From positions 1 to 48,563 of the forward strand of contig JAINDK010000006.1 in the NCBI GenBank assembly GCA_019931185.1: a stretch of 48,563 bases of DNA, given 5' to 3'. The number at the start of each line of letters is the position of its first letter. Positions within the stretch are counted from its first letter, which is position 1. Both the position numbers and the translations under genes were made by a program. Below the pieces are notes generated by a model. The model did no database searches and was not told where the DNA came from. It saw only the letters and a list, made by a program, of their open reading frames with translations. The DNA comes from Bryobacter sp. CoA8 C33. GTDB taxonomy: Bacteria; Acidobacteriota; Terriglobia; Bryobacterales; Bryobacteraceae. Shown piece after piece: positions 1 to 48,563 of the stretch.

Positions 1-126
1 CTCGACGGATATGTAGACCACCACAATGAGGAGCCCAAACCCTTCATCTGGACCGCCAGCGCTCAGGATATCCTTGCCAAAGTCATGCGGGCACAGAGCG
101 CACTGAATAACAGGCAGACTGTTTGA
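1..126 (+). CDS. IS630-type transposase, C-terminal fragment
   Basis: The frame is open from base 1 and ends with TGA at 124-126, giving 41 visible residues. It contains HHNEEPKPFIWTASAQDIL followed by AKVMRAQSAL, which is the characteristic C-terminal tail of IS630-family DDE transposases (an N-x-x-P-K-P-F-x-W-T-x-x-A-x-x-I-L pattern). The catalytic DDE residues lie upstream of the window, so it is not possible to say whether the copy is intact. It appears unrelated to the downstream sox genes and marks a mobile-element boundary. Confidence 0.75.
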   Translation, partial: LDGYVDHHNEEPKPFIWTASAQDILAKVMRAQSALNNRQTV

Positions 127-139
127 AGCACACCACTAG
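1..139 (+). mobile_element. Right end of an IS630-family insertion sequence
   Basis: The window opens inside a transposase reading frame that stops at 126. About ten bases later comes gcacaccactag (128-139), which resembles the terminal inverted repeats of many IS630-type elements ending in CTAG around a TA target. The element boundary at about 139 is inferred; the other end lies outside the window, so neither the inverted repeat nor a target duplication can be confirmed. Confidence 0.5.
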
Positions 140-648
140 CCTCGCCGCCCCACTCAAGCGCAAGCAGCAATCATCCAATCAATCCCTTCAAACTACCGGC
201 AACGAGTTCCTCTGCCTAACTTTCACTCGTCCAATCCCTTGGCCGCCTCCTCGTCGCCAACCTCGACCACATCTCAGCCATCCTTGCTCAGTCCGAAACA
301 CCCACTTGATGATGAGCGCTTTCCCTCTCATCGCCAGCCGAAATTCGGTTCCATCCTATGTGTGGATCACCTCTGTCCCGATTCCTTGAATTCACCTGTT
401 TGATTGCGCCTCGAGCGGGCCGAGATGCCCGCTCTGAATTGGTTTTCCTCTGATTGGACTCAAGCAGGCTCGCCTGTTCATCGTTGCAGCCACTTCCCCG
501 CATTTGGCGATATGGCGTTTCCTCTGCATGGTATGGGCGTGACGAACCCGGGCAGGACAGCGGACTGGCTGGGAAACCGGCACGGACCTTGAAACGGCCG
601 TGACCTGGAGGTTGCAATTTCAAGGCGAAATCAGATAGCTTCGAACCC
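140..648. other. About 500 bases without a recognisable gene
   Basis: Between the insertion-sequence end and soxC there are only short open frames on both strands. The longest, on the minus strand (288-767), runs into soxC and has a low-complexity, arginine-rich composition unlike a real protein. I see no RNA gene, clear promoter or repeat. The stretch may hold remnants of a gene broken by the insertion sequence, and presumably the soxC promoter. Confidence 0.5.
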
Positions 649-1851
649 ATGAGTATACGTGAACGCCGCCGCTGGCTTGCGCTTGCCGCCAGCTTTGCCG
701 TATCGGCTTGCTCGCGCAAGCCGGGTACGAACGAGGGGGCAGCTAAGCCAGCCTCGACGCTAACCATGCGTCCTTATGGGGAGCGCAGCCCCTATGAGAA
801 AGTGCAAAGGGATGCGCGGGAATCGACGAAGTCGGTGGGTGTCGGCTCAAGCCGAACCCCGCTGCATGAGCTGGAGGGTACGATCACTCCCTCGGCCCTT
901 CATTTTGAGCGCCATCATGCCGGCGTGCCGGTAATCGATCCGGCGGCGCACAGCTTGGTCATCCATGGCCTCGTGCGGAAGGCATTGCGATTTTCCTTGG
1001 CCGAGCTGAAGCGCTTACCATCCGTCAGCCGCCTTCATTTCATTGAATGTTCCGGCAATGGCGGAGGCGAACTGGCTGGAAGCGCGGGTGCCGACGCCAG
1101 CCGCTCGCATGGGCTGCTTTCGAATTCCGAATGGACTGGGGTGCGGCTGAAGATCTTGCTCGAGGCGGCGGGGCCCGAAGCCGGGGCCAAGTGGATGATC
1201 GCCGAAGGAGCCGATGCCTGCCGCATGGCCCGCAGCATTCCCCTCACCAAGGCTCTTGATGACGCACTCATTGCTTACGGGCAGAACGGAGAGGCGCTCC
1301 GGCCCGAACAGGGCTATCCGCTGCGCCTGCTGCTGCCTGGCTGGGAGGGCAATGCCAGCATCAAGTGGCTGCACCGTCTTCATATAGCCGCCGAGCCCGC
1401 CATGGGCAACCAGGAGACGGCGCACTACACCGATTTACACCCGACGGGAAAAGCGAGTATCTTCACCTTCGAGATGGAAGCCAATTCCGTGATTACGCGG
1501 CCGTCTGGTTCGCAGAAGTTGGCAGGGCCCGGGGCTTACGAGATTACCGGGCTGGCCTGGTCCGGCCGGGGCAAAGTGGCGCGCGTCGAAGTTTCTCTCG
1601 ATGGCGGAGAAAGCTGGCAGGCGGCTTCGCTCGATGAACCGGTGCTGGCCAAGGCGGCGACACGATTCCGGTATGCCTTTAAGTGGTCAGGAGCGCCGAC
1701 CGTGATTGCTTCCCGTTGCATCGATGAGACCGGCTACGTCCAACCGGCGCGGGAGGAAATCATTGCCGCCCGTGGTCCGAACAGCACGTATCATTACAAC
1801 GGCATCAAGCGTTGGATGATCAAGCAGGACGGGAGCGTGACGCATGTTTAG
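649..1851 (+). CDS. soxC: SoxC-like sulfite dehydrogenase, molybdopterin subunit
   Basis: This is a 400-residue member of the sulfite oxidase (molybdopterin) family, closest in pattern to SoxC, the molybdenum subunit of the SoxCD sulfane/sulfite dehydrogenase. The motif LHFIECSGNGGG contains Cys134, the expected molybdenum ligand. The C-terminal third is the Mo-co dimerisation domain, with VSLDGGESW, and the tail HYNGIKRWMIKQDGSVTHV is typical of SoxC. The N-terminus carries RERRRWLALAAS followed by VSAC (Cys21), so it looks like a twin-arginine signal combined with a lipobox, which would anchor the enzyme to a membrane facing the periplasm. It overlaps soxD by 8 bases, so the two are probably translationally coupled. 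No other sox genes are visible. No strong ribosome-binding site precedes the ATG, so the start is less certain than the product. Confidence 0.85.
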   Translation: MSIRERRRWLALAASFAVSACSRKPGTNEGAAKPASTLTMRPYGERSPYEKVQRDARESTKSVGVGSSRTPLHELEGTITPSALHFERHHAGVPVIDPAAHSLVIHGLVRKALRFSLAELKRLPSVSRLHFIECSGNGGGELAGSAGADASRSHGLLSNSEWTGVRLKILLEAAGPEAGAKWMIAEGADACRMARSIPLTKALDDALIAYGQNGEALRPEQGYPLRLLLPGWEGNASIKWLHRLHIAAEPAMGNQETAHYTDLHPTGKASIFTFEMEANSVITRPSGSQKLAGPGAYEITGLAWSGRGKVARVEVSLDGGESWQAASLDEPVLAKAATRFRYAFKWSGAPTVIASRCIDETGYVQPAREEIIAARGPNSTYHYNGIKRWMIKQDGSVTHV

Positions 1852-2350
1852 CACCTTGATGCTGGCGGCGATGCTGGCGCAGTCGGGCAAGCCGGTGAGC
1901 GCCGAGGAGATCCGCGCGATCGATCTGACTGTATTCCCGAACGGCAGCGGGTTGCCGCGGGGCAAGGGCACGGCGGTGCGTGGCGCCGCGCTGTATAAGG
2001 AAAAGTGCGCTGAGTGTCACAACGAAAAAGGTGAAGGCCGCGAGCAGCAGTATCCGCGCCTGGTCGGCGGCATTGGGTCCTTGGCTACGGCCGAACCGGT
2101 GAAGACGGTCGGCTCTTATTGGCCGCATGCCACCACCGTTTTTGATTACATTCGCCGGGCGATGCCGTATGAGACACCACGGAGCTTGAGCGCCGATGAG
2201 GTTTATTCGATCACCGCGGTGCTCTTGTACTGGAACGGTATCATTGGGGAAAACGATGAGCTGAACGAGAAGACATTGCCGCGGGTGAAGATGCCAAACC
2301 GTGAGGGATTCGTGCCCGATTCGCGGCCCCATCAGAAGACGAAGCGTTGA
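1844..2350 (+). CDS. soxD: SoxD-like c-type cytochrome
   Basis: This 168-residue protein has one haem-c binding motif, CAECH (Cys55, Cys58, His59), after an N-terminal hydrophobic stretch (MFSTLMLAAMLAQS) that probably acts as a Sec signal. The downstream text (LVGGIGSLATAEPVKTVGSY, FDYIRRAMP, LSADEVYSITAVLLYWNGII, MPNREGFVPDSRP) is the pattern of the SoxD/SorB-like electron-acceptor cytochromes that accompany SoxC; the Met in KMPNREG is a likely axial ligand. It overlaps the end of soxC by 8 bases, which supports a functional pair. Classical Paracoccus SoxD is larger and di-haem; this one shows only one CxxCH, so it resembles the shorter mono-haem versions. It would take electrons from the molybdenum subunit in the periplasm. 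Confidence 0.8.
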   Translation: MFSTLMLAAMLAQSGKPVSAEEIRAIDLTVFPNGSGLPRGKGTAVRGAALYKEKCAECHNEKGEGREQQYPRLVGGIGSLATAEPVKTVGSYWPHATTVFDYIRRAMPYETPRSLSADEVYSITAVLLYWNGIIGENDELNEKTLPRVKMPNREGFVPDSRPHQKTKR

Positions 2351-2375
2351 GAACACGGGCTTCTACAATGGAGCT

Positions 2376-3314
2376 ATGAGTCCCGATCTGGCTGTGCTGC
2401 ACGAGCACCCCGAATGGCAAAAGCCCTTATTTGACGCTCTTCGCCGCCGGGGTATCGGCTACGTTCCCATCGACTTGAAACGGGCCTGTTTCGACCCGGA
2501 CGCCCTGCCTGCCTGCCGGCTTTACTTCAATCAGGCGAGCCCGAGCGCTTATGTGCGGGGAAATACGCGGGCTGTGCCGCTGGCTCTGTCGCTGATGCGC
2601 TCGCTCGAGTTACGGGGGGCGCGCGTGCTCAACGGCAGTGCCGCCTTCTCGCTCGAATTGCGCAAGAGCGAACAGGCCGCTTTGCTGGCCGGCTTGGGAA
2701 TCGATCATCCGCGATCCCTAGTCTTTAACGATGTGGAAGCGGCAATTGCGGGTTGGGACGGCGGCTGGCCGGCGCTGCTCAAGCCGGAGCAGGGAGGCAG
2801 TGGGGCGAGAATGTTCCTGCTCGAGGAACCCGAAGATCTGCGGCGTTTGCTTGCGGGCCAGCCGTCGCTTTGGGAGCCGGACAATTTGTTGCTGTTGCAA
2901 GAATATTTTCCGCTGCCAGCGGGCCAGGGTATTGTACGGATGGAGTTTCTGGGAGGCCAGTTGCTGTATGGAATGCGGGTCATCTCGCATGGCGCCTTCA
3001 ATCTCTGCCCTTCGGAGGCCTGTAATCCCGAAGGGGGTGGAGAATCGCACTGCGAGCTGCCGGCGGCGGCGCCGGTGAAGCCGGTTGAGTTTCATCCCTA
3101 CGGGGAAGTGCCTGCTCGCGCGATTGAGGCCGGCGAGCGCATTGTCGCTGCTGGGAAACTGGATGTTGGTGGCATCGAGTATCTGGAGGCAGGCGACGGC
3201 CGCCTTATCTTTTACGACATCAATGCGAATTCCAATTTGCGCAAGCCGATCGGCGAGGCGTTTGGCTTCGATCCGTTCGAGCGCGTGGCCGACTATCTGT
3301 TGTCGCAACTATAG
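2376..3314 (+). CDS. ATP-grasp family protein of unknown substrate
   Basis: This 312-residue protein has an ATP-grasp architecture. Residues 130-160 contain LLKPEQGGSGARMFLL, the lysine- and glycine-rich nucleotide-binding loop. The C-terminal part has GGIEYLEAGDGRLIFYDINA, in which Glu, Asp and Asn form the usual metal-binding set (E..DxNxN) of RimK- and D-Ala-ligase-like enzymes. I start at the ATG at 2376; an upstream in-frame ATG at 2301 lies inside soxD and would add 25 unlikely residues. It follows soxD by 25 bases, so it may be co-transcribed. ATP-grasp enzymes join a carboxylate to an amine or thiol, but nothing here identifies the substrate. No signal peptide is seen, so it should be cytoplasmic. 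Confidence 0.7.
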   Translation: MSPDLAVLHEHPEWQKPLFDALRRRGIGYVPIDLKRACFDPDALPACRLYFNQASPSAYVRGNTRAVPLALSLMRSLELRGARVLNGSAAFSLELRKSEQAALLAGLGIDHPRSLVFNDVEAAIAGWDGGWPALLKPEQGGSGARMFLLEEPEDLRRLLAGQPSLWEPDNLLLLQEYFPLPAGQGIVRMEFLGGQLLYGMRVISHGAFNLCPSEACNPEGGGESHCELPAAAPVKPVEFHPYGEVPARAIEAGERIVAAGKLDVGGIEYLEAGDGRLIFYDINANSNLRKPIGEAFGFDPFERVADYLLSQL

Positions 3315-3332
3315 CAGCCCGCCGGGCGCGCG

Positions 3333-4646
3333 TCAGACCTCGTCGAGAGGCTGTGTAGCATCGCCGAAGCGCGGAGGACGCAGACCCATTTTGTCCAGAA
3401 CCGATAGATACAGGCGGCACATCTGCCGTTCGGGCTTTTCGCGGTAATCAAGAACGCGCCCGCCCCGAAGCCGTCCGCCCCCGCCGCCCAGCATGACAAC
3501 TGGCAACTGCCGGGCTTCATGATTGCCCGTGAGCATGCTTGAGCAGAACAGGATCATCGAGTTACCGAGCAGCGTGCGTTCCCCTTCCTGAATGGAATCG
3601 AGCCGGCCCGCCAGATAGCCCAGTTGCTCGAGGAAGAATTGATTTACCTTGAGCCAGTCGGCGGTATCGGAGTGTGAAAGCAGGTGGTGGATCATGTAGT
3701 CAACACCCAGATTGGGGAAGCGCAGGGCGCTGTGATCGTTGTTGAGCTTGAGCGTGGCGATGCGGGTTGTGTCGGTCTGGAAGGCCAGAACCAGGATGTC
3801 GGTCATCAAGCGCATGTGAGCGGCAATGTCCTGGGGGATGCCGTCGGCCGGTCGCGGGATATTTGGTTTTTGCAGGGTTGGACGCCAGCCCTCCAGCCGG
3901 CCGCTCTGCCCGGCGCGACTGATGCGCTGTTCGACATCGCGAACGGAGGCGAGGTATTCATCAAGCTTGTGCTGGTCGCCCCGGCTGATGCCGCGGCGCA
4001 AGTCGTGTGCCTCGCTGAGCACGGCGTCGAGTACGCTCTGGTCGGCGCGGCTCGCCTCGTCCTTGAACAAACGGTCGAAGGCCAGGGCCGGGTAGATTTC
4101 GAGAGGCGTCGGGGTCGTGGGGGAACTCCAGGAAATATGCGAGCTGTAGAGCATCGAATAATCCTTGTGGATCGATGGATTCGACTTCTCGCAGCCGAGG
4201 ACCAGGCTCGGCACCTTAGTTGAATTGCCGTAGCGTTGGGCCAGGAGTTGATCGACGCTGGTGCCGGAGCGGATTTCACCGCCGGCGGCCAGGGGAGCGC
4301 CAGAAAGAAGATTGCCGGTTTGCGAGCTGTGGATATTGCCCTTAAGCGCTTCGGCGTTGAACAGGCCGCGGAGGAAGAGCATGCGGTCGCGGAATGGCTC
4401 AAGAGGAGAGAGCACCTTACCCAACCGCATTTCGCGGCCTTCGCCTTCGGCCCACCATTCCTTGCTATGGAAACCGTTGCCGGCAAAGAGGACGGCGAAG
4501 CGCACGGGCGGCTGGCTCGAGGCGGGTTTGCCGGAGGCCGGCTCGTCGCCCCAAACGGGGGCGGATTCCAGCCAAGGCAGGGCCATGCTAACGCCGGCGC
4601 CACGCAACCAGCGGCGCCGGGAGAACGGATGCGGATTCTTCGTCAT
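3333..4646 (-). CDS. DUF1552 family exported protein
   Basis: This 437-residue protein starts with FSRRRWLRGAGVSMALP, a twin-arginine signal. Typical DUF1552 blocks follow: RFAVLFAGNGFHSKEWW, SPLEPFRDRMLFLRGL, NIHSSQTGNLLSGAPL and SVDQLLAQRYG near the N-terminus, then MTDILVLAFQTDTTRIATL and MIHHLLSHS in the second half. Such proteins are common in Planctomycetes, Acidobacteria and Verrucomicrobia, almost always beside a DUF1587/1592/1588/1585 cytochrome protein, as here. The biochemical role is unknown. Its ATG overlaps the stop of the upstream gene by 4 bases (ATGA), so the two are one transcription unit with this gene second. It converges on the ATP-grasp gene with only 18 bases between stop codons. 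Confidence 0.85.
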   Translation of the reverse strand: MTKNPHPFSRRRWLRGAGVSMALPWLESAPVWGDEPASGKPASSQPPVRFAVLFAGNGFHSKEWWAEGEGREMRLGKVLSPLEPFRDRMLFLRGLFNAEALKGNIHSSQTGNLLSGAPLAAGGEIRSGTSVDQLLAQRYGNSTKVPSLVLGCEKSNPSIHKDYSMLYSSHISWSSPTTPTPLEIYPALAFDRLFKDEASRADQSVLDAVLSEAHDLRRGISRGDQHKLDEYLASVRDVEQRISRAGQSGRLEGWRPTLQKPNIPRPADGIPQDIAAHMRLMTDILVLAFQTDTTRIATLKLNNDHSALRFPNLGVDYMIHHLLSHSDTADWLKVNQFFLEQLGYLAGRLDSIQEGERTLLGNSMILFCSSMLTGNHEARQLPVVMLGGGGGRLRGGRVLDYREKPERQMCRLYLSVLDKMGLRPPRFGDATQPLDEV

Positions 4647-7600
4647 GGTGTTGTTTCCTCTTCTGCGGCGGCATCCCGGCCACGGATGTAGCGGAACTGC
4701 CGGCTGTTTACGATCGTTTCAATGGCGGCGCGAACGGAGTATCCTTCGGCCGCCATACGGGATTGCATCTGGTCCAGCAAGGGCTCGTCGGAAAGCTGGA
4801 CGGCGCGGCCGAGCGCATACCCCAACAGCTTTCGGCAGAACTGGCGCAAAAAGGCGCTGCGCCGCGGCCCCAGCAGATATTGCCGCAGACCGTCCAAGCC
4901 GTCCACTTCCGTGCCGTCCAAGAGTTTTGACCGGGTGTGGATGGGACGGCCGCCTAGGTCTTTCTCACGCCAGCGGCCTATGGCGTCGAACCGTTCAAGG
5001 GTATAGCCATAAGGGTCGATCCGGCGATGGCATGAATAGCAGCGCGGGTCGGAGGTGTGATTTTCGGTCAACTCACGCATGGTGAGGGTGAGGTTGGCCT
5101 CATCGTCGGGCAACTGGGGTACATCCTTTGGGGGACGCGGAAGCTTGTCGCCCAGCAGAACCTCGGAGATCCAGTTACCGCGGAGAATGGGGCTGGTACG
5201 GGAGGCGCCCGATTGCTTGGCCAGCGTTGTGGAATGGCCGAGGATCCCTCCGCGCGAGAGCGTGCGGAGACCTTCGACGCGGCGCCAATCGGGGCCTTGG
5301 ACGCCGGCAATACCATAGTGCTTGGCGAGATTTTCGTTGACGAAGGTGTGGTCGGCGTCGAGGAGGCTGAGCACGGAACGGCCGGACTGGAAGAAATCGG
5401 TGAGGAAGCGCAGTGTCTCCTCAAACATGTCGGCGCGGAGCGCGACGAACTCTGGAAAGTGGCGCTCGCTCTTTTCATCGAGGGTGTCGAAGCCCTGAAT
5501 ATGGAGCCAAGCGGCCCCGAATTCGCTGGCCAGACGTCGCACGCGGCCATCCCGCAGCATGCGGCGGACCTCGGCCGTCCGCCCGGCCGCGGTGCGGAGC
5601 CGGCCGCTGGCTGCTGCCTCGCGCAAGGTGGCATCCGGCTGTGAGGACCATAAGAAATAGCTCAAACGTGAAGCCAAGTCCCAACTGGATAGAGGACCGG
5701 GGGCAGCGCCGGCCGGCGCCGTCTCACTGCGGTAGAGGAACTCCGGGCCGGTGAGCACGCGCCCGAGCGTCAGACGCAGGGCTTCGTCGTGGGGCAAGTC
5801 CTGCGCCCGCAAGCGCTGGTACAGCCCCGTGAGGCTATCCCGGGCCCCGGCATTGAGCGGCCGGCGATAGGCCCGTCCGGCGAACTCGATCACGCCTTCG
5901 AGCTGTTTGCTCTCTGCCGCCACCAGGGCTTGACGGAATTCCATGGCCCGTCGCTGGATCGGCTGGCGGAGGGGCTCAAACTGCGAGGGGTCGGCGTCCT
6001 GCGTCGCGTATTGCCAAAGTTGTTCGAAGGCATCCACCATCAACAGGGGGGATCGGCTGAGGAAATGCAACTCTTCCCAGAGGCGGTCGATTTGCTTTTG
6101 TTGGGCGGGGTTGAGAAGCAGGCGCTTCAAATGATCGTCTTCGCGGTGAAACAGAGTCATGGTGACGACTTCGTCGACCGGAACGATCTTGGTGTAGCAG
6201 AGCGAAGCAGGAAAGTGGCGGCGGAATTCGTCGAATGCGTTTTCAAACCGGCGATGGGCTGGGGTACCCGGGGCTGTTACGACGGGCATGGTCATGGAGA
6301 GCACCTGGTTATTGTTGGACCAAGTGCCGTCTTTCGTCGTAACAGTGGTGGCGCCAGCCATCAGGCCCGGAGCCAGAAGAGGCTTGCCGGAGGTGACCTG
6401 CAGTTGCACGCTGCCCTGAGCCGATGCAGGCCCGGGGGCGAGAGTGCCAGTGACGGCAAATTCAGCGGCGTTGACCAAGTCGGCTGGCAGTTGGAAATCG
6501 AGCATGCCTGGAGCATCGAGGAGGAGGTCCTGGCCGGCGAATCGCTTGGGGTCGAGGCCCCAGGGAGAGTTTGCCGCCGTGCTGTCAGGATCAGCCTGCA
6601 CTCCGGCCAGCAAGGGGCCGGCCAGTGAAGTCAATTGCCGGTAGAGGATGCCATCGGGCGTGTCCGCGGCCGGAGGCGCGGCGGTGAGCAAATGTTGCAT
6701 TTGGGTGGCGAGGGCGCGGCGGCTGTCGTCGGTAGCCGCCGTGACCCATCGCGCCAGAAGGGATCCGGCGGGGACGGCTGTCGCGGCTGGGGAGTCGGGC
6801 TCCTGGTAGAAGTGCCATACTCCGGCGCGGCCGTTCGTGTCCGCATGAGGATTGGCGGCGAGAAGATTGGCTACTGTATCTCCGCTGAGTGACCACTGGC
6901 CGCCTTCCCCGCGGATGGTCCAATCGAGGCTGGTGAGGTCGCAGGCGGCATTGCCTTCCCGCGCGCCGATCAAGACCGAAATCAAGTCTCCCTGGCGCAC
7001 GGGGAGTGTGGTGGCGGCCAAGCCAGAGGGGGTGGCCCGGCGGGTCAATCCGTCGCCCAAGCGGAGTCTCATGCCGCCGCGGCGCAGTTCAACGGCCCAA
7101 CTGACACCATTGCCGCATTCGGAATGCGCGGCGGCGACCGTTGCCTCGATTGTGATCGCGCCGGTAACCGGGCTTTGCCAGCCGACCGCAGCTTGTTGCG
7201 ACGCAGTTGGTAAGAGTGCCACACCTTGGGGCTTCATGGCCCCGGGGATTCGCACGGCGCGGGAGGAGGGATTGGCCACGACCCAGGGTTCCTTGCCGCC
7301 GCCCCATGCCTTTACAAAATCGAATTCCCCAACGCGTTCCATGCGGCGCGTGAGGAGTGAGAGCTTGATGGGTTCGTTAACGGCACCGGCTCCCAGGTAA
7401 TCGAACCATGCCTTTCGCGCGACCGGGTCAAGGCCAATTTCCTCGCCTCCCGAGGCGGCCACAAGAGCCCGTGCCGTGGCGCCGGAGACGAGGCGCCGAC
7501 GCTGTTCCAGGGCGGCGACCAAGCGCGGAACATCCTTGAGTGCGACCGGTTGCCGGCCGGGGATCACCAAGCGCGGATTTTGCCAAAGAACACGATCTCC

Positions 7601-8773
7601 GGTCGTGCCGTCGCCGGCGTCGGTCGCCGCCAGAGTGATTCGAACCGCATTGCCAGCATCGGCACCGGCGGCGGCTGGAGGCCGCAGAGGAAGGCGAAAT
7701 TCCTGCTGGTGCTGCAGGGGAGAGACCGGCTCCATCCAAGCTTTCGGCCCACTCAGCTTGCCGATATGACCCACGCTGCTGAACTTCCACAAGGTCTCCT
7801 GCCAAACACCAATCTCGCGCACCAGGCCAGTAATGCCGGAGGGCTTGGCGGTGAGCCAACTCCGGCGGATTGGCTCAAGCAGTGGAGAAGGAGAGGTGCC
7901 GCTCATCAGTGTGACCAGGGTCCGCAGGTATTTCGCGCTCAGACCCTCGCGCGCGGCTACCGCCTCTACCGTTGCGCCTTGCCGGACGCGAAGGGAAGCG
8001 CGCAAGTAGCGCTCGAGTGGCAGCCGGCCGCCACGGCTCTTGTCGAGCGCGATGCCTTGCTGGCGGATCGTGTCGGCGCCGCCATCCTCCGTGAATTGCC
8101 GGTAGAAAGAGCGGATTTCATCGAGCGTCTCGTTGGTCCAATCCCGCGGCGAGGTGTAGCGGGAGAAGCGAATTCCGTTGGGTAGCGGGACCATATGCTT
8201 CGCAACCTGCTTTGCTGCATCGAGGTACTTGCTCACGAGCGATGGCGACATTCCCAGGGCGTTGCCGGTGTTGGTGAATCCCTCGCCGGCCGCGCCGTCA
8301 ACGGGGAATTCCCTCGCGGGGTCGAGCGTTGGCACGCCGGTAAGGTCGCGAATCGTGAAGGTGTACTCAGCGTTGTTCAGCCGGCGCAGAACCACGGGGC
8401 CGGGGTCGCCGGCGTGCGCTACCGCCTCGGCCCTTAAGGCACTGTCGACCCAGTCGAGGATCCGCGTTGTTTCTTGCTCGGTGGGGCGGGGAAGACCCTT
8501 GGGAGGCATTTCCCCTAGCCGGATCTGTTCCGCCAGTTTTTGCCAAAGCCGCACGTTGGCGGCAGAGACACGGCGCGAAATCAGATTTTCGAGATCGATA
8601 TCGCCTGTTGGACGGGCTGTCGAGTGGCAGGCGAGACAATACTTGCCTAGCAGTGGGTCGATAGGCGAGGGAGCGCCTTTTGCGGGCAGGGCGCCAAGCA
8701 GAGTGACAGCAATGATGAATGTGTTCCTGGCAGAGCCGATGAAACGGTTCACTGTGGATGCATCTCCCTTCAA
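4643..8773 (-). CDS. Very large DUF1587/DUF1592/DUF1588/DUF1585 protein with cytochrome domain
   Basis: This is a 1,376-residue exported protein. After a hydrophobic N-terminus (about residues 15-34) comes a cytochrome-c-like domain with CLACH (Cys46, Cys49, His50) and the family signature RLGEMPPKGLPRPT. Next is DUF1587 (about 128-193; LRRLNNAEYTFTIRDLTG). The C-terminal 420 residues hold DUF1595 (AGRAYRRPLN), DUF1592 (LASRLSYFLWSSQPD), DUF1588 with a second CxxCH (CYSCHRRIDPYG) and DUF1585 (CRKLLGYALGRAVQLSD). Between them lies an unusually long middle region, about residues 200-900, rich in beta-forming text, possibly carbohydrate- or ligand-binding domains; relatives are commonly 700-1,000 residues. 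It is the first gene of a pair with the DUF1552 gene. The function is not established; an electron-transfer role coupled to extracytoplasmic substrate handling is inference. GTG at 8752 is an alternative start. Confidence 0.85.
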   Translation of the reverse strand: MKGDASTVNRFIGSARNTFIIAVTLLGALPAKGAPSPIDPLLGKYCLACHSTARPTGDIDLENLISRRVSAANVRLWQKLAEQIRLGEMPPKGLPRPTEQETTRILDWVDSALRAEAVAHAGDPGPVVLRRLNNAEYTFTIRDLTGVPTLDPAREFPVDGAAGEGFTNTGNALGMSPSLVSKYLDAAKQVAKHMVPLPNGIRFSRYTSPRDWTNETLDEIRSFYRQFTEDGGADTIRQQGIALDKSRGGRLPLERYLRASLRVRQGATVEAVAAREGLSAKYLRTLVTLMSGTSPSPLLEPIRRSWLTAKPSGITGLVREIGVWQETLWKFSSVGHIGKLSGPKAWMEPVSPLQHQQEFRLPLRPPAAAGADAGNAVRITLAATDAGDGTTGDRVLWQNPRLVIPGRQPVALKDVPRLVAALEQRRRLVSGATARALVAASGGEEIGLDPVARKAWFDYLGAGAVNEPIKLSLLTRRMERVGEFDFVKAWGGGKEPWVVANPSSRAVRIPGAMKPQGVALLPTASQQAAVGWQSPVTGAITIEATVAAAHSECGNGVSWAVELRRGGMRLRLGDGLTRRATPSGLAATTLPVRQGDLISVLIGAREGNAACDLTSLDWTIRGEGGQWSLSGDTVANLLAANPHADTNGRAGVWHFYQEPDSPAATAVPAGSLLARWVTAATDDSRRALATQMQHLLTAAPPAADTPDGILYRQLTSLAGPLLAGVQADPDSTAANSPWGLDPKRFAGQDLLLDAPGMLDFQLPADLVNAAEFAVTGTLAPGPASAQGSVQLQVTSGKPLLAPGLMAGATTVTTKDGTWSNNNQVLSMTMPVVTAPGTPAHRRFENAFDEFRRHFPASLCYTKIVPVDEVVTMTLFHREDDHLKRLLLNPAQQKQIDRLWEELHFLSRSPLLMVDAFEQLWQYATQDADPSQFEPLRQPIQRRAMEFRQALVAAESKQLEGVIEFAGRAYRRPLNAGARDSLTGLYQRLRAQDLPHDEALRLTLGRVLTGPEFLYRSETAPAGAAPGPLSSWDLASRLSYFLWSSQPDATLREAAASGRLRTAAGRTAEVRRMLRDGRVRRLASEFGAAWLHIQGFDTLDEKSERHFPEFVALRADMFEETLRFLTDFFQSGRSVLSLLDADHTFVNENLAKHYGIAGVQGPDWRRVEGLRTLSRGGILGHSTTLAKQSGASRTSPILRGNWISEVLLGDKLPRPPKDVPQLPDDEANLTLTMRELTENHTSDPRCYSCHRRIDPYGYTLERFDAIGRWREKDLGGRPIHTRSKLLDGTEVDGLDGLRQYLLGPRRSAFLRQFCRKLLGYALGRAVQLSDEPLLDQMQSRMAAEGYSVRAAIETIVNSRQFRYIRGRDAAAEEETTP

Positions 8774-8932
8774 AGGTACCGTTCAATCAAGAGGGTATCA
8801 TGCGTTCCGCGCGATTGCCCAGCGCTAGGCGGGAAGCCATGCCGGCAGGAGGGCGCGACCCTGGACAGGGCTTCGACAGGCGGATTGAAAGCCGGCGAAG
8901 AAATGGAGGTAGCGGCGAAGCGGGGTCTCAAA

Positions 8933-9742
8933 TTACTCACCGCTTTCAAGACAAGCAAGAAAGTGTTCCTATGTGGCCTTTACGCTGTCGCCGTTGAAAG
9001 CGGAATGGATCTGGTTTTGCCAGACGAGTTGACCGTTGTGGAGGATGTCGACGGTGGCCATTGCCAGGAGTCTTCCGTGTTTGGCCGCAATGAGAGGATG
9101 GGCCGGCCCATGGCGGGGCCGGGAGGTTCCGGGGGCAGGTAGCGCTGGCCCTCAAAGATGCCATGGAAGCCGCCCGGGTGCGAGAGCAGCCGCATGGCCC
9201 GGTCTTCGCCGGCGGTGCGAGGCGAAAACAATGTGCAGGGGGCCGAGGTGAGCAATGGCGCAATCGATCGGGTGAATGAGGCTCTCGTCAATCAACAGAC
9301 GGGACATCCGGGCGAAGCAAGGCTGCTGTGAGTGGGGCGCCGGCCGAAGTCCATCGTTGTTCATTGTCGTGAAGTGGTAAGCGAAGGGCTGGCCGGATCT
9401 TGCCTGCCAGGGTTGCCAGCGCCAATTTTCATGCAACAAGGCGGGCAGGGCTCCGGCAAGGCGAAGCAACTCGCGGGTAGTGCCAAGATCGGGGGGGAGC
9501 GAGTTTTGAACGACCGCGGAAATGCCGCGGGGGAGGGCGAGGGCCAGCAAATCGAGATGGGTGTCGGGGCGGGTTGCGATGTTGACAAAATCGGAAAACT
9601 CGTGATTGAGCATCAGCGCGGCAGTGGCATAGGTGGTTTGCCGGGCGGGATCGGAGTCGCAGGCCGCCCGGATCTCGACGCCTGCCAAGGGGCCCCAATC
9701 GGCGAGCTAAATCTGGCCCAAGAAACCACAACCAATCCGAAC
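8933..9742 (-). pseudogene. Gfo/Idh/MocA-type oxidoreductase remnant, multiply broken
   Basis: One minus-strand frame preserves both ends of a Gfo/Idh/MocA NAD(P)-dependent oxidoreductase. The N-terminal Rossmann segment reads RIGCGFLGQI, then a TAG at 9707-9709, then LADWGPLAGVEIRAACDSD and further recognisable text to about 9215. A short stretch to about 9140 is readable only in another frame (AMRLLSHPGGFHGIFEGQ), leaving a TGA at 9152-9154 in the main frame. The main frame then resumes with LLAMATVDILHNGQLVWQNQ, hits a second TAG at 8969-8971 (KAT*EHFLACLESGE, where Trp would be expected) and ends at TAA 8933-8935. Two amber stops plus a pair of frame changes make it a decayed gene. The original start, near 9742, is no longer identifiable. 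It lies just upstream of the DUF1592/DUF1552 pair on the same strand. Confidence 0.8.
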
Positions 9743-9791
9743 CCAACGCCGCGGCCGCCACTGTCCAGCGGAATCGGATAGGCTTTTAGAA

Positions 9792-10679
9792 ATGATTTGG
9801 GTTCCACTGCTCGTTGTTCTGGCGCAGAGTCCGGAGGCAACTTCCCTGCTGGGGCGGCCGCTGGTGTCCGCCTCGGTGACGAATCCGGTTCTGCTTGAAA
9901 ACTACGAAAAGGCGAAGAAGGCCTACGAGGCCGAACCGGAGCGGGCCGACAACCTGATTTGGCTGGGACGCCGGCTCGGCTATCTGGGGCGATTTCAGGA
10001 AGCCATCACCGTGTTTTCGCGTGGGATCGAATTGGAGCCGGCTAACCCGCGCTTTTACCGCCATCGCGGCCATCGGTATCTCACGACGCGCCAGATCGAC
10101 AAAGCCATCGCTGATTTTCGCCGCGCCGCGGATCTCACCCGTGGCCAAGCCGATGAAATTGAGCCCGACGGACAGCCGAACCGGCTGAATAAACCGCTTT
10201 CGACGCTCCAGTTCAACATCTGGTATCACCTTGGGCTCGCCTATTACCTCAAGGGAGACTTCGGCGCCGCGCGAAAGGCTTATCTTGAGTGCATGAAGCG
10301 TTCCCGCGCCAACGACGACTCGCTGGTGGCTAGCTCGGACTGGCTGTATATGACGTTGCGGCGGATGGGCCGTAACGCCGAGGCGGCGCGGCTACTGGAG
10401 CCGATTCACGAAAAGATGGACATCATCGAAAATGCTTCTTACTGGAACCGTCTGTTGATGTACAAAGGCTTGCGAACGCCGGAATCGGTGCTGGCCGCCG
10501 AGGGCGCCGACGATCTGACGATCGCGACTCAAGGCTACGGCGTCGGAAACTGGTATTTGTATAACGGCCAGCAGGAGAAGGCAGGGGCCATCTTTGAAAA
10601 GGTGGTGGGCGGCAAACAGTGGGCCGCCTTTGGGTATCTGGCGGCGGAGGCTGAACTGGGGAGGAAGAAACCGCAATGA
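9792..10679 (+). CDS. Exported tetratricopeptide-repeat protein
   Basis: This 295-residue protein starts with MIWVPLLVVLAQS, a short Sec-type signal. TPR-like helices follow: NLIWLGRRLGYLGRFQEAIT with FSRGIELEPANPRFYRHRGH, then DKAIADFRRAADLT, then WYHLGLAYYLKGDFGAARKA, and a final NWYLYNGQQEKAGAIFEKVV. TPR domains mediate protein-protein contacts; no enzymatic motif is visible. The stop overlaps the ATG of the deacetylase gene by 4 bases (10676-10679), so it heads an operon of three overlapping genes and may scaffold the two hydrolases in the cell envelope. It is divergent from the decayed oxidoreductase gene. Confidence 0.75.
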   Translation: MIWVPLLVVLAQSPEATSLLGRPLVSASVTNPVLLENYEKAKKAYEAEPERADNLIWLGRRLGYLGRFQEAITVFSRGIELEPANPRFYRHRGHRYLTTRQIDKAIADFRRAADLTRGQADEIEPDGQPNRLNKPLSTLQFNIWYHLGLAYYLKGDFGAARKAYLECMKRSRANDDSLVASSDWLYMTLRRMGRNAEAARLLEPIHEKMDIIENASYWNRLLMYKGLRTPESVLAAEGADDLTIATQGYGVGNWYLYNGQQEKAGAIFEKVVGGKQWAAFGYLAAEAELGRKKPQ

Positions 10680-11500
10680 AGGGACGCAGAGCATTTCTCG
10701 CGGCTGGGGCCGGCTTGTTGGCCGCCGAGGCGCGCAAGCGCTTGATCCTCATCGGGGATGACATTGGCGCGGTGGCTGCCATCGGCGATGGGACGATAGA
10801 GGCTTACCGCAATGGCATCATGCGTTCGGCGAATCTCATTATTCCTGGGCCCTGGTTGCCGCAAGCGATCCGGCTGCTACAGGCGAACCCGGGTCTTGAC
10901 ACGGGCGTGCACCTGACGCTGACCAGCGAATGGGATCGTGTGAAGTGGCGGCCGCTGACGCCGATGTCAAGCCTGGTTGACGCGAATGGATTTCTGCCAC
11001 CCCGCACGCGGGACGTGGCGGCGCCCGGAGTCAGTCTCAAGGAGGTCGAAGCGGAACTGCGGGCGCAAATCGAGATGGCGCGCCGGCTGCTGCCGCGGGT
11101 CAGTTGGTTGTCGAGCCACATGGGCGCGGCTGTGGCCAGCGATTCCTTGCGGGAGCTGACGCTGCGGCTCAGCCGCGAGTACCGCATGCCGATGCAAGGG
11201 GACATTGCTGGGCTCAAGCGGCTGAAAGTACCCTATTCCTCGAGTTCGACGCGCGAGGAGAAGGTGACGGCGATGCTGGGGATGCTCGAAGCGCTGACTC
11301 CTGGTATACATGCCATGGTCGATCATCCGGCCACCGATACGGCCGAGATGCGTCAGGTGGGTCACGAGGGCAACCGCAATGTGGCCGAGCAACGGGCGGG
11401 CATTCTGCATGCCTGGTGCCACCCGAAGGTGAAGGAGGCTGTAGGGAGGTTGGGTATTGAACTAGCGAGTGTGGGTGCATGCGTCAATCGGCCTGCCTAG
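10676..11500 (+). CDS. YdjC/ChbG-family carbohydrate deacetylase, probably Tat-exported
   Basis: This 274-residue protein begins MKGRRAFLAAGAGLLAAEA, a short twin-arginine-like signal. The YdjC/ChbG/HpnK deacetylase fold then shows in RLILIGDDIGAVAAIGDG (the tandem aspartates usually bind metal), DTGVHLTLTSEW (metal-binding His) and SWLSSHMGAAVASD (second conserved His). Family members remove N-acetyl groups from chito-oligosaccharides or related amino-sugar lipids; the substrate here is unknown. The usual NADDFG motif is IGDDIG, a mild deviation that keeps both aspartates. The start overlaps the TPR gene by 4 bases and the end overlaps the esterase gene by 22 bases, suggesting coupled translation and a joint role in deacetylating or de-esterifying polysaccharide fragments. 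Confidence 0.8.
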   Translation: MKGRRAFLAAGAGLLAAEARKRLILIGDDIGAVAAIGDGTIEAYRNGIMRSANLIIPGPWLPQAIRLLQANPGLDTGVHLTLTSEWDRVKWRPLTPMSSLVDANGFLPPRTRDVAAPGVSLKEVEAELRAQIEMARRLLPRVSWLSSHMGAAVASDSLRELTLRLSREYRMPMQGDIAGLKRLKVPYSSSSTREEKVTAMLGMLEALTPGIHAMVDHPATDTAEMRQVGHEGNRNVAEQRAGILHAWCHPKVKEAVGRLGIELASVGACVNRPA

Positions 11501-13425
11501 CGTTGTTGTGCGCACCGCTGCTTGGCGCCGTGGATTGGCGGGCCGAATTCGAAGCCTGGCTTACGGCTGAGGCTACTCGACTTTGGGACGCGCGGGAGCA
11601 TCGCCTGTTTGCTCTCGACTCCCGTCCAGCCCTCGAGCGTTATCAACAGGAGGTGCGAGAAAAGGCGCTGCGTCTCATCGGTGGATTGCCGCCTGTGAAA
11701 ACGGCGCTCAACGCCCGCGTCACCGGCATTTTTTCGCGGCCGGGCTACCGTGTGGAAAAAGTGATTTTTGAAAGTCTTCCCGGTTATCGTGTCACGGCGA
11801 ATCTGTATCTGCCGGGCGGCGTGCAGGGCCGCGTACCCGCTGTGCTTGGCGTAGCCGGCCACTCGCTGAACGGTAAAGCCTCGGCCACTTATCAACATGC
11901 GTTTGTGGGAATGGCGCGCCGCGGCATGGCCGTGTTGGCCTGGGATCCGCCGGGGCAGGGGGAGCGGCTCGAGTACTTTGATGCGGCTAGCGGAAGGTCA
12001 CGAGTTGGCGCGGGCGTGAACGAGCATCAGATGGCCGGGGTTCCTGGATTGTTGTCTGGACAGACTCTGGCCCGTTTTTTCATCTGGGATGGGATCCGTG
12101 CGGTCGACTATCTGATGACGCGGCCGGAGATCGACCCCGAACGGCTGGCTGTGGCCGGAAATTCCGGCGGCGGTACGCAGGCGGCATACCTGGCCGTCTT
12201 TGAGCCGCGTCTGAAGGCGGTGGTCTCCAGTTGTTATATGACGCGCTGGCGGGAGTTGTGGTCTGGACCCGGGCCCCAGGATGCCGAGCAGGTCTGGCCG
12301 GGTTTTCTCAGTGAGGGTTTGGACTTCGCGGATTTTGCCTTTGCCGCCGCGCCGCGGCCGTTCCTGATCACCAGCGCCATCCAGGATTATTTCCCGATTG
12401 CCGGGGCACGTGCCACCTTTCGTCAACTGCGCCGCGTGTTTGACCTCATGGGAGCCGAAGACAAAGCCGGATTCTTTGAATACGACGATACGCACGGCTG
12501 GTCGAAGCCACGGCGCGAAGCTGCCTACCGCTGGTTGACAAAATGGTTTTTCGGCCGAGAGGACCAGAGCCTGGAGGCGCCTTTTGAGCCGGAGGAGGAG
12601 GCCTTGTTGTGGGCCAGTGCCGAGGGCTTGGCGGGAGGACGGACGACACGCGAATTGTTTCAAGAGGCTGCCAGCGATCGAAAGACGACGTCCTGGACAG
12701 CGGAGCGCTTTCGCGTGGCGACGGGCTGGCGCAATCCAGCCGAAGGCAGCCTGAACGGCGATGCGTTCGAAGTCGAACCCGGATTGCGTATCCCGGCTAG
12801 CCTCCATCCACAAACGGGAGGCCGGGGCTGGGTGATTGTGGCTGGTGTGGCTGAGGACAGCGCTGAGTTGAAGGAGATTCTTGCCAACGGGCTTTCTGTA
12901 TTGCGAATCGACCCCCGGGGCTCGGGCCCGGCTTATGGACGAGCGGGAATCGGAGGTTACCGTCTCCCGTATCAGTTGAATGCTCGGGAGTGGCTGCTCG
13001 GCCGCAGTCTTGTGGTCGATCAGGCAAGGGATTTGGTCAGCGCCTTTCGCTGGATCAAGAAAGGGCGGCCCGATGACTCCGTTTTGCTTTACGCCAAAGG
13101 AAGCTTGGGAGTTGCCGCGCTGATAGCTGCCGTGGCGGAACCACGCATCGGTAAGGTTTTGGTCGATTCGACCCTGGGGCGATGGGGGGCGTTGCTCGAA
13201 CTGCCGGTGCACGAGGGATGGGATAGCGTCGTGATACCGGGAGTTCTAGCTTATTTCGATTTACCGGATATAGCCAAAGAGATTGGCCGGGAGCGGCTAT
13301 TGCAGTTGAACCCAATGTCGCCATCCGGTAGCATCGACCGGAAATTGGCGGCACAGCCGGGCTATGCGCCACGCGGGGAGGGCTGGTCGATCCGGCGCGC
13401 AACAGGGAGTTTCTTTCTCCCTTAA
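11479..13425 (+). CDS. Large alpha/beta-hydrolase, acetyl-xylan-esterase-like
   Basis: This 648-residue protein has a likely signal peptide (MRQSACLALLCAPLLGAVDW). The N-terminal half is an alpha/beta-hydrolase related to acetyl xylan esterases and dienelactone hydrolases: ANLYLPGG, GVAGHSLNGKA, WDPPGQGERLEYFD, the nucleophile elbow GNSGGG (Ser229), and DDTHGW carrying the probable catalytic His. About 250 further residues follow that partly echo a second hydrolase-like fold (GRGWVIVAGVAEDSAELK, VLRIDPRGSGPA, SVLLYAKGSLGVAALIAAV) but without an obvious complete triad, so it may be a degenerate second domain. The gene overlaps the deacetylase gene by 22 bases. Together they suggest removal of acetyl or other ester groups from plant or microbial polysaccharides outside the cytoplasm. 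Confidence 0.75.
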   Translation: MRQSACLALLCAPLLGAVDWRAEFEAWLTAEATRLWDAREHRLFALDSRPALERYQQEVREKALRLIGGLPPVKTALNARVTGIFSRPGYRVEKVIFESLPGYRVTANLYLPGGVQGRVPAVLGVAGHSLNGKASATYQHAFVGMARRGMAVLAWDPPGQGERLEYFDAASGRSRVGAGVNEHQMAGVPGLLSGQTLARFFIWDGIRAVDYLMTRPEIDPERLAVAGNSGGGTQAAYLAVFEPRLKAVVSSCYMTRWRELWSGPGPQDAEQVWPGFLSEGLDFADFAFAAAPRPFLITSAIQDYFPIAGARATFRQLRRVFDLMGAEDKAGFFEYDDTHGWSKPRREAAYRWLTKWFFGREDQSLEAPFEPEEEALLWASAEGLAGGRTTRELFQEAASDRKTTSWTAERFRVATGWRNPAEGSLNGDAFEVEPGLRIPASLHPQTGGRGWVIVAGVAEDSAELKEILANGLSVLRIDPRGSGPAYGRAGIGGYRLPYQLNAREWLLGRSLVVDQARDLVSAFRWIKKGRPDDSVLLYAKGSLGVAALIAAVAEPRIGKVLVDSTLGRWGALLELPVHEGWDSVVIPGVLAYFDLPDIAKEIGRERLLQLNPMSPSGSIDRKLAAQPGYAPRGEGWSIRRATGSFFLP

Positions 13426-13473
13426 CAATTCCTTCAGAATCATCAGTCTCCAATCCGATGAGTTTGAATAGTG

Positions 13474-15294
13474 ATGGACAGCAGTTCCATAAACGGTTTG
13501 AGTCCATCGCCGCTTACCCTTGATGCGCATGGAAACGTGGTGGATCTGGAGCCACTGATGGCGATTGGCCTGAGTGGTTTCTGGGCGCTCCGGCGGGGAC
13601 TTTTCGGGCCAACACCGGTTTCGTTGCGGCTTTGGGCGGAGGGGAGCCTGCAAATAGGTGGGGCGAGGCGGGAATTGGAGGCGGCCTTTGGCCGCCTGAG
13701 TAATGGGCTCGAGAAGCTACTGGGCGTCAACGGAGAGAGCGTTCGCTTAGCTCGGGGGAGTGTGCACGCTGGTTTGGGAGGTGAGGCCGGGTCGAGTTCG
13801 CTGGTTACGGCGGCGCAATTGTGCACGGCGGCACTGCGCTACAACGAAGAGAATCAGGAGCGCTCGGCTCATATGCGAGACTGGCTCGGCGAACTGGAGA
13901 AGATGTCTCGCCAGATTCACCTGATGGTGACCGAGATTGAAGAGCACATGCGGCCGGCTGAGGTAGTGCAGGTTTTGTTGCGAATCGAATGCGCGCGGCT
14001 GGAGGACTCCGCCCGCGCTCCGCTCGAAGCCTTGAGCGCTGAGATATCACGTGCCTGCGGGAAGATGGCGCGGACAATGGAAGCTGAGTTTGAACTGGTG
14101 GGGCAGACGCGCGCCACCGTGGAGCACATGGTTGACTATGTCCGCAAGCTCGAACATCGGCAGGCTGAGGGCATGCGCCGCCGCGACGAGTTAGCTGCTG
14201 AAATGCAGCAATTGCACGAAAGGGCTTTGGCGCAACTGGATCGGGATCAGGTGTTGAACCGTATTTCCTCTGAACTCGATCGGGCGGTTGGCGGATTGAT
14301 CGAGGCGATGCAATATCAGGACATTGTGGGCCAGCGTTGGCAGCATGTCGAGGATGGCTTCCGTGGTGTGGCTGCTGGGGGCTGGGCCGATCGGGATACG
14401 CTGTGGAGCGCCCAAGTACAACAGGCCCAGCTTGCCGAGGCAAATGCGGAAATGGCAGAGGCACTCTGCCGCATTGAAGATAGTTTGACTGTTGTGGCCG
14501 AGGCCGAGCAGACCCTAGTAGAAGAAATCGACGCTGTCATTGCCGATGCAGGCCGGCAAAAGTTGAATGTAAGGTTGCATGCCGTGCTCTTTGAGGTGTG
14601 GGATATGGCTCGAACGAATCAGGAGGAAATGCTGGCCATCGATCACCTCATCACCCCACTGCTCGATGTTGCCGGCAAAATGGGTTGCCAGATTGGCGAT
14701 GTTTCGCACGAGATGCGCATTATCGCCTTGAATTCGCAAGTTCAAGCGGCTCGCTTCGGCGCCGGAACCGGCCTTGAGGTACTGGCCGAAGGACTACGCC
14801 AGATTGCCGACCGGATGGGGGACAGTGGTGCGGTACTCGACCGGGATTCGCGGGAAATCGAAGCCATCGCGCAGAGCCTGCGGGCTGGCTTCGTTGAACT
14901 CGGCGAACGAATGACACAAGTTCGGCTTGAATGTGACCGGGATTTCCCGGCCATAATTACCCGCCTGACTGAGGAGGAACAACGAGTCAAGAAGCTTTTG
15001 GGTGAGGCCCGCAGGAGTTTGGAGTGTATGGCTTCTGTTCGCATGGAAATGGGGCAAAGCTTGGGCGAGGCGGCTGAGCCGCTGGAGAGGCTTGGGGTTC
15101 TGGCTCAGCAAACTCAGAAGTTCGTCGAAAAGAATGTTGCGCCATCGAGAACCTGGCGTGACCGTCAAGTGCTGGCGGCCGAGTCCGCCCGCTACACGAT
15201 GGAAGCGGAAAATGCCGTCCTGCGCAACATCGCGGGCGAGGCGGCGAAGCCGGAGCCAGCCAAAGTGGCTCCCGGCGAGTTGGATTTGTTTTAA
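13474..15294 (+). CDS. MCP-like coiled-coil signalling protein with degenerate tip
   Basis: This 606-residue, mostly helical protein has no membrane segment or signal peptide. It contains the QYQDIVGQRWQHVEDGF motif seen in chemotaxis coiled-coil proteins, and near residue 420 the segment IIALNSQVQAARFGAGTGLE, which matches the hairpin tip of methyl-accepting proteins (normally [20 protein letters not shown]). The glutamates of the tip are replaced by Gln and other residues. It is the first gene of the chemotaxis operon, 25 bases before cheY. It may be a divergent soluble receptor or an adaptor that contacts CheA/CheW differently. A GTG at 13471 is an alternative start three bases upstream; neither has a clear ribosome-binding site. 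Confidence 0.65.
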   Translation: MDSSSINGLSPSPLTLDAHGNVVDLEPLMAIGLSGFWALRRGLFGPTPVSLRLWAEGSLQIGGARRELEAAFGRLSNGLEKLLGVNGESVRLARGSVHAGLGGEAGSSSLVTAAQLCTAALRYNEENQERSAHMRDWLGELEKMSRQIHLMVTEIEEHMRPAEVVQVLLRIECARLEDSARAPLEALSAEISRACGKMARTMEAEFELVGQTRATVEHMVDYVRKLEHRQAEGMRRRDELAAEMQQLHERALAQLDRDQVLNRISSELDRAVGGLIEAMQYQDIVGQRWQHVEDGFRGVAAGGWADRDTLWSAQVQQAQLAEANAEMAEALCRIEDSLTVVAEAEQTLVEEIDAVIADAGRQKLNVRLHAVLFEVWDMARTNQEEMLAIDHLITPLLDVAGKMGCQIGDVSHEMRIIALNSQVQAARFGAGTGLEVLAEGLRQIADRMGDSGAVLDRDSREIEAIAQSLRAGFVELGERMTQVRLECDRDFPAIITRLTEEEQRVKKLLGEARRSLECMASVRMEMGQSLGEAAEPLERLGVLAQQTQKFVEKNVAPSRTWRDRQVLAAESARYTMEAENAVLRNIAGEAAKPEPAKVAPGELDLF

Positions 15295-15319
15295 GAACGA
15301 AACCGGAAGCGAGGAACTG

Positions 15320-15688
15320 ATGGCCAAGAGAATCATCACCGTGGATGACGCTGCGACGATGCGCCGTCTCATCGCTTACACGTTGCGTGGGGCTGGCCAT
15401 GAAGTTCTCGAAGCCGAAGACGGTGAGGATGCCTTGCGGCTACTGGGAGGCCAAGGAATCGATTTGGTCATCACCGATATCAACATGCCGAAGATGGACG
15501 GCATTGAATTGGTTCGGCGGTTGCGGTCGCTGCCGCGATTTCAGGCGACACCGATTCTGCTTTTGACAACCGAATCGGACCCGGAAAAGAAACGGCAGGG
15601 CAAGGAGGCGGGGGCCACGGGCTGGATCACGAAACCGTTTCAGCCCGACCAACTGGTTGCAGCCGTGGCGAAAGTGACGGGGGCATAG
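15320..15688 (+). CDS. cheY: CheY-type single-domain response regulator
   Basis: This 122-residue protein is a complete receiver domain. The acidic pair is Asp9-Asp10 (TVDD), the phosphoryl-accepting aspartate is Asp53 (ITDINMPKMDG), the conserved Thr is in LLTTES (83/84) and the Lys is Lys105 (TKPF). It has no output domain, so it works as a CheY-like messenger phosphorylated by the CheA encoded immediately downstream (15-base gap). The ATG at 15320 is preceded by GGAAGCGAGGAA, a good ribosome-binding region. Because no flagellar genes are visible, its target could be flagella, pili or another process. Confidence 0.88.
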   Translation: MAKRIITVDDAATMRRLIAYTLRGAGHEVLEAEDGEDALRLLGGQGIDLVITDINMPKMDGIELVRRLRSLPRFQATPILLLTTESDPEKKRQGKEAGATGWITKPFQPDQLVAAVAKVTGA

Positions 15689-15703
15689 AGGGGCAATCCG
15701 GCG

Positions 15704-17908
15704 ATGAGCAAGGACATCCAACGCCAACTGATTGAGGATCTCGTTATCGAAAGCCTGGAAGGCTTAGACGCCTTTGATGCCGAAATGCTCGCCCTTGAAC
15801 AGAAAGAGGGCGATGCGAAAGAGCATTTGCATTTGGCCTTCCGGTTGATGCACACGATCAAGGGCTCGAGCGGTTGCCTGGGGCTGGAATCCATCGAACA
15901 GATAGCCCACGCTGGGGAAAATCTGCTGAGCCTCATGCGCGATGACGAGATCAGCGTAAATCAGCGAGTTGTTACTGGCCTTCTGCGTTGTTCTGACACG
16001 TTGCGCGATATGATGAACGCCCTCGAGAGGGGGCAAACTCCAACTTCAGCCTCCTATGGTCAATTGCTGCAACTGCTTGACGGGCTGCAGAGGGCAGGGA
16101 AGCCAGAGGCGGAATCTGGTTGGGGGTTGTTTGCCGACGAACAGGAAAGTCAAGACCGTTCCGCGCCGGCAGAGCAAAGCTCCGCTGTAGAAATCGCGCC
16201 AGTCGGGGAAGCGGACAACCAACGTCCGGCTACTGGCACGAGTTCCCCGCGCGTCAGTGAATCGGCTATCCGCGTCGAGGTGGCTCAGATCGATCGGTTG
16301 ATGAACCTGGTTGGCGAACTCGTTCTGGCCCGTAATCAGATTCTTCAGTTGGCGGCAGAGCGGCAGGATCCGCTGCTGTCGGCTCCTGTCCAACGGATTA
16401 ATCTGATCACGACTGATTTGCAGGCCGGCGTGATGAAGACACGTATGCAGACGGTGCAAACCATCTGGAGCAAATTGCCCCGTCTGGTTCGTGATCTAGC
16501 CAGTGAGCAGGGCAAGAAAGTGGCGCTCGTTTTGGAGGGCCAGGAAACCGAACTCGACCGGACGGTCATTGAGGCGATTAAGGACCCTTTGACGCATCTT
16601 GTCCGCAATGCGATTGATCATGGGCTGGAGGATGTGGCCGCGCGGCAACGCGCGGGCAAGTCGGATACGGGAACTTTACGGCTCAGAGCCTTTCATGAAG
16701 GGGGCCAAGTTGTTCTAGAAATCGCCGATGACGGCCGTGGTATTGATCCGGCGCGGATCTCCCGCAAGGCCATCGAGCGGGGGCTGATCGGTGCGGAGCA
16801 AGCGGCTCGTATGTCTAGCCGGGAGCTAGTGAATCTGATCTTTCTGCCCGGTTTTTCGACGGCCGAGCGTGTGACTAACGTTTCCGGTCGCGGTGTTGGC
16901 ATGGATGTTGTGCGCACGAACGTGGAGAAGATAGGCGGCACCGTGGAGGTTGCCGCCCACCCGGGCGAGGGCACGACGTTGCAGATTCGAATTCCTCTCA
17001 CATTGGCGATCGTGCCAGCACTACTGGTTTCCTGCCAAGAGGCCCGCTTCGCGATTCCGCAGGCAAGCCTACTCGAATTGGTGCGGCTCGATAGCACAAA
17101 CGTCAGCCGGCGGATTGAGTATGTTGACCAGGCTCCGGTGCTGGGGCTTCGCGGCAAGCTTCTCGCCTTGCTCGATTTGGGCGTTCAACTTGGGCTACGC
17201 GAGTCGGCACGCTTTGAGAACTGTTTTGTGGTGGTGGTTGAGGCGGCGGGAAACAAGTTTGGTCTGGTGGTGGATGCCGTGCTTGATACGGAGGAAATTG
17301 TAGTCAAGCCGCTGCACAAGACGCTAAAGAGCTTAGGCGTATACGCCGGGGCCACAATTCTTGGCGATGGGGATGTGGCCTTGATTCTTGACATTATGGG
17401 ACTCTCGCGGCGAGCGGGCATGATGTCAGATCGCCGTTCCCTGGTGTCTGATTCCGGCTCTACTCTCGCGGCCGGTTCTGGCAAGGGATCGCGCCTTTCA
17501 CTGTTGATCACACGCGTTGCGAACAACCGGATTGCGTTCCCACTGGCTGAGGTGACGCGTATCGAGGAGATTCCTAGCTGCCGGGTGGAACGTAGCGCTC
17601 AGGGCGAGGTGTTGCAGTATCGGGGAAGTCTGATGCCGCTGATTCGCATCGCCGACTGTCTTGGTTACCCGGCTGCGAATGAAGCGCCGGCATTCTTGCG
17701 AGTCGTGGTGTGCCAGCTACGGGCGATCACGGTGGGCTTGGTCATCGACGAAATCGAGGACATTTTCGAAGACAATTTTACCCTCGATCGATTTGGAAAA
17801 GTTCAGTTTCTGGTCGGCTCCCTGGTCGCGGGCGGCCAAGTAGCCGATCTTCTCGATCTTGGACAGATTGCGGAACTTGCCGGGTTGATCGGAACTCAAA
17901 AATCATGA
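15704..17908 (+). CDS. cheA: CheA histidine kinase with two CheW-like domains
   Basis: This 734-residue cytoplasmic kinase has an N-terminal Hpt domain with phospho-acceptor His50 (LMHTIKGSSG). A ~70-residue linker follows with no recognisable P2 (CheY-binding) domain. Then come the dimerisation helices (about 190-260, LMNLVGELVLARNQILQL), the ATPase domain with N box LVRNAIDHGLED (around 299-310), DDGRGIDPARI and SGRGVGMDVVRTNVE, and a CheW-like regulatory domain (about 433-570). A second CheW-like segment (about 597-730, LITRVANNRIAFPLAEVTRI) is unusual for CheA, which commonly has one. It phosphorylates CheY and CheB in response to the receptors encoded alongside. The stop overlaps the ATG of cheW by 4 bases. 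Confidence 0.9.
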   Translation: MSKDIQRQLIEDLVIESLEGLDAFDAEMLALEQKEGDAKEHLHLAFRLMHTIKGSSGCLGLESIEQIAHAGENLLSLMRDDEISVNQRVVTGLLRCSDTLRDMMNALERGQTPTSASYGQLLQLLDGLQRAGKPEAESGWGLFADEQESQDRSAPAEQSSAVEIAPVGEADNQRPATGTSSPRVSESAIRVEVAQIDRLMNLVGELVLARNQILQLAAERQDPLLSAPVQRINLITTDLQAGVMKTRMQTVQTIWSKLPRLVRDLASEQGKKVALVLEGQETELDRTVIEAIKDPLTHLVRNAIDHGLEDVAARQRAGKSDTGTLRLRAFHEGGQVVLEIADDGRGIDPARISRKAIERGLIGAEQAARMSSRELVNLIFLPGFSTAERVTNVSGRGVGMDVVRTNVEKIGGTVEVAAHPGEGTTLQIRIPLTLAIVPALLVSCQEARFAIPQASLLELVRLDSTNVSRRIEYVDQAPVLGLRGKLLALLDLGVQLGLRESARFENCFVVVVEAAGNKFGLVVDAVLDTEEIVVKPLHKTLKSLGVYAGATILGDGDVALILDIMGLSRRAGMMSDRRSLVSDSGSTLAAGSGKGSRLSLLITRVANNRIAFPLAEVTRIEEIPSCRVERSAQGEVLQYRGSLMPLIRIADCLGYPAANEAPAFLRVVVCQLRAITVGLVIDEIEDIFEDNFTLDRFGKVQFLVGSLVAGGQVADLLDLGQIAELAGLIGTQKS

Positions 17909-18369
17909 CCCAATACTGCACATTTTATTTGCAAGACAAGCACTACGGCGTACCCATGCTTGAGGTTCAGGAAGTCATTCGGGGTCAGAGTCTGACGCCA
18001 GTGCCTTTGGCGCAACCAATGGTGGAGGGCCTGATGAATTTACGCGGGTCCATCGTGATGTGTGTGGATCTGCGCCGGAGGCTGGGGCTTGCGGATGCTC
18101 GGGAGAATCAGGCTCCCCTGCAGATCATACTGAATGGGCAGTCGGGGCTGGTTGGCTGGATCGTGGATCGGATGAGCGAAGTCCGGGAGTTGGACCCTGA
18201 GTTGGGCGAGTCTCCTCCGGGAACGATCCTGGCGGAAAATCGCGAGCTCCTTGATCGCGTTTTTGCTCTGGAATCTGGTTTGTTGATGGTGCTAAATCCC
18301 GAGCGGGTTTTTCAAGGGGAGCCGGAACGCACTGAACGACATCGGGAAAGCTCTCGTGGGTTTGTTTGA
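17905..18369 (+). CDS. cheW: CheW adaptor
   Basis: This 154-residue protein consists of one CheW domain: [20 protein letters not shown], then [19 protein letters not shown], then [13 protein letters not shown]. CheW links chemoreceptor tips to CheA. It begins 4 bases inside the end of cheA, so the two are translationally coupled. The C-terminal tail after about residue 135 is charged ([14 protein letters not shown]) and probably disordered. Its end overlaps the longest possible frame of the next gene, but the preferred start of that gene is downstream. Confidence 0.85.
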
Positions 18370-18463
18370 TTTGTTTGACGGTGGCTTCTCAGGGAGGCCT
18401 TCCGTCTTTCGATTGGTTTCATATCTCGATGCAAAGAATCGAGTTGCAGAACAGGAGAAGAAG

Positions 18464-20086
18464 ATGAAGCTGGAAAATCCTTATCCTATGCCGGAGCAGA
18501 CAATGCCCGGTTCACCGCAACTGGCGGCATTGGCCACCGCCTCAAATGACCGTTACGCGATTCTCGAACACTTAGGAACCTGCGTGGTGGTGACTGGTCC
18601 GGATCTGCGCGTCTGCTATCTCAACCAGCGTGCGAGCGATTGCTTAGCCCGCTTAAGCGACGACCTGGAGTCGAGCCTTGGCTTTCGTGCCGGGGAAGTC
18701 ATCGGCCAGGACCTGTCGGCATTCTGGGGCGGTAAGGCTGACTCGGTCCGGCCTCGGCTCGGGGAAGGTAAGCATCTGCCGGTTACGGCGGAGTTGGGTA
18801 TTGGAAAGAGTTGGGTTGACATTGAGGTGAATGCCCTGGTTCCCGGGCGCGGGCCTGTAACCGGGCTAATTGTGAATTTTGCTGACATTACGGCGCAGCG
18901 TAAGGCTCGGATGGATCTTGAGCGCACCCGCCAGATGGTCGACAATGCGCCGATTAACATCATGCGCACGAACAACGAATTCGTCATCGAGTACATGAAT
19001 CAAGCGAGTGTTGATACTTTGCGCCGGCTCGAGCATTTGTTGCCGGTCAAGGTCGACCAGATACTCGGATCTTCCATGGACATTTTCCACCGCCACCCGG
19101 AGCGCCAGCGGTCCATCGTTGCCGACCCGTCGCGGCTTCCGCATCGTACGAAGTTCAAACTCGGACCGGAGACACTCTCATTGCTGGTGACGGCGATGAA
19201 GGACGAAAAAGGCAACTATCTTGGGCCGATGGTGACCTGGGAGGTGATTACAGCGCAGGTGAACAGTGATGCCCGCCAGGCCGAGATCATGGAGCAACTG
19301 AAGCATACGGCCAGCAGTGTTCTGGAGAATTCGACTTCATTGAATGAGATCAGCCAGCAGATGACCAGCAATGCTGAGGAAACCGCTGCACAAGCCAGTA
19401 TCGTTTCAGCGGCGAGCGAACAGGTTTCGAAAAATGTGGAAGTTGTCTCCACCGGCGCGCAGCAGATGCTGACAAGCATTCGCGAAATTTCGAAGTCGGC
19501 GAATGAAGCGGCCCGTGTCGCCAAGGCTGCGGTGAGTGTTGCCGGGGAGACGAACACAACGATTTCGAAGTTGGGTGAGTCCTCGATCGAGATCGGAAAG
19601 GTGATCAAGGTCATTACTTCGATTGCGCAGCAGACCAACTTGTTGGCGTTAAACGCGACCATTGAGGCGGCGCGAGCCGGGGAGGCCGGGCGGGGCTTTG
19701 CTGTTGTTGCCAACGAAGTCAAGGAGTTGGCCAAGGAAACGGCCAGGGCTACTGAGGAGATTGGGCGGAAGATCGAGACGATTCAGGGAGACACCCGTTC
19801 GGCCGTGGCGGCTATCGGTGAGGTCAGCGGGATCATCAACCAGATCAACGATATTTCGAATGTGATTGCCGCTGCCGTCGAAGAGCAAACGGCGACCACC
19901 AACGAGATCGGCCGCAACGTAGGACAGGCGGCTCAAGGTACGCAGGAGATCGCCCGCAATATCTCCGGTGTTGCCACGGCAGCGCGCAATACGAGCGCGG
20001 GAGCTTCTGAGATGCAGCGTTCGGTGACCACCTTGACCGAGGTGTCGAACCAACTCGACGAACTGATTGCGAAGTTTTCGGTATAA
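18464..20086 (+). CDS. Soluble PAS-domain methyl-accepting chemotaxis protein
   Basis: The protein is 540 residues long from the ATG at 18464, which follows a strong AGGAGAAG ribosome-binding site. A GTG at 18356 would add 36 residues and overlap cheW, so it is less likely. Two PAS-like domains come first ([20 protein letters not shown]; then [20 protein letters not shown]). A classical signalling domain follows, with [20 protein letters not shown] and [20 protein letters not shown] at the hairpin tip. No membrane span or signal is present, so the receptor is cytoplasmic and probably senses an internal cue such as redox state or a bound cofactor. It sits between cheW and cheB, consistent with being the cognate receptor of this CheA. 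Confidence 0.88.
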
Positions 20087-20094
20087 GCCGTCGC

Positions 20095-21174
20095 ATGAAG
20101 GAATCCCGAATCCTGGCTGAAGGAGATCGAATTCGTGTGCTCGTGGTTGACGATTCCGTCGTCGTGCGCCGTGCGGTCAGCCACGTGCTTGAGTCTGACC
20201 CGCGAATCGAGGTTGTGGGCGTGGCCGCGAGCGGCGAACTGGCGCTTCAGAAGGTCGATCAATTGAACCCTGACGTGGTCACCCTGGACGTCGAGATGCC
20301 GGGGATGAACGGGTTGGAAACGTTGGTGGAATTGCGAAGGCGCAGGCCTGGCCTGCGCGTTGTCATGCTGAGCACATTGACGGGGCCTGGTGCCCGGACG
20401 TCGGTGGAGGCGCTCAGCTTGGGGGCCGACGACTGTGCCGCGAAATCCTTGGCGGGTGTAACTTTCGAGCAATCGCTCAGTCATCTGCGGGACGAATTGT
20501 CAGGCAAGATCAAGCAGTTTTTTCCCATTCCCGCTGGCGGCCTCACCGCATCGCCGAATGGTCCGGGCGCGGCCGTGAGGCCGGCTCCGGGGCAAGCGGT
20601 CGATGCGATCGTGCTCGGGGTTTCCACCGGTGGGCCTACCGCGTTGGCGCAGGTATTGCCCGCGTTGCCGGCGGACTTCAAGTTGCCGCTGCTGATCGTG
20701 CAGCACATGCCTCCGGCCTTTACCAAGCTACTGGCCGAACGGCTCGACAGCCAGAGCCGAATCCGGGTGCGAGAGGCCGAGTCCGGAATTCCGGTTGAAC
20801 CGGGCGAGGCGTTGATTGCACCCGGTGATTTTCACCTCCGGCTGAGCAGGCGCGGCTCCGAGGTGTACACGGTGCTCGACCAGTCTGCTCCGGAGAATTG
20901 CTGCCGTCCGGCGGTTGATGTTTTATTCCGAAGCGCCAGTGAGGTCTGGGGCAAGTATGTCGCCGCCTTCGTGATGACCGGAATGGGACAGGATGGGCTC
21001 GCTGGTGCTCGCAGTCTTTGGGCAGGTGGTTCTCCGGTTTATGCTCAAGACGAGCCGAGCAGTGTTGTCTGGGGCATGCCCGGTGAAATTGTGCGCCATG
21101 GCCTGGCCGATTTTGTCTTGCCGCTTGAAGCGATTGCTCCCGCCATGGCGGCGCTTAGCCGGCATCGGAGCTAA
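20095..21174 (+). CDS. cheB: CheB protein-glutamate methylesterase
   Basis: This 359-residue protein has an N-terminal receiver domain with Asp19-Asp20 and phospho-acceptor Asp65 (TLDVEMPGMNG). A linker follows, then the methylesterase domain with the Ser177 (GVSTGGP), His204 (VQHMPP) and Asp300 (MTGMGQDG) triad. It removes methyl groups from chemoreceptor glutamates, and may deamidate receptor glutamines, when activated by CheA phosphorylation, giving adaptation. It lies 8 bases after the MCP gene and 2 bases before cheR. All catalytic residues are present, so it should be active. Confidence 0.93.
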   Translation: MKESRILAEGDRIRVLVVDDSVVVRRAVSHVLESDPRIEVVGVAASGELALQKVDQLNPDVVTLDVEMPGMNGLETLVELRRRRPGLRVVMLSTLTGPGARTSVEALSLGADDCAAKSLAGVTFEQSLSHLRDELSGKIKQFFPIPAGGLTASPNGPGAAVRPAPGQAVDAIVLGVSTGGPTALAQVLPALPADFKLPLLIVQHMPPAFTKLLAERLDSQSRIRVREAESGIPVEPGEALIAPGDFHLRLSRRGSEVYTVLDQSAPENCCRPAVDVLFRSASEVWGKYVAAFVMTGMGQDGLAGARSLWAGGSPVYAQDEPSSVVWGMPGEIVRHGLADFVLPLEAIAPAMAALSRHRS

Positions 21175-21176
21175 CT

Positions 21177-22028
21177 ATGGCAAAACCGGAATCTGTGGCC
21201 GCCAGCTACCAGTTTCTCCGCGAATACATCGCCGGGCAGACAGGCATTGAACTGGGCCCGGACCGACAGTACCTTGTCGAAAGCCGGCTGGAGCCTGTAA
21301 TGGAGGAAGTCGGGTGCCAGTCTCTTGCCGAGCTTTGTGTGGCGCTGCTGCGCGAAAACCAGAGCGTACCGTCTTATGCTCATGCCGCCGCGCCGATCCG
21401 CCGCAAAATTATCCATGCGCTAAGCACCCACGAGACCTCGTTTTTCCGCGATCCTGATTTGTTCGCCTTGCTTCAGTCCCGATTGCTAAAGCAACTGAGC
21501 GAAGAAAATGGTTGCCACCGCCTGCGGATGTGGTCGGCTGCAGCCAGCTCCGGCCAGGAGGCCTATAGTCTTGCCATGTGCGCTCTCGAGACTGGAGTTT
21601 ACGCTCCACCCTTGATTTTTGCCTCGGACGTTTCCGCTATTGTCATCGAGGCCGCCAGCCGGGGTTGCTTTACCGATTATGAGTTATTGCGGGGAATGGA
21701 TGACCCGGTTTTGCGGCAAAGGTACTTTGTGCCGATCAAGGGCGGCGCACAAGTAAAGCCGGAAATCCGAGCGTTGATCGAGTTTTCTTGCGCTGATCTG
21801 CGTGAGCCCCCAAATGCAAAATTTGCACCTCTCGATTTAATATTATGCCGAAACGTCATGATTTACTTTGAAGAAGAAACACGTTTGCAAGTGCTCTCTC
21901 ATCTTCGGGATCAATTGCGGCAGGGTGGAATTTTGATTCTGGGCGCCGCCGAAACGATCTGGTCGCATTTTGTGGGACTGGAACGGATTCAGGAGGGAAA
22001 CACGGCGTTTTACCGGAGAATAGAGTAA
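21177..22028 (+). CDS. cheR: CheR chemoreceptor methyltransferase
   Basis: This 283-residue S-adenosylmethionine-dependent methyltransferase contains the family blocks THETSFFRDPDLFALL, RMWSAAASSGQEAYSLAM (SAM-binding glycine-rich region), FASDVSAIVIEAASRGCF and LDLILCRNVMIYFEEETR (which includes the NVMIYF motif), ending with ILGAAETIW. It methylates receptor glutamates, opposing CheB. As the last gene of the chemotaxis operon, two bases after cheB, it closes the unit; a promoter for the next gene follows within about 70 bases. No pentapeptide-binding tail motif was looked for in the receptor. Confidence 0.93.
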   Translation: MAKPESVAASYQFLREYIAGQTGIELGPDRQYLVESRLEPVMEEVGCQSLAELCVALLRENQSVPSYAHAAAPIRRKIIHALSTHETSFFRDPDLFALLQSRLLKQLSEENGCHRLRMWSAAASSGQEAYSLAMCALETGVYAPPLIFASDVSAIVIEAASRGCFTDYELLRGMDDPVLRQRYFVPIKGGAQVKPEIRALIEFSCADLREPPNAKFAPLDLILCRNVMIYFEEETRLQVLSHLRDQLRQGGILILGAAETIWSHFVGLERIQEGNTAFYRRIE

Positions 22029-22097
22029 GGTTGCTCCTGAACTGCGAGTCTGAAAAGGCCCATCGAAAACTTTTATAGAGTAGAGGCCTTGAAGATC

Positions 22098-22126
22098 TTG
22101 GTAGCTGGCTAAACACTGTTTATACT
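22098..22126 (+). promoter_or_regulatory. Probable sigma70-type promoter of the TonB receptor gene
   Basis: TTGGTA (22098-22103) and TATACT (22121-22126) are separated by exactly 17 bases, matching 4 of 6 and 5 of 6 bases of the vegetative consensus. Transcription would start near 22133 and leave a leader of about 128 bases before the ATG at 22261. This is the only good match in the gap after cheR. Confidence 0.55.
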
Positions 22127-22140
22127 CCTAGAAACGAGGA

Positions 22141-22159
22141 AAAGAGAGATCGTCTCTTT
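22141..22159 (+). promoter_or_regulatory. Hairpin at the 5' end of the TonB receptor leader
   Basis: AAAGAGA (22141-22147) and TCTCTTT (22153-22159) form a perfect 7-base stem around a 5-base loop. It would lie within about 10-25 bases of the predicted transcription start, where hairpins often stabilise transcripts of abundant outer-membrane proteins. That role is inference. Confidence 0.4.
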
Positions 22160-22260
22160 GCCTCCACGTTCCTGCCCCACTTTGCCTGTCATTATCGCCC
22201 TGTTGCGACTCTGGCTCTCCCGTGCTCCGAGCCAAGAATCCAATCGTTCAGGGGATCTCA

Positions 22261-25200
22261 ATGAAAAAATCTCGTCTTTGCCTCGCGTTTTCGCTGTTGG
22301 CTTTGTTGGCAGTGAACAGCGCCACTTGGGCACAAAGCGCTTTTGGCAACATGCGTGGAAATGTTGTTGACCAAGGTGGAGCCACCGTCGCCAACGCAAA
22401 AGTCACGTTGCTCGAAGAATCAACAGGTGTTACCCGGTCTGCCGTTACGTCCACGGCCGGGGAATATGTATTCGCCAATATCAATCCCAGCACCTACACG
22501 ATCATCGTGGAGCAGAGTGGCTTCAAGAAAACGGAACGGAAAGGTGTGGTCGTTGCTACTCAACAATACGTCACGCTGGATGTAAAGCTCGACGTTGGCG
22601 ATGTGACACAAAGCATCCTGGTGACGGAAGAAACACCGCTGCTTGAAACCGCCACAGCCTCCACCGGCCAAGTCGTCGACCGTCAAAAACTAATTGACCT
22701 CCCGAACCTCGGGCGCAACCCCTTCATGATGTCGCGGCTGGCGCCCACCGTGGTGCAGGTCGGCAATCCGGCCTACGCCCGCATGCAGGACCAATCCGGA
22801 AGCTCGCAGATTTCAATCGTAGGCGGCCCGGTTCGCGGCAACAACTACCTTCTTGATGGCATTCCGATTACTGACTTCGCCAACCGCGCCATCATTGTTC
22901 CCTCGCTCGAAGCCGTGGAAGAAATGAAAGTGCAGATTTCCACTTATGACGCGGAAACCGGCCGTTCCGGCGGAGGCATGTTCAATACCTATCTGAAGAG
23001 CGGCGGAAACGCCTACCATGGCGCTCTGTTCGGTTACATGCGCGAAACAGAATGGCTTGCCAACACGTTTTTCAATAACCGCAACGGCCGCAAAATCACG
23101 GATCAGCCCTTCCGCAACTACGGCGGCGCTTTCGGCGGTAAGGTTTGGATTCCGAAAATCTACGACGGCAAGAATCGCACCTTCTTCTACCTGGGTTTCG
23201 AAGGCTACCGCGACACGCAGGCTGCGTCCCGTGAACAGTACACTCCCACTGCCCGCGAGCGTGTAGGCGACTTCTCTCAGACCCAGGCTCAAAACGGCCA
23301 ATTGCTGATGATCTATGACCCGCTCACTACTGCCCCCAATGGCGCCCGCACGGCTTTCCCCGGCAACATTATTCCGGCAAACCGTATCGACACCGTCGGC
23401 CGCAACATCGCTGCAACCTATATGCAGCCCACACGCCAAGCGCGATTTTATGGGGATAACAATTTAGCCGGTGCCGGCCCATTGCCGTCAGTTGCCGATC
23501 AGCGCTTCATCAAGCTCGACCATACCTTGTTCAGTTGGTGGCGCGCAAACGTCAGCTATATGGGCTACAACTCGTCGGAGCCTGGCGAAAACCCCTACCC
23601 GACCATTTCCTCTCCGGATCAGTGGATCCTCGACCGCTTCGTCAATACAACCCAATTCAACAACACGATCACTCCGAACGCTACCACCGTTGTAGCGGTT
23701 CGCTACGGCTTCAATCGCTTCCCGAATATCGGCACGCAGAAGTCCCAGAACTTTAATGTTGCCAGCCTTGGTTTTGCGCCTACTTTTGTTCGCGACATTC
23801 CTTCTCGGACTTTCCCAAACGTCGGTATGCAGACGGCGTACTCACTCGGTACGAACAATAATTTCAACTACGTCCACTTTTCCAACAACTTTGGAACTCA
23901 GGTCTCGAAGTTTCTTGGCAAGCACAGTCTAAAGGCCGGCTTCGACTATCGCAAGCTTGGTGTCTCCGGCCTGGATTTTGGCAACTCATCCGGTACCTTT
24001 AACTTCAATCTGGATTTCACCCGTTCCGGCGCGAGTTCAGGCTCTGGTGGCTCAGATATTGCTAGCCTTCTTCTGGGTGCTCCCGCTACTGCTCAAGGCT
24101 TTGTGCCCACCTATCAGGTTCAGTTTGTCCGCTACTGGGGAATGTTCTTCCAGGATGACTTCCGCGTATCGAAAAAGCTGACGCTCAATCTTGGCTTGCG
24201 CTGGGAGCGTGAGTCCGGTTTGCGCGAAGTCAACAACAAGCTGATCACTACGTTTGACCGCACGGCGGCGAACCCCCTGCAAGCCTCCGCCGGTGTTCCC
24301 ACACCGGGTGTTTTCCGCTTTGCTGGCGTGGGCGGCGCACCGACTGTGACCTCGAATTTCTTACAGAACAAATGGAGCCCCCGTATCGGTGTCGCTTATC
24401 AGTTGAATGATAAAACTACCCTTCGCGGCGGTTATGGAATCTTCTGGGCGCCTCATTTTGGTCTCGGCGCTCCGTTCGCCTCTGAGGGTATCAATGCTCT
24501 GACCAACCCGGCTACTGATAATGCCGGTCTTCCCCTGGTGCAGTTGAGCGATCCCTTCCCCGGTGGGCTGGACAAGCCTGTGGGCAACTCACTTGGCGAC
24601 CGAACGGGTCTAGGTAAGGCGATGAACGTTTTCTCGCCTGATGCGACCTCTGGTCGTGTGCAGCAATTCAGCTTCGACCTGCAGCGCCAGATCTGGGGCG
24701 GGTTCGTGATCTCGGGCGGCTATGCTGGTTCCCGAAGCGCCAACCTCTCCTGGTCGGCCGCGACGCTGAATGTCAATCAGCTGAATCCCTCCAACTTCAG
24801 CCAAGGTGCGGCTCTTCGCCAGCTGGTGCCGAATCCCTACTTCGGCCGTGGTGGTCTGAATGTGGTTGGCACGGCGTCCATCGAACGCCAGCGTTTGCTG
24901 CGTCCGTTCCCGGCCTTCGATAGCGTTAACTTCCTGAACGACAGCTACGTCAATGCCGATTACAACGCTCTTAACCTGCGTTTGCAGAAAAACATGTCCA
25001 ACGGACTGAGCATCGTCATGGCTCTCACCATGTCACGCAATCGGGATAACACGGGTGGCGGGGCCGGTAACAATTTAAATGCCGGCAATGCTGGTCCCCA
25101 AAATGTTTTCGATCTCGACAGTGAGTATGGCTACAGCTACATTCACTCGCCCCGCCGTCTGACTAACGCTCTCACCTACGAATTGCCTTTCGGTAAGGGT

Positions 25201-25701
25201 AAGAAATGGCTTGCCTCCATGAATCGGGCGGGTGAGATTGCAATAGGCGGATGGTCGATTAATGCGGTTACCACACTCCAGACCGGTTATCCCCTGCAGA
25301 TCTTCTCCAACGCCAACTTGAACGCTCCGTTCGGCACGGCGCGTCAGCGCCCCAATCTCACCGGGCAACCCTTCTCCGTGGATGGTTCCTTCGGCCAGCG
25401 ACTCGACGGTTGGATCAACCCGGGTGCCTTCTCGAATGCTCCGATTTACACCTTTGGCAACACGCCGCGTACAATCGACTTTCGCACACCCGGCCAGGTC
25501 AACTGGGACATCTCGCTCTTCAAGACGGTCACCGTGTTTGAAGGCTTTAAAGCTCAGTTCCGTGCCGAAGCACTCAACTCCATGAATACTCCGTATTTCC
25601 GCGCTCCTAATACCGCATTCGGAAATGCGCAGTTTGGTCGCATCACCTCGCAGGGCAACTTCCCACGGATGATCCAGCTCGGTTTGCGCCTCTTCTTCTA
25701 A
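22261..25701 (+). CDS. TonB-dependent outer-membrane receptor (carboxypeptidase-regulatory-like N-terminus)
   Basis: The protein is 1,146 residues from the ATG at 22261. A Sec signal (LLALLAVNSATWAQS) is followed by a carboxypeptidase-regulatory/Cna-B-like beta domain (NMRGNVVDQGGATVANAKVT; TAGEYVFANINPSTYTI). A plug-like region comes next (VVDRQKLIDLPNLGRNPFMM; GGPVRGNNYLLDGIPITD), then a large beta-barrel with repeated aromatic strands, ending in GLRLFF with the terminal Phe typical of outer-membrane proteins. This architecture is highly expanded in Solibacter-type acidobacteria and is thought to import glycans or other polymers. The ligand is unknown. A paralogue of nearly identical length lies at 28457-31882. 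An upstream in-frame ATG (22222) is rejected in favour of the ATG that starts the signal peptide. Confidence 0.87.
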   Translation: MKKSRLCLAFSLLALLAVNSATWAQSAFGNMRGNVVDQGGATVANAKVTLLEESTGVTRSAVTSTAGEYVFANINPSTYTIIVEQSGFKKTERKGVVVATQQYVTLDVKLDVGDVTQSILVTEETPLLETATASTGQVVDRQKLIDLPNLGRNPFMMSRLAPTVVQVGNPAYARMQDQSGSSQISIVGGPVRGNNYLLDGIPITDFANRAIIVPSLEAVEEMKVQISTYDAETGRSGGGMFNTYLKSGGNAYHGALFGYMRETEWLANTFFNNRNGRKITDQPFRNYGGAFGGKVWIPKIYDGKNRTFFYLGFEGYRDTQAASREQYTPTARERVGDFSQTQAQNGQLLMIYDPLTTAPNGARTAFPGNIIPANRIDTVGRNIAATYMQPTRQARFYGDNNLAGAGPLPSVADQRFIKLDHTLFSWWRANVSYMGYNSSEPGENPYPTISSPDQWILDRFVNTTQFNNTITPNATTVVAVRYGFNRFPNIGTQKSQNFNVASLGFAPTFVRDIPSRTFPNVGMQTAYSLGTNNNFNYVHFSNNFGTQVSKFLGKHSLKAGFDYRKLGVSGLDFGNSSGTFNFNLDFTRSGASSGSGGSDIASLLLGAPATAQGFVPTYQVQFVRYWGMFFQDDFRVSKKLTLNLGLRWERESGLREVNNKLITTFDRTAANPLQASAGVPTPGVFRFAGVGGAPTVTSNFLQNKWSPRIGVAYQLNDKTTLRGGYGIFWAPHFGLGAPFASEGINALTNPATDNAGLPLVQLSDPFPGGLDKPVGNSLGDRTGLGKAMNVFSPDATSGRVQQFSFDLQRQIWGGFVISGGYAGSRSANLSWSAATLNVNQLNPSNFSQGAALRQLVPNPYFGRGGLNVVGTASIERQRLLRPFPAFDSVNFLNDSYVNADYNALNLRLQKNMSNGLSIVMALTMSRNRDNTGGGAGNNLNAGNAGPQNVFDLDSEYGYSYIHSPRRLTNALTYELPFGKGKKWLASMNRAGEIAIGGWSINAVTTLQTGYPLQIFSNANLNAPFGTARQRPNLTGQPFSVDGSFGQRLDGWINPGAFSNAPIYTFGNTPRTIDFRTPGQVNWDISLFKTVTVFEGFKAQFRAEALNSMNTPYFRAPNTAFGNAQFGRITSQGNFPRMIQLGLRLFF

Positions 25702-25719
25702 AGCAGCGAATGAGGAAAA

Positions 25720-25758
25720 TGCCGCCGGATGGATGATTCTATATTCCATACGGCGGCA
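25720..25758 (+). terminator. Hairpin after the TonB receptor gene, possible terminator or attenuator
   Basis: TGCCGCCG (25720-25727) pairs with CGGCGGCA (25751-25758). An inner ATGGA (25729-25733) pairs with TCCAT (25745-25749) across a single G/A mismatch. The stem is strong, but no T-run follows, so it may be a weak terminator, an attenuator or an mRNA-processing site that sets the receptor/aminotransferase ratio. Confidence 0.45.
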
Positions 25759-25766
25759 CAAATGAA

Positions 25767-25772
25767 TATAAT
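25767..25772 (+). promoter_or_regulatory. Perfect -10-like TATAAT before the aminotransferase gene
   Basis: TATAAT lies 42 bases before the ATG at 25815. No convincing -35 element sits 16-18 bases upstream because that space is occupied by the preceding hairpin. It could be an independent promoter for the aminotransferase gene or a chance match in an AT-rich gap. Confidence 0.3.
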
Positions 25773-25814
25773 GTATACAAACTAGCAGTACAGCTCGAAA
25801 GGAACCGATCACAA

Positions 25815-26969
25815 ATGTCGTTCTTCAACTCCGAAGTCGAAAAAGATCTTCTCCAGCGCGGTTACAGCCGACGCAGCTTTGGCCGCATTTCGGCTCTGGT
25901 TGCTGGAGGCGCCGCTCTTCCCTTCTACAACGAAGCTGCGATGGCACAGCTCTCCATGCGCCGTGATGTACCGGCAGACGCCGTGCGCATCAACGCCAAC
26001 GAGAACCCCCTTGGCCCCTGCCCCGAAGCGGCGGAAGCCATGTATGCCGTCATCAAGGGTGGCGGTCGCTACATGTATGAGAAGACCTTTGAGTTTGCCA
26101 AGACTCAGGCCGACATCGATGGTGTGAAGCCCGACTATGTGCAGCCCTTCGCCGGTTCTTCCGCTCCTCTGCACTATTCCGTGATTGCTTTCACCTCCAA
26201 GGAACGTGGTCTTGTTACCGCCGACCCCGATTACGAAGCTGCCGCCCGCGCCGCTCAGTTCGTTGGCGCCAAGGTTACCAAGGTGAAGCTTGACGGCGCC
26301 AACGGCTACAAGCATGACGTAAAGGGGATGCTCGCTGCTGATCCTAATGCCGGCGCTTACTACATCTGTAACCCCAACAACCCCACCGGCACGCTTACCC
26401 CGAAGAGCGACATCGAATGGCTGATTAAGAACAAGCCAGCCGGCTCGGTTGTTATCCTCGATGAAGCCTACATCCATTTGACCGGCGCCGACTTTGGTTC
26501 TGATTTTGTGCAGCAGGACAAGGACGTTGTCATTCTCCGTACCTTCTCGAAGCTCTTCGGAATGGCCGGCTTGCGCGCTGGGGCCGCCATCGCCCGTCCC
26601 GACCTGCTCAAGAAGCTGATGCCCTATTCATCCGGCGCCCTCCCGGTTACCGGTATGGTCGGCGCGAATGCTTCCCTCAAGGTCAAGGACCTTGTGCCGA
26701 AGCGCCGCGAGATCATCAAGACCACCCGCGAAGACGTTCTCGGCTGGTGCTCGAAGAAGGGTTATGCCTTCATCCCTTCGGTCTCCAACAAGTTCATGGT
26801 CGACGTGAAGATGCCCGCCCGTGACTACATCGAAGCCATGGTGAAGGAAAAGGTTCTTGTTGGGCGTGCCTGGCCCTCGATGCCTTCCTATGTGCGTGTT
26901 TCCATCGGTCTGCCGGAAGAAATGCAGAAGTGGAAAGCCGCTCACGAAAAGGTCATGTCGAAGGCCTAG
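25815..26969 (+). CDS. Tat-exported histidinol-phosphate-aminotransferase-like PLP enzyme
   Basis: This 384-residue fold-type I aminotransferase resembles HisC. It shows ANENPLGPCPEA, ADPDYE, NPNNPTG (186-192), DEAY (216-219), the Schiff-base lysine Lys246 (TFSKLFGMAGLRAG) and the C-terminal RVSIGLPEE. The surprise is the N-terminus: YSRRSFGRISALVAGGAALP (Arg19-Arg20) is a good twin-arginine signal, so the enzyme is probably exported folded with its PLP. It is therefore unlikely to make histidine; a periplasmic amino acid or amine substrate is inferred. It lies 113 bases after one TonB receptor gene and just before a SulP transporter gene. A GAAAGGAA ribosome-binding site precedes the ATG. 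TonB receptor substrates may feed it, but nothing in the sequence identifies them. Confidence 0.85.
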   Translation: MSFFNSEVEKDLLQRGYSRRSFGRISALVAGGAALPFYNEAAMAQLSMRRDVPADAVRINANENPLGPCPEAAEAMYAVIKGGGRYMYEKTFEFAKTQADIDGVKPDYVQPFAGSSAPLHYSVIAFTSKERGLVTADPDYEAAARAAQFVGAKVTKVKLDGANGYKHDVKGMLAADPNAGAYYICNPNNPTGTLTPKSDIEWLIKNKPAGSVVILDEAYIHLTGADFGSDFVQQDKDVVILRTFSKLFGMAGLRAGAAIARPDLLKKLMPYSSGALPVTGMVGANASLKVKDLVPKRREIIKTTREDVLGWCSKKGYAFIPSVSNKFMVDVKMPARDYIEAMVKEKVLVGRAWPSMPSYVRVSIGLPEEMQKWKAAHEKVMSKA

Positions 26970-27064
26970 TCTCGGCTCTCGCTTCGTTCTGTGGATGGTC
27001 GGCGCCTCGTCCGCGCCGGCTCCTCCATAACCTTCTCCCTGCTTTCTCTTCTCTCAGGACGACC

Positions 27065-28351
27065 TTGAAACTCCCAAAGATCGACTACAGTTGGAAACAA
27101 CTTGGCGGCGATATTTTTGGTGGCGCCATCGCCGCGCTGATTGCCTTGCCGTATGGCCTCGCCATGGCCACACTGATGGGCATCCCTCCGATTTACGGGC
27201 TCTTTACCTCGCTCATCTCCGCCCCCCTGACCGCCCTGCTTGGCCGCAACCCCGTACTCATCGGCGGCACCTCCACGGTCACCCTCCCTTTCATGGTTTC
27301 CGCCGTCCAGCAACAAGGGCTTGCCGGATGCGCTAAAGTCACCCTCGTGGCCAGTGTCTTCATGATGATCTTCAGTGTGCTGAAGCTCGGACGCCACATC
27401 TCCAAGATCCCTCCCACGGTTGTTTCCGGCTTCTCCTGCGGTATCGGGGCCATGATGGTGGTCAACCAGTTGCGCACGATTTTGGGCATTCAACCACCGG
27501 CTGGCGTCTCCTGGCCCTCCAGCGTCCTTGGCCAGTTGAAGGCTGTATCCCTTTATCTTGGCAGCGCCCATTGGCAGCCGATCCTGCTTGGCCTGATTGT
27601 CATCGCTTGTGCCTTTTATTTCGCTAAGCTGAACAACAAGCTTCCCGCGCCCCTGATGGGTGTTGTCATCGCGGTTGGCGTCTCGCTTGCCTTCGGCATG
27701 CACGAAAAAGAAGTCGGCAAGCTCAACCTCGACATTCCCCCCTTCATGGGCTTCACCTGGAGCCCCCAGGAAGTTTTCTCACTGATCAATGAAGGCTTCG
27801 GTCTGGCCGTGGTCTCCAGTATCAATCTGCTGATTACCTCCCGGGTTGTCGAACACTTCCGCGGCCGTCACCGCCCCATGCGCCCCTCTGACGCCGATGG
27901 CGAACTGGGTGCTTATGGCATTGCCAACGTCGTTTGCGGTATCTTCGCGGCGCCGATGAGCGTCGGGATCCCCGCCCGTTCCCTCGCCAACGTGCGTTGT
28001 GGCGGCACTACCCGTATTTCCAATCTCGTTCATGCCGGCTTGCTCCTGCTTTTTCTCGGCTTGGGTTCCGAGATGGTTTCGAAAATCCCACTTCCGGCCT
28101 TGGCCGGCGTGACGGCCTACGTTGGCATCATGCTTCTTGAGTGGGGTACCTGGCGCCGGCTGCGGCGGATGACACCAGTCGATTCAGGAGCCTTCCTCGC
28201 CACCGCCTTTGCCACTCTGTTGATCAACGCCGTCGCCGCCGTTGCGATTGGTTGTGCGTTCTATCTCTCCCGCTGGCTCTATCACGTGATGCTCGCCCGG
28301 CCTCGTTCGGCCGGCGTGCCGGATGCCGGCGCCGCTCTCCACCCACACTAG
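27065..28351 (+). CDS. SulP-family anion transporter lacking a STAS domain
   Basis: This multi-pass inner-membrane protein is 428 residues from TTG at 27065, which has AGGA six bases upstream; the open frame extends back to 26930 but those residues look non-coding. SulP signatures are visible: GGAIAALIALPYGLAMATLM, IYGLFTSLISAPLTALLG and GGTSTVTLPFMVSAVQQQ in the first helices. SulP proteins move sulfate, bicarbonate, nitrate or organic anions. Most bacterial SulP proteins carry a C-terminal STAS domain; this one ends just after the last helix (SRWLYHVMLARPRSA), so it is a transporter-domain-only form. It is downstream of the Tat-exported aminotransferase gene and upstream of the second TonB receptor. 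Confidence 0.8.
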   Translation: MKLPKIDYSWKQLGGDIFGGAIAALIALPYGLAMATLMGIPPIYGLFTSLISAPLTALLGRNPVLIGGTSTVTLPFMVSAVQQQGLAGCAKVTLVASVFMMIFSVLKLGRHISKIPPTVVSGFSCGIGAMMVVNQLRTILGIQPPAGVSWPSSVLGQLKAVSLYLGSAHWQPILLGLIVIACAFYFAKLNNKLPAPLMGVVIAVGVSLAFGMHEKEVGKLNLDIPPFMGFTWSPQEVFSLINEGFGLAVVSSINLLITSRVVEHFRGRHRPMRPSDADGELGAYGIANVVCGIFAAPMSVGIPARSLANVRCGGTTRISNLVHAGLLLLFLGLGSEMVSKIPLPALAGVTAYVGIMLLEWGTWRRLRRMTPVDSGAFLATAFATLLINAVAAVAIGCAFYLSRWLYHVMLARPRSAGVPDAGAALHPH

Positions 28352-28456
28352 ATCCCAGCTCACCCAGTCGGCTGCCCGGATCCCCCAAAGAACTCCCTCG
28401 CTCAATGTTCTGAGCAACAAAGCCTGAAAAATCAAACTTCTTGAAAGAGGTGTATC

Positions 28457-31400
28457 ATGCGCTTCCGTGCCCTTGCACTCACGCTTGTTCTGCCTTGCTT
28501 TGTATCGTTGCTTGGGGCCCAGTCCTATCAGGGTGGCCTGCGCGGCAGCGTGAAAGATCCCGCCGCCGTCGCCGTCGCCAAGATCACCATCCAGGACGAG
28601 GCCACCAACGTTTCCCGCTCCATTCTGTCCAACGACCAGGGAGAATTCGTTTTCCAAGTGTCAATCCCGTCACCTACAAGCTCATCATCGAGAGCCCCGG
28701 TTTCTCCCGTCTTGAGAAAACCGGCATCATCATTGCCACGCAAACCTTCCTCACCCTCGATTTCAAATTGAATGTCGGCGAGGTCACTCAATCCATCAAC
28801 TTCACCGAGGAGGTCCCCCTGATGGAGACCGCCAACGCTTCCACCGGCCAGGTGATCGATTCGCAAAAAATGACCGACCTTCCCAATCTCGGCCGAAACC
28901 CCTTCATGTTCGCCAAACTCGCCCCCAATGTCGTTCAGGCCGGCGATCCCCGCTTCAATCGCATGCAGGATCAAAGCGGATCCTCCGCCATTTCCATCGC
29001 CGGCGGCCCCGTGCGCGGCAACAACAACTTGCTTGACGGAGTTCCCATCACCGACTCCACGAATCGCGCCGTCATCATCCCCACCATGGAGGCCGTCATG
29101 GAAGTCAAGATCATGGCCTCCACCTTCGACGCCGAAGTCGGCCGCACCGGCGGTGGCATGTTCAATACCTTCCTCAAGTCCGGCTCCAACCAGCTTCATG
29201 GCTCCCTCATGGGCTACCTTCGTGAAAAACAGTACCTCGCCAATAGCTTCTTCAATAACCGCAACGGAGTGCCCCGTCCCGATCAGCCGTTTCGTAATTT
29301 CGGCGGCTCGCTCAGCGGCCCCGTCTGGATTCCCAAGCTCTATGACGGACGCAACAAAACCTTCTGGTTTGTCTCCCAGGAAGCCTACCGGCAAAAATCA
29401 GGCATTTCCCGCGAACTGGCAACTCCCACCGCTCTTGAGCGCACGGGTAATTTCTCGCGCAGCCTCGATCGCTCCGGGCGCGTCTATCCGATTTTTGATC
29501 CACTCACCTCGCGGCTCGACCCCGCCACCGGCGTCGTCACCCGCACTCCTTTCTCCGATTCCACCATTCCCGCATCCCGCATCAATCCCATCGGAGCCCG
29601 CTTGGCCAGCTACTTTCCCCTGCCCACCCGCTCCCCCAGCTACTTGGGCGATACCGCCTATCTCGGCAACGACGTCCTCGTCGACCGCGCCGACCAATAC
29701 ACCGCCAAGTTCGATCATGAGCTCTTTTCCTGGTGGAAGGCGAATCTCTCCTACCTGCACTACAAGAGCCGCGAACCCCGGCGGCAACCTCTTCAACAAC
29801 GTAGCCGGGCCGAGCCCTTCCTTGCTTTTCCGCAAGGTCGACACCACCCGGACCAACCACACCATTACCCCCAACGCCACCACCGTTCTCAGTCTCCGCT
29901 ATGGCTTCAATCGCTTCCCGAACGCCACCATCTATGAGATTGAAGGCTTCGACGTCACAACTCTCGGTTTCCCCGCCAGCCTCGTCCGGGATCTTCCCAG
30001 CCAGCGCTTTCCCTCCCTCACCATGCAGACCTTCTCCGCCATGGGCTCGGGCAGCGGCACGCAGAGCGTGTTCCACTCCCGCAATGCCCTCGTTAGCGTG
30101 GCGAAATTCATGGGCCGCCACAGCTTCCAAGCCGGCTATGACTATCGCGTTCTCAACGTCGACTTCATTACCTTCGCCGCCGCCGGCAGCTATACCTTCA
30201 ACGACACCTTCACGCGCCGCGACCCTAATCGCGGAAGTGACGGCACCGGTTCCGACCTCGCCAGCCTCCTGCTCGGCTTTCCCGCATCCGGCAGCGTTAC
30301 CCAGAACACAAAGTATTACCAGTATGTTCGCTACCATGGCCTCTACTTCCAGGACGACTTCCGCCTCAACTCCCAGCTCACGCTCAATCTCGGTCTCCGC
30401 TATGAGTACGAAACCGGCCTCCGCGAACGCAACAATAACCTCATCGTCGGCTTCAATCCCACCGCGGTCAGTCCGCTCGGCGCCCCGGCCGTCGGCGCTC
30501 TCCAATACGCCGCCGTCAATGGCGCCCCCACCGAATGCTGCAATCCCTCAAGCCGTAAGTTCGCCCCCCGCATTGGTTTTGCCTGGCAATGGAACCCCAA
30601 AACCACCATCCGCGGTGGCTACGGCATTTTCTGGGCGCCGGTCAGCTACAGCGGCTTTGCCAGCCTCGGCTACTCCCAGCAAACCGATTATGTGGGCAGC
30701 TTTGATGGTGGCCAGACTCCATCCGGCTCTCTCTCAAACCCCTTCCCCAACGGTATTCAAAAGCCGGTAGGCAACAGCCTCGGCGCCCTCGTCGGCATCG
30801 GCCAGGCCCTTAGCTACATGAATCCAGACGCCGGTTCCACCGCCGTTCACCAAGTCGCCTTCGACCTCCAGCGCCAAATGCCCGCGGGCGTCGTCACGGC
30901 CGTCGGCTACGTCGGCTCTCGCACAACCAACCTGATTCTCGGCTCCGGCTCCGTCAACATCAATCAACTCACGGCCGACCGTCTCGCCCTCGGCGCCGCG
31001 CTTTTGCAGAACGTACCCAACCCCTTCTTTGGCCGTGGTGGCCTGAACGCAGTCGGTTCCGCCAACGTCCAGCGCCTGCAACTGCTCCGGCCCTATCCGC
31101 AGTTCTCCTCCGTCAGCATGTCGTTCAACAACGACAACAACGCCCTTTATGACTCCTTCGTCGTCAAGGCCCAAAAGCGTTTCGCCGCCGGCCTCAGCTT
31201 CCTGTCCTCCTGGACCTGGTCCCGTACGCTCGATGCCAGTTTCGGCAACTCAAACTACTTCACCTCCATTCCCGGCAGCCCGCAGGACAGCTATAACCTC
31301 GGTGCCGAGTATGGCTTAAGCACCAGCCACACTCCCCACGCCATCAAGGGCAGTGTTTCCTATGATCTCCCCTTCGGAAAAAACAAGCTCTTCCTCTCCA

Positions 31401-31882
31401 AGGGCGCACTCTGGAATCAAATCGCCGGCGGCTGGCGGATCAATACTGTCCATCTTTTCCAGACCGGTTTCCCGCTCTCGGTCTTCCAGAATCAGAACTT
31501 CAACTCGGTTTTCGGCAACGGCCTCATGCGGCCCAATGCCTCCGGCAGCTCGCCCCTCACCAGCGGTCGCCTGCAGGATCGCCTCGATTCCTACCTCAAT
31601 CCCTCGGCCTTCACCACGGCCTCGCAGTTCACCTTCGGCAACACCGCGCGCACGCTCAACTATCGCAGCCCGGGCACCCTCAACTGGGACCTGTCCCTGC
31701 TCAAAACCTTCACCGTCCTCGAGCGCTTCAAAGGCCAATTCCGCGCCGAAGCCACCAACGCCTTCAACACGCCCCAATTCAATGGCCCCAACACCGCCTT
31801 TGGTAACGCCAACTTTGGCCGCATCACCCAGCAGGTAAATTTCCCGCGTTACATCCAACTTGGTGCTCGCGTGATGTTCTAG
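28457..31882 (+). pseudogene. Second TonB-dependent receptor, disrupted by two compensating single-base frameshifts
   Basis: The sequence is a full-length paralogue of the receptor at 22261-25701: signal MRFRALALTLVLPCFVSLLG, Cna-like domain, plug (LPNLGRNPFMF; GGPVRGNNNLLDGVPITD), barrel, and a terminal RVMF. It is read in three pieces. At 28654-28655 one C is missing (GEFVF|QVS should read GEFVFPSVNPVTYK), and at 29776-29779 one C is extra (REP|RRQ should read REPGGNLFNNV). The frame is restored afterwards, so the product would otherwise be about 1,141 residues. Both changes fall in short C-runs, so sequencing or assembly error is possible; otherwise the gene is a fresh pseudogene. The start has an AGAGGTG ribosome-binding site. 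Confidence 0.75.
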
Positions 31883-34218
31883 CTGGCCGTCGGACGGCTG
31901 CCCTGTTGCAGCCGCTCAATTAACGCTACGAGTGCTTCTTCCTTGACGGGCTTCTCGAGCATCGTCGACGCCGTCCCGCTTAATAGATCGGCATCCGCTT
32001 CGCTGGCGCTCTCACTCATGAGAACGAAATGAGAAGTGCGGTGATGAATCCGATGAAAGAGCTCCGCCCAGGTACCACCCTCCGGCCGTGCGCTCGCAAA
32101 CACCACGTCAAATCTCAGCTTTTCCGCAATATCGGCGGCTTCTTCGATATTCGCCACCGGTATCAGCCGATGGTTTAGCTCGCCAAAGATTGCCAGCATT
32201 TTCCGCTGTGCCGTAACTTCCGGTTCTACCAGCAGTGCCGTCAGTATCCCGCGTTGCGCGCCGAAGGGCAGGGAATGCGTGAACTCCTCCACCGGACTCG
32301 CACTCAAACTCGGCAATTCCACATCGTAGCGATAGCGCCCAGCCCGCAGCGTCTTGAAACGTAACTCCCCTCCATAGCTCTGCAGGAGACCACGCGAGAT
32401 CGCCATGCCCAGCGCGGAGCCGCTGAAATCCGGTCCCTCTCCTTCCCCAAACGGTCCGCTGAATTCGATTTCGATCATCGCATTACGCCCGATATGACTT
32501 AAGTTGATGATCAGCAGCCGCTCGAGGGAATGCCCCGCCGCCGCGCGCGCGTGCAGCAACAGATTGTCGAACACACGGAACAGTTGTTCCTGAGAGCCGA
32601 GTACATGCACGCTTTCCGGCCCCAGGTTCAGTTCCATTTCGATTTGTCCCTGTCGCACCTCTTCCTCCATGCCTTCCGCCAGCCTTTGAAACAGATAACG
32701 GAGATCGATCGGCCTCGCATCCATTTGTTCCGCCCGCGCCACGCTCACGATGCGCTTGACCGTTTCACTTGCCTTGCGCACCTGCGCATGAATCGCCGTG
32801 GCTTCGCTCTCCGGAAGTGCCGCTGTCAAATCCCGGATGCGCTCGAGCGGCGCATTCAATTCCGTGATTACGCCGTGGATCAATTGTCCGGCGACGGCCA
32901 ACTTCTCGCTACGGTGATTCTGCTCGCGTAGCGCCGCCTGTTCGATCCCATCGAAGTACTGGCCGGCATCGTTCGCTAGATGTTGCGCCGCAGTAAGCAG
33001 CGCCTCTCCCAATAGAGTCCTACCGGTCGGTCCCACCACAACTAGCACTCCCCTAACCTCGTTGCGATTCTTCATTGGTATCACCAGAACGCTTTGCCCG
33101 CCCTCCTTTTCCGTCTCCAGCTTTTCCCCCTTCGAGGTGTTGCTGAACTGTTGCAATGTTCTGGTTCGTACCGCGAACCCAATCGCCTTTTCCAATGCCG
33201 TGCCGCATTCCTCAATGTGAAACGAGTGTGGGGTGGAACGGCTTTGGTCTGGTATCCGCTCAAGTACTTTGCGATGCGCATTGTAATAATAAACACTCGC
33301 CCTGCTTGCCGGAATTACCTCGATCAGCCGGGCACGCAGCGCATCTGCTACCTCTCGAGCCGTATTCAATCCGTGGATCTCCTCGCCCGCGCTCAATAGG
33401 CGTTGCGCCTGGCGGTTCGAATTTTTCATCCGTTGCTGCTGGTACCAGAAGCCGAGAATTCCGAACAAGATCAGCACTACAGCTTGTAGGACCATCTGCG
33501 GTTGAATCTCTTGCCCCTGCTCAAGCAGAGAGACCTTGGAGGCGTCCGAGATCAGGAGTTGGAAAAACTTGTTGTAGGGCGGCCGCAAACAAAATTGGCT
33601 GACCAGTCCTTTCACTCGTACCCGGTCTCCTTTGCGGTAGCTCTTCAGCGGTCGATCATTGCCGCGACTGAGCAACGGAAGGAAAACGCGAATCCTCGAA
33701 CCCTCGCCACGAAAGTTCAGCAAATCTCCCCAGGAGCCTTCCTGGTAGTTCTCAATTTCTCCTTCTACCGTTAACTCTCTACCCAGATAGCGAAACGACG
33801 CCGCTGTGAGGGGATCGAGAATAGGAGCGGCTGGTAAATCCGATTGCCCCAGGACTCTCAATTCAGTCGGTTTGATCACTGCCTGCCCTGCATGCAAGCT
33901 AACCAATCCCACAGCTTCGACGACGGTTCCCGGCTTTGCTTCGAGCCCTTGCGCGGCACGCTCTCTGTTGTCTCCCGAGTAAACCAACATCAGCCCCTTG
34001 GTCTTGCGCTCCGCATCGAGCAGGGCAAGATAGGTGGCATCAGGGGCCTCGATCGGATCCGCCTGTACGATTCCTCGCACGCGCACAGTTTCGCCCAACA
34101 ACGCCGGCTTGAAGTCCGGGCCCGTGCGCGCCCCCGCTTCCTCGAGCGTCACCATCCGGTAGTTCTCCTGCGCGGCCAGCGTCAGGACACAGAGCAGGAA
34201 TGCAATTGCGCGCGCCAT
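31879..34218 (-). CDS. Membrane sensor resembling a hybrid histidine kinase, key residues lost
   Basis: The protein has 779 residues. A Sec signal (MARAIAFLLCVLTLAAQ) precedes two OB-like extracytoplasmic domains (about 20-125 and 135-230). One membrane span follows (241-260), then a GAF-like domain (about 285-425), a HisKA/ATPase-like region (about 430-640) and a C-terminal receiver-like domain (about 658-775). In the H box, AGQLIHGVITELNAPL, Thr452 occupies the usual histidine position; His448 is displaced by four residues. The N box reads DNLLLHARAAAG, with His where Asn is expected. In the receiver the phospho-acceptor position is Ser709 (DVVFASARPEG), though Lys756 (LEKPV) is kept. It may work by conformational signalling rather than phosphotransfer. 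It converges on the second TonB receptor, sharing the CTAG of both stop codons, and overlaps the start of the HAD gene's 3' end by 37 bases. Confidence 0.75.
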   Translation of the reverse strand: MARAIAFLLCVLTLAAQENYRMVTLEEAGARTGPDFKPALLGETVRVRGIVQADPIEAPDATYLALLDAERKTKGLMLVYSGDNRERAAQGLEAKPGTVVEAVGLVSLHAGQAVIKPTELRVLGQSDLPAAPILDPLTAASFRYLGRELTVEGEIENYQEGSWGDLLNFRGEGSRIRVFLPLLSRGNDRPLKSYRKGDRVRVKGLVSQFCLRPPYNKFFQLLISDASKVSLLEQGQEIQPQMVLQAVVLILFGILGFWYQQQRMKNSNRQAQRLLSAGEEIHGLNTAREVADALRARLIEVIPASRASVYYYNAHRKVLERIPDQSRSTPHSFHIEECGTALEKAIGFAVRTRTLQQFSNTSKGEKLETEKEGGQSVLVIPMKNRNEVRGVLVVVGPTGRTLLGEALLTAAQHLANDAGQYFDGIEQAALREQNHRSEKLAVAGQLIHGVITELNAPLERIRDLTAALPESEATAIHAQVRKASETVKRIVSVARAEQMDARPIDLRYLFQRLAEGMEEEVRQGQIEMELNLGPESVHVLGSQEQLFRVFDNLLLHARAAAGHSLERLLIINLSHIGRNAMIEIEFSGPFGEGEGPDFSGSALGMAISRGLLQSYGGELRFKTLRAGRYRYDVELPSLSASPVEEFTHSLPFGAQRGILTALLVEPEVTAQRKMLAIFGELNHRLIPVANIEEAADIAEKLRFDVVFASARPEGGTWAELFHRIHHRTSHFVLMSESASEADADLLSGTASTMLEKPVKEEALVALIERLQQGSRPTAS

Positions 34219-34841
34219 GAATTCAATGCGAGATCGCTAAAGTCAGTAAATTCCCATTGTTGACCGGACAGAGCCACACGGTGGCGGTTAATAGCCGCCA
34301 CTCGCATCCCAGCCGCCAAGGCGGCATCGATGCCCGTCTGTGAATCTTCAAAAACAATACACTGCTCCGGGGCAGCGCCCAGCATTTCGGCCGCCAGCAA
34401 ATAGATTTCCGGGTCAGGTTTGCCCCGCCGCACCATTCCGCCGTCGAGCGCATACTTGAAAAAGGAGCGCAAATTCGCTTGTTCGAGCACGAAGTCGACG
34501 TTGGCCGCCTCCGCGTTCGATGCCACTGCTTTGGGAAACAATCTTGTTTCCCCCAAGAAGTCTCGCAGCCCGGGAAGTAACTGTGCCTCCAACTGCTCCC
34601 GGATCAATTCCCTGTATAAGGCTTCTTTTTCCGCCCCTATTTGCTTTACCTCCTCGATCGGCAGATCTCGTCCGAATATTTCGCGCACCAATTCGTCATT
34701 GTGTTTGCCATGCATGCGATCAAGAAGTGTTTCCGGGTTTTGCCCGCGTGTCCGCAGGTATTGCTCCCAGGCGCGGATATGAAAAGGCATGCTATCCACC
34801 AGCACACCGTCCATGTCGAAGATGAGTGCTTGTACTTTCAC
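34182..34841 (-). CDS. HAD-superfamily phosphatase, beta-phosphoglucomutase-like
   Basis: This 219-residue cytoplasmic enzyme has the HAD motifs in order. Motif I is FDMDGVLVDS (Asp9 nucleophile, Asp11 acid/base); motif II is in VASNAEAANV; Lys of motif III is in GKPDPEIY; motif IV is VFEDSQTGIDAA. The helical cap between motifs I and II (about 15-85) places it with the beta-phosphoglucomutase/phosphoglycolate phosphatase subgroup. Substrates are probably small phosphosugars, but this cannot be narrowed from sequence. Its 3' end overlaps the sensor gene by 37 bases, so the two are co-transcribed. It is divergent from xdhC with 22 bases between start codons. Confidence 0.8.
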   Translation of the reverse strand: MKVQALIFDMDGVLVDSMPFHIRAWEQYLRTRGQNPETLLDRMHGKHNDELVREIFGRDLPIEEVKQIGAEKEALYRELIREQLEAQLLPGLRDFLGETRLFPKAVASNAEAANVDFVLEQANLRSFFKYALDGGMVRRGKPDPEIYLLAAEMLGAAPEQCIVFEDSQTGIDAALAAGMRVAAINRHRVALSGQQWEFTDFSDLALNSWRAQLHSCSVS

Positions 34842-34863
34842 GGTCGGCTAAAATCAGAATGGC

Positions 34864-35700
34864 ATGGATTTGTTCGCTGAGATTGTCCGCCTCCGCAAAG
34901 CGGGCCAAAAATGTGCGCTGGCGACGATTGTCGAAGTCAATGGCTCGATTCCCAGCTACGAGAGCGCCAAGATCCTCGTTCGCGAGGACGGCAGCTTCGC
35001 CGGCACAATCGGTGGTGGCTGCGTCGAGGCTGAAGTATGGAATGCCGCCCGCGAAGTCATCGCGACGGAAAAGCCCCGCCACCTCAGCTTCAATCTCGGC
35101 CAGGATGCTGCCTACGACAATGGCCTGATTTGCGGCGGTCAATTGAACGTTTTCATCGAGGCGATAGTCCCCCAGCCCCAGACCATCATCTTCGGAGCAG
35201 GCCACATCTCCAAGTCTCTCGCCCGTGTTTGCAGTCTCGCCGGGTTCACTGTCACCGTTGTCGATAACCGGGAATCTTTCGCCAATCGCGACCGCTTTCC
35301 GAACGCCGATGAAGTCATCGCCGCTGAATATGAAGAGCTTTTTGAACAACTCCCGGTTTGCTCCTCCTCTTACATCGTAATCGTCACGCGTGGCCATCGC
35401 GACGACATGCGCGTGCTGCGCTGGGCTATCACCACCGAAGCCCGCTACATCGCCATGATCGGCTCACGCCGCAAGGTGATCGCTGTCATTCGTGAATTCG
35501 AAAAAGAGGGGCTCCCCCGTGATTCCTTCGAAAAAATTCACGCGCCCATGGGCCTCGAAATCGGCGCCATCACACCCGAGGAGATCGCCATCAGTGTCGC
35601 CGCTGAGATGATCGCAGTTCGCCGTGGCGCCGACCCCAAGTGGCGATCCCTCTCCAAGGGTGTTTTCGCCACTACGGAAAGCGCGGCCGTGCTCAAATGA
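34864..35700 (+). CDS. xdhC: XdhC/CoxI-family molybdenum-cofactor chaperone
   Basis: This 278-residue protein has the XdhC signature GGGCVEAEVWNAAREVI near residue 48. A C-terminal Rossmann-type half follows (IIFGAGHISKSLARVCSLAG; VDNRESFANRDRFPNADEVI; IVTRGHRDDMRVLRWAI; AMIGSRRKV). XdhC proteins bind molybdenum cofactor and its sulfurated form and hand it to xanthine-dehydrogenase-family hydroxylases. No such enzyme is encoded in the window; the only molybdoenzyme seen is SoxC, a sulfite oxidase-family protein that is not a known XdhC client. It overlaps the following mocA-like gene by 4 bases. Confidence 0.85.
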   Translation: MDLFAEIVRLRKAGQKCALATIVEVNGSIPSYESAKILVREDGSFAGTIGGGCVEAEVWNAAREVIATEKPRHLSFNLGQDAAYDNGLICGGQLNVFIEAIVPQPQTIIFGAGHISKSLARVCSLAGFTVTVVDNRESFANRDRFPNADEVIAAEYEELFEQLPVCSSSYIVIVTRGHRDDMRVLRWAITTEARYIAMIGSRRKVIAVIREFEKEGLPRDSFEKIHAPMGLEIGAITPEEIAISVAAEMIAVRRGADPKWRSLSKGVFATTESAAVLK

Positions 35701-36266
35701 CAGCTGGATTGATTTTGTCCGGTGGCGCATCCCAACGCATGGGCCAACCCAAGGCTCTTCTGCGTCTCGGTTCGCAAACCTTTCTGGAACGCCTTTTGGA
35801 ATTGTTCGACCAATTCTGCTCACCTACCCTGGTTGTCACCGGCGCCCACCACCACGAGATCTTAGCCCGGATCGACTCCCGGAGACTTGTCTACAATGCC
35901 GATCATGAACAAGGTATGTTCTCAAGCCTGCAGTGCGGTCTCACCGCGCTGCCACAAGCCTCGCGTCTGCTGTTCAGCCCCGTGGACTTCGCTGGTGTGT
36001 CGGCCGCCACTGTCGCGGAACTGTTTGCCGCCCCGGTCAATTCCGTCATAAAGCCTCGCTGGCGCGACCAATCCGGTCACCCCGTGCTCTTGGCGGTGCC
36101 CGCGCTTGCCGCGCTTCGCGCTGCTGCTCCTTCGGACAACGCCAAAGCTATCCTTTCCGGTCTACCTGGCTCCTATGTTGACGTCGATGATCCCTTTGTC
36201 GCCCTCGATTGCGACACGCCGGCCGATTACTCCCGTCTTTGCTCCCTATGGCAGCCCGCTGAATGA
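35697..36266 (+). CDS. MobA/MocA-like molybdenum cofactor nucleotidyltransferase
   Basis: This 189-residue protein starts at the ATG at 35697, which overlaps the xdhC stop; a longer frame from 35640 lies within xdhC. It opens with LILSGGASQRMGQPKALLRL, the nucleotide-binding signature of the MobA/MocA family (LAAGxSxRMGxPK). DHEQGMFSSLQCGL and FSPVDFAGVSAATV follow, equivalent to the metal-binding region, then HPVLLAVPALAALR. MocA transfers CMP to molybdopterin to make the cytosine dinucleotide cofactor used by the xanthine dehydrogenase family, which fits the coupling with xdhC. GMP transfer (MobA) cannot be excluded. It overlaps the AsmA-like gene by 4 bases. Confidence 0.8.
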   Translation: MTAGLILSGGASQRMGQPKALLRLGSQTFLERLLELFDQFCSPTLVVTGAHHHEILARIDSRRLVYNADHEQGMFSSLQCGLTALPQASRLLFSPVDFAGVSAATVAELFAAPVNSVIKPRWRDQSGHPVLLAVPALAALRAAAPSDNAKAILSGLPGSYVDVDDPFVALDCDTPADYSRLCSLWQPAE

Positions 36267-38473
36267 AGAAGAAAATTTCCCTCCTCGCCCTCGTGCTCAT
36301 AGCGGGCGCACTCGCTGTGCCTTATTTTAGTGCTGCTCCGGCCCGTCAATCGCTTATCAACGCGCTGGAGACGGCTCTATCCCGCCAAGTGCGTATCCAA
36401 GGCCCCACGCGCATCCGCGTTCTGCCCATACCCGCCATTCTTGCCGATGACGTGACCATCGCCGAAGATCCCTCTTTCTCCCTCGAACCCTTCGCCTACG
36501 TCACCACCATCGAAGTCCAGCCCGCTTTTCTGGCCCTCCTTTCCGGCCGTCTCGAACCTGCCCGCATTCGTCTCACCGAGCCCAGCGTCAATCTCATGCG
36601 GTCCTCCCGCGGCTGGAATATCGAATCGCTAATCTCCCGCAAACTGCGCGCTCCGGAACTCGAAGTCCGCAACGGCCGCCTGAACTTCAAACAGGACAAC
36701 CTCAAGAATCCTTTTTATCTGACCAATACCCTGGTTGATATCTCGGCCACCTCCACGGGCGACATCAAGATCTTCGCCTCCGCCGAACCGGCACGGACCG
36801 ACCGCGGCCCTCAGGGCTTCGGAGTCTTCTCGCTTCGCGGTCTAGCTCATATTCCCAATTCCGGGGAACCTACCCTCGATTTCGATCTTGAGTTGCAGCC
36901 CAGCGCTCTGCATGCCTTCAACTTCTTCTTCGGCGCTCGCGGGGTCAATTTCGCCGGTAAGCTCGCTGGAAAAGCCCACATTCAGGGACCTTGGAGCCGT
37001 GCCTCCATCCAGTCAACGCTTCGTTTTGAAGGGCTCGAACCTCAGGGGTTCCTCCCCTTTAGTGGTAAGTCCAATCGGCTCGATCTTAAAGGCACGCTGG
37101 ATCTACCCGGACAACGATTCGCTCTCGACTCCACCGACGGCGATCATCTGCGCGTGCGCATGCGCGCCCGCGAATTCTTCTACTCCCCCCGCGGCGGACT
37201 TCTTCTCGATCTGCGGGGCGTCGCCGCTGCCAAGTTACTCGATCTCGGCCAGGAAGCAAGCGTACCTCTACCGGCCGGAATTCAGGCCGAAGGGCTATTT
37301 CATGGTGTGATCTCCTACACCTGGCCCAGCCGCGAGCACGTGCCTGCTCAAGGTATGGTCTGGTTCAGCGGGGCCAAACTCGTCTTGCCCGATCAACCCC
37401 CACTCACGATTCCCGAAGCCTTTGCTACCGTCGACGGCTCACACTGGCGCCTCCAACCCGCGCCCGTTGGCGTCGGGGAGTCCCAAAATGCTGTTTTTGA
37501 AGTTGACTGGAATGCTCGCAACGGTGCCCTCAAACTCGACATTGCCACGCAATTGGTCAGCGTGCGGGGATTGAAGACCGGTCTAGGTCTCCTCGTGCAA
37601 GCCTCATCGCTTCCCTTGCTGGCTCAATCCCAAAGCGGAAGCTGGCAAGGCAACCTCCGCTACCAGCGCAACGAGGATGCCGATCCGGGCCAGTGGTCCG
37701 GCCAATTTACCGTGCGTAACCTGGAAGTCGATCTAGAGGGCGTTCCTGGGCATGTCATGATTTCCACAGGCGCCATCTCCTTCAATCCCGCCTCCACGCA
37801 AATCCGCCGCCTTCGCGCCGAATGGGATGGCGCGGAGTTCGAGGGCGCGTTGACCTTGCCATCCCGTTCCGATGGTCCGGTTTCCCTCAATCTGGTTTGC
37901 CCCGAAGCAAGCGGCGCCACAATCGAAAAACTCCTTGGCCCCGCCCAGCGTCCTCCAACTGGATTGCTCGAGAAAATGCGCTTGCGCCGCGCCGCATTCC
38001 CCGATTGGCTCCGCCGCCGCCACGTCGTCGGCCGCATCGTAATCAAGTCCTTGAACTTGGCTGGAGCCGTCCTGTCTCCGGTCTCGCTGCAAATCAATTG
38101 GCGCTCCAGCAAGGCCGAGGCCCTCCTGGCGCCCTCCGATCTCACGCTGCCCGGCCAGCCCGGAGCCGCCCGCCTTGAAGGCAAAATCAGCACCGACTTC
38201 TGGCAACCCAACCCGCTCTACCGCTTCGAAGGCCTGCTCGCCCATTGGCCCCTCGATCGTGGCCAGGCCGCCGGAGCACTTAATCTCCGGATGGCTTTCC
38301 TCGATGCCTCCCTCCTGGGCAGCCTTGACGGCGAGCTTGCCCTCACCTCCCCGGAAGCTGCTCGCATCCTCCTGCGTCAGGGCAAGCTCACGCTCGAATG
38401 GCCAGATGGCCGCCGCAAGTCCCTGATGCTTTCCCCTCCTTACTGGCCGTTTTCCTGGCCTGTTGAGCCATAG
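36263..38473 (+). CDS. AsmA-like envelope protein
   Basis: This 736-residue protein has one N-terminal membrane anchor (ISLLALVLIAGALAVPYF) followed by a long beta-rich periplasmic region. AsmA/DUF748-type features include ALSRQVRIQGPTRIRVLPIP, DDVTIAEDPSFS, LLSGRLEPARIRLTEPSVNL and WNIESLI in the N-terminal 125 residues. AsmA-family proteins are bridge-like proteins of the cell envelope thought to move or organise lipids between membranes. The gene starts 4 bases inside the mocA-like gene, though no functional link is obvious. Its 3' end overlaps the convergent NadD-like gene by 34 bases. Confidence 0.7.
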   Translation: MKKKISLLALVLIAGALAVPYFSAAPARQSLINALETALSRQVRIQGPTRIRVLPIPAILADDVTIAEDPSFSLEPFAYVTTIEVQPAFLALLSGRLEPARIRLTEPSVNLMRSSRGWNIESLISRKLRAPELEVRNGRLNFKQDNLKNPFYLTNTLVDISATSTGDIKIFASAEPARTDRGPQGFGVFSLRGLAHIPNSGEPTLDFDLELQPSALHAFNFFFGARGVNFAGKLAGKAHIQGPWSRASIQSTLRFEGLEPQGFLPFSGKSNRLDLKGTLDLPGQRFALDSTDGDHLRVRMRAREFFYSPRGGLLLDLRGVAAAKLLDLGQEASVPLPAGIQAEGLFHGVISYTWPSREHVPAQGMVWFSGAKLVLPDQPPLTIPEAFATVDGSHWRLQPAPVGVGESQNAVFEVDWNARNGALKLDIATQLVSVRGLKTGLGLLVQASSLPLLAQSQSGSWQGNLRYQRNEDADPGQWSGQFTVRNLEVDLEGVPGHVMISTGAISFNPASTQIRRLRAEWDGAEFEGALTLPSRSDGPVSLNLVCPEASGATIEKLLGPAQRPPTGLLEKMRLRRAAFPDWLRRRHVVGRIVIKSLNLAGAVLSPVSLQINWRSSKAEALLAPSDLTLPGQPGAARLEGKISTDFWQPNPLYRFEGLLAHWPLDRGQAAGALNLRMAFLDASLLGSLDGELALTSPEAARILLRQGKLTLEWPDGRRKSLMLSPPYWPFSWPVEP

Positions 38474-39057
38474 AGCACCCCCACGCGCCGGCGAATCGCT
38501 GCTGGAACCAGATTCTCCCAATTCCCTCCCGCATCAATGCGCTCCCTCACCACCGTGGAGCTGATTTCCGGCGCATGATGTTCCAGCCATTCGATGTACG
38601 GCGAAAATTTCTCGGGTGGCTCCCATAGAGCCGCCCGGCGTGCGCTCAGTAACCGATGACGCTCCAAGTTTTCAAGCAGATACCTTTCTGTTTCCTCCTG
38701 CTTCCAGCCATATTCCCATTCCACCAACCGTCGCGCTCCGTCCTCGCCCATTAGCAAAAGCACTTCCGGTCCTTGCAACGCTTGTTCTGCCTCCCCGGCA
38801 ACATCAAAAAACAGATTTCCTTTCGATACTGCAACTGGATGGTCCGTCGCTTCGAGCAACAAACCCAATCGCGCCTCCATTGGCACCCTCTCGTATCGTT
38901 TGTGTGGAAACGATTCCGGCATCACCCACAGCACCTCATCGACGCGGCTCAACGCTGCTTCCGCCAGCGACACGTGCGCCACCGTGGGCGGATGAAATGC
39001 TCCGCAAAACACCGCGATGGAACGGGTGCCCTTCTTCGTACGTCTCAAAAAATGCAT
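38440..39057 (-). CDS. NadD-like nicotinate-nucleotide adenylyltransferase family protein
   Basis: This 205-residue nucleotidyltransferase has the nucleotide-binding start IAVFCGAFHPPTVAHVSLAE; the usual GGTFDPPHxGH motif is altered to CGAFHPPTVAH, so the (H/T)xGH signature is TVAH. The family's ISSTxIR motif is present as ISSTVVRERI. DEVLWVMPESFPHKRY fits the substrate-binding part of NadD, which adenylates nicotinate mononucleotide in NAD synthesis. Because the active-site motif deviates, it may be a paralogue with another substrate rather than the essential NadD. It ends 34 bases inside the convergent AsmA-like gene and is divergent from the zinc-ribbon gene across a 56-base gap. Confidence 0.65.
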   Translation of the reverse strand: MHFLRRTKKGTRSIAVFCGAFHPPTVAHVSLAEAALSRVDEVLWVMPESFPHKRYERVPMEARLGLLLEATDHPVAVSKGNLFFDVAGEAEQALQGPEVLLLMGEDGARRLVEWEYGWKQEETERYLLENLERHRLLSARRAALWEPPEKFSPYIEWLEHHAPEISSTVVRERIDAGGNWENLVPAAIRRRVGVLYGSTGQENGQ

Positions 39058-39113
39058 TCCCTTGCTTCTAATTTAGAACGCAATAAGACGATACACTCGT
39101 AGAGAAACACCTC

Positions 39114-39911
39114 ATGTTTACCTGGATTTGCCCGAAGTGCGGAAAAGAAGTCGGCCCTTCTTATTCCGAATGTCCATTCTGTGCGGAAGCCGCGTCCGCG
39201 GGCCCCAAGCCCCCGCAGCAGGCCTACCCTCCGCCACAGGCTTTCCCTCCTCAGGGTTATCCACCTCCCTACCCGCAGCCCCCTTATTCTCAACCTCAAT
39301 ACCCGCCCCCACCTTACCCCCAGGCCCCTTATCCACAGCCTCCCTATGCCCAGCCGCCGCAATATCCTCAACCGCCTTACCCATCTACTCCGCCTGCTCC
39401 CGCCGCTGCTCCCGCTCCCGCCCCCCAAACCTATACGCTCACCGAGCCCGCGCGCAGACCAATCCCAGGCTGGCTGGCCGCCCTGCTTGCCTTTGCCGCC
39501 ATTAGCGCGATCGTTTACGGCATCGTTTCTTATTCCCGGAGCAACCGCGATAATTCCACTGCTAAGTCCGCTGAAAACAAAGAGCGCGCCGCCACGGCCC
39601 CCTATGCCAAGTATCTTGAACTCACCGGCTTTCGCATGCTTGAGGCTCCTGGCAAGAAACTGCGGATTCAGTTTCTCGCCGTCAATCATGGTTCCGCCGA
39701 TTTGCCCAACATTTCCGGCACCATCACCCTGCGCATCAAAGGCTCTCCAGAGGCTGAGCCCGCCGCGACATTCGCCTTTAACATCTCTAGTCTCCCCGCT
39801 TTTGAGGCCAAGGATGTCACCATCAAGGAATTTTCTCAACAGCGCAAGTTTTTTGACATGCCTGACTGGCAGTTTATTGAGCCGGTCGTCGAATTCACCG
39901 CTCCCGAGTAG
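39114..39911 (+). CDS. Zinc-ribbon, proline/tyrosine-rich single-span membrane protein
   Basis: This 265-residue protein has a modular layout. A zinc ribbon occupies residues 6-23 (CPKCG...CPFC, Cys6, Cys9, Cys20, Cys23). A proline-rich tract (31-105) is built from P-x-Y and PPYPQ units. One membrane helix follows (about 118-139, GWLAALLAFAAISAIVYGIV), then a C-terminal extracytoplasmic domain of about 120 residues (FRMLEAPGKKLRIQFLAVNH; FNISSLPAFEAKDVTIKEF). The last domain resembles conserved beta-sandwich segments of unknown function. Zinc-ribbon/proline-rich membrane proteins are common in acidobacteria; the role is unknown. Its stop lies 17 bases inside the convergent gene. Confidence 0.7.
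   Translation: MFTWICPKCGKEVGPSYSECPFCAEAASAGPKPPQQAYPPPQAFPPQGYPPPYPQPPYSQPQYPPPPYPQAPYPQPPYAQPPQYPQPPYPSTPPAPAAAPAPAPQTYTLTEPARRPIPGWLAALLAFAAISAIVYGIVSYSRSNRDNSTAKSAENKERAATAPYAKYLELTGFRMLEAPGKKLRIQFLAVNHGSADLPNISGTITLRIKGSPEAEPAATFAFNISSLPAFEAKDVTIKEFSQQRKFFDMPDWQFIEPVVEFTAPE
39204..39428 (+). repeat. Degenerate repeat encoding PPYPQ-type proline/tyrosine motifs
   Basis: About 225 bases inside the zinc-ribbon gene encode irregular repeats of Pro-Pro-Tyr-Pro-Gln. At DNA level the units are similar but not identical (cccccttattctcaacc, cccccaggccccttatcc), pointing to expansion of a short tandem unit followed by drift. It is expected to be a disordered linker. Confidence 0.6.
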
Positions 39912-41334
39912 CCAAAGCTTCGCGCGCCAGCTTGTGGCGCGGGTCGATCTCAAGCGCCCGGCGAAAGTCCGCCTCCGCGGCCTCCTTCTGCCCCAAGACC
40001 CGCAGCGCCACGCCCCGGTTGTACACATGCGAAGCCACCCCCGGTTTGATGGCCAACGCCTTCCCGAAAGCCTGTAACGCTTCCGGCACTCTTGCTGTTT
40101 CGAGATAGAGACGCCCCAACTCGGTCTGATGTCCAGCGTTCTCCGGCGCCGGGTTCTGTTCGAGCAATGCCAATGCTTCCCCAGGCGGCAAATAGCGCGC
40201 ATATTGCAAGATCGCCGCCTGTTCGCCCGGTTGCCGCCGCACCGTCGCCGCCCATAGTTCTACTGGTTTCGCGTAAAGCTCCGCCGACCATTGCCAGGCC
40301 ACCGCCGCCAAACCCAACACCGCCGCCAGCTTCCACTTCCATCCCCCCACCGGCAATGCTGCCGCCAGCAGAGCAATTGCCAGATAGAGCCTCCGTCCCG
40401 CTGCCCAATCATCGAGCGGCAAGAAACTTGAGGTAGGCAGCAAACTCACCCAGGCCGCGGCGATCCAAAACGCCGCCCCCGCCCGCTCGAAATGCTTGCG
40501 GCCTATCCACAGTCCCCACAAGGGCACAATCCAAAGCAATACCCCCCAAGGCGGCAAGCGCTGCGTCGGCCAGCGTAAGCCGATGAACTCCGGCCATGCC
40601 AGTTGCTTGGCGTAGAAAACCATCGCCAGCGGCTGCGACGCCAGATACTCCCACACTCCCACTCGCGCCCCCGCCCCGGCTCCAGTTCCCGCCTCCCGTG
40701 CCGCCGCCCACAGCAGCCCCGCCCCAGCCACTGTTGCCATCCCGTACATCAGCCCGATCCAGCGCCACTCCCGGCCGTTCCGCGAGATCGAAAAGTGCAA
40801 CAGCGTTAACACCAACGGAAATGCCACGGCCTCTTCCTTGGCCGCCAGAGCCAGCCCATAAAACAAAACCGTCCAGCCATGTTTTCCCCGCAGCCACAGC
40901 TCCAGCCCGACCCATAACAGTAATCCCATCAAAACCACCGGTCGGCTGAATACATACAGCACCGACTCGGCCTGCAAGGGATGCACGGCAAAAAGGGCCG
41001 CTGCCACCAGCGCCCTCTCCGGGCCCACGATCCGCCGCAGCGCTCCAAAGCAAAACTGCACCGCCGCGGCGTGCAGCAGAATGTTTGTCAAACGGTAGGC
41101 CCACGGCGCTGCTCCGCTGCTTTGCAAATTCAGCCAATAAGTCAGATAAGTCAGTGGACGCGGCCGCGCCAGCGACGGCCAGCCCTCCTCCGGCAACGAA
41201 AAGTCGTCGAGTAGCCAATCCCCGGGCAGTCCCGCCAGCCAGACGCAGGACAGCAACAATAGCGCGTATCGATGGAAACCCTTTGTTATGCTGCTATTTT
41301 CCCATGGCGATCCGGCCCAGGACGAAAGCAGCAC
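39895..41334 (-). CDS. Multi-pass membrane protein with C-terminal TPR, GT-C/TMTC-like
   Basis: The protein has 479 residues. About 8-10 hydrophobic helices fill residues 20-370, and TPR motifs occupy the last ~90 (HQTELGRLYLETARVPEALQ; SHVYNRGVALRVLGQKEAAE). The first loop carries GDWLLDDFSLP, a paired-acid motif like that of GT-C glycosyltransferases such as the TMTC/O-mannosyltransferase group, which also end in TPRs. LTYWLNLQSSGAAPWAYRLT and HPLQAESVLYVFSRPVVLM match that group's conserved text. It probably transfers a sugar from a lipid-linked donor outside the cytoplasm; donor and acceptor are unknown. The annotated ATG overlaps the start of nth on the opposite strand by 31 bases; a later alternative start is possible. 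The end overlaps the zinc-ribbon gene. Confidence 0.7.
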   Translation of the reverse strand: MLLSSWAGSPWENSSITKGFHRYALLLLSCVWLAGLPGDWLLDDFSLPEEGWPSLARPRPLTYLTYWLNLQSSGAAPWAYRLTNILLHAAAVQFCFGALRRIVGPERALVAAALFAVHPLQAESVLYVFSRPVVLMGLLLWVGLELWLRGKHGWTVLFYGLALAAKEEAVAFPLVLTLLHFSISRNGREWRWIGLMYGMATVAGAGLLWAAAREAGTGAGAGARVGVWEYLASQPLAMVFYAKQLAWPEFIGLRWPTQRLPPWGVLLWIVPLWGLWIGRKHFERAGAAFWIAAAWVSLLPTSSFLPLDDWAAGRRLYLAIALLAAALPVGGWKWKLAAVLGLAAVAWQWSAELYAKPVELWAATVRRQPGEQAAILQYARYLPPGEALALLEQNPAPENAGHQTELGRLYLETARVPEALQAFGKALAIKPGVASHVYNRGVALRVLGQKEAAEADFRRALEIDPRHKLAREALATRER

Positions 41335-41966
41335 GCGAATTGCGTCTTCAGTCCATCCTCCAACTCCTCGACGAAATGTATCCTGACGTTACCTGCGCCC
41401 TCTTCCATCGCAACGCCTGGGAACTGCTCGTCGCCACTATCCTCAGCGCCCAATGCACCGACGAACGCGTCAATCTGGTCACGCCTGGGCTCTTCCGCAA
41501 GTACCCCCGCATCGAGGATTTCGCCGCCGCCACCCCCGAAGCACTCGGCAAGGATATCTACTCGACGGGCTTCTACAACAACAAGGCCAAAAGCATCATT
41601 GGCGCCGCTAAGCGCATTCTCAGCGTCTTTGGCGGTGAGGTTCCCGCCGATATCGATTCGCTGCTCTCCGTGCCCGGCGCTGCCCGCAAGACCGCCAATG
41701 TCGTTCTCGGCACTGCCTTCGGTATCGCCAGCGGTGTTGTCGTCGATACCCACGTTTCCCGCATCTCCCAACGGCTGGACCTCACCCGGTTCTCCGACCC
41801 CGTCCGCATCGAAAAAGATCTAGTCCGCATCCTTCCGCGCGACCGCTGGATCAGCTTCTCCCACCAACTCATCCACCACGGCCGCAACCACTGCAAAGCC
41901 CGCAATCCCAATTGCCGCGATTGCCCTTTAAATCACCTCTGCTACGCCAAGGATAAGAATGCTTAA
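41304..41966 (+). CDS. nth: Endonuclease III
   Basis: This 220-residue base-excision-repair glycosylase/AP lyase removes oxidised pyrimidines. The helix-hairpin-helix contains SVPGAARKTANVVLG with catalytic Lys129; the usual LPGVGRKTA is altered to VPGAARKTA. The catalytic Asp is Asp148 (VVDTHVSRISQRL). The C-terminal [4Fe-4S] cluster ligands Cys197, Cys204, Cys207 and Cys213 have the standard C-x6-C-x2-C-x5-C spacing. The start at 41304 gives the usual family length (~210-220); upstream in-frame extension to 41085 lies in the opposite gene and is rejected. It overlaps the following lipoprotein gene by 8 bases. Confidence 0.93.
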   Translation: MAIRPRTKAARELRLQSILQLLDEMYPDVTCALFHRNAWELLVATILSAQCTDERVNLVTPGLFRKYPRIEDFAAATPEALGKDIYSTGFYNNKAKSIIGAAKRILSVFGGEVPADIDSLLSVPGAARKTANVVLGTAFGIASGVVVDTHVSRISQRLDLTRFSDPVRIEKDLVRILPRDRWISFSHQLIHHGRNHCKARNPNCRDCPLNHLCYAKDKNA

Positions 41967-42432
41967 GCCCTGCTGCTTCCTCCTCGTCTCCCTGCTGCTT
42001 ACCTCCTGCGTCGATTTCACCAACCGCTTCGCCCCGTCGCGCGCCCGCCATCCCGACAACGGCCCCGACCCGCGTGGGCTCAACTCCTTCTTCGATATGA
42101 AAGACGCCACCAGCCTCCGCCACTTCGCCTGGGGTATCTCCCCCGCCGCCTTCGACGGAGAGAAACGCAAGATCGAAGCCCGCGCTGCCCTGCGCTTCCG
42201 CATTGTTGATCCCAACGGCCTCAAGTTCAGCGCCGACCTCCATTCTCCACTCCCCCAAACGATTCGCTTCAAGCTCAATGCCCGGCTTCTCGGCGAACTC
42301 GAGGCTAACGGCGACTTCCACTTCGAGGCCCCCACCATCGCCTCCGACTTTGTTCCTGGTGAAGCCGCGCTCTTGGAAATCGAATCACCCAATGGGCTTT
42401 CCCTGCGCCGCGCCGGCTTTCTCAAGCCATGA
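41959..42432 (+). CDS. Small lipoprotein of unknown function
   Basis: This 157-residue protein has a type II signal, CCFLLVSLLLTSC, with lipobox LLTSC (Cys17), so it should be lipid-anchored. The mature part (RKIEARAALRFRIVDPNGLK; RFKLNARLLGELEANGDFHF) looks like a small beta domain. No family was recognised. It is translationally linked on both sides: it starts 8 bases inside nth and ends 4 bases inside the following membrane protein gene. Confidence 0.65.
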   Translation: MLKPCCFLLVSLLLTSCVDFTNRFAPSRARHPDNGPDPRGLNSFFDMKDATSLRHFAWGISPAAFDGEKRKIEARAALRFRIVDPNGLKFSADLHSPLPQTIRFKLNARLLGELEANGDFHFEAPTIASDFVPGEAALLEIESPNGLSLRRAGFLKP

Positions 42433-44429
42433 CCGCCTTGCTCTATATCGCCCTCGGCTGGGTGATCACAATCGGCGCCGCCCTCTCTCTCGGCATTCTA
42501 ATCCTCCGCCGCCTCCGCCTCTACCGTCAAGATTGGGAATCGACTCTGCTGGCCTTCTATGCCGGTTCCGCCGCCCTGAGCCTTCTCGTCTTCACTCTTG
42601 CTTCTGTCCGTCTCATCCATAAGCCAATTGTCTATGCGCTCGGCCTTGGCCTCATTCTCGCCGTCCGCCCCCGGATCCCCCGGATTCCCTGGCACTGGTC
42701 CGCCCTGCCCTTTCTCCCTCTTACCGTCCTGTACTGTACGCATGCCCTCGCCCCCGAACATTCCCCAGACGGCATGAGCTATCACCTAGGTCTTGTCGCC
42801 CGCTATTACCGCGCCCATGGTTTCGAGATGGTGCCCACCAATCTCTACGCCTTCCTTTCGCAGGGGCTCGAAATGCTCTTCCTCTTTGCCTATGCCATGG
42901 GCCGCCACTCCGCCGCCGCTCTCGTCCACTTGACCTTCCTGCTCAGTCTCCCGCCATTGCTGGCGGTTGCCGGCGGCCGCGCCGGCTGGTTTGCCGGACT
43001 CTTTGTTTTTTCTCTCCCCGTGGTTGGCATCGATGGCATCAGCGCCTACAACGATGTCGCCCTGGCCGCCGTCGTTTTTGCCTCCTGGTATTGCATCCAA
43101 AATTGGCACACCACCCAGTCCTCCGCCTGGGTTTCCCTCGCCGCCCTTCTGGCCGGCTTCGCTTTTGCCATCAAGTTCACCGGCGTTGTTGCGCTCCTCT
43201 TCCTCCTGCCCGCTTGGCGCCTCTGGCCCGTCTGGGCCCTCGCGCTTCCCTCCATCCTCCCCTGGCTCCTCCGCAACTGGTTCTGGTCCGGCAATCCCCT
43301 CGCTCCCTTTTTCAACGATTGGTTTCCCAATCCCTATTTCAATGCCGAATTCGAACAGCAGTATCGTGCCTTCCTCCGGCATTACGATCTCACCAGCCTT
43401 TCGGCTTGGCTCCGCGAAATCGTTCTTGGCGGGCCCCGCTTGTCCGGTACTCTCGGTCCACTCGCTCTCGCACTCCCTCTCGCTCTGCTGGCCGCCCGCC
43501 GCCATCCGCGCCTCCTGCTCGGCGCCGCCATCGCTCTCAGCATCTACCCCCTCAACATCGGTGTCCGTTTTCTTATCCCCGCTCTGCCCTTTCTCGCCTT
43601 GGCCTTGAGCCATGCACTCCCCCGTCTCGCCCTGCCCCTCGCGCTCGCTGCCTCCCTCCTCGCTTGGCCTTCGGTTTTTTCCCTTTACGCTTCCCCACAC
43701 ACCTGGTTTCTCGAAAAACTTCCTTGGCGCGCTGCCCTTCGCCTCGAATCCGAAGACGGCTTCCTCACCCGCAAGTCCGCCGGCTACGTCACCGCCCGTC
43801 TCATCGAACAAGTGGTGCCTCCCGGAGAGTCCGTCTTCGCGCTCTCTCCCATCCCGGAAAGCTACACCAGCCGCAATATCCTCATCGGCTACCAGTCCAC
43901 GCAGGGCCAGCAGCTTTCTCATGCCTTGGCCGCCCCCATCTACGACGGCTACCAAGCTTCCCAAGTCTTTGCCTGTCCCACCGGTGACATTACCGTCGAG
44001 GCCGACTCTCCAGACAGCTTCTCCATTTCCGAGATCGAACCCCGTCCGCAATCCATCCAGTGCTCCCGCCATCCCTGGGACACTCCTCTTGCCATCGATC
44101 GCAACCCCGCCACCCGCTGGCGCACCTGGGGCGCTGCCCGTTCAGGCGACCATTGTTCGCTGTCTCCCTCTCAGTCCTACCGCCTCTTCATCACCCCCGA
44201 TCAATGGAACCTCCAACTGCGCGGTTGTCATCGCGAACTTACCCCATATAGCGCCGATTACAGAGAGGCGGCCCGGCGATTTTTCCTGAGCCGACAGATT
44301 CGCTATCTTGCCATCGATGCTCCGGATTATCCTGCCCGAGACATGCGGGAAAATGCCAAGCTTTGGCCACTGGATCTGTTAGCCGAGCGCGGGACGATGC
44401 GTCTGTACCGCTGGCGCTTGGCTCCATAA
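42429..44429 (+). CDS. Polytopic membrane protein, probable GT-C-type glycosyltransferase
   Basis: This 666-residue protein has about 11-13 hydrophobic helices over residues 5-440 and then a ~220-residue soluble C-terminal part. The first large loop has APEHSPDGMSYHLGLVARYY; the acidic residues just after the first helices fit the catalytic loop of GT-C enzymes such as ArnT or PMT relatives, although the match is weak. The C-terminal segment (PPGESVFALSPIPESYTSRN and onwards) is probably periplasmic. Together with the TMTC-like gene nearby it suggests envelope glycosylation, but substrates are unknown. It begins 4 bases inside the lipoprotein gene and ends 4 bases before the next. Confidence 0.6.
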   Translation: MTALLYIALGWVITIGAALSLGILILRRLRLYRQDWESTLLAFYAGSAALSLLVFTLASVRLIHKPIVYALGLGLILAVRPRIPRIPWHWSALPFLPLTVLYCTHALAPEHSPDGMSYHLGLVARYYRAHGFEMVPTNLYAFLSQGLEMLFLFAYAMGRHSAAALVHLTFLLSLPPLLAVAGGRAGWFAGLFVFSLPVVGIDGISAYNDVALAAVVFASWYCIQNWHTTQSSAWVSLAALLAGFAFAIKFTGVVALLFLLPAWRLWPVWALALPSILPWLLRNWFWSGNPLAPFFNDWFPNPYFNAEFEQQYRAFLRHYDLTSLSAWLREIVLGGPRLSGTLGPLALALPLALLAARRHPRLLLGAAIALSIYPLNIGVRFLIPALPFLALALSHALPRLALPLALAASLLAWPSVFSLYASPHTWFLEKLPWRAALRLESEDGFLTRKSAGYVTARLIEQVVPPGESVFALSPIPESYTSRNILIGYQSTQGQQLSHALAAPIYDGYQASQVFACPTGDITVEADSPDSFSISEIEPRPQSIQCSRHPWDTPLAIDRNPATRWRTWGAARSGDHCSLSPSQSYRLFITPDQWNLQLRGCHRELTPYSADYREAARRFFLSRQIRYLAIDAPDYPARDMRENAKLWPLDLLAERGTMRLYRWRLAP

Positions 44430-44433
44430 GCGA

Positions 44434-45921
44434 ATGAAGTATCATCTCAATATGCATAGTTCCGTTTTCGCCTTCTTGCTCGGTACTGCCTCTTTGTTTG
44501 CCCAATCCGCCGCACTTGTGGCTACTTATAATTTTCAGAACTCCGTCAATGGTTCTCAAGGTGCTGCTCCAGCTCTCAATGTGCTTAATCCCACGGGAAC
44601 CAATGGCTTTGTTACTGACACTGTTCTGGGTCAACCCCGCACGGTCCTGCAGTTGGCCAGTGCCCGCCCCAATCAGAACGCCGGCTTCTCCGTCAATACA
44701 GTCAACCTGATAAACCCCATCAGCTACTCCATCGAGTTACTCTTCACTTTCACGGACGGCGGTGGATCCTGGCGTCGCCTGCTCGACGTTTTAGACCGTA
44801 CCTCCGACCGAGGCCTCTATGTGAACCCCAGCGGTCAGTTCGACTTCACCCGGCTCAACAGCCGCAGTAACTTCACCCTCTCCCCCGGCTCTTATGTCCA
44901 CATGGTTCTCGTTGTCAACAACAGCCGTGCCATGGTCTACATCAACGGCAACGCTGAGAACGATCTGAGTACGAACTCGATGAACCTCACGACGCCCAAT
45001 CGAACCCTCACGTTCTTTCTCGATAACCTCGAAGATACTTCTCCCAACGAGTTCGCCTCCGCTCGCGTCGCGCTGCTCCGGCTCTACACCAACCCACTCA
45101 CCGCTACTGAAGCCCGTCAGTTGGCCACCAGCCCCTTCAATTCCACCGTCGGCATTGGTCCCCCCAGTTTCCTCACCAGCGGCGTCCGTAACGGCGCCAC
45201 CTTTTCCGAATCCTCACCCATCGCCCCCGGCGCCTTCTTCAGCATCTTTGGTTCTTCTCTCAGTGACAACACAGGTGATTGGAGCGACGCCTTCACCGGC
45301 GTAAACGCACCCACCACTTTGAACGGCACCCGTGTCTTGATCAACAACACCCCTGCCTTCCTGAGCTTCACTTCCCCCGGCCAGCTAAACGCCATCGTTC
45401 CGGACACCATCACCCCTGGCAATGTATCGATCGTTGTCGAAAAAAACGGCGTTCGCAGCACGGCGGTCAGCGCTCAGGCACGCGCGCTCAATCCCGCCTT
45501 CTTCACTTACGATCAGCGCAACCGCCGCTTTATCGCCGCCCTTGCCGCCGATAACTCTGCCTACATCGCCCCCGCCGATCTCTTTGGCGTCTCCACCATC
45601 AATGGCCTCGCCGTTCGCCCAGCCCGTCCCGGTGACTTTGTCATTGCCTATGGCATGGGCCTGGGCCCCACCACGCCCAACGTGCCCGCCGGTACCATTC
45701 CCGCCCCCCGCGATGGCGGCTACCCAATTGCCGGAACCAGCACCCTGCGCTTCGGACAACGACCGATTTCCTCACTCTACACCGGCCTTTCCAACTTCGC
45801 CGGCGTCTACATCGTCGGCTTCCAGGTCCCCGGTGACCTCAGCCCGGGAGATTACGAACTCCAGATCACCGTCAACGGAATCTCTTCTCCCACTGGCGTC
45901 GTCATCCCGGTTGCCCGTTAA
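44434..45921 (+). CDS. Secreted LamG-like protein with Solibacter C-terminal (TIGR03437-type) domain
   Basis: This 495-residue protein has a signal peptide (SSVFAFLLGTASLFAQS) followed by a concanavalin/LamG-like beta-sandwich (about 25-225: TYNFQNSVNGSQGAAPALNV; YVNPSGQFDFTRL; VYINGNAENDLSTNS). The C-terminal ~230 residues match the Solibacter-specific domain: VRNGATFSESSPIAPGAFFS, IFGSSLSDNTGDW, FTSPGQLNAIVPD, GDFVIAYGMGLGPTTPNVP and GVYIVGFQVPGDLSPGDYEL. It is probably secreted and surface-associated, with the LamG domain binding a carbohydrate or protein. A second in-frame ATG at 44452 is a possible start. It shares one base with the next gene (TAATG). Confidence 0.82.
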   Translation: MKYHLNMHSSVFAFLLGTASLFAQSAALVATYNFQNSVNGSQGAAPALNVLNPTGTNGFVTDTVLGQPRTVLQLASARPNQNAGFSVNTVNLINPISYSIELLFTFTDGGGSWRRLLDVLDRTSDRGLYVNPSGQFDFTRLNSRSNFTLSPGSYVHMVLVVNNSRAMVYINGNAENDLSTNSMNLTTPNRTLTFFLDNLEDTSPNEFASARVALLRLYTNPLTATEARQLATSPFNSTVGIGPPSFLTSGVRNGATFSESSPIAPGAFFSIFGSSLSDNTGDWSDAFTGVNAPTTLNGTRVLINNTPAFLSFTSPGQLNAIVPDTITPGNVSIVVEKNGVRSTAVSAQARALNPAFFTYDQRNRRFIAALAADNSAYIAPADLFGVSTINGLAVRPARPGDFVIAYGMGLGPTTPNVPAGTIPAPRDGGYPIAGTSTLRFGQRPISSLYTGLSNFAGVYIVGFQVPGDLSPGDYELQITVNGISSPTGVVIPVAR

Positions 45922-46859
45922 TGCCCGATTACTTCCTCGGCGTCGATGGCGGGCAGTCTTCGACTACCGCCATCATTGGGGATAGCGAAGGCCGCATCCT
46001 CGGCATGGGCCGTGGCGGCCCCTGCAATCACATCAAAACCGGAGACGGCCGCGCTAAGTTCGAAAACGCCATTCTTGGCGCCCTCCCCGAGCGCGGCCTC
46101 CACTTCCGTGCCGCCTGCCTCGGTTTCTCTGGTGGCCCGCGGGACAAAGACGCACTCGTGCGGCAACTGATCCCCGCCGACGAATACCTCATCACCAACG
46201 ACGGCCTCATTGCCCTCAGTGGCGCTACCGGCGGCAAGCCCGGCATCATCGTGGTAGCCGGCACGGGTTCTATTGCTTTTGGCCGCAATACCCAGGGCCA
46301 AGCTGGCCGCGCTGGCGGTTGGGGCTACATCTACGGCGACGAAGGCGGCGGCTTCGACCTCACCCGTCAGGCTCTCCGGGCTGCCTTACGCATGGAGGAG
46401 CGTTGGGGTCCACCCACCAGCCTCCGCGATAAACTCCTCCAGGCCTCAGGCGCCCCGGACGCCAACGACCTGATGCACCGCTTCTACACCACCGACTATC
46501 CCCGCCCCCAAATCGCCTCCTATTCGCGCCTGGTCGACGAGGCCGCGATCGAAGGCGATGCCGTCGCCATCGACATTCTCCATCGTGCGGCTCAAGATCT
46601 CGCTGGCTTCGCCGCCAGCGTCCGCCACGCTCTGTTCGCTCCCGCCGAGCCCGCCATCGTCTGCCCCGTTGGCAACGTATATCGCAGCCAAATCCTCAGC
46701 GCTCGCTTTGAATTGCTCATCGGCCTCAACGACGCCAACCACTTCCGTCTTCCCGAGTTTGGCCCCGCCGCCGGCGCCCTCATCGAAGCCTGGAAACTCG
46801 CCGGCCTCTCCCCCGATACCCGCTTTCTTCCCAGGGAAGAAAAGGCCGGTTCACGCTAA
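45921..46859 (+). CDS. BadF/BadG-type ATPase, probable N-acetylglucosamine-like sugar kinase
   Basis: This 312-residue member of the ASKHA fold has the N-terminal phosphate-binding motif YFLGVDGGQSSTTAIIGDSE. It continues with ACLGFSGGPRDKD, the second phosphate loop IIVVAGTGSIAFGRN, and GGWGYIYGDEGGGFDLTRQA, whose GDEGS-like segment is typical of N-acetylglucosamine kinases in this family. Such enzymes phosphorylate amino sugars for recycling of cell-wall or chitin fragments. The start codon overlaps the preceding stop by one base (TAATG). An inverted repeat near its 3' end and a hairpin just after it precede pgk. Confidence 0.78.
   Translation: MPDYFLGVDGGQSSTTAIIGDSEGRILGMGRGGPCNHIKTGDGRAKFENAILGALPERGLHFRAACLGFSGGPRDKDALVRQLIPADEYLITNDGLIALSGATGGKPGIIVVAGTGSIAFGRNTQGQAGRAGGWGYIYGDEGGGFDLTRQALRAALRMEERWGPPTSLRDKLLQASGAPDANDLMHRFYTTDYPRPQIASYSRLVDEAAIEGDAVAIDILHRAAQDLAGFAASVRHALFAPAEPAIVCPVGNVYRSQILSARFELLIGLNDANHFRLPEFGPAAGALIEAWKLAGLSPDTRFLPREEKAGSR
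46824..46842. repeat. 19-base perfect inverted repeat near the end of the sugar kinase gene
   Basis: TTTCTTCCC-a-GGGAAGAAA (46824-46842) is a perfect palindrome with 9-base arms around a single base. It lies within the last codons of the BadF-type gene, 38 bases before pgk. As RNA it could form a stem of about 7 pairs with a 5-base loop and act as a 3' end signal or protein-binding site; nothing further can be inferred. Confidence 0.45.
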
Positions 46860-46863
46860 ACTA

Positions 46864-46880
46864 AGGGTTTCCCAAACCCT
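46864..46880 (+). promoter_or_regulatory. Hairpin directly abutting the pgk start codon
   Basis: AGGGTTT (46864-46870), CCC, AAACCCT (46874-46880) form a perfect 7-pair stem with a 3-base loop ending at the base before the pgk ATG. The only Shine-Dalgarno-like bases (AGGG) are in its left arm, so folding would hide the initiation region. It may therefore control pgk translation. Confidence 0.5.
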
Positions 46881-48062
46881 ATGGCTAAACTTTCCATCCG
46901 CGATCTGGCCCTCTCCGGCAAGACCATCTTCATTCGCGTTGATTTCAATGTCCCTCTGGCTGCCGGCGGCCAGGAGATCACTTCCGATAAGCGCATCCGC
47001 GCCAGCCTTCCCACCATCCAGTACGCCCTCGATCAGGGTGCCGCGCTCATTCTCGCCAGCCACCTCGGCCGTCCCAAGGGCAAACCCAATCCAGAGATGA
47101 GTCTCGCGCCCGTAGCCGTCCGCCTCAGCGAACTCCTCAATCGTCCGGTCCGCATGGCCCCCGATTGCGTCGGCGCCGAAGTCGAAGCTCTGAAACCCGC
47201 CCCCGGCGAAATCGTTCTACTCGAAAACCTTCGCTTCCATGCCGCCGAAGAAGCCAACGACCCCGCTTTTTCCCGTCAACTTGCCAGTCTCTGCGATGTC
47301 TACGTCAACGATGCCTTCGGCACCGCTCATCGCGCCCACGCGAGCACCGTCGGCATGGTCCCCTTCGTCAGCCAGGCCGCCGCCGGCCTGCTCATGGATA
47401 AGGAACTCGAATACCTCACCAAGGTCACCGCCGCCCCCGAGGCCCCCTCCGTCGGCATCATCGGCGGCGCCAAGGTCTCCGATAAGATCGAAGTCATTCA
47501 GAATCTTCTCAAAATCACCGACAAACTCCTCATCGGTGGCGCCATGGCCTATACCTTCCTCAAGAGTCAGGGCCTCCCCATTGGCAAGAGCCTCGTCGAA
47601 GAAGACAAACTCGATCTGGCCAAGTCCTTGCTTGAGTCCGCCGCTGGCAAACTCCTGCTCCCCCAGGATCACGCCGTCTCCCCCGAATTCAAGGCCGATG
47701 CCGGCTATGCCGAAGTCGATCTCATCCCCGATGGCCAGATGGCTCTCGACATCGGCCCCAAGACCATTGCTGAATACACCCGTGTCATTGCTTCGGCCCG
47801 CACCATCATCTGGAATGGCCCCATGGGCGTCTTCGAGATGCCCCCCTTCGATAAAGGCACCATGGCGGTCGCCCATGCCGTTGCCACCGCTACCGATGGG
47901 GGCGCCATCAGCGTCGTCGGCGGCGGCGACAGCGAAAAGGCCGTCAAGACGGCCGGCATTTCCGATCGTGTGTCCCATGTCTCCACCGGCGGCGGCGCCA
48001 GCCTTGAATTCCTCAGCGGCATCACGCTCCCCGGCGTCGCCGCCCTCACCGAAAAAGCCTAG
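46881..48062 (+). CDS. pgk: Phosphoglycerate kinase
   Basis: This 393-residue glycolytic/gluconeogenic enzyme converts 1,3-bisphosphoglycerate and ADP to 3-phosphoglycerate and ATP. Family blocks are clear: [13 protein letters not shown] near residue 11, [67 protein letters not shown] and [13 protein letters not shown] in the nucleotide-binding half. Length is normal for bacterial Pgk. It follows the sugar kinase by 21 bases that hold a hairpin, and converges on the truncated regulator, with both stop codons sharing the palindrome CTAG. In many bacteria pgk lies next to gap; here it does not. Confidence 0.95.
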
Positions 48063-48427
48063 TCGATCATGCCATTGCGCACGGCAAAGCGAACCAGTTC
48101 GCCCGTCGAGTGCAGATTCAGCTTCTCCATCACCCTTCCACGATGTGCCTCGACGGTGTAAACACTCAGATTGAGGCCCACCGCGATTTCCTTGTTCGTC
48201 TTGCCTTCGGCGATCCACTGCAGTACCTCCCGTTCCCTCGAAGTCAATAGATCGATCGGGTTCGACACGTGTTTGCGGTAATCGTTCAACACCGCATCAG
48301 CTATCGCTGGACTTAAATATCCCTCCCCCCGCGCAATCGCCCGTACCGCCCCCAATAGGTCATTCTCGCTGCTGTCCTTCAGCAGATACCCCTTGGCCCC
48401 CGCCCGCAGAATCTCACGCACATAAAC
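48059..48427 (-). pseudogene. NarL/FixJ-type response regulator truncated at its N-terminus
   Basis: The readable part is the end of a receiver domain (VREILRAGAKGYLLKDSSEN, which includes the conserved Lys) and a complete LuxR-type helix-turn-helix (LLTSREREVLQWIAEG; KTNKEIAVGLNLSVYTVEAH). Upstream of V-Y-V-R-E the frame hits a TAG at about 48428 and the sequence no longer resembles a receiver, so some 70-80 residues, including the phospho-acceptor Asp, are missing. An open frame can begin at GTG 48421, but the product could not be regulated by phosphorylation. The break coincides with a probable insertion-sequence end. Confidence 0.75.
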
Positions 48428-48563
48428 CTAAAAAAAGCAGTTGGAACCTCATCCCGCCTCTGGCAGCAGCTTGTCGCGCCCCCGCTGAGCCGTAAAATCC
48501 CGAAAGATCCAGCGCAGCATTTCAGGCCATCGCTGGTCTTTGGCTAACTGCTCCGCAAATAAC
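48428..48563 (-). mobile_element. Probable insertion-sequence end interrupting the response regulator
   Basis: Sequence beyond about 48428 does not continue the regulator and instead carries the end of an unrelated reading frame that runs off the window. The junction region reads cctaaaaaaagcagttgg. The most economical explanation is insertion of a mobile element into the regulator gene. Only one end is visible, so neither terminal repeats nor a target duplication can be checked. A chimeric assembly join is the main alternative. Confidence 0.45.
48449..48563 (-). CDS. C-terminal fragment of a possible transposase
   Basis: A minus-strand frame open from the window edge to TGA at 48449-48451 encodes 37 residues, including LAKDQRWPEMLRWIFRDF and TAQRGRDKLLPEAG. 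The Trp/Arg-rich composition and the position next to a broken gene suggest a transposase tail, but I cannot assign a family, and the identification as a transposase is inference. Confidence 0.35.
   Translation of the reverse strand, partial: LFAEQLAKDQRWPEMLRWIFRDFTAQRGRDKLLPEAG

Follow-up and report, generated by a model that had tools for sequence, protein, structure and literature searches.

Results

The window (the whole stretch of 48,563 nt that we analysed, from the forward strand of contig JAINDK010000006.1 of Bryobacter sp. CoA8 C33, GCA_019931185.1) carries a receptor gene followed by genes for an aminotransferase, a SulP transporter and a second receptor (Table 1). The families are known, their combination is new and widespread within one order, that of the Bryobacter-like Acidobacteriota, and the conserved unit consists of three genes, i.e. 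receptor 1, the Tat-type aminotransferase and the STAS-less SulP, not four as in the original prediction. The junction between the che genes and receptor 1 is also present in the congener G004 (L040), and the shift in GC skew near 22 kb is not supported as an assembly break, gene order in G004 being identical across that point.

Table 1. Features of the locus and their positions in the window
Feature	Position	Strand	Basis
Intergenic stretch, 232 bp, upstream of receptor 1	22029..22260	+	cheR ends at 22028
Receptor 1, Oar-like TonB-dependent-type outer-membrane receptor	22261..25701	+	open frame of 1,146 aa from ATG 22261; Pfam
Tat-type PLP aminotransferase, HisC-like fold, 384 aa, PRK09105/NF006580 subfamily	25815..26969	+	profile scores; PDB matches
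Predicted twin-arginine signal peptide	25815..25946	+	RR at residues 19-20; cleavage site read by eye near residue 44
Lys246 codon, expected PLP-binding lysine, TFSK motif	26550..26552	+	unchanged in 97% or more of 79 homologues
STAS-less SulP/SLC26 anion transporter, 428 aa	27065..28351	+	TTG start; PF00916
Receptor 2, paralogous to receptor 1, frame broken by two single-base indels	28457..31882	+	frames; comparison with congener

Receptor 1 matches the Pfam domains CarboxypepD_reg, OMP_b-brl_4 and TonB_dep_Rec_b-barrel above their cutoffs, with barrel scores of 38.9 bits for PF00593 (cutoff 27) and 621.1 bits for PF25183 (cutoff 30). Like the Oar-type TonB-dependent receptors, to which we compare it by domains and not by Oar sequence, it has a carboxypeptidase-regulatory domain and then a large beta-barrel; it differs from them in that its subfamily sits with an exported-type aminotransferase. 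The Oar protein of Myxococcus is reportedly required for secretion of a protease, according to the available part of that report (PMC6434023). For the Plug domain (PF07715) receptor 1 gave no match at 1e-3, and a relative at L109 gave a sub-threshold one (E 0.0046, 17.9 vs 23.9 bits). In 12 of 13 other genomes, all picked because their locus carries a receptor, the top genome-wide match of receptor 1 was the receptor at the aminotransferase-SulP locus, and among the 14 chosen genomes 20 of the 22 places matching at E<=1e-180 sit at aminotransferase loci; the window's own genome yielded 128 first-look receptor candidates, 51 of them scored. The subfamily thus defined by sequence appears to be tied to the exported-type aminotransferase. 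Searching the PDB with the receptor profile returned a single weak match, to another kind of protein, and the structure model of receptor 1 (mean pLDDT 38.7, from an 8-row alignment) was left unused.

The product of the second gene is predicted to be a Tat-exported PLP aminotransferase, as originally proposed. Read by eye, its N-terminus shows an SRRSFGR twin-arginine motif and an AMA/Q site; of the 79 homologues compared (all with a minimum of 300 aa and 150 bits), 75 have the RR pair, and TatC is encoded in the genome. The catalytic residues are intact: N186-P-N-N189, D216, Y219, K246, R254 and R361 are each conserved in at least 97% of the 79 homologues, and K246 is invariant in an alignment of 8. 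The best model was NF006580 (PRK09105), whose curated cutoff was passed (463.8 vs 444) and whose consulted records name no substrate, followed among NCBIfam models by NF051461 (PtaA) with 370.3 bits, below its cutoff of 500. The CobD model TIGR01140 scored 111.4 bits (cutoff 290.55). A role as HisC in histidine synthesis is ruled out by the score for TIGR01141 (182.9 vs 276.55) and by a separate HisC-like gene on contig C38, 25% identical to the window's enzyme, in a run that reads hisG-hisD-hisC-HAD-hisB-hisH-hisF-hisA (names taken from reading the translations, not from a family search). Both by sequence and by model the best solved match was 3ly1, from Erwinia carotovora atroseptica; the model has a HisC-like fold, with low TM-scores (about 0.4-0.5) and a mean pLDDT of 62.7 from an 8-row alignment.

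The SulP open frame begins at 26930, within the aminotransferase gene, and the likely start is the TTG at 27065, which lies behind an AGGA and 95 bp after the aminotransferase; the gene caller gave a protein of equal length in the five congeners showing the gene. The absence of a STAS domain, noted in the original prediction, was borne out: PF00916 (Sulfate_transp; 181.7 bits, cutoff 23.2) was the sole match, a C-terminal STAS domain, which is usual though not universal in the family, had none at E 0.001, and little sequence follows the transmembrane domain. Scores for the BicA, DauA and general sulP models were about equal and none reached its cutoff (NF050096 for BicA, 167.6 vs 880; NF008660 for DauA, 150.5 vs 614). 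By sequence, the closest solved relative was 6ki1 (128 bits), which we take to be the bicarbonate transporter BicA. From our reading of the alignment, the arginine of the IPARSLANV motif is common to SLC26A6 and prestin and absent from BicA, which has a glycine there, and from SLC26Dg. The arginine of TSRVVEHF was dropped as a candidate for the SLC26 anion-site arginine, the profile alignment placing that arginine in IPARSLANV.

The twin receptors that had been proposed are indeed paralogues, with about 50% identity (49% over the C-terminal piece), but receptor 2 does not form the single 1,141-aa frame described. Its start at 28457 and its C-terminal part lie in one frame and the approximately 1.1 kb between them in another; compared with the intact gene of a congener, one base is lost near 28,657 and one gained near 29,780. 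As assembled, translation from 28457 meets a stop after about 100 codons, and a working gene of 1,141 aa is ruled out as written by these two frame-breaking indels. They may lie in the organism or in the assembly, and the sequence is compatible with both, since the separate pieces still look constrained (dN/dS 0.09 and 0.11, rough ratios given a dS above 1). At the same position the gene is intact in G003, and in G002 it stays open as far as the contig runs, while one further congener has a different receptor and another has none. Outside the genus, on our reading, a receptor of this subfamily stands directly behind SulP only in L061, the one in L083 being a distant receptor. The four-gene order therefore does not hold as a unit, the second receptor being seen behind SulP in congeners and, even there, absent in one, different in another and frame-broken in the window.

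Conservation of the neighbourhood had been set beforehand as the test of whether the receptor, the exported PLP enzyme and SulP belong to a single system, and it was found. In the 250 genomes of the order, at least 89 of 104 SulP places lay immediately downstream of the aminotransferase gene in the same orientation, distributed over 86 genomes, with gaps of -138 to 222 bp; the count took the 104 SulP places and the best 150 listed aminotransferase matches, and the pairing is a lower bound. A scan of named genomes placed SulP behind the enzyme at 8 of 8 loci, on contigs of which at least 6 were already in the 250-genome count. A receptor stood directly upstream on the same strand at 29 of the 48 SulP-linked loci with upstream sequence, and at the other 19 it did not. 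These 48, which include the window and four congeners, are the 52 loci fetched minus 4 at contig edges, chosen among the matches with a preference for long contigs. On the enzyme tree, having SulP as the next gene needs at most 10 changes, against a mean of 23.1 in 500 shuffles, none as low, in a comparison that ignores relatedness; the tree also contains a group of 12 related enzymes without SulP. The enzyme of the locus was not found in two of seven congeners, G005 (88% complete), which shows a SulP fragment, and G007 (79% complete). Genes of the relatives came from a codon-scored gene caller, which missed SulP in L061 and L086.

Further genes recur at the relatives' loci. A protein with an HExxH motif was found at 25 of 55 SulP loci versus none of 26 loci without SulP, using a profile built from 18 of the proteins later counted with it; the 81 sources include several ended by contig edges, we assigned L061, L086 and L093 manually to the SulP group, and the 26 take in L108 and L117, at which the gene caller gave no enzyme. 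Four SulP loci carry a symporter with DctA and GltP as best models (three scanned, L095 assigned by clustering). Among the scanned neighbours, succinate dehydrogenase genes lie downstream on the same strand at five SulP loci of two lineages, directly behind SulP in L065 and L066 and two genes further in L062, L096 and L097. Neither neighbour is special to SulP, since succinate dehydrogenase genes (L110, L112) and a DctA-type gene (L114) also occur near enzymes without it. Directly behind SulP in L062, L096 and L097, three close loci of one lineage, genes for an arylsulfotransferase and for a sulfatase follow in the same orientation, and L058, the only locus scanned for it, has a TauE/SafE-type gene beside SulP. 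The window's locus has no DctA-type or HExxH gene; homologues sit on other contigs of the genome.

Discussion

We tentatively favour the explanation that the cassette serves the uptake of an amino compound and its transamination outside the cytoplasm, with an organic anion moving through SulP. Receptor 1 would import the ligand, an amino compound or a small peptide, through the outer membrane; the aminotransferase, exported by the Tat pathway after folding with PLP, would catalyse amino-group transfer in the periplasm between that ligand and a keto acid; and SulP would transport an organic anion, either the product or the co-substrate, through the inner membrane, the three genes presumably being co-expressed. 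We infer a single system from the pairing with SulP, the link to the receptor, the conserved catalytic residues, the RR motif and the evidence that the enzyme is not HisC, and the original prediction of such a system passes the conservation test through the pair kept across the order and the receptor upstream at 29 of 48 loci; a role in histidine synthesis, named there as grounds for refutation, is contradicted by the separate hisC-like gene. As in that prediction, the ligand and the direction of flow are matters of inference.

The substrate class that we think most likely is an acidic amino acid and its keto acid, of the aspartate/oxaloacetate or glutamate/2-oxoglutarate type. This is suggested by the loci with DctA/GltP-type symporters and with succinate dehydrogenase, by the transport of succinate, fumarate and aspartate by the Escherichia coli SulP protein DauA, which interacts with DctA according to the accessible part of PMC5703999, and by the second-best model, PtaA, whose chemistry acts on a glutamate residue. 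Also on the supporting side is the arginine in the SulP motif IPARSLANV. DauA resembles the window's SulP in family and in the DctA/GltP-type gene standing by SulP in four relatives, whereas it has a STAS domain that the window's SulP lacks. Several observations count against an acidic-substrate cassette: the window's locus has neither a DctA-type nor an HExxH gene, the SulP models score about equally, 19 of 48 loci lack the receptor, sulfur genes stand beside SulP in some relatives, succinate dehydrogenase and DctA-type genes also accompany enzymes that lack SulP, the enzyme was missing from G005 and G007, and the structure models are weak. Furthermore, a periplasmic transaminase needs a keto acid acceptor, which also weighs against this reading.

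Amino-group chemistry is normally confined to the cytoplasm. As originally noted, PLP enzymes working outside the cytoplasm are unusual, though Pseudomonas provides precedents in PtaA and PvdN; the following rests on the portion of one review that was available (PMC6206403). Periplasmic transaminase A (PtaA) is exported folded with PLP, converts a glutamate residue to give 2-oxoglutarate in the periplasm and, with TonB-dependent uptake by FpvA, belongs to one siderophore system, that of pyoverdine. The window's enzyme is likewise HisC-like with a Tat-type signal, judged by its motif; it differs in scoring below the PtaA cutoff and in its SulP partner, of which that portion makes no mention for PtaA. 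PLP regeneration in the periplasm is, according to the review, merely assumed. An order-wide combination of receptor, exported-type transaminase and anion transporter would point to routine periplasmic transamination beyond the Pseudomonas siderophore case, and the transporter partner makes periplasmic PLP regeneration a testable question. We found no description of this combination in the parts of the open-licence PubMed Central literature available to us.

One rather improbable extension is a closed periplasmic transamination loop, in which SulP would act as an antiporter that exports a keto acid (for example 2-oxoglutarate or oxaloacetate) as acceptor and imports the keto product, and in which the glutamate or aspartate formed is recovered by a symporter of the DctA/GltP type encoded at this locus or in another place. 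If true, the cell would strip nitrogen from amines imported over the outer membrane without their entering the cytoplasm, and the loop would explain by what means PLP is regenerated in a transaminase of the periplasm.

Other explanations can be set against uptake and transamination of an acidic amino compound. Sulfur scavenging, in which the enzyme would transaminate a sulfonated or sulfinated amino acid such as cysteate and SulP would import the sulfonated keto acid, sulfite or sulfate, fits the classical assignment of PF00916 to sulfate, the arylsulfotransferase and sulfatase genes and the TauE/SafE-type gene, and sulfonated amines had already been suggested in the original prediction. We consider it unlikely, however, as sulfur genes occur at 4 of 55 SulP loci (the TauE gene having been scanned in L058 only), the dicarboxylate/amino-acid symporter stands at four, and succinate dehydrogenase at five, three of which are the loci that also carry sulfur genes. 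Tailoring or recycling of a metallophore is a doubtful alternative: the receptor would import the metallophore, the enzyme would alter an amino-acid side chain as PtaA does, and SulP would move a small released anion. The rank of the PtaA model and the siderophore system shared by PtaA and FpvA speak for it, but the PtaA cutoff was not reached, a Pfam scan of 20 window frames (part of the window's genes) brought up no metallophore biosynthesis gene, the kept SulP pairing would go unexplained, and PtaA is also found in species that make no pyoverdine (PMC6206403, in the part available).

The acceptor problem would disappear if the enzyme, within the HisC/CobD fold, acted as a PLP-dependent lyase or decarboxylase, with SulP taking up the acid product. 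The score of the CobD model and the 1lc5 entries among the PDB matches are consistent with this, and PvdN, a Tat-exported PLP enzyme, decarboxylates with the amino group retained (PMC6206403, same portion); it is nevertheless a rather remote option, as both top-scoring models (PRK09105 and PtaA) describe aminotransferases. Finally, the neighbourhood may be loose, its proximity coming from shared history and SulP being a bicarbonate or sulfate transporter unlinked to the enzyme, as the closeness of 6ki1 and the 12 related enzymes without SulP would allow. This we regard as very unlikely in view of the SulP adjacency at 89 or more of 104 places, the few changes needed on the enzyme tree compared with shuffles blind to relatedness, and the receptor subfamily that appears to go with the enzyme.

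Conservation of the locus

Among the 250 genomes of the order that we searched, the Tat-type PLP aminotransferase (hereafter the enzyme) was found in 137 (E<=1e-80) and the STAS-less SulP transporter in 98 (E<=1e-60), and at least 89 of the 104 SulP places, in at least 86 genomes, lie directly downstream of the enzyme on the same strand, with gaps from -138 to 222 bp. Some of the other 15 are paired too, with an adjacent enzyme at loci L092, L094 and L095, and in genome G013 an enzyme fragment immediately precedes SulP at a contig end. A scan of named genomes recovered the pair at all eight loci, at least six of which are, judging by length, contigs already in the 250-genome count; one of the eight carries the label Planctomycetota, possibly through a binning error. 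Among 297 genomes drawn over the phylum, SulP (E<=1e-60) was detected in the Bryobacter genome itself only. In a quickly built tree of the 79 enzymes, the presence of SulP as next gene requires at most 10 changes vs 23.1 in shuffles; L061 and L086 were labelled SulP-less through gene-calling misses, and these mislabels can only have inflated the count of changes on the tree or left it as it is.

The locus is present in five of seven congeners. Receptor 1, enzyme and SulP (the cassette) occur together in G001, G003, G004 and G006, and the G002 contig starts within the enzyme gene; G005 (88% complete) has a SulP fragment and, as enzyme matches, the paralogous copy only, and G007 (79% complete) has the paralogous enzyme only. 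G003 has an intact receptor 2; in G002 its frame is open as far as the contig end, and G004 holds just its start, at a contig end. The original prediction had named conservation of the four-gene order in relatives as a check: the enzyme-SulP pair is indeed kept in the order, but receptor 2 is not a constant member, its position being taken by a different receptor in G001 and no receptor lying behind SulP in G006.

Genes of the locus and of its surroundings in the window
Feature	Position	Strand	Remarks
DUF1552 (HXXSHH) gene adjoining PSD/PSCyt multi-domain gene	3333-8752	-	
Chemotaxis genes (MCP with PAS domains, CheB, CheR)	18356-22028		directly upstream of receptor 1
Receptor 1, 1,146 aa	22261-25701	+	carboxypeptidase-regulatory domain and TonB-dependent-type barrel (Pfam)
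Aminotransferase, 384 aa	25815-26969	+	
SulP transporter, 428 aa	start TTG 27065, 95 bp behind enzyme	+	PF00916
Receptor 2	28457-31882, downstream of SulP	+	frame interrupted

A receptor of the receptor 1 type lies directly upstream on the same strand at 29 of 48 SulP-linked loci (52 fetched, minus four ending at the enzyme). Searching receptor 1 in its own genome and 13 others, chosen for having a receptor at the locus, gave 22 places at E<=1e-180. Twenty are at enzyme loci, three of these at enzymes without SulP (G088:C3, G090:C2 and G120:C12); the matches elsewhere are in G006:C3 and G165:C70. The best match was the receptor at the cassette locus in 12 of the 13 other genomes, and in G165 this receptor ranked second. 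In the own genome, where 51 of 128 first-look candidates were scored, receptor 1 itself and the broken receptor 2 were the only ones at this threshold. As far as gene neighbourhood can tell, the receptor goes with the enzyme.

Identity of the enzyme and the transporter

The enzyme scores 463.8 against NF006580, the PRK09105 aminotransferase subfamily (cutoff 444), and stays below the cutoffs for the Pseudomonas periplasmic transaminase PtaA (370.3; cutoff 500) and HisC (182.9; cutoff 276.55). Its closest solved protein is 3ly1, also ranked first by Foldseek with a weak structure model. A role in histidine synthesis, which the original prediction had named as its counter-case, is argued against by the HisC score and by a separate hisC-like gene in a his gene run of the same genome. 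An RR motif was found near the start in 75 of 79 homologues; one of the four misses has SRRHA, outside the search pattern, and for the other three, gene calling may have set the start too far downstream. The homologues retain the catalytic residues, and TatC is encoded in the own genome. The own genome also has another aminotransferase of the same type, with 56% identity, at G000:C111:67318-68445 (L053), with neither SulP nor a receptor directly beside it.

In the window protein, PF00916 is the sole Pfam match of SulP and the search returned no STAS domain; its start was placed at the TTG because AGGA precedes it and congener proteins are also called at 428 aa. General, BicA and DauA models score it alike, with none of the three cutoffs reached. 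In alignments read by eye, the arginine in IPARSLANVRCGG, which we take to be the anion-site arginine, aligns with that of SLC26A6 and prestin, whereas BicA (presumably 6ki1) has glycine and SLC26Dg (presumably 5iof) glutamine at this position.

Partner genes and proposed function

An HExxH protein, about 200 aa long and with a start that looks signal-like by eye, is encoded at 25 of 55 SulP loci vs none of 26 fetched loci without SulP; its gene lies upstream of the receptor, ahead of the enzyme or downstream of SulP. HExxH and a further histidine seven residues on (HExxH-x7-H) are present in 18 of 18 proteins; of two scanned with Pfam, one had no match at 0.1 and the other a weak zinc-peptidase match (0.006). 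The own genome has one homologue at E<=0.001, on another contig (G000:C46:8533-9129). A symporter closest to DctA and GltP models is added at L064, L092, L094 and L095, and one of this type lies six genes away at L114, without SulP. L064 and L094 are composite loci that bring together two aminotransferases, SulP, symporter, receptor and HExxH protein. Succinate dehydrogenase genes follow downstream on the same strand at SulP loci L065, L066, L062, L096 and L097, and occur at L110 and L112, both without SulP.

We propose that the cassette would import an amino compound, that the enzyme would transaminate it in the periplasm and that SulP would transport an organic anion through the inner membrane. 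The main gap is the amino acceptor for periplasmic transamination, which SulP as an antiporter would fill. We tentatively infer a substrate of the dicarboxylate type from the DctA-type and succinate dehydrogenase neighbours, from the parallel of a SulP with a DctA-type partner in E. coli DauA-DctA (PMC5703999) and from the glutamate chemistry of PtaA (PMC6206403). Sulfur scavenging by the cassette has support in one lineage and is unlikely overall; an arylsulfotransferase and a sulfatase stand on the same strand between SulP and the succinate dehydrogenase genes at L062, L096 and L097, and L058 has a TauE-type gene. Metallophore tailoring by the cassette seems quite improbable to us, and we give a lyase reaction by the enzyme just as little credence. 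The parts of the cassette all come from known families, and there are precedents for exported transaminases; in listings of open-licence PubMed Central papers we found no description of the standing combination of exported transaminase, STAS-less SulP and receptor subfamily.

Receptor 2 and genomic surroundings

The twin receptors of the original prediction hold for receptor 1, which has an open frame, but receptor 2 is not one uninterrupted frame. The signal and first domain share one reading frame, the following 1.1 kb uses another, and the remainder returns to the first. Alignment with the intact G003 gene shows two frame-breaking single-base indels, with one base lost near 28,657 and one gained near 29,780, all remaining length differences within the gene being multiples of three. 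The separate pieces are without further stop codons, and their dN/dS relative to G003 (0.09 and 0.11) resembles that of the neighbours, 0.06 to 0.13 (rough values, with dS >1); the damage is therefore recent or an assembly error.

The chemotaxis genes upstream of receptor 1 are retained in G004, and other genes are found there in G001, G003 and G006. The pair of DUF1552 and PSD/PSCyt genes is common in planctomycete-type genomes. Cumulative GC skew has its maximum near 22 kb (window 20000-24000); the skew is positive before this point and negative after it, even though the genes on both sides are on the plus strand. An assembly break at this point appears ruled out by comparison with G004, and the change possibly reflects a nearby replication terminus.
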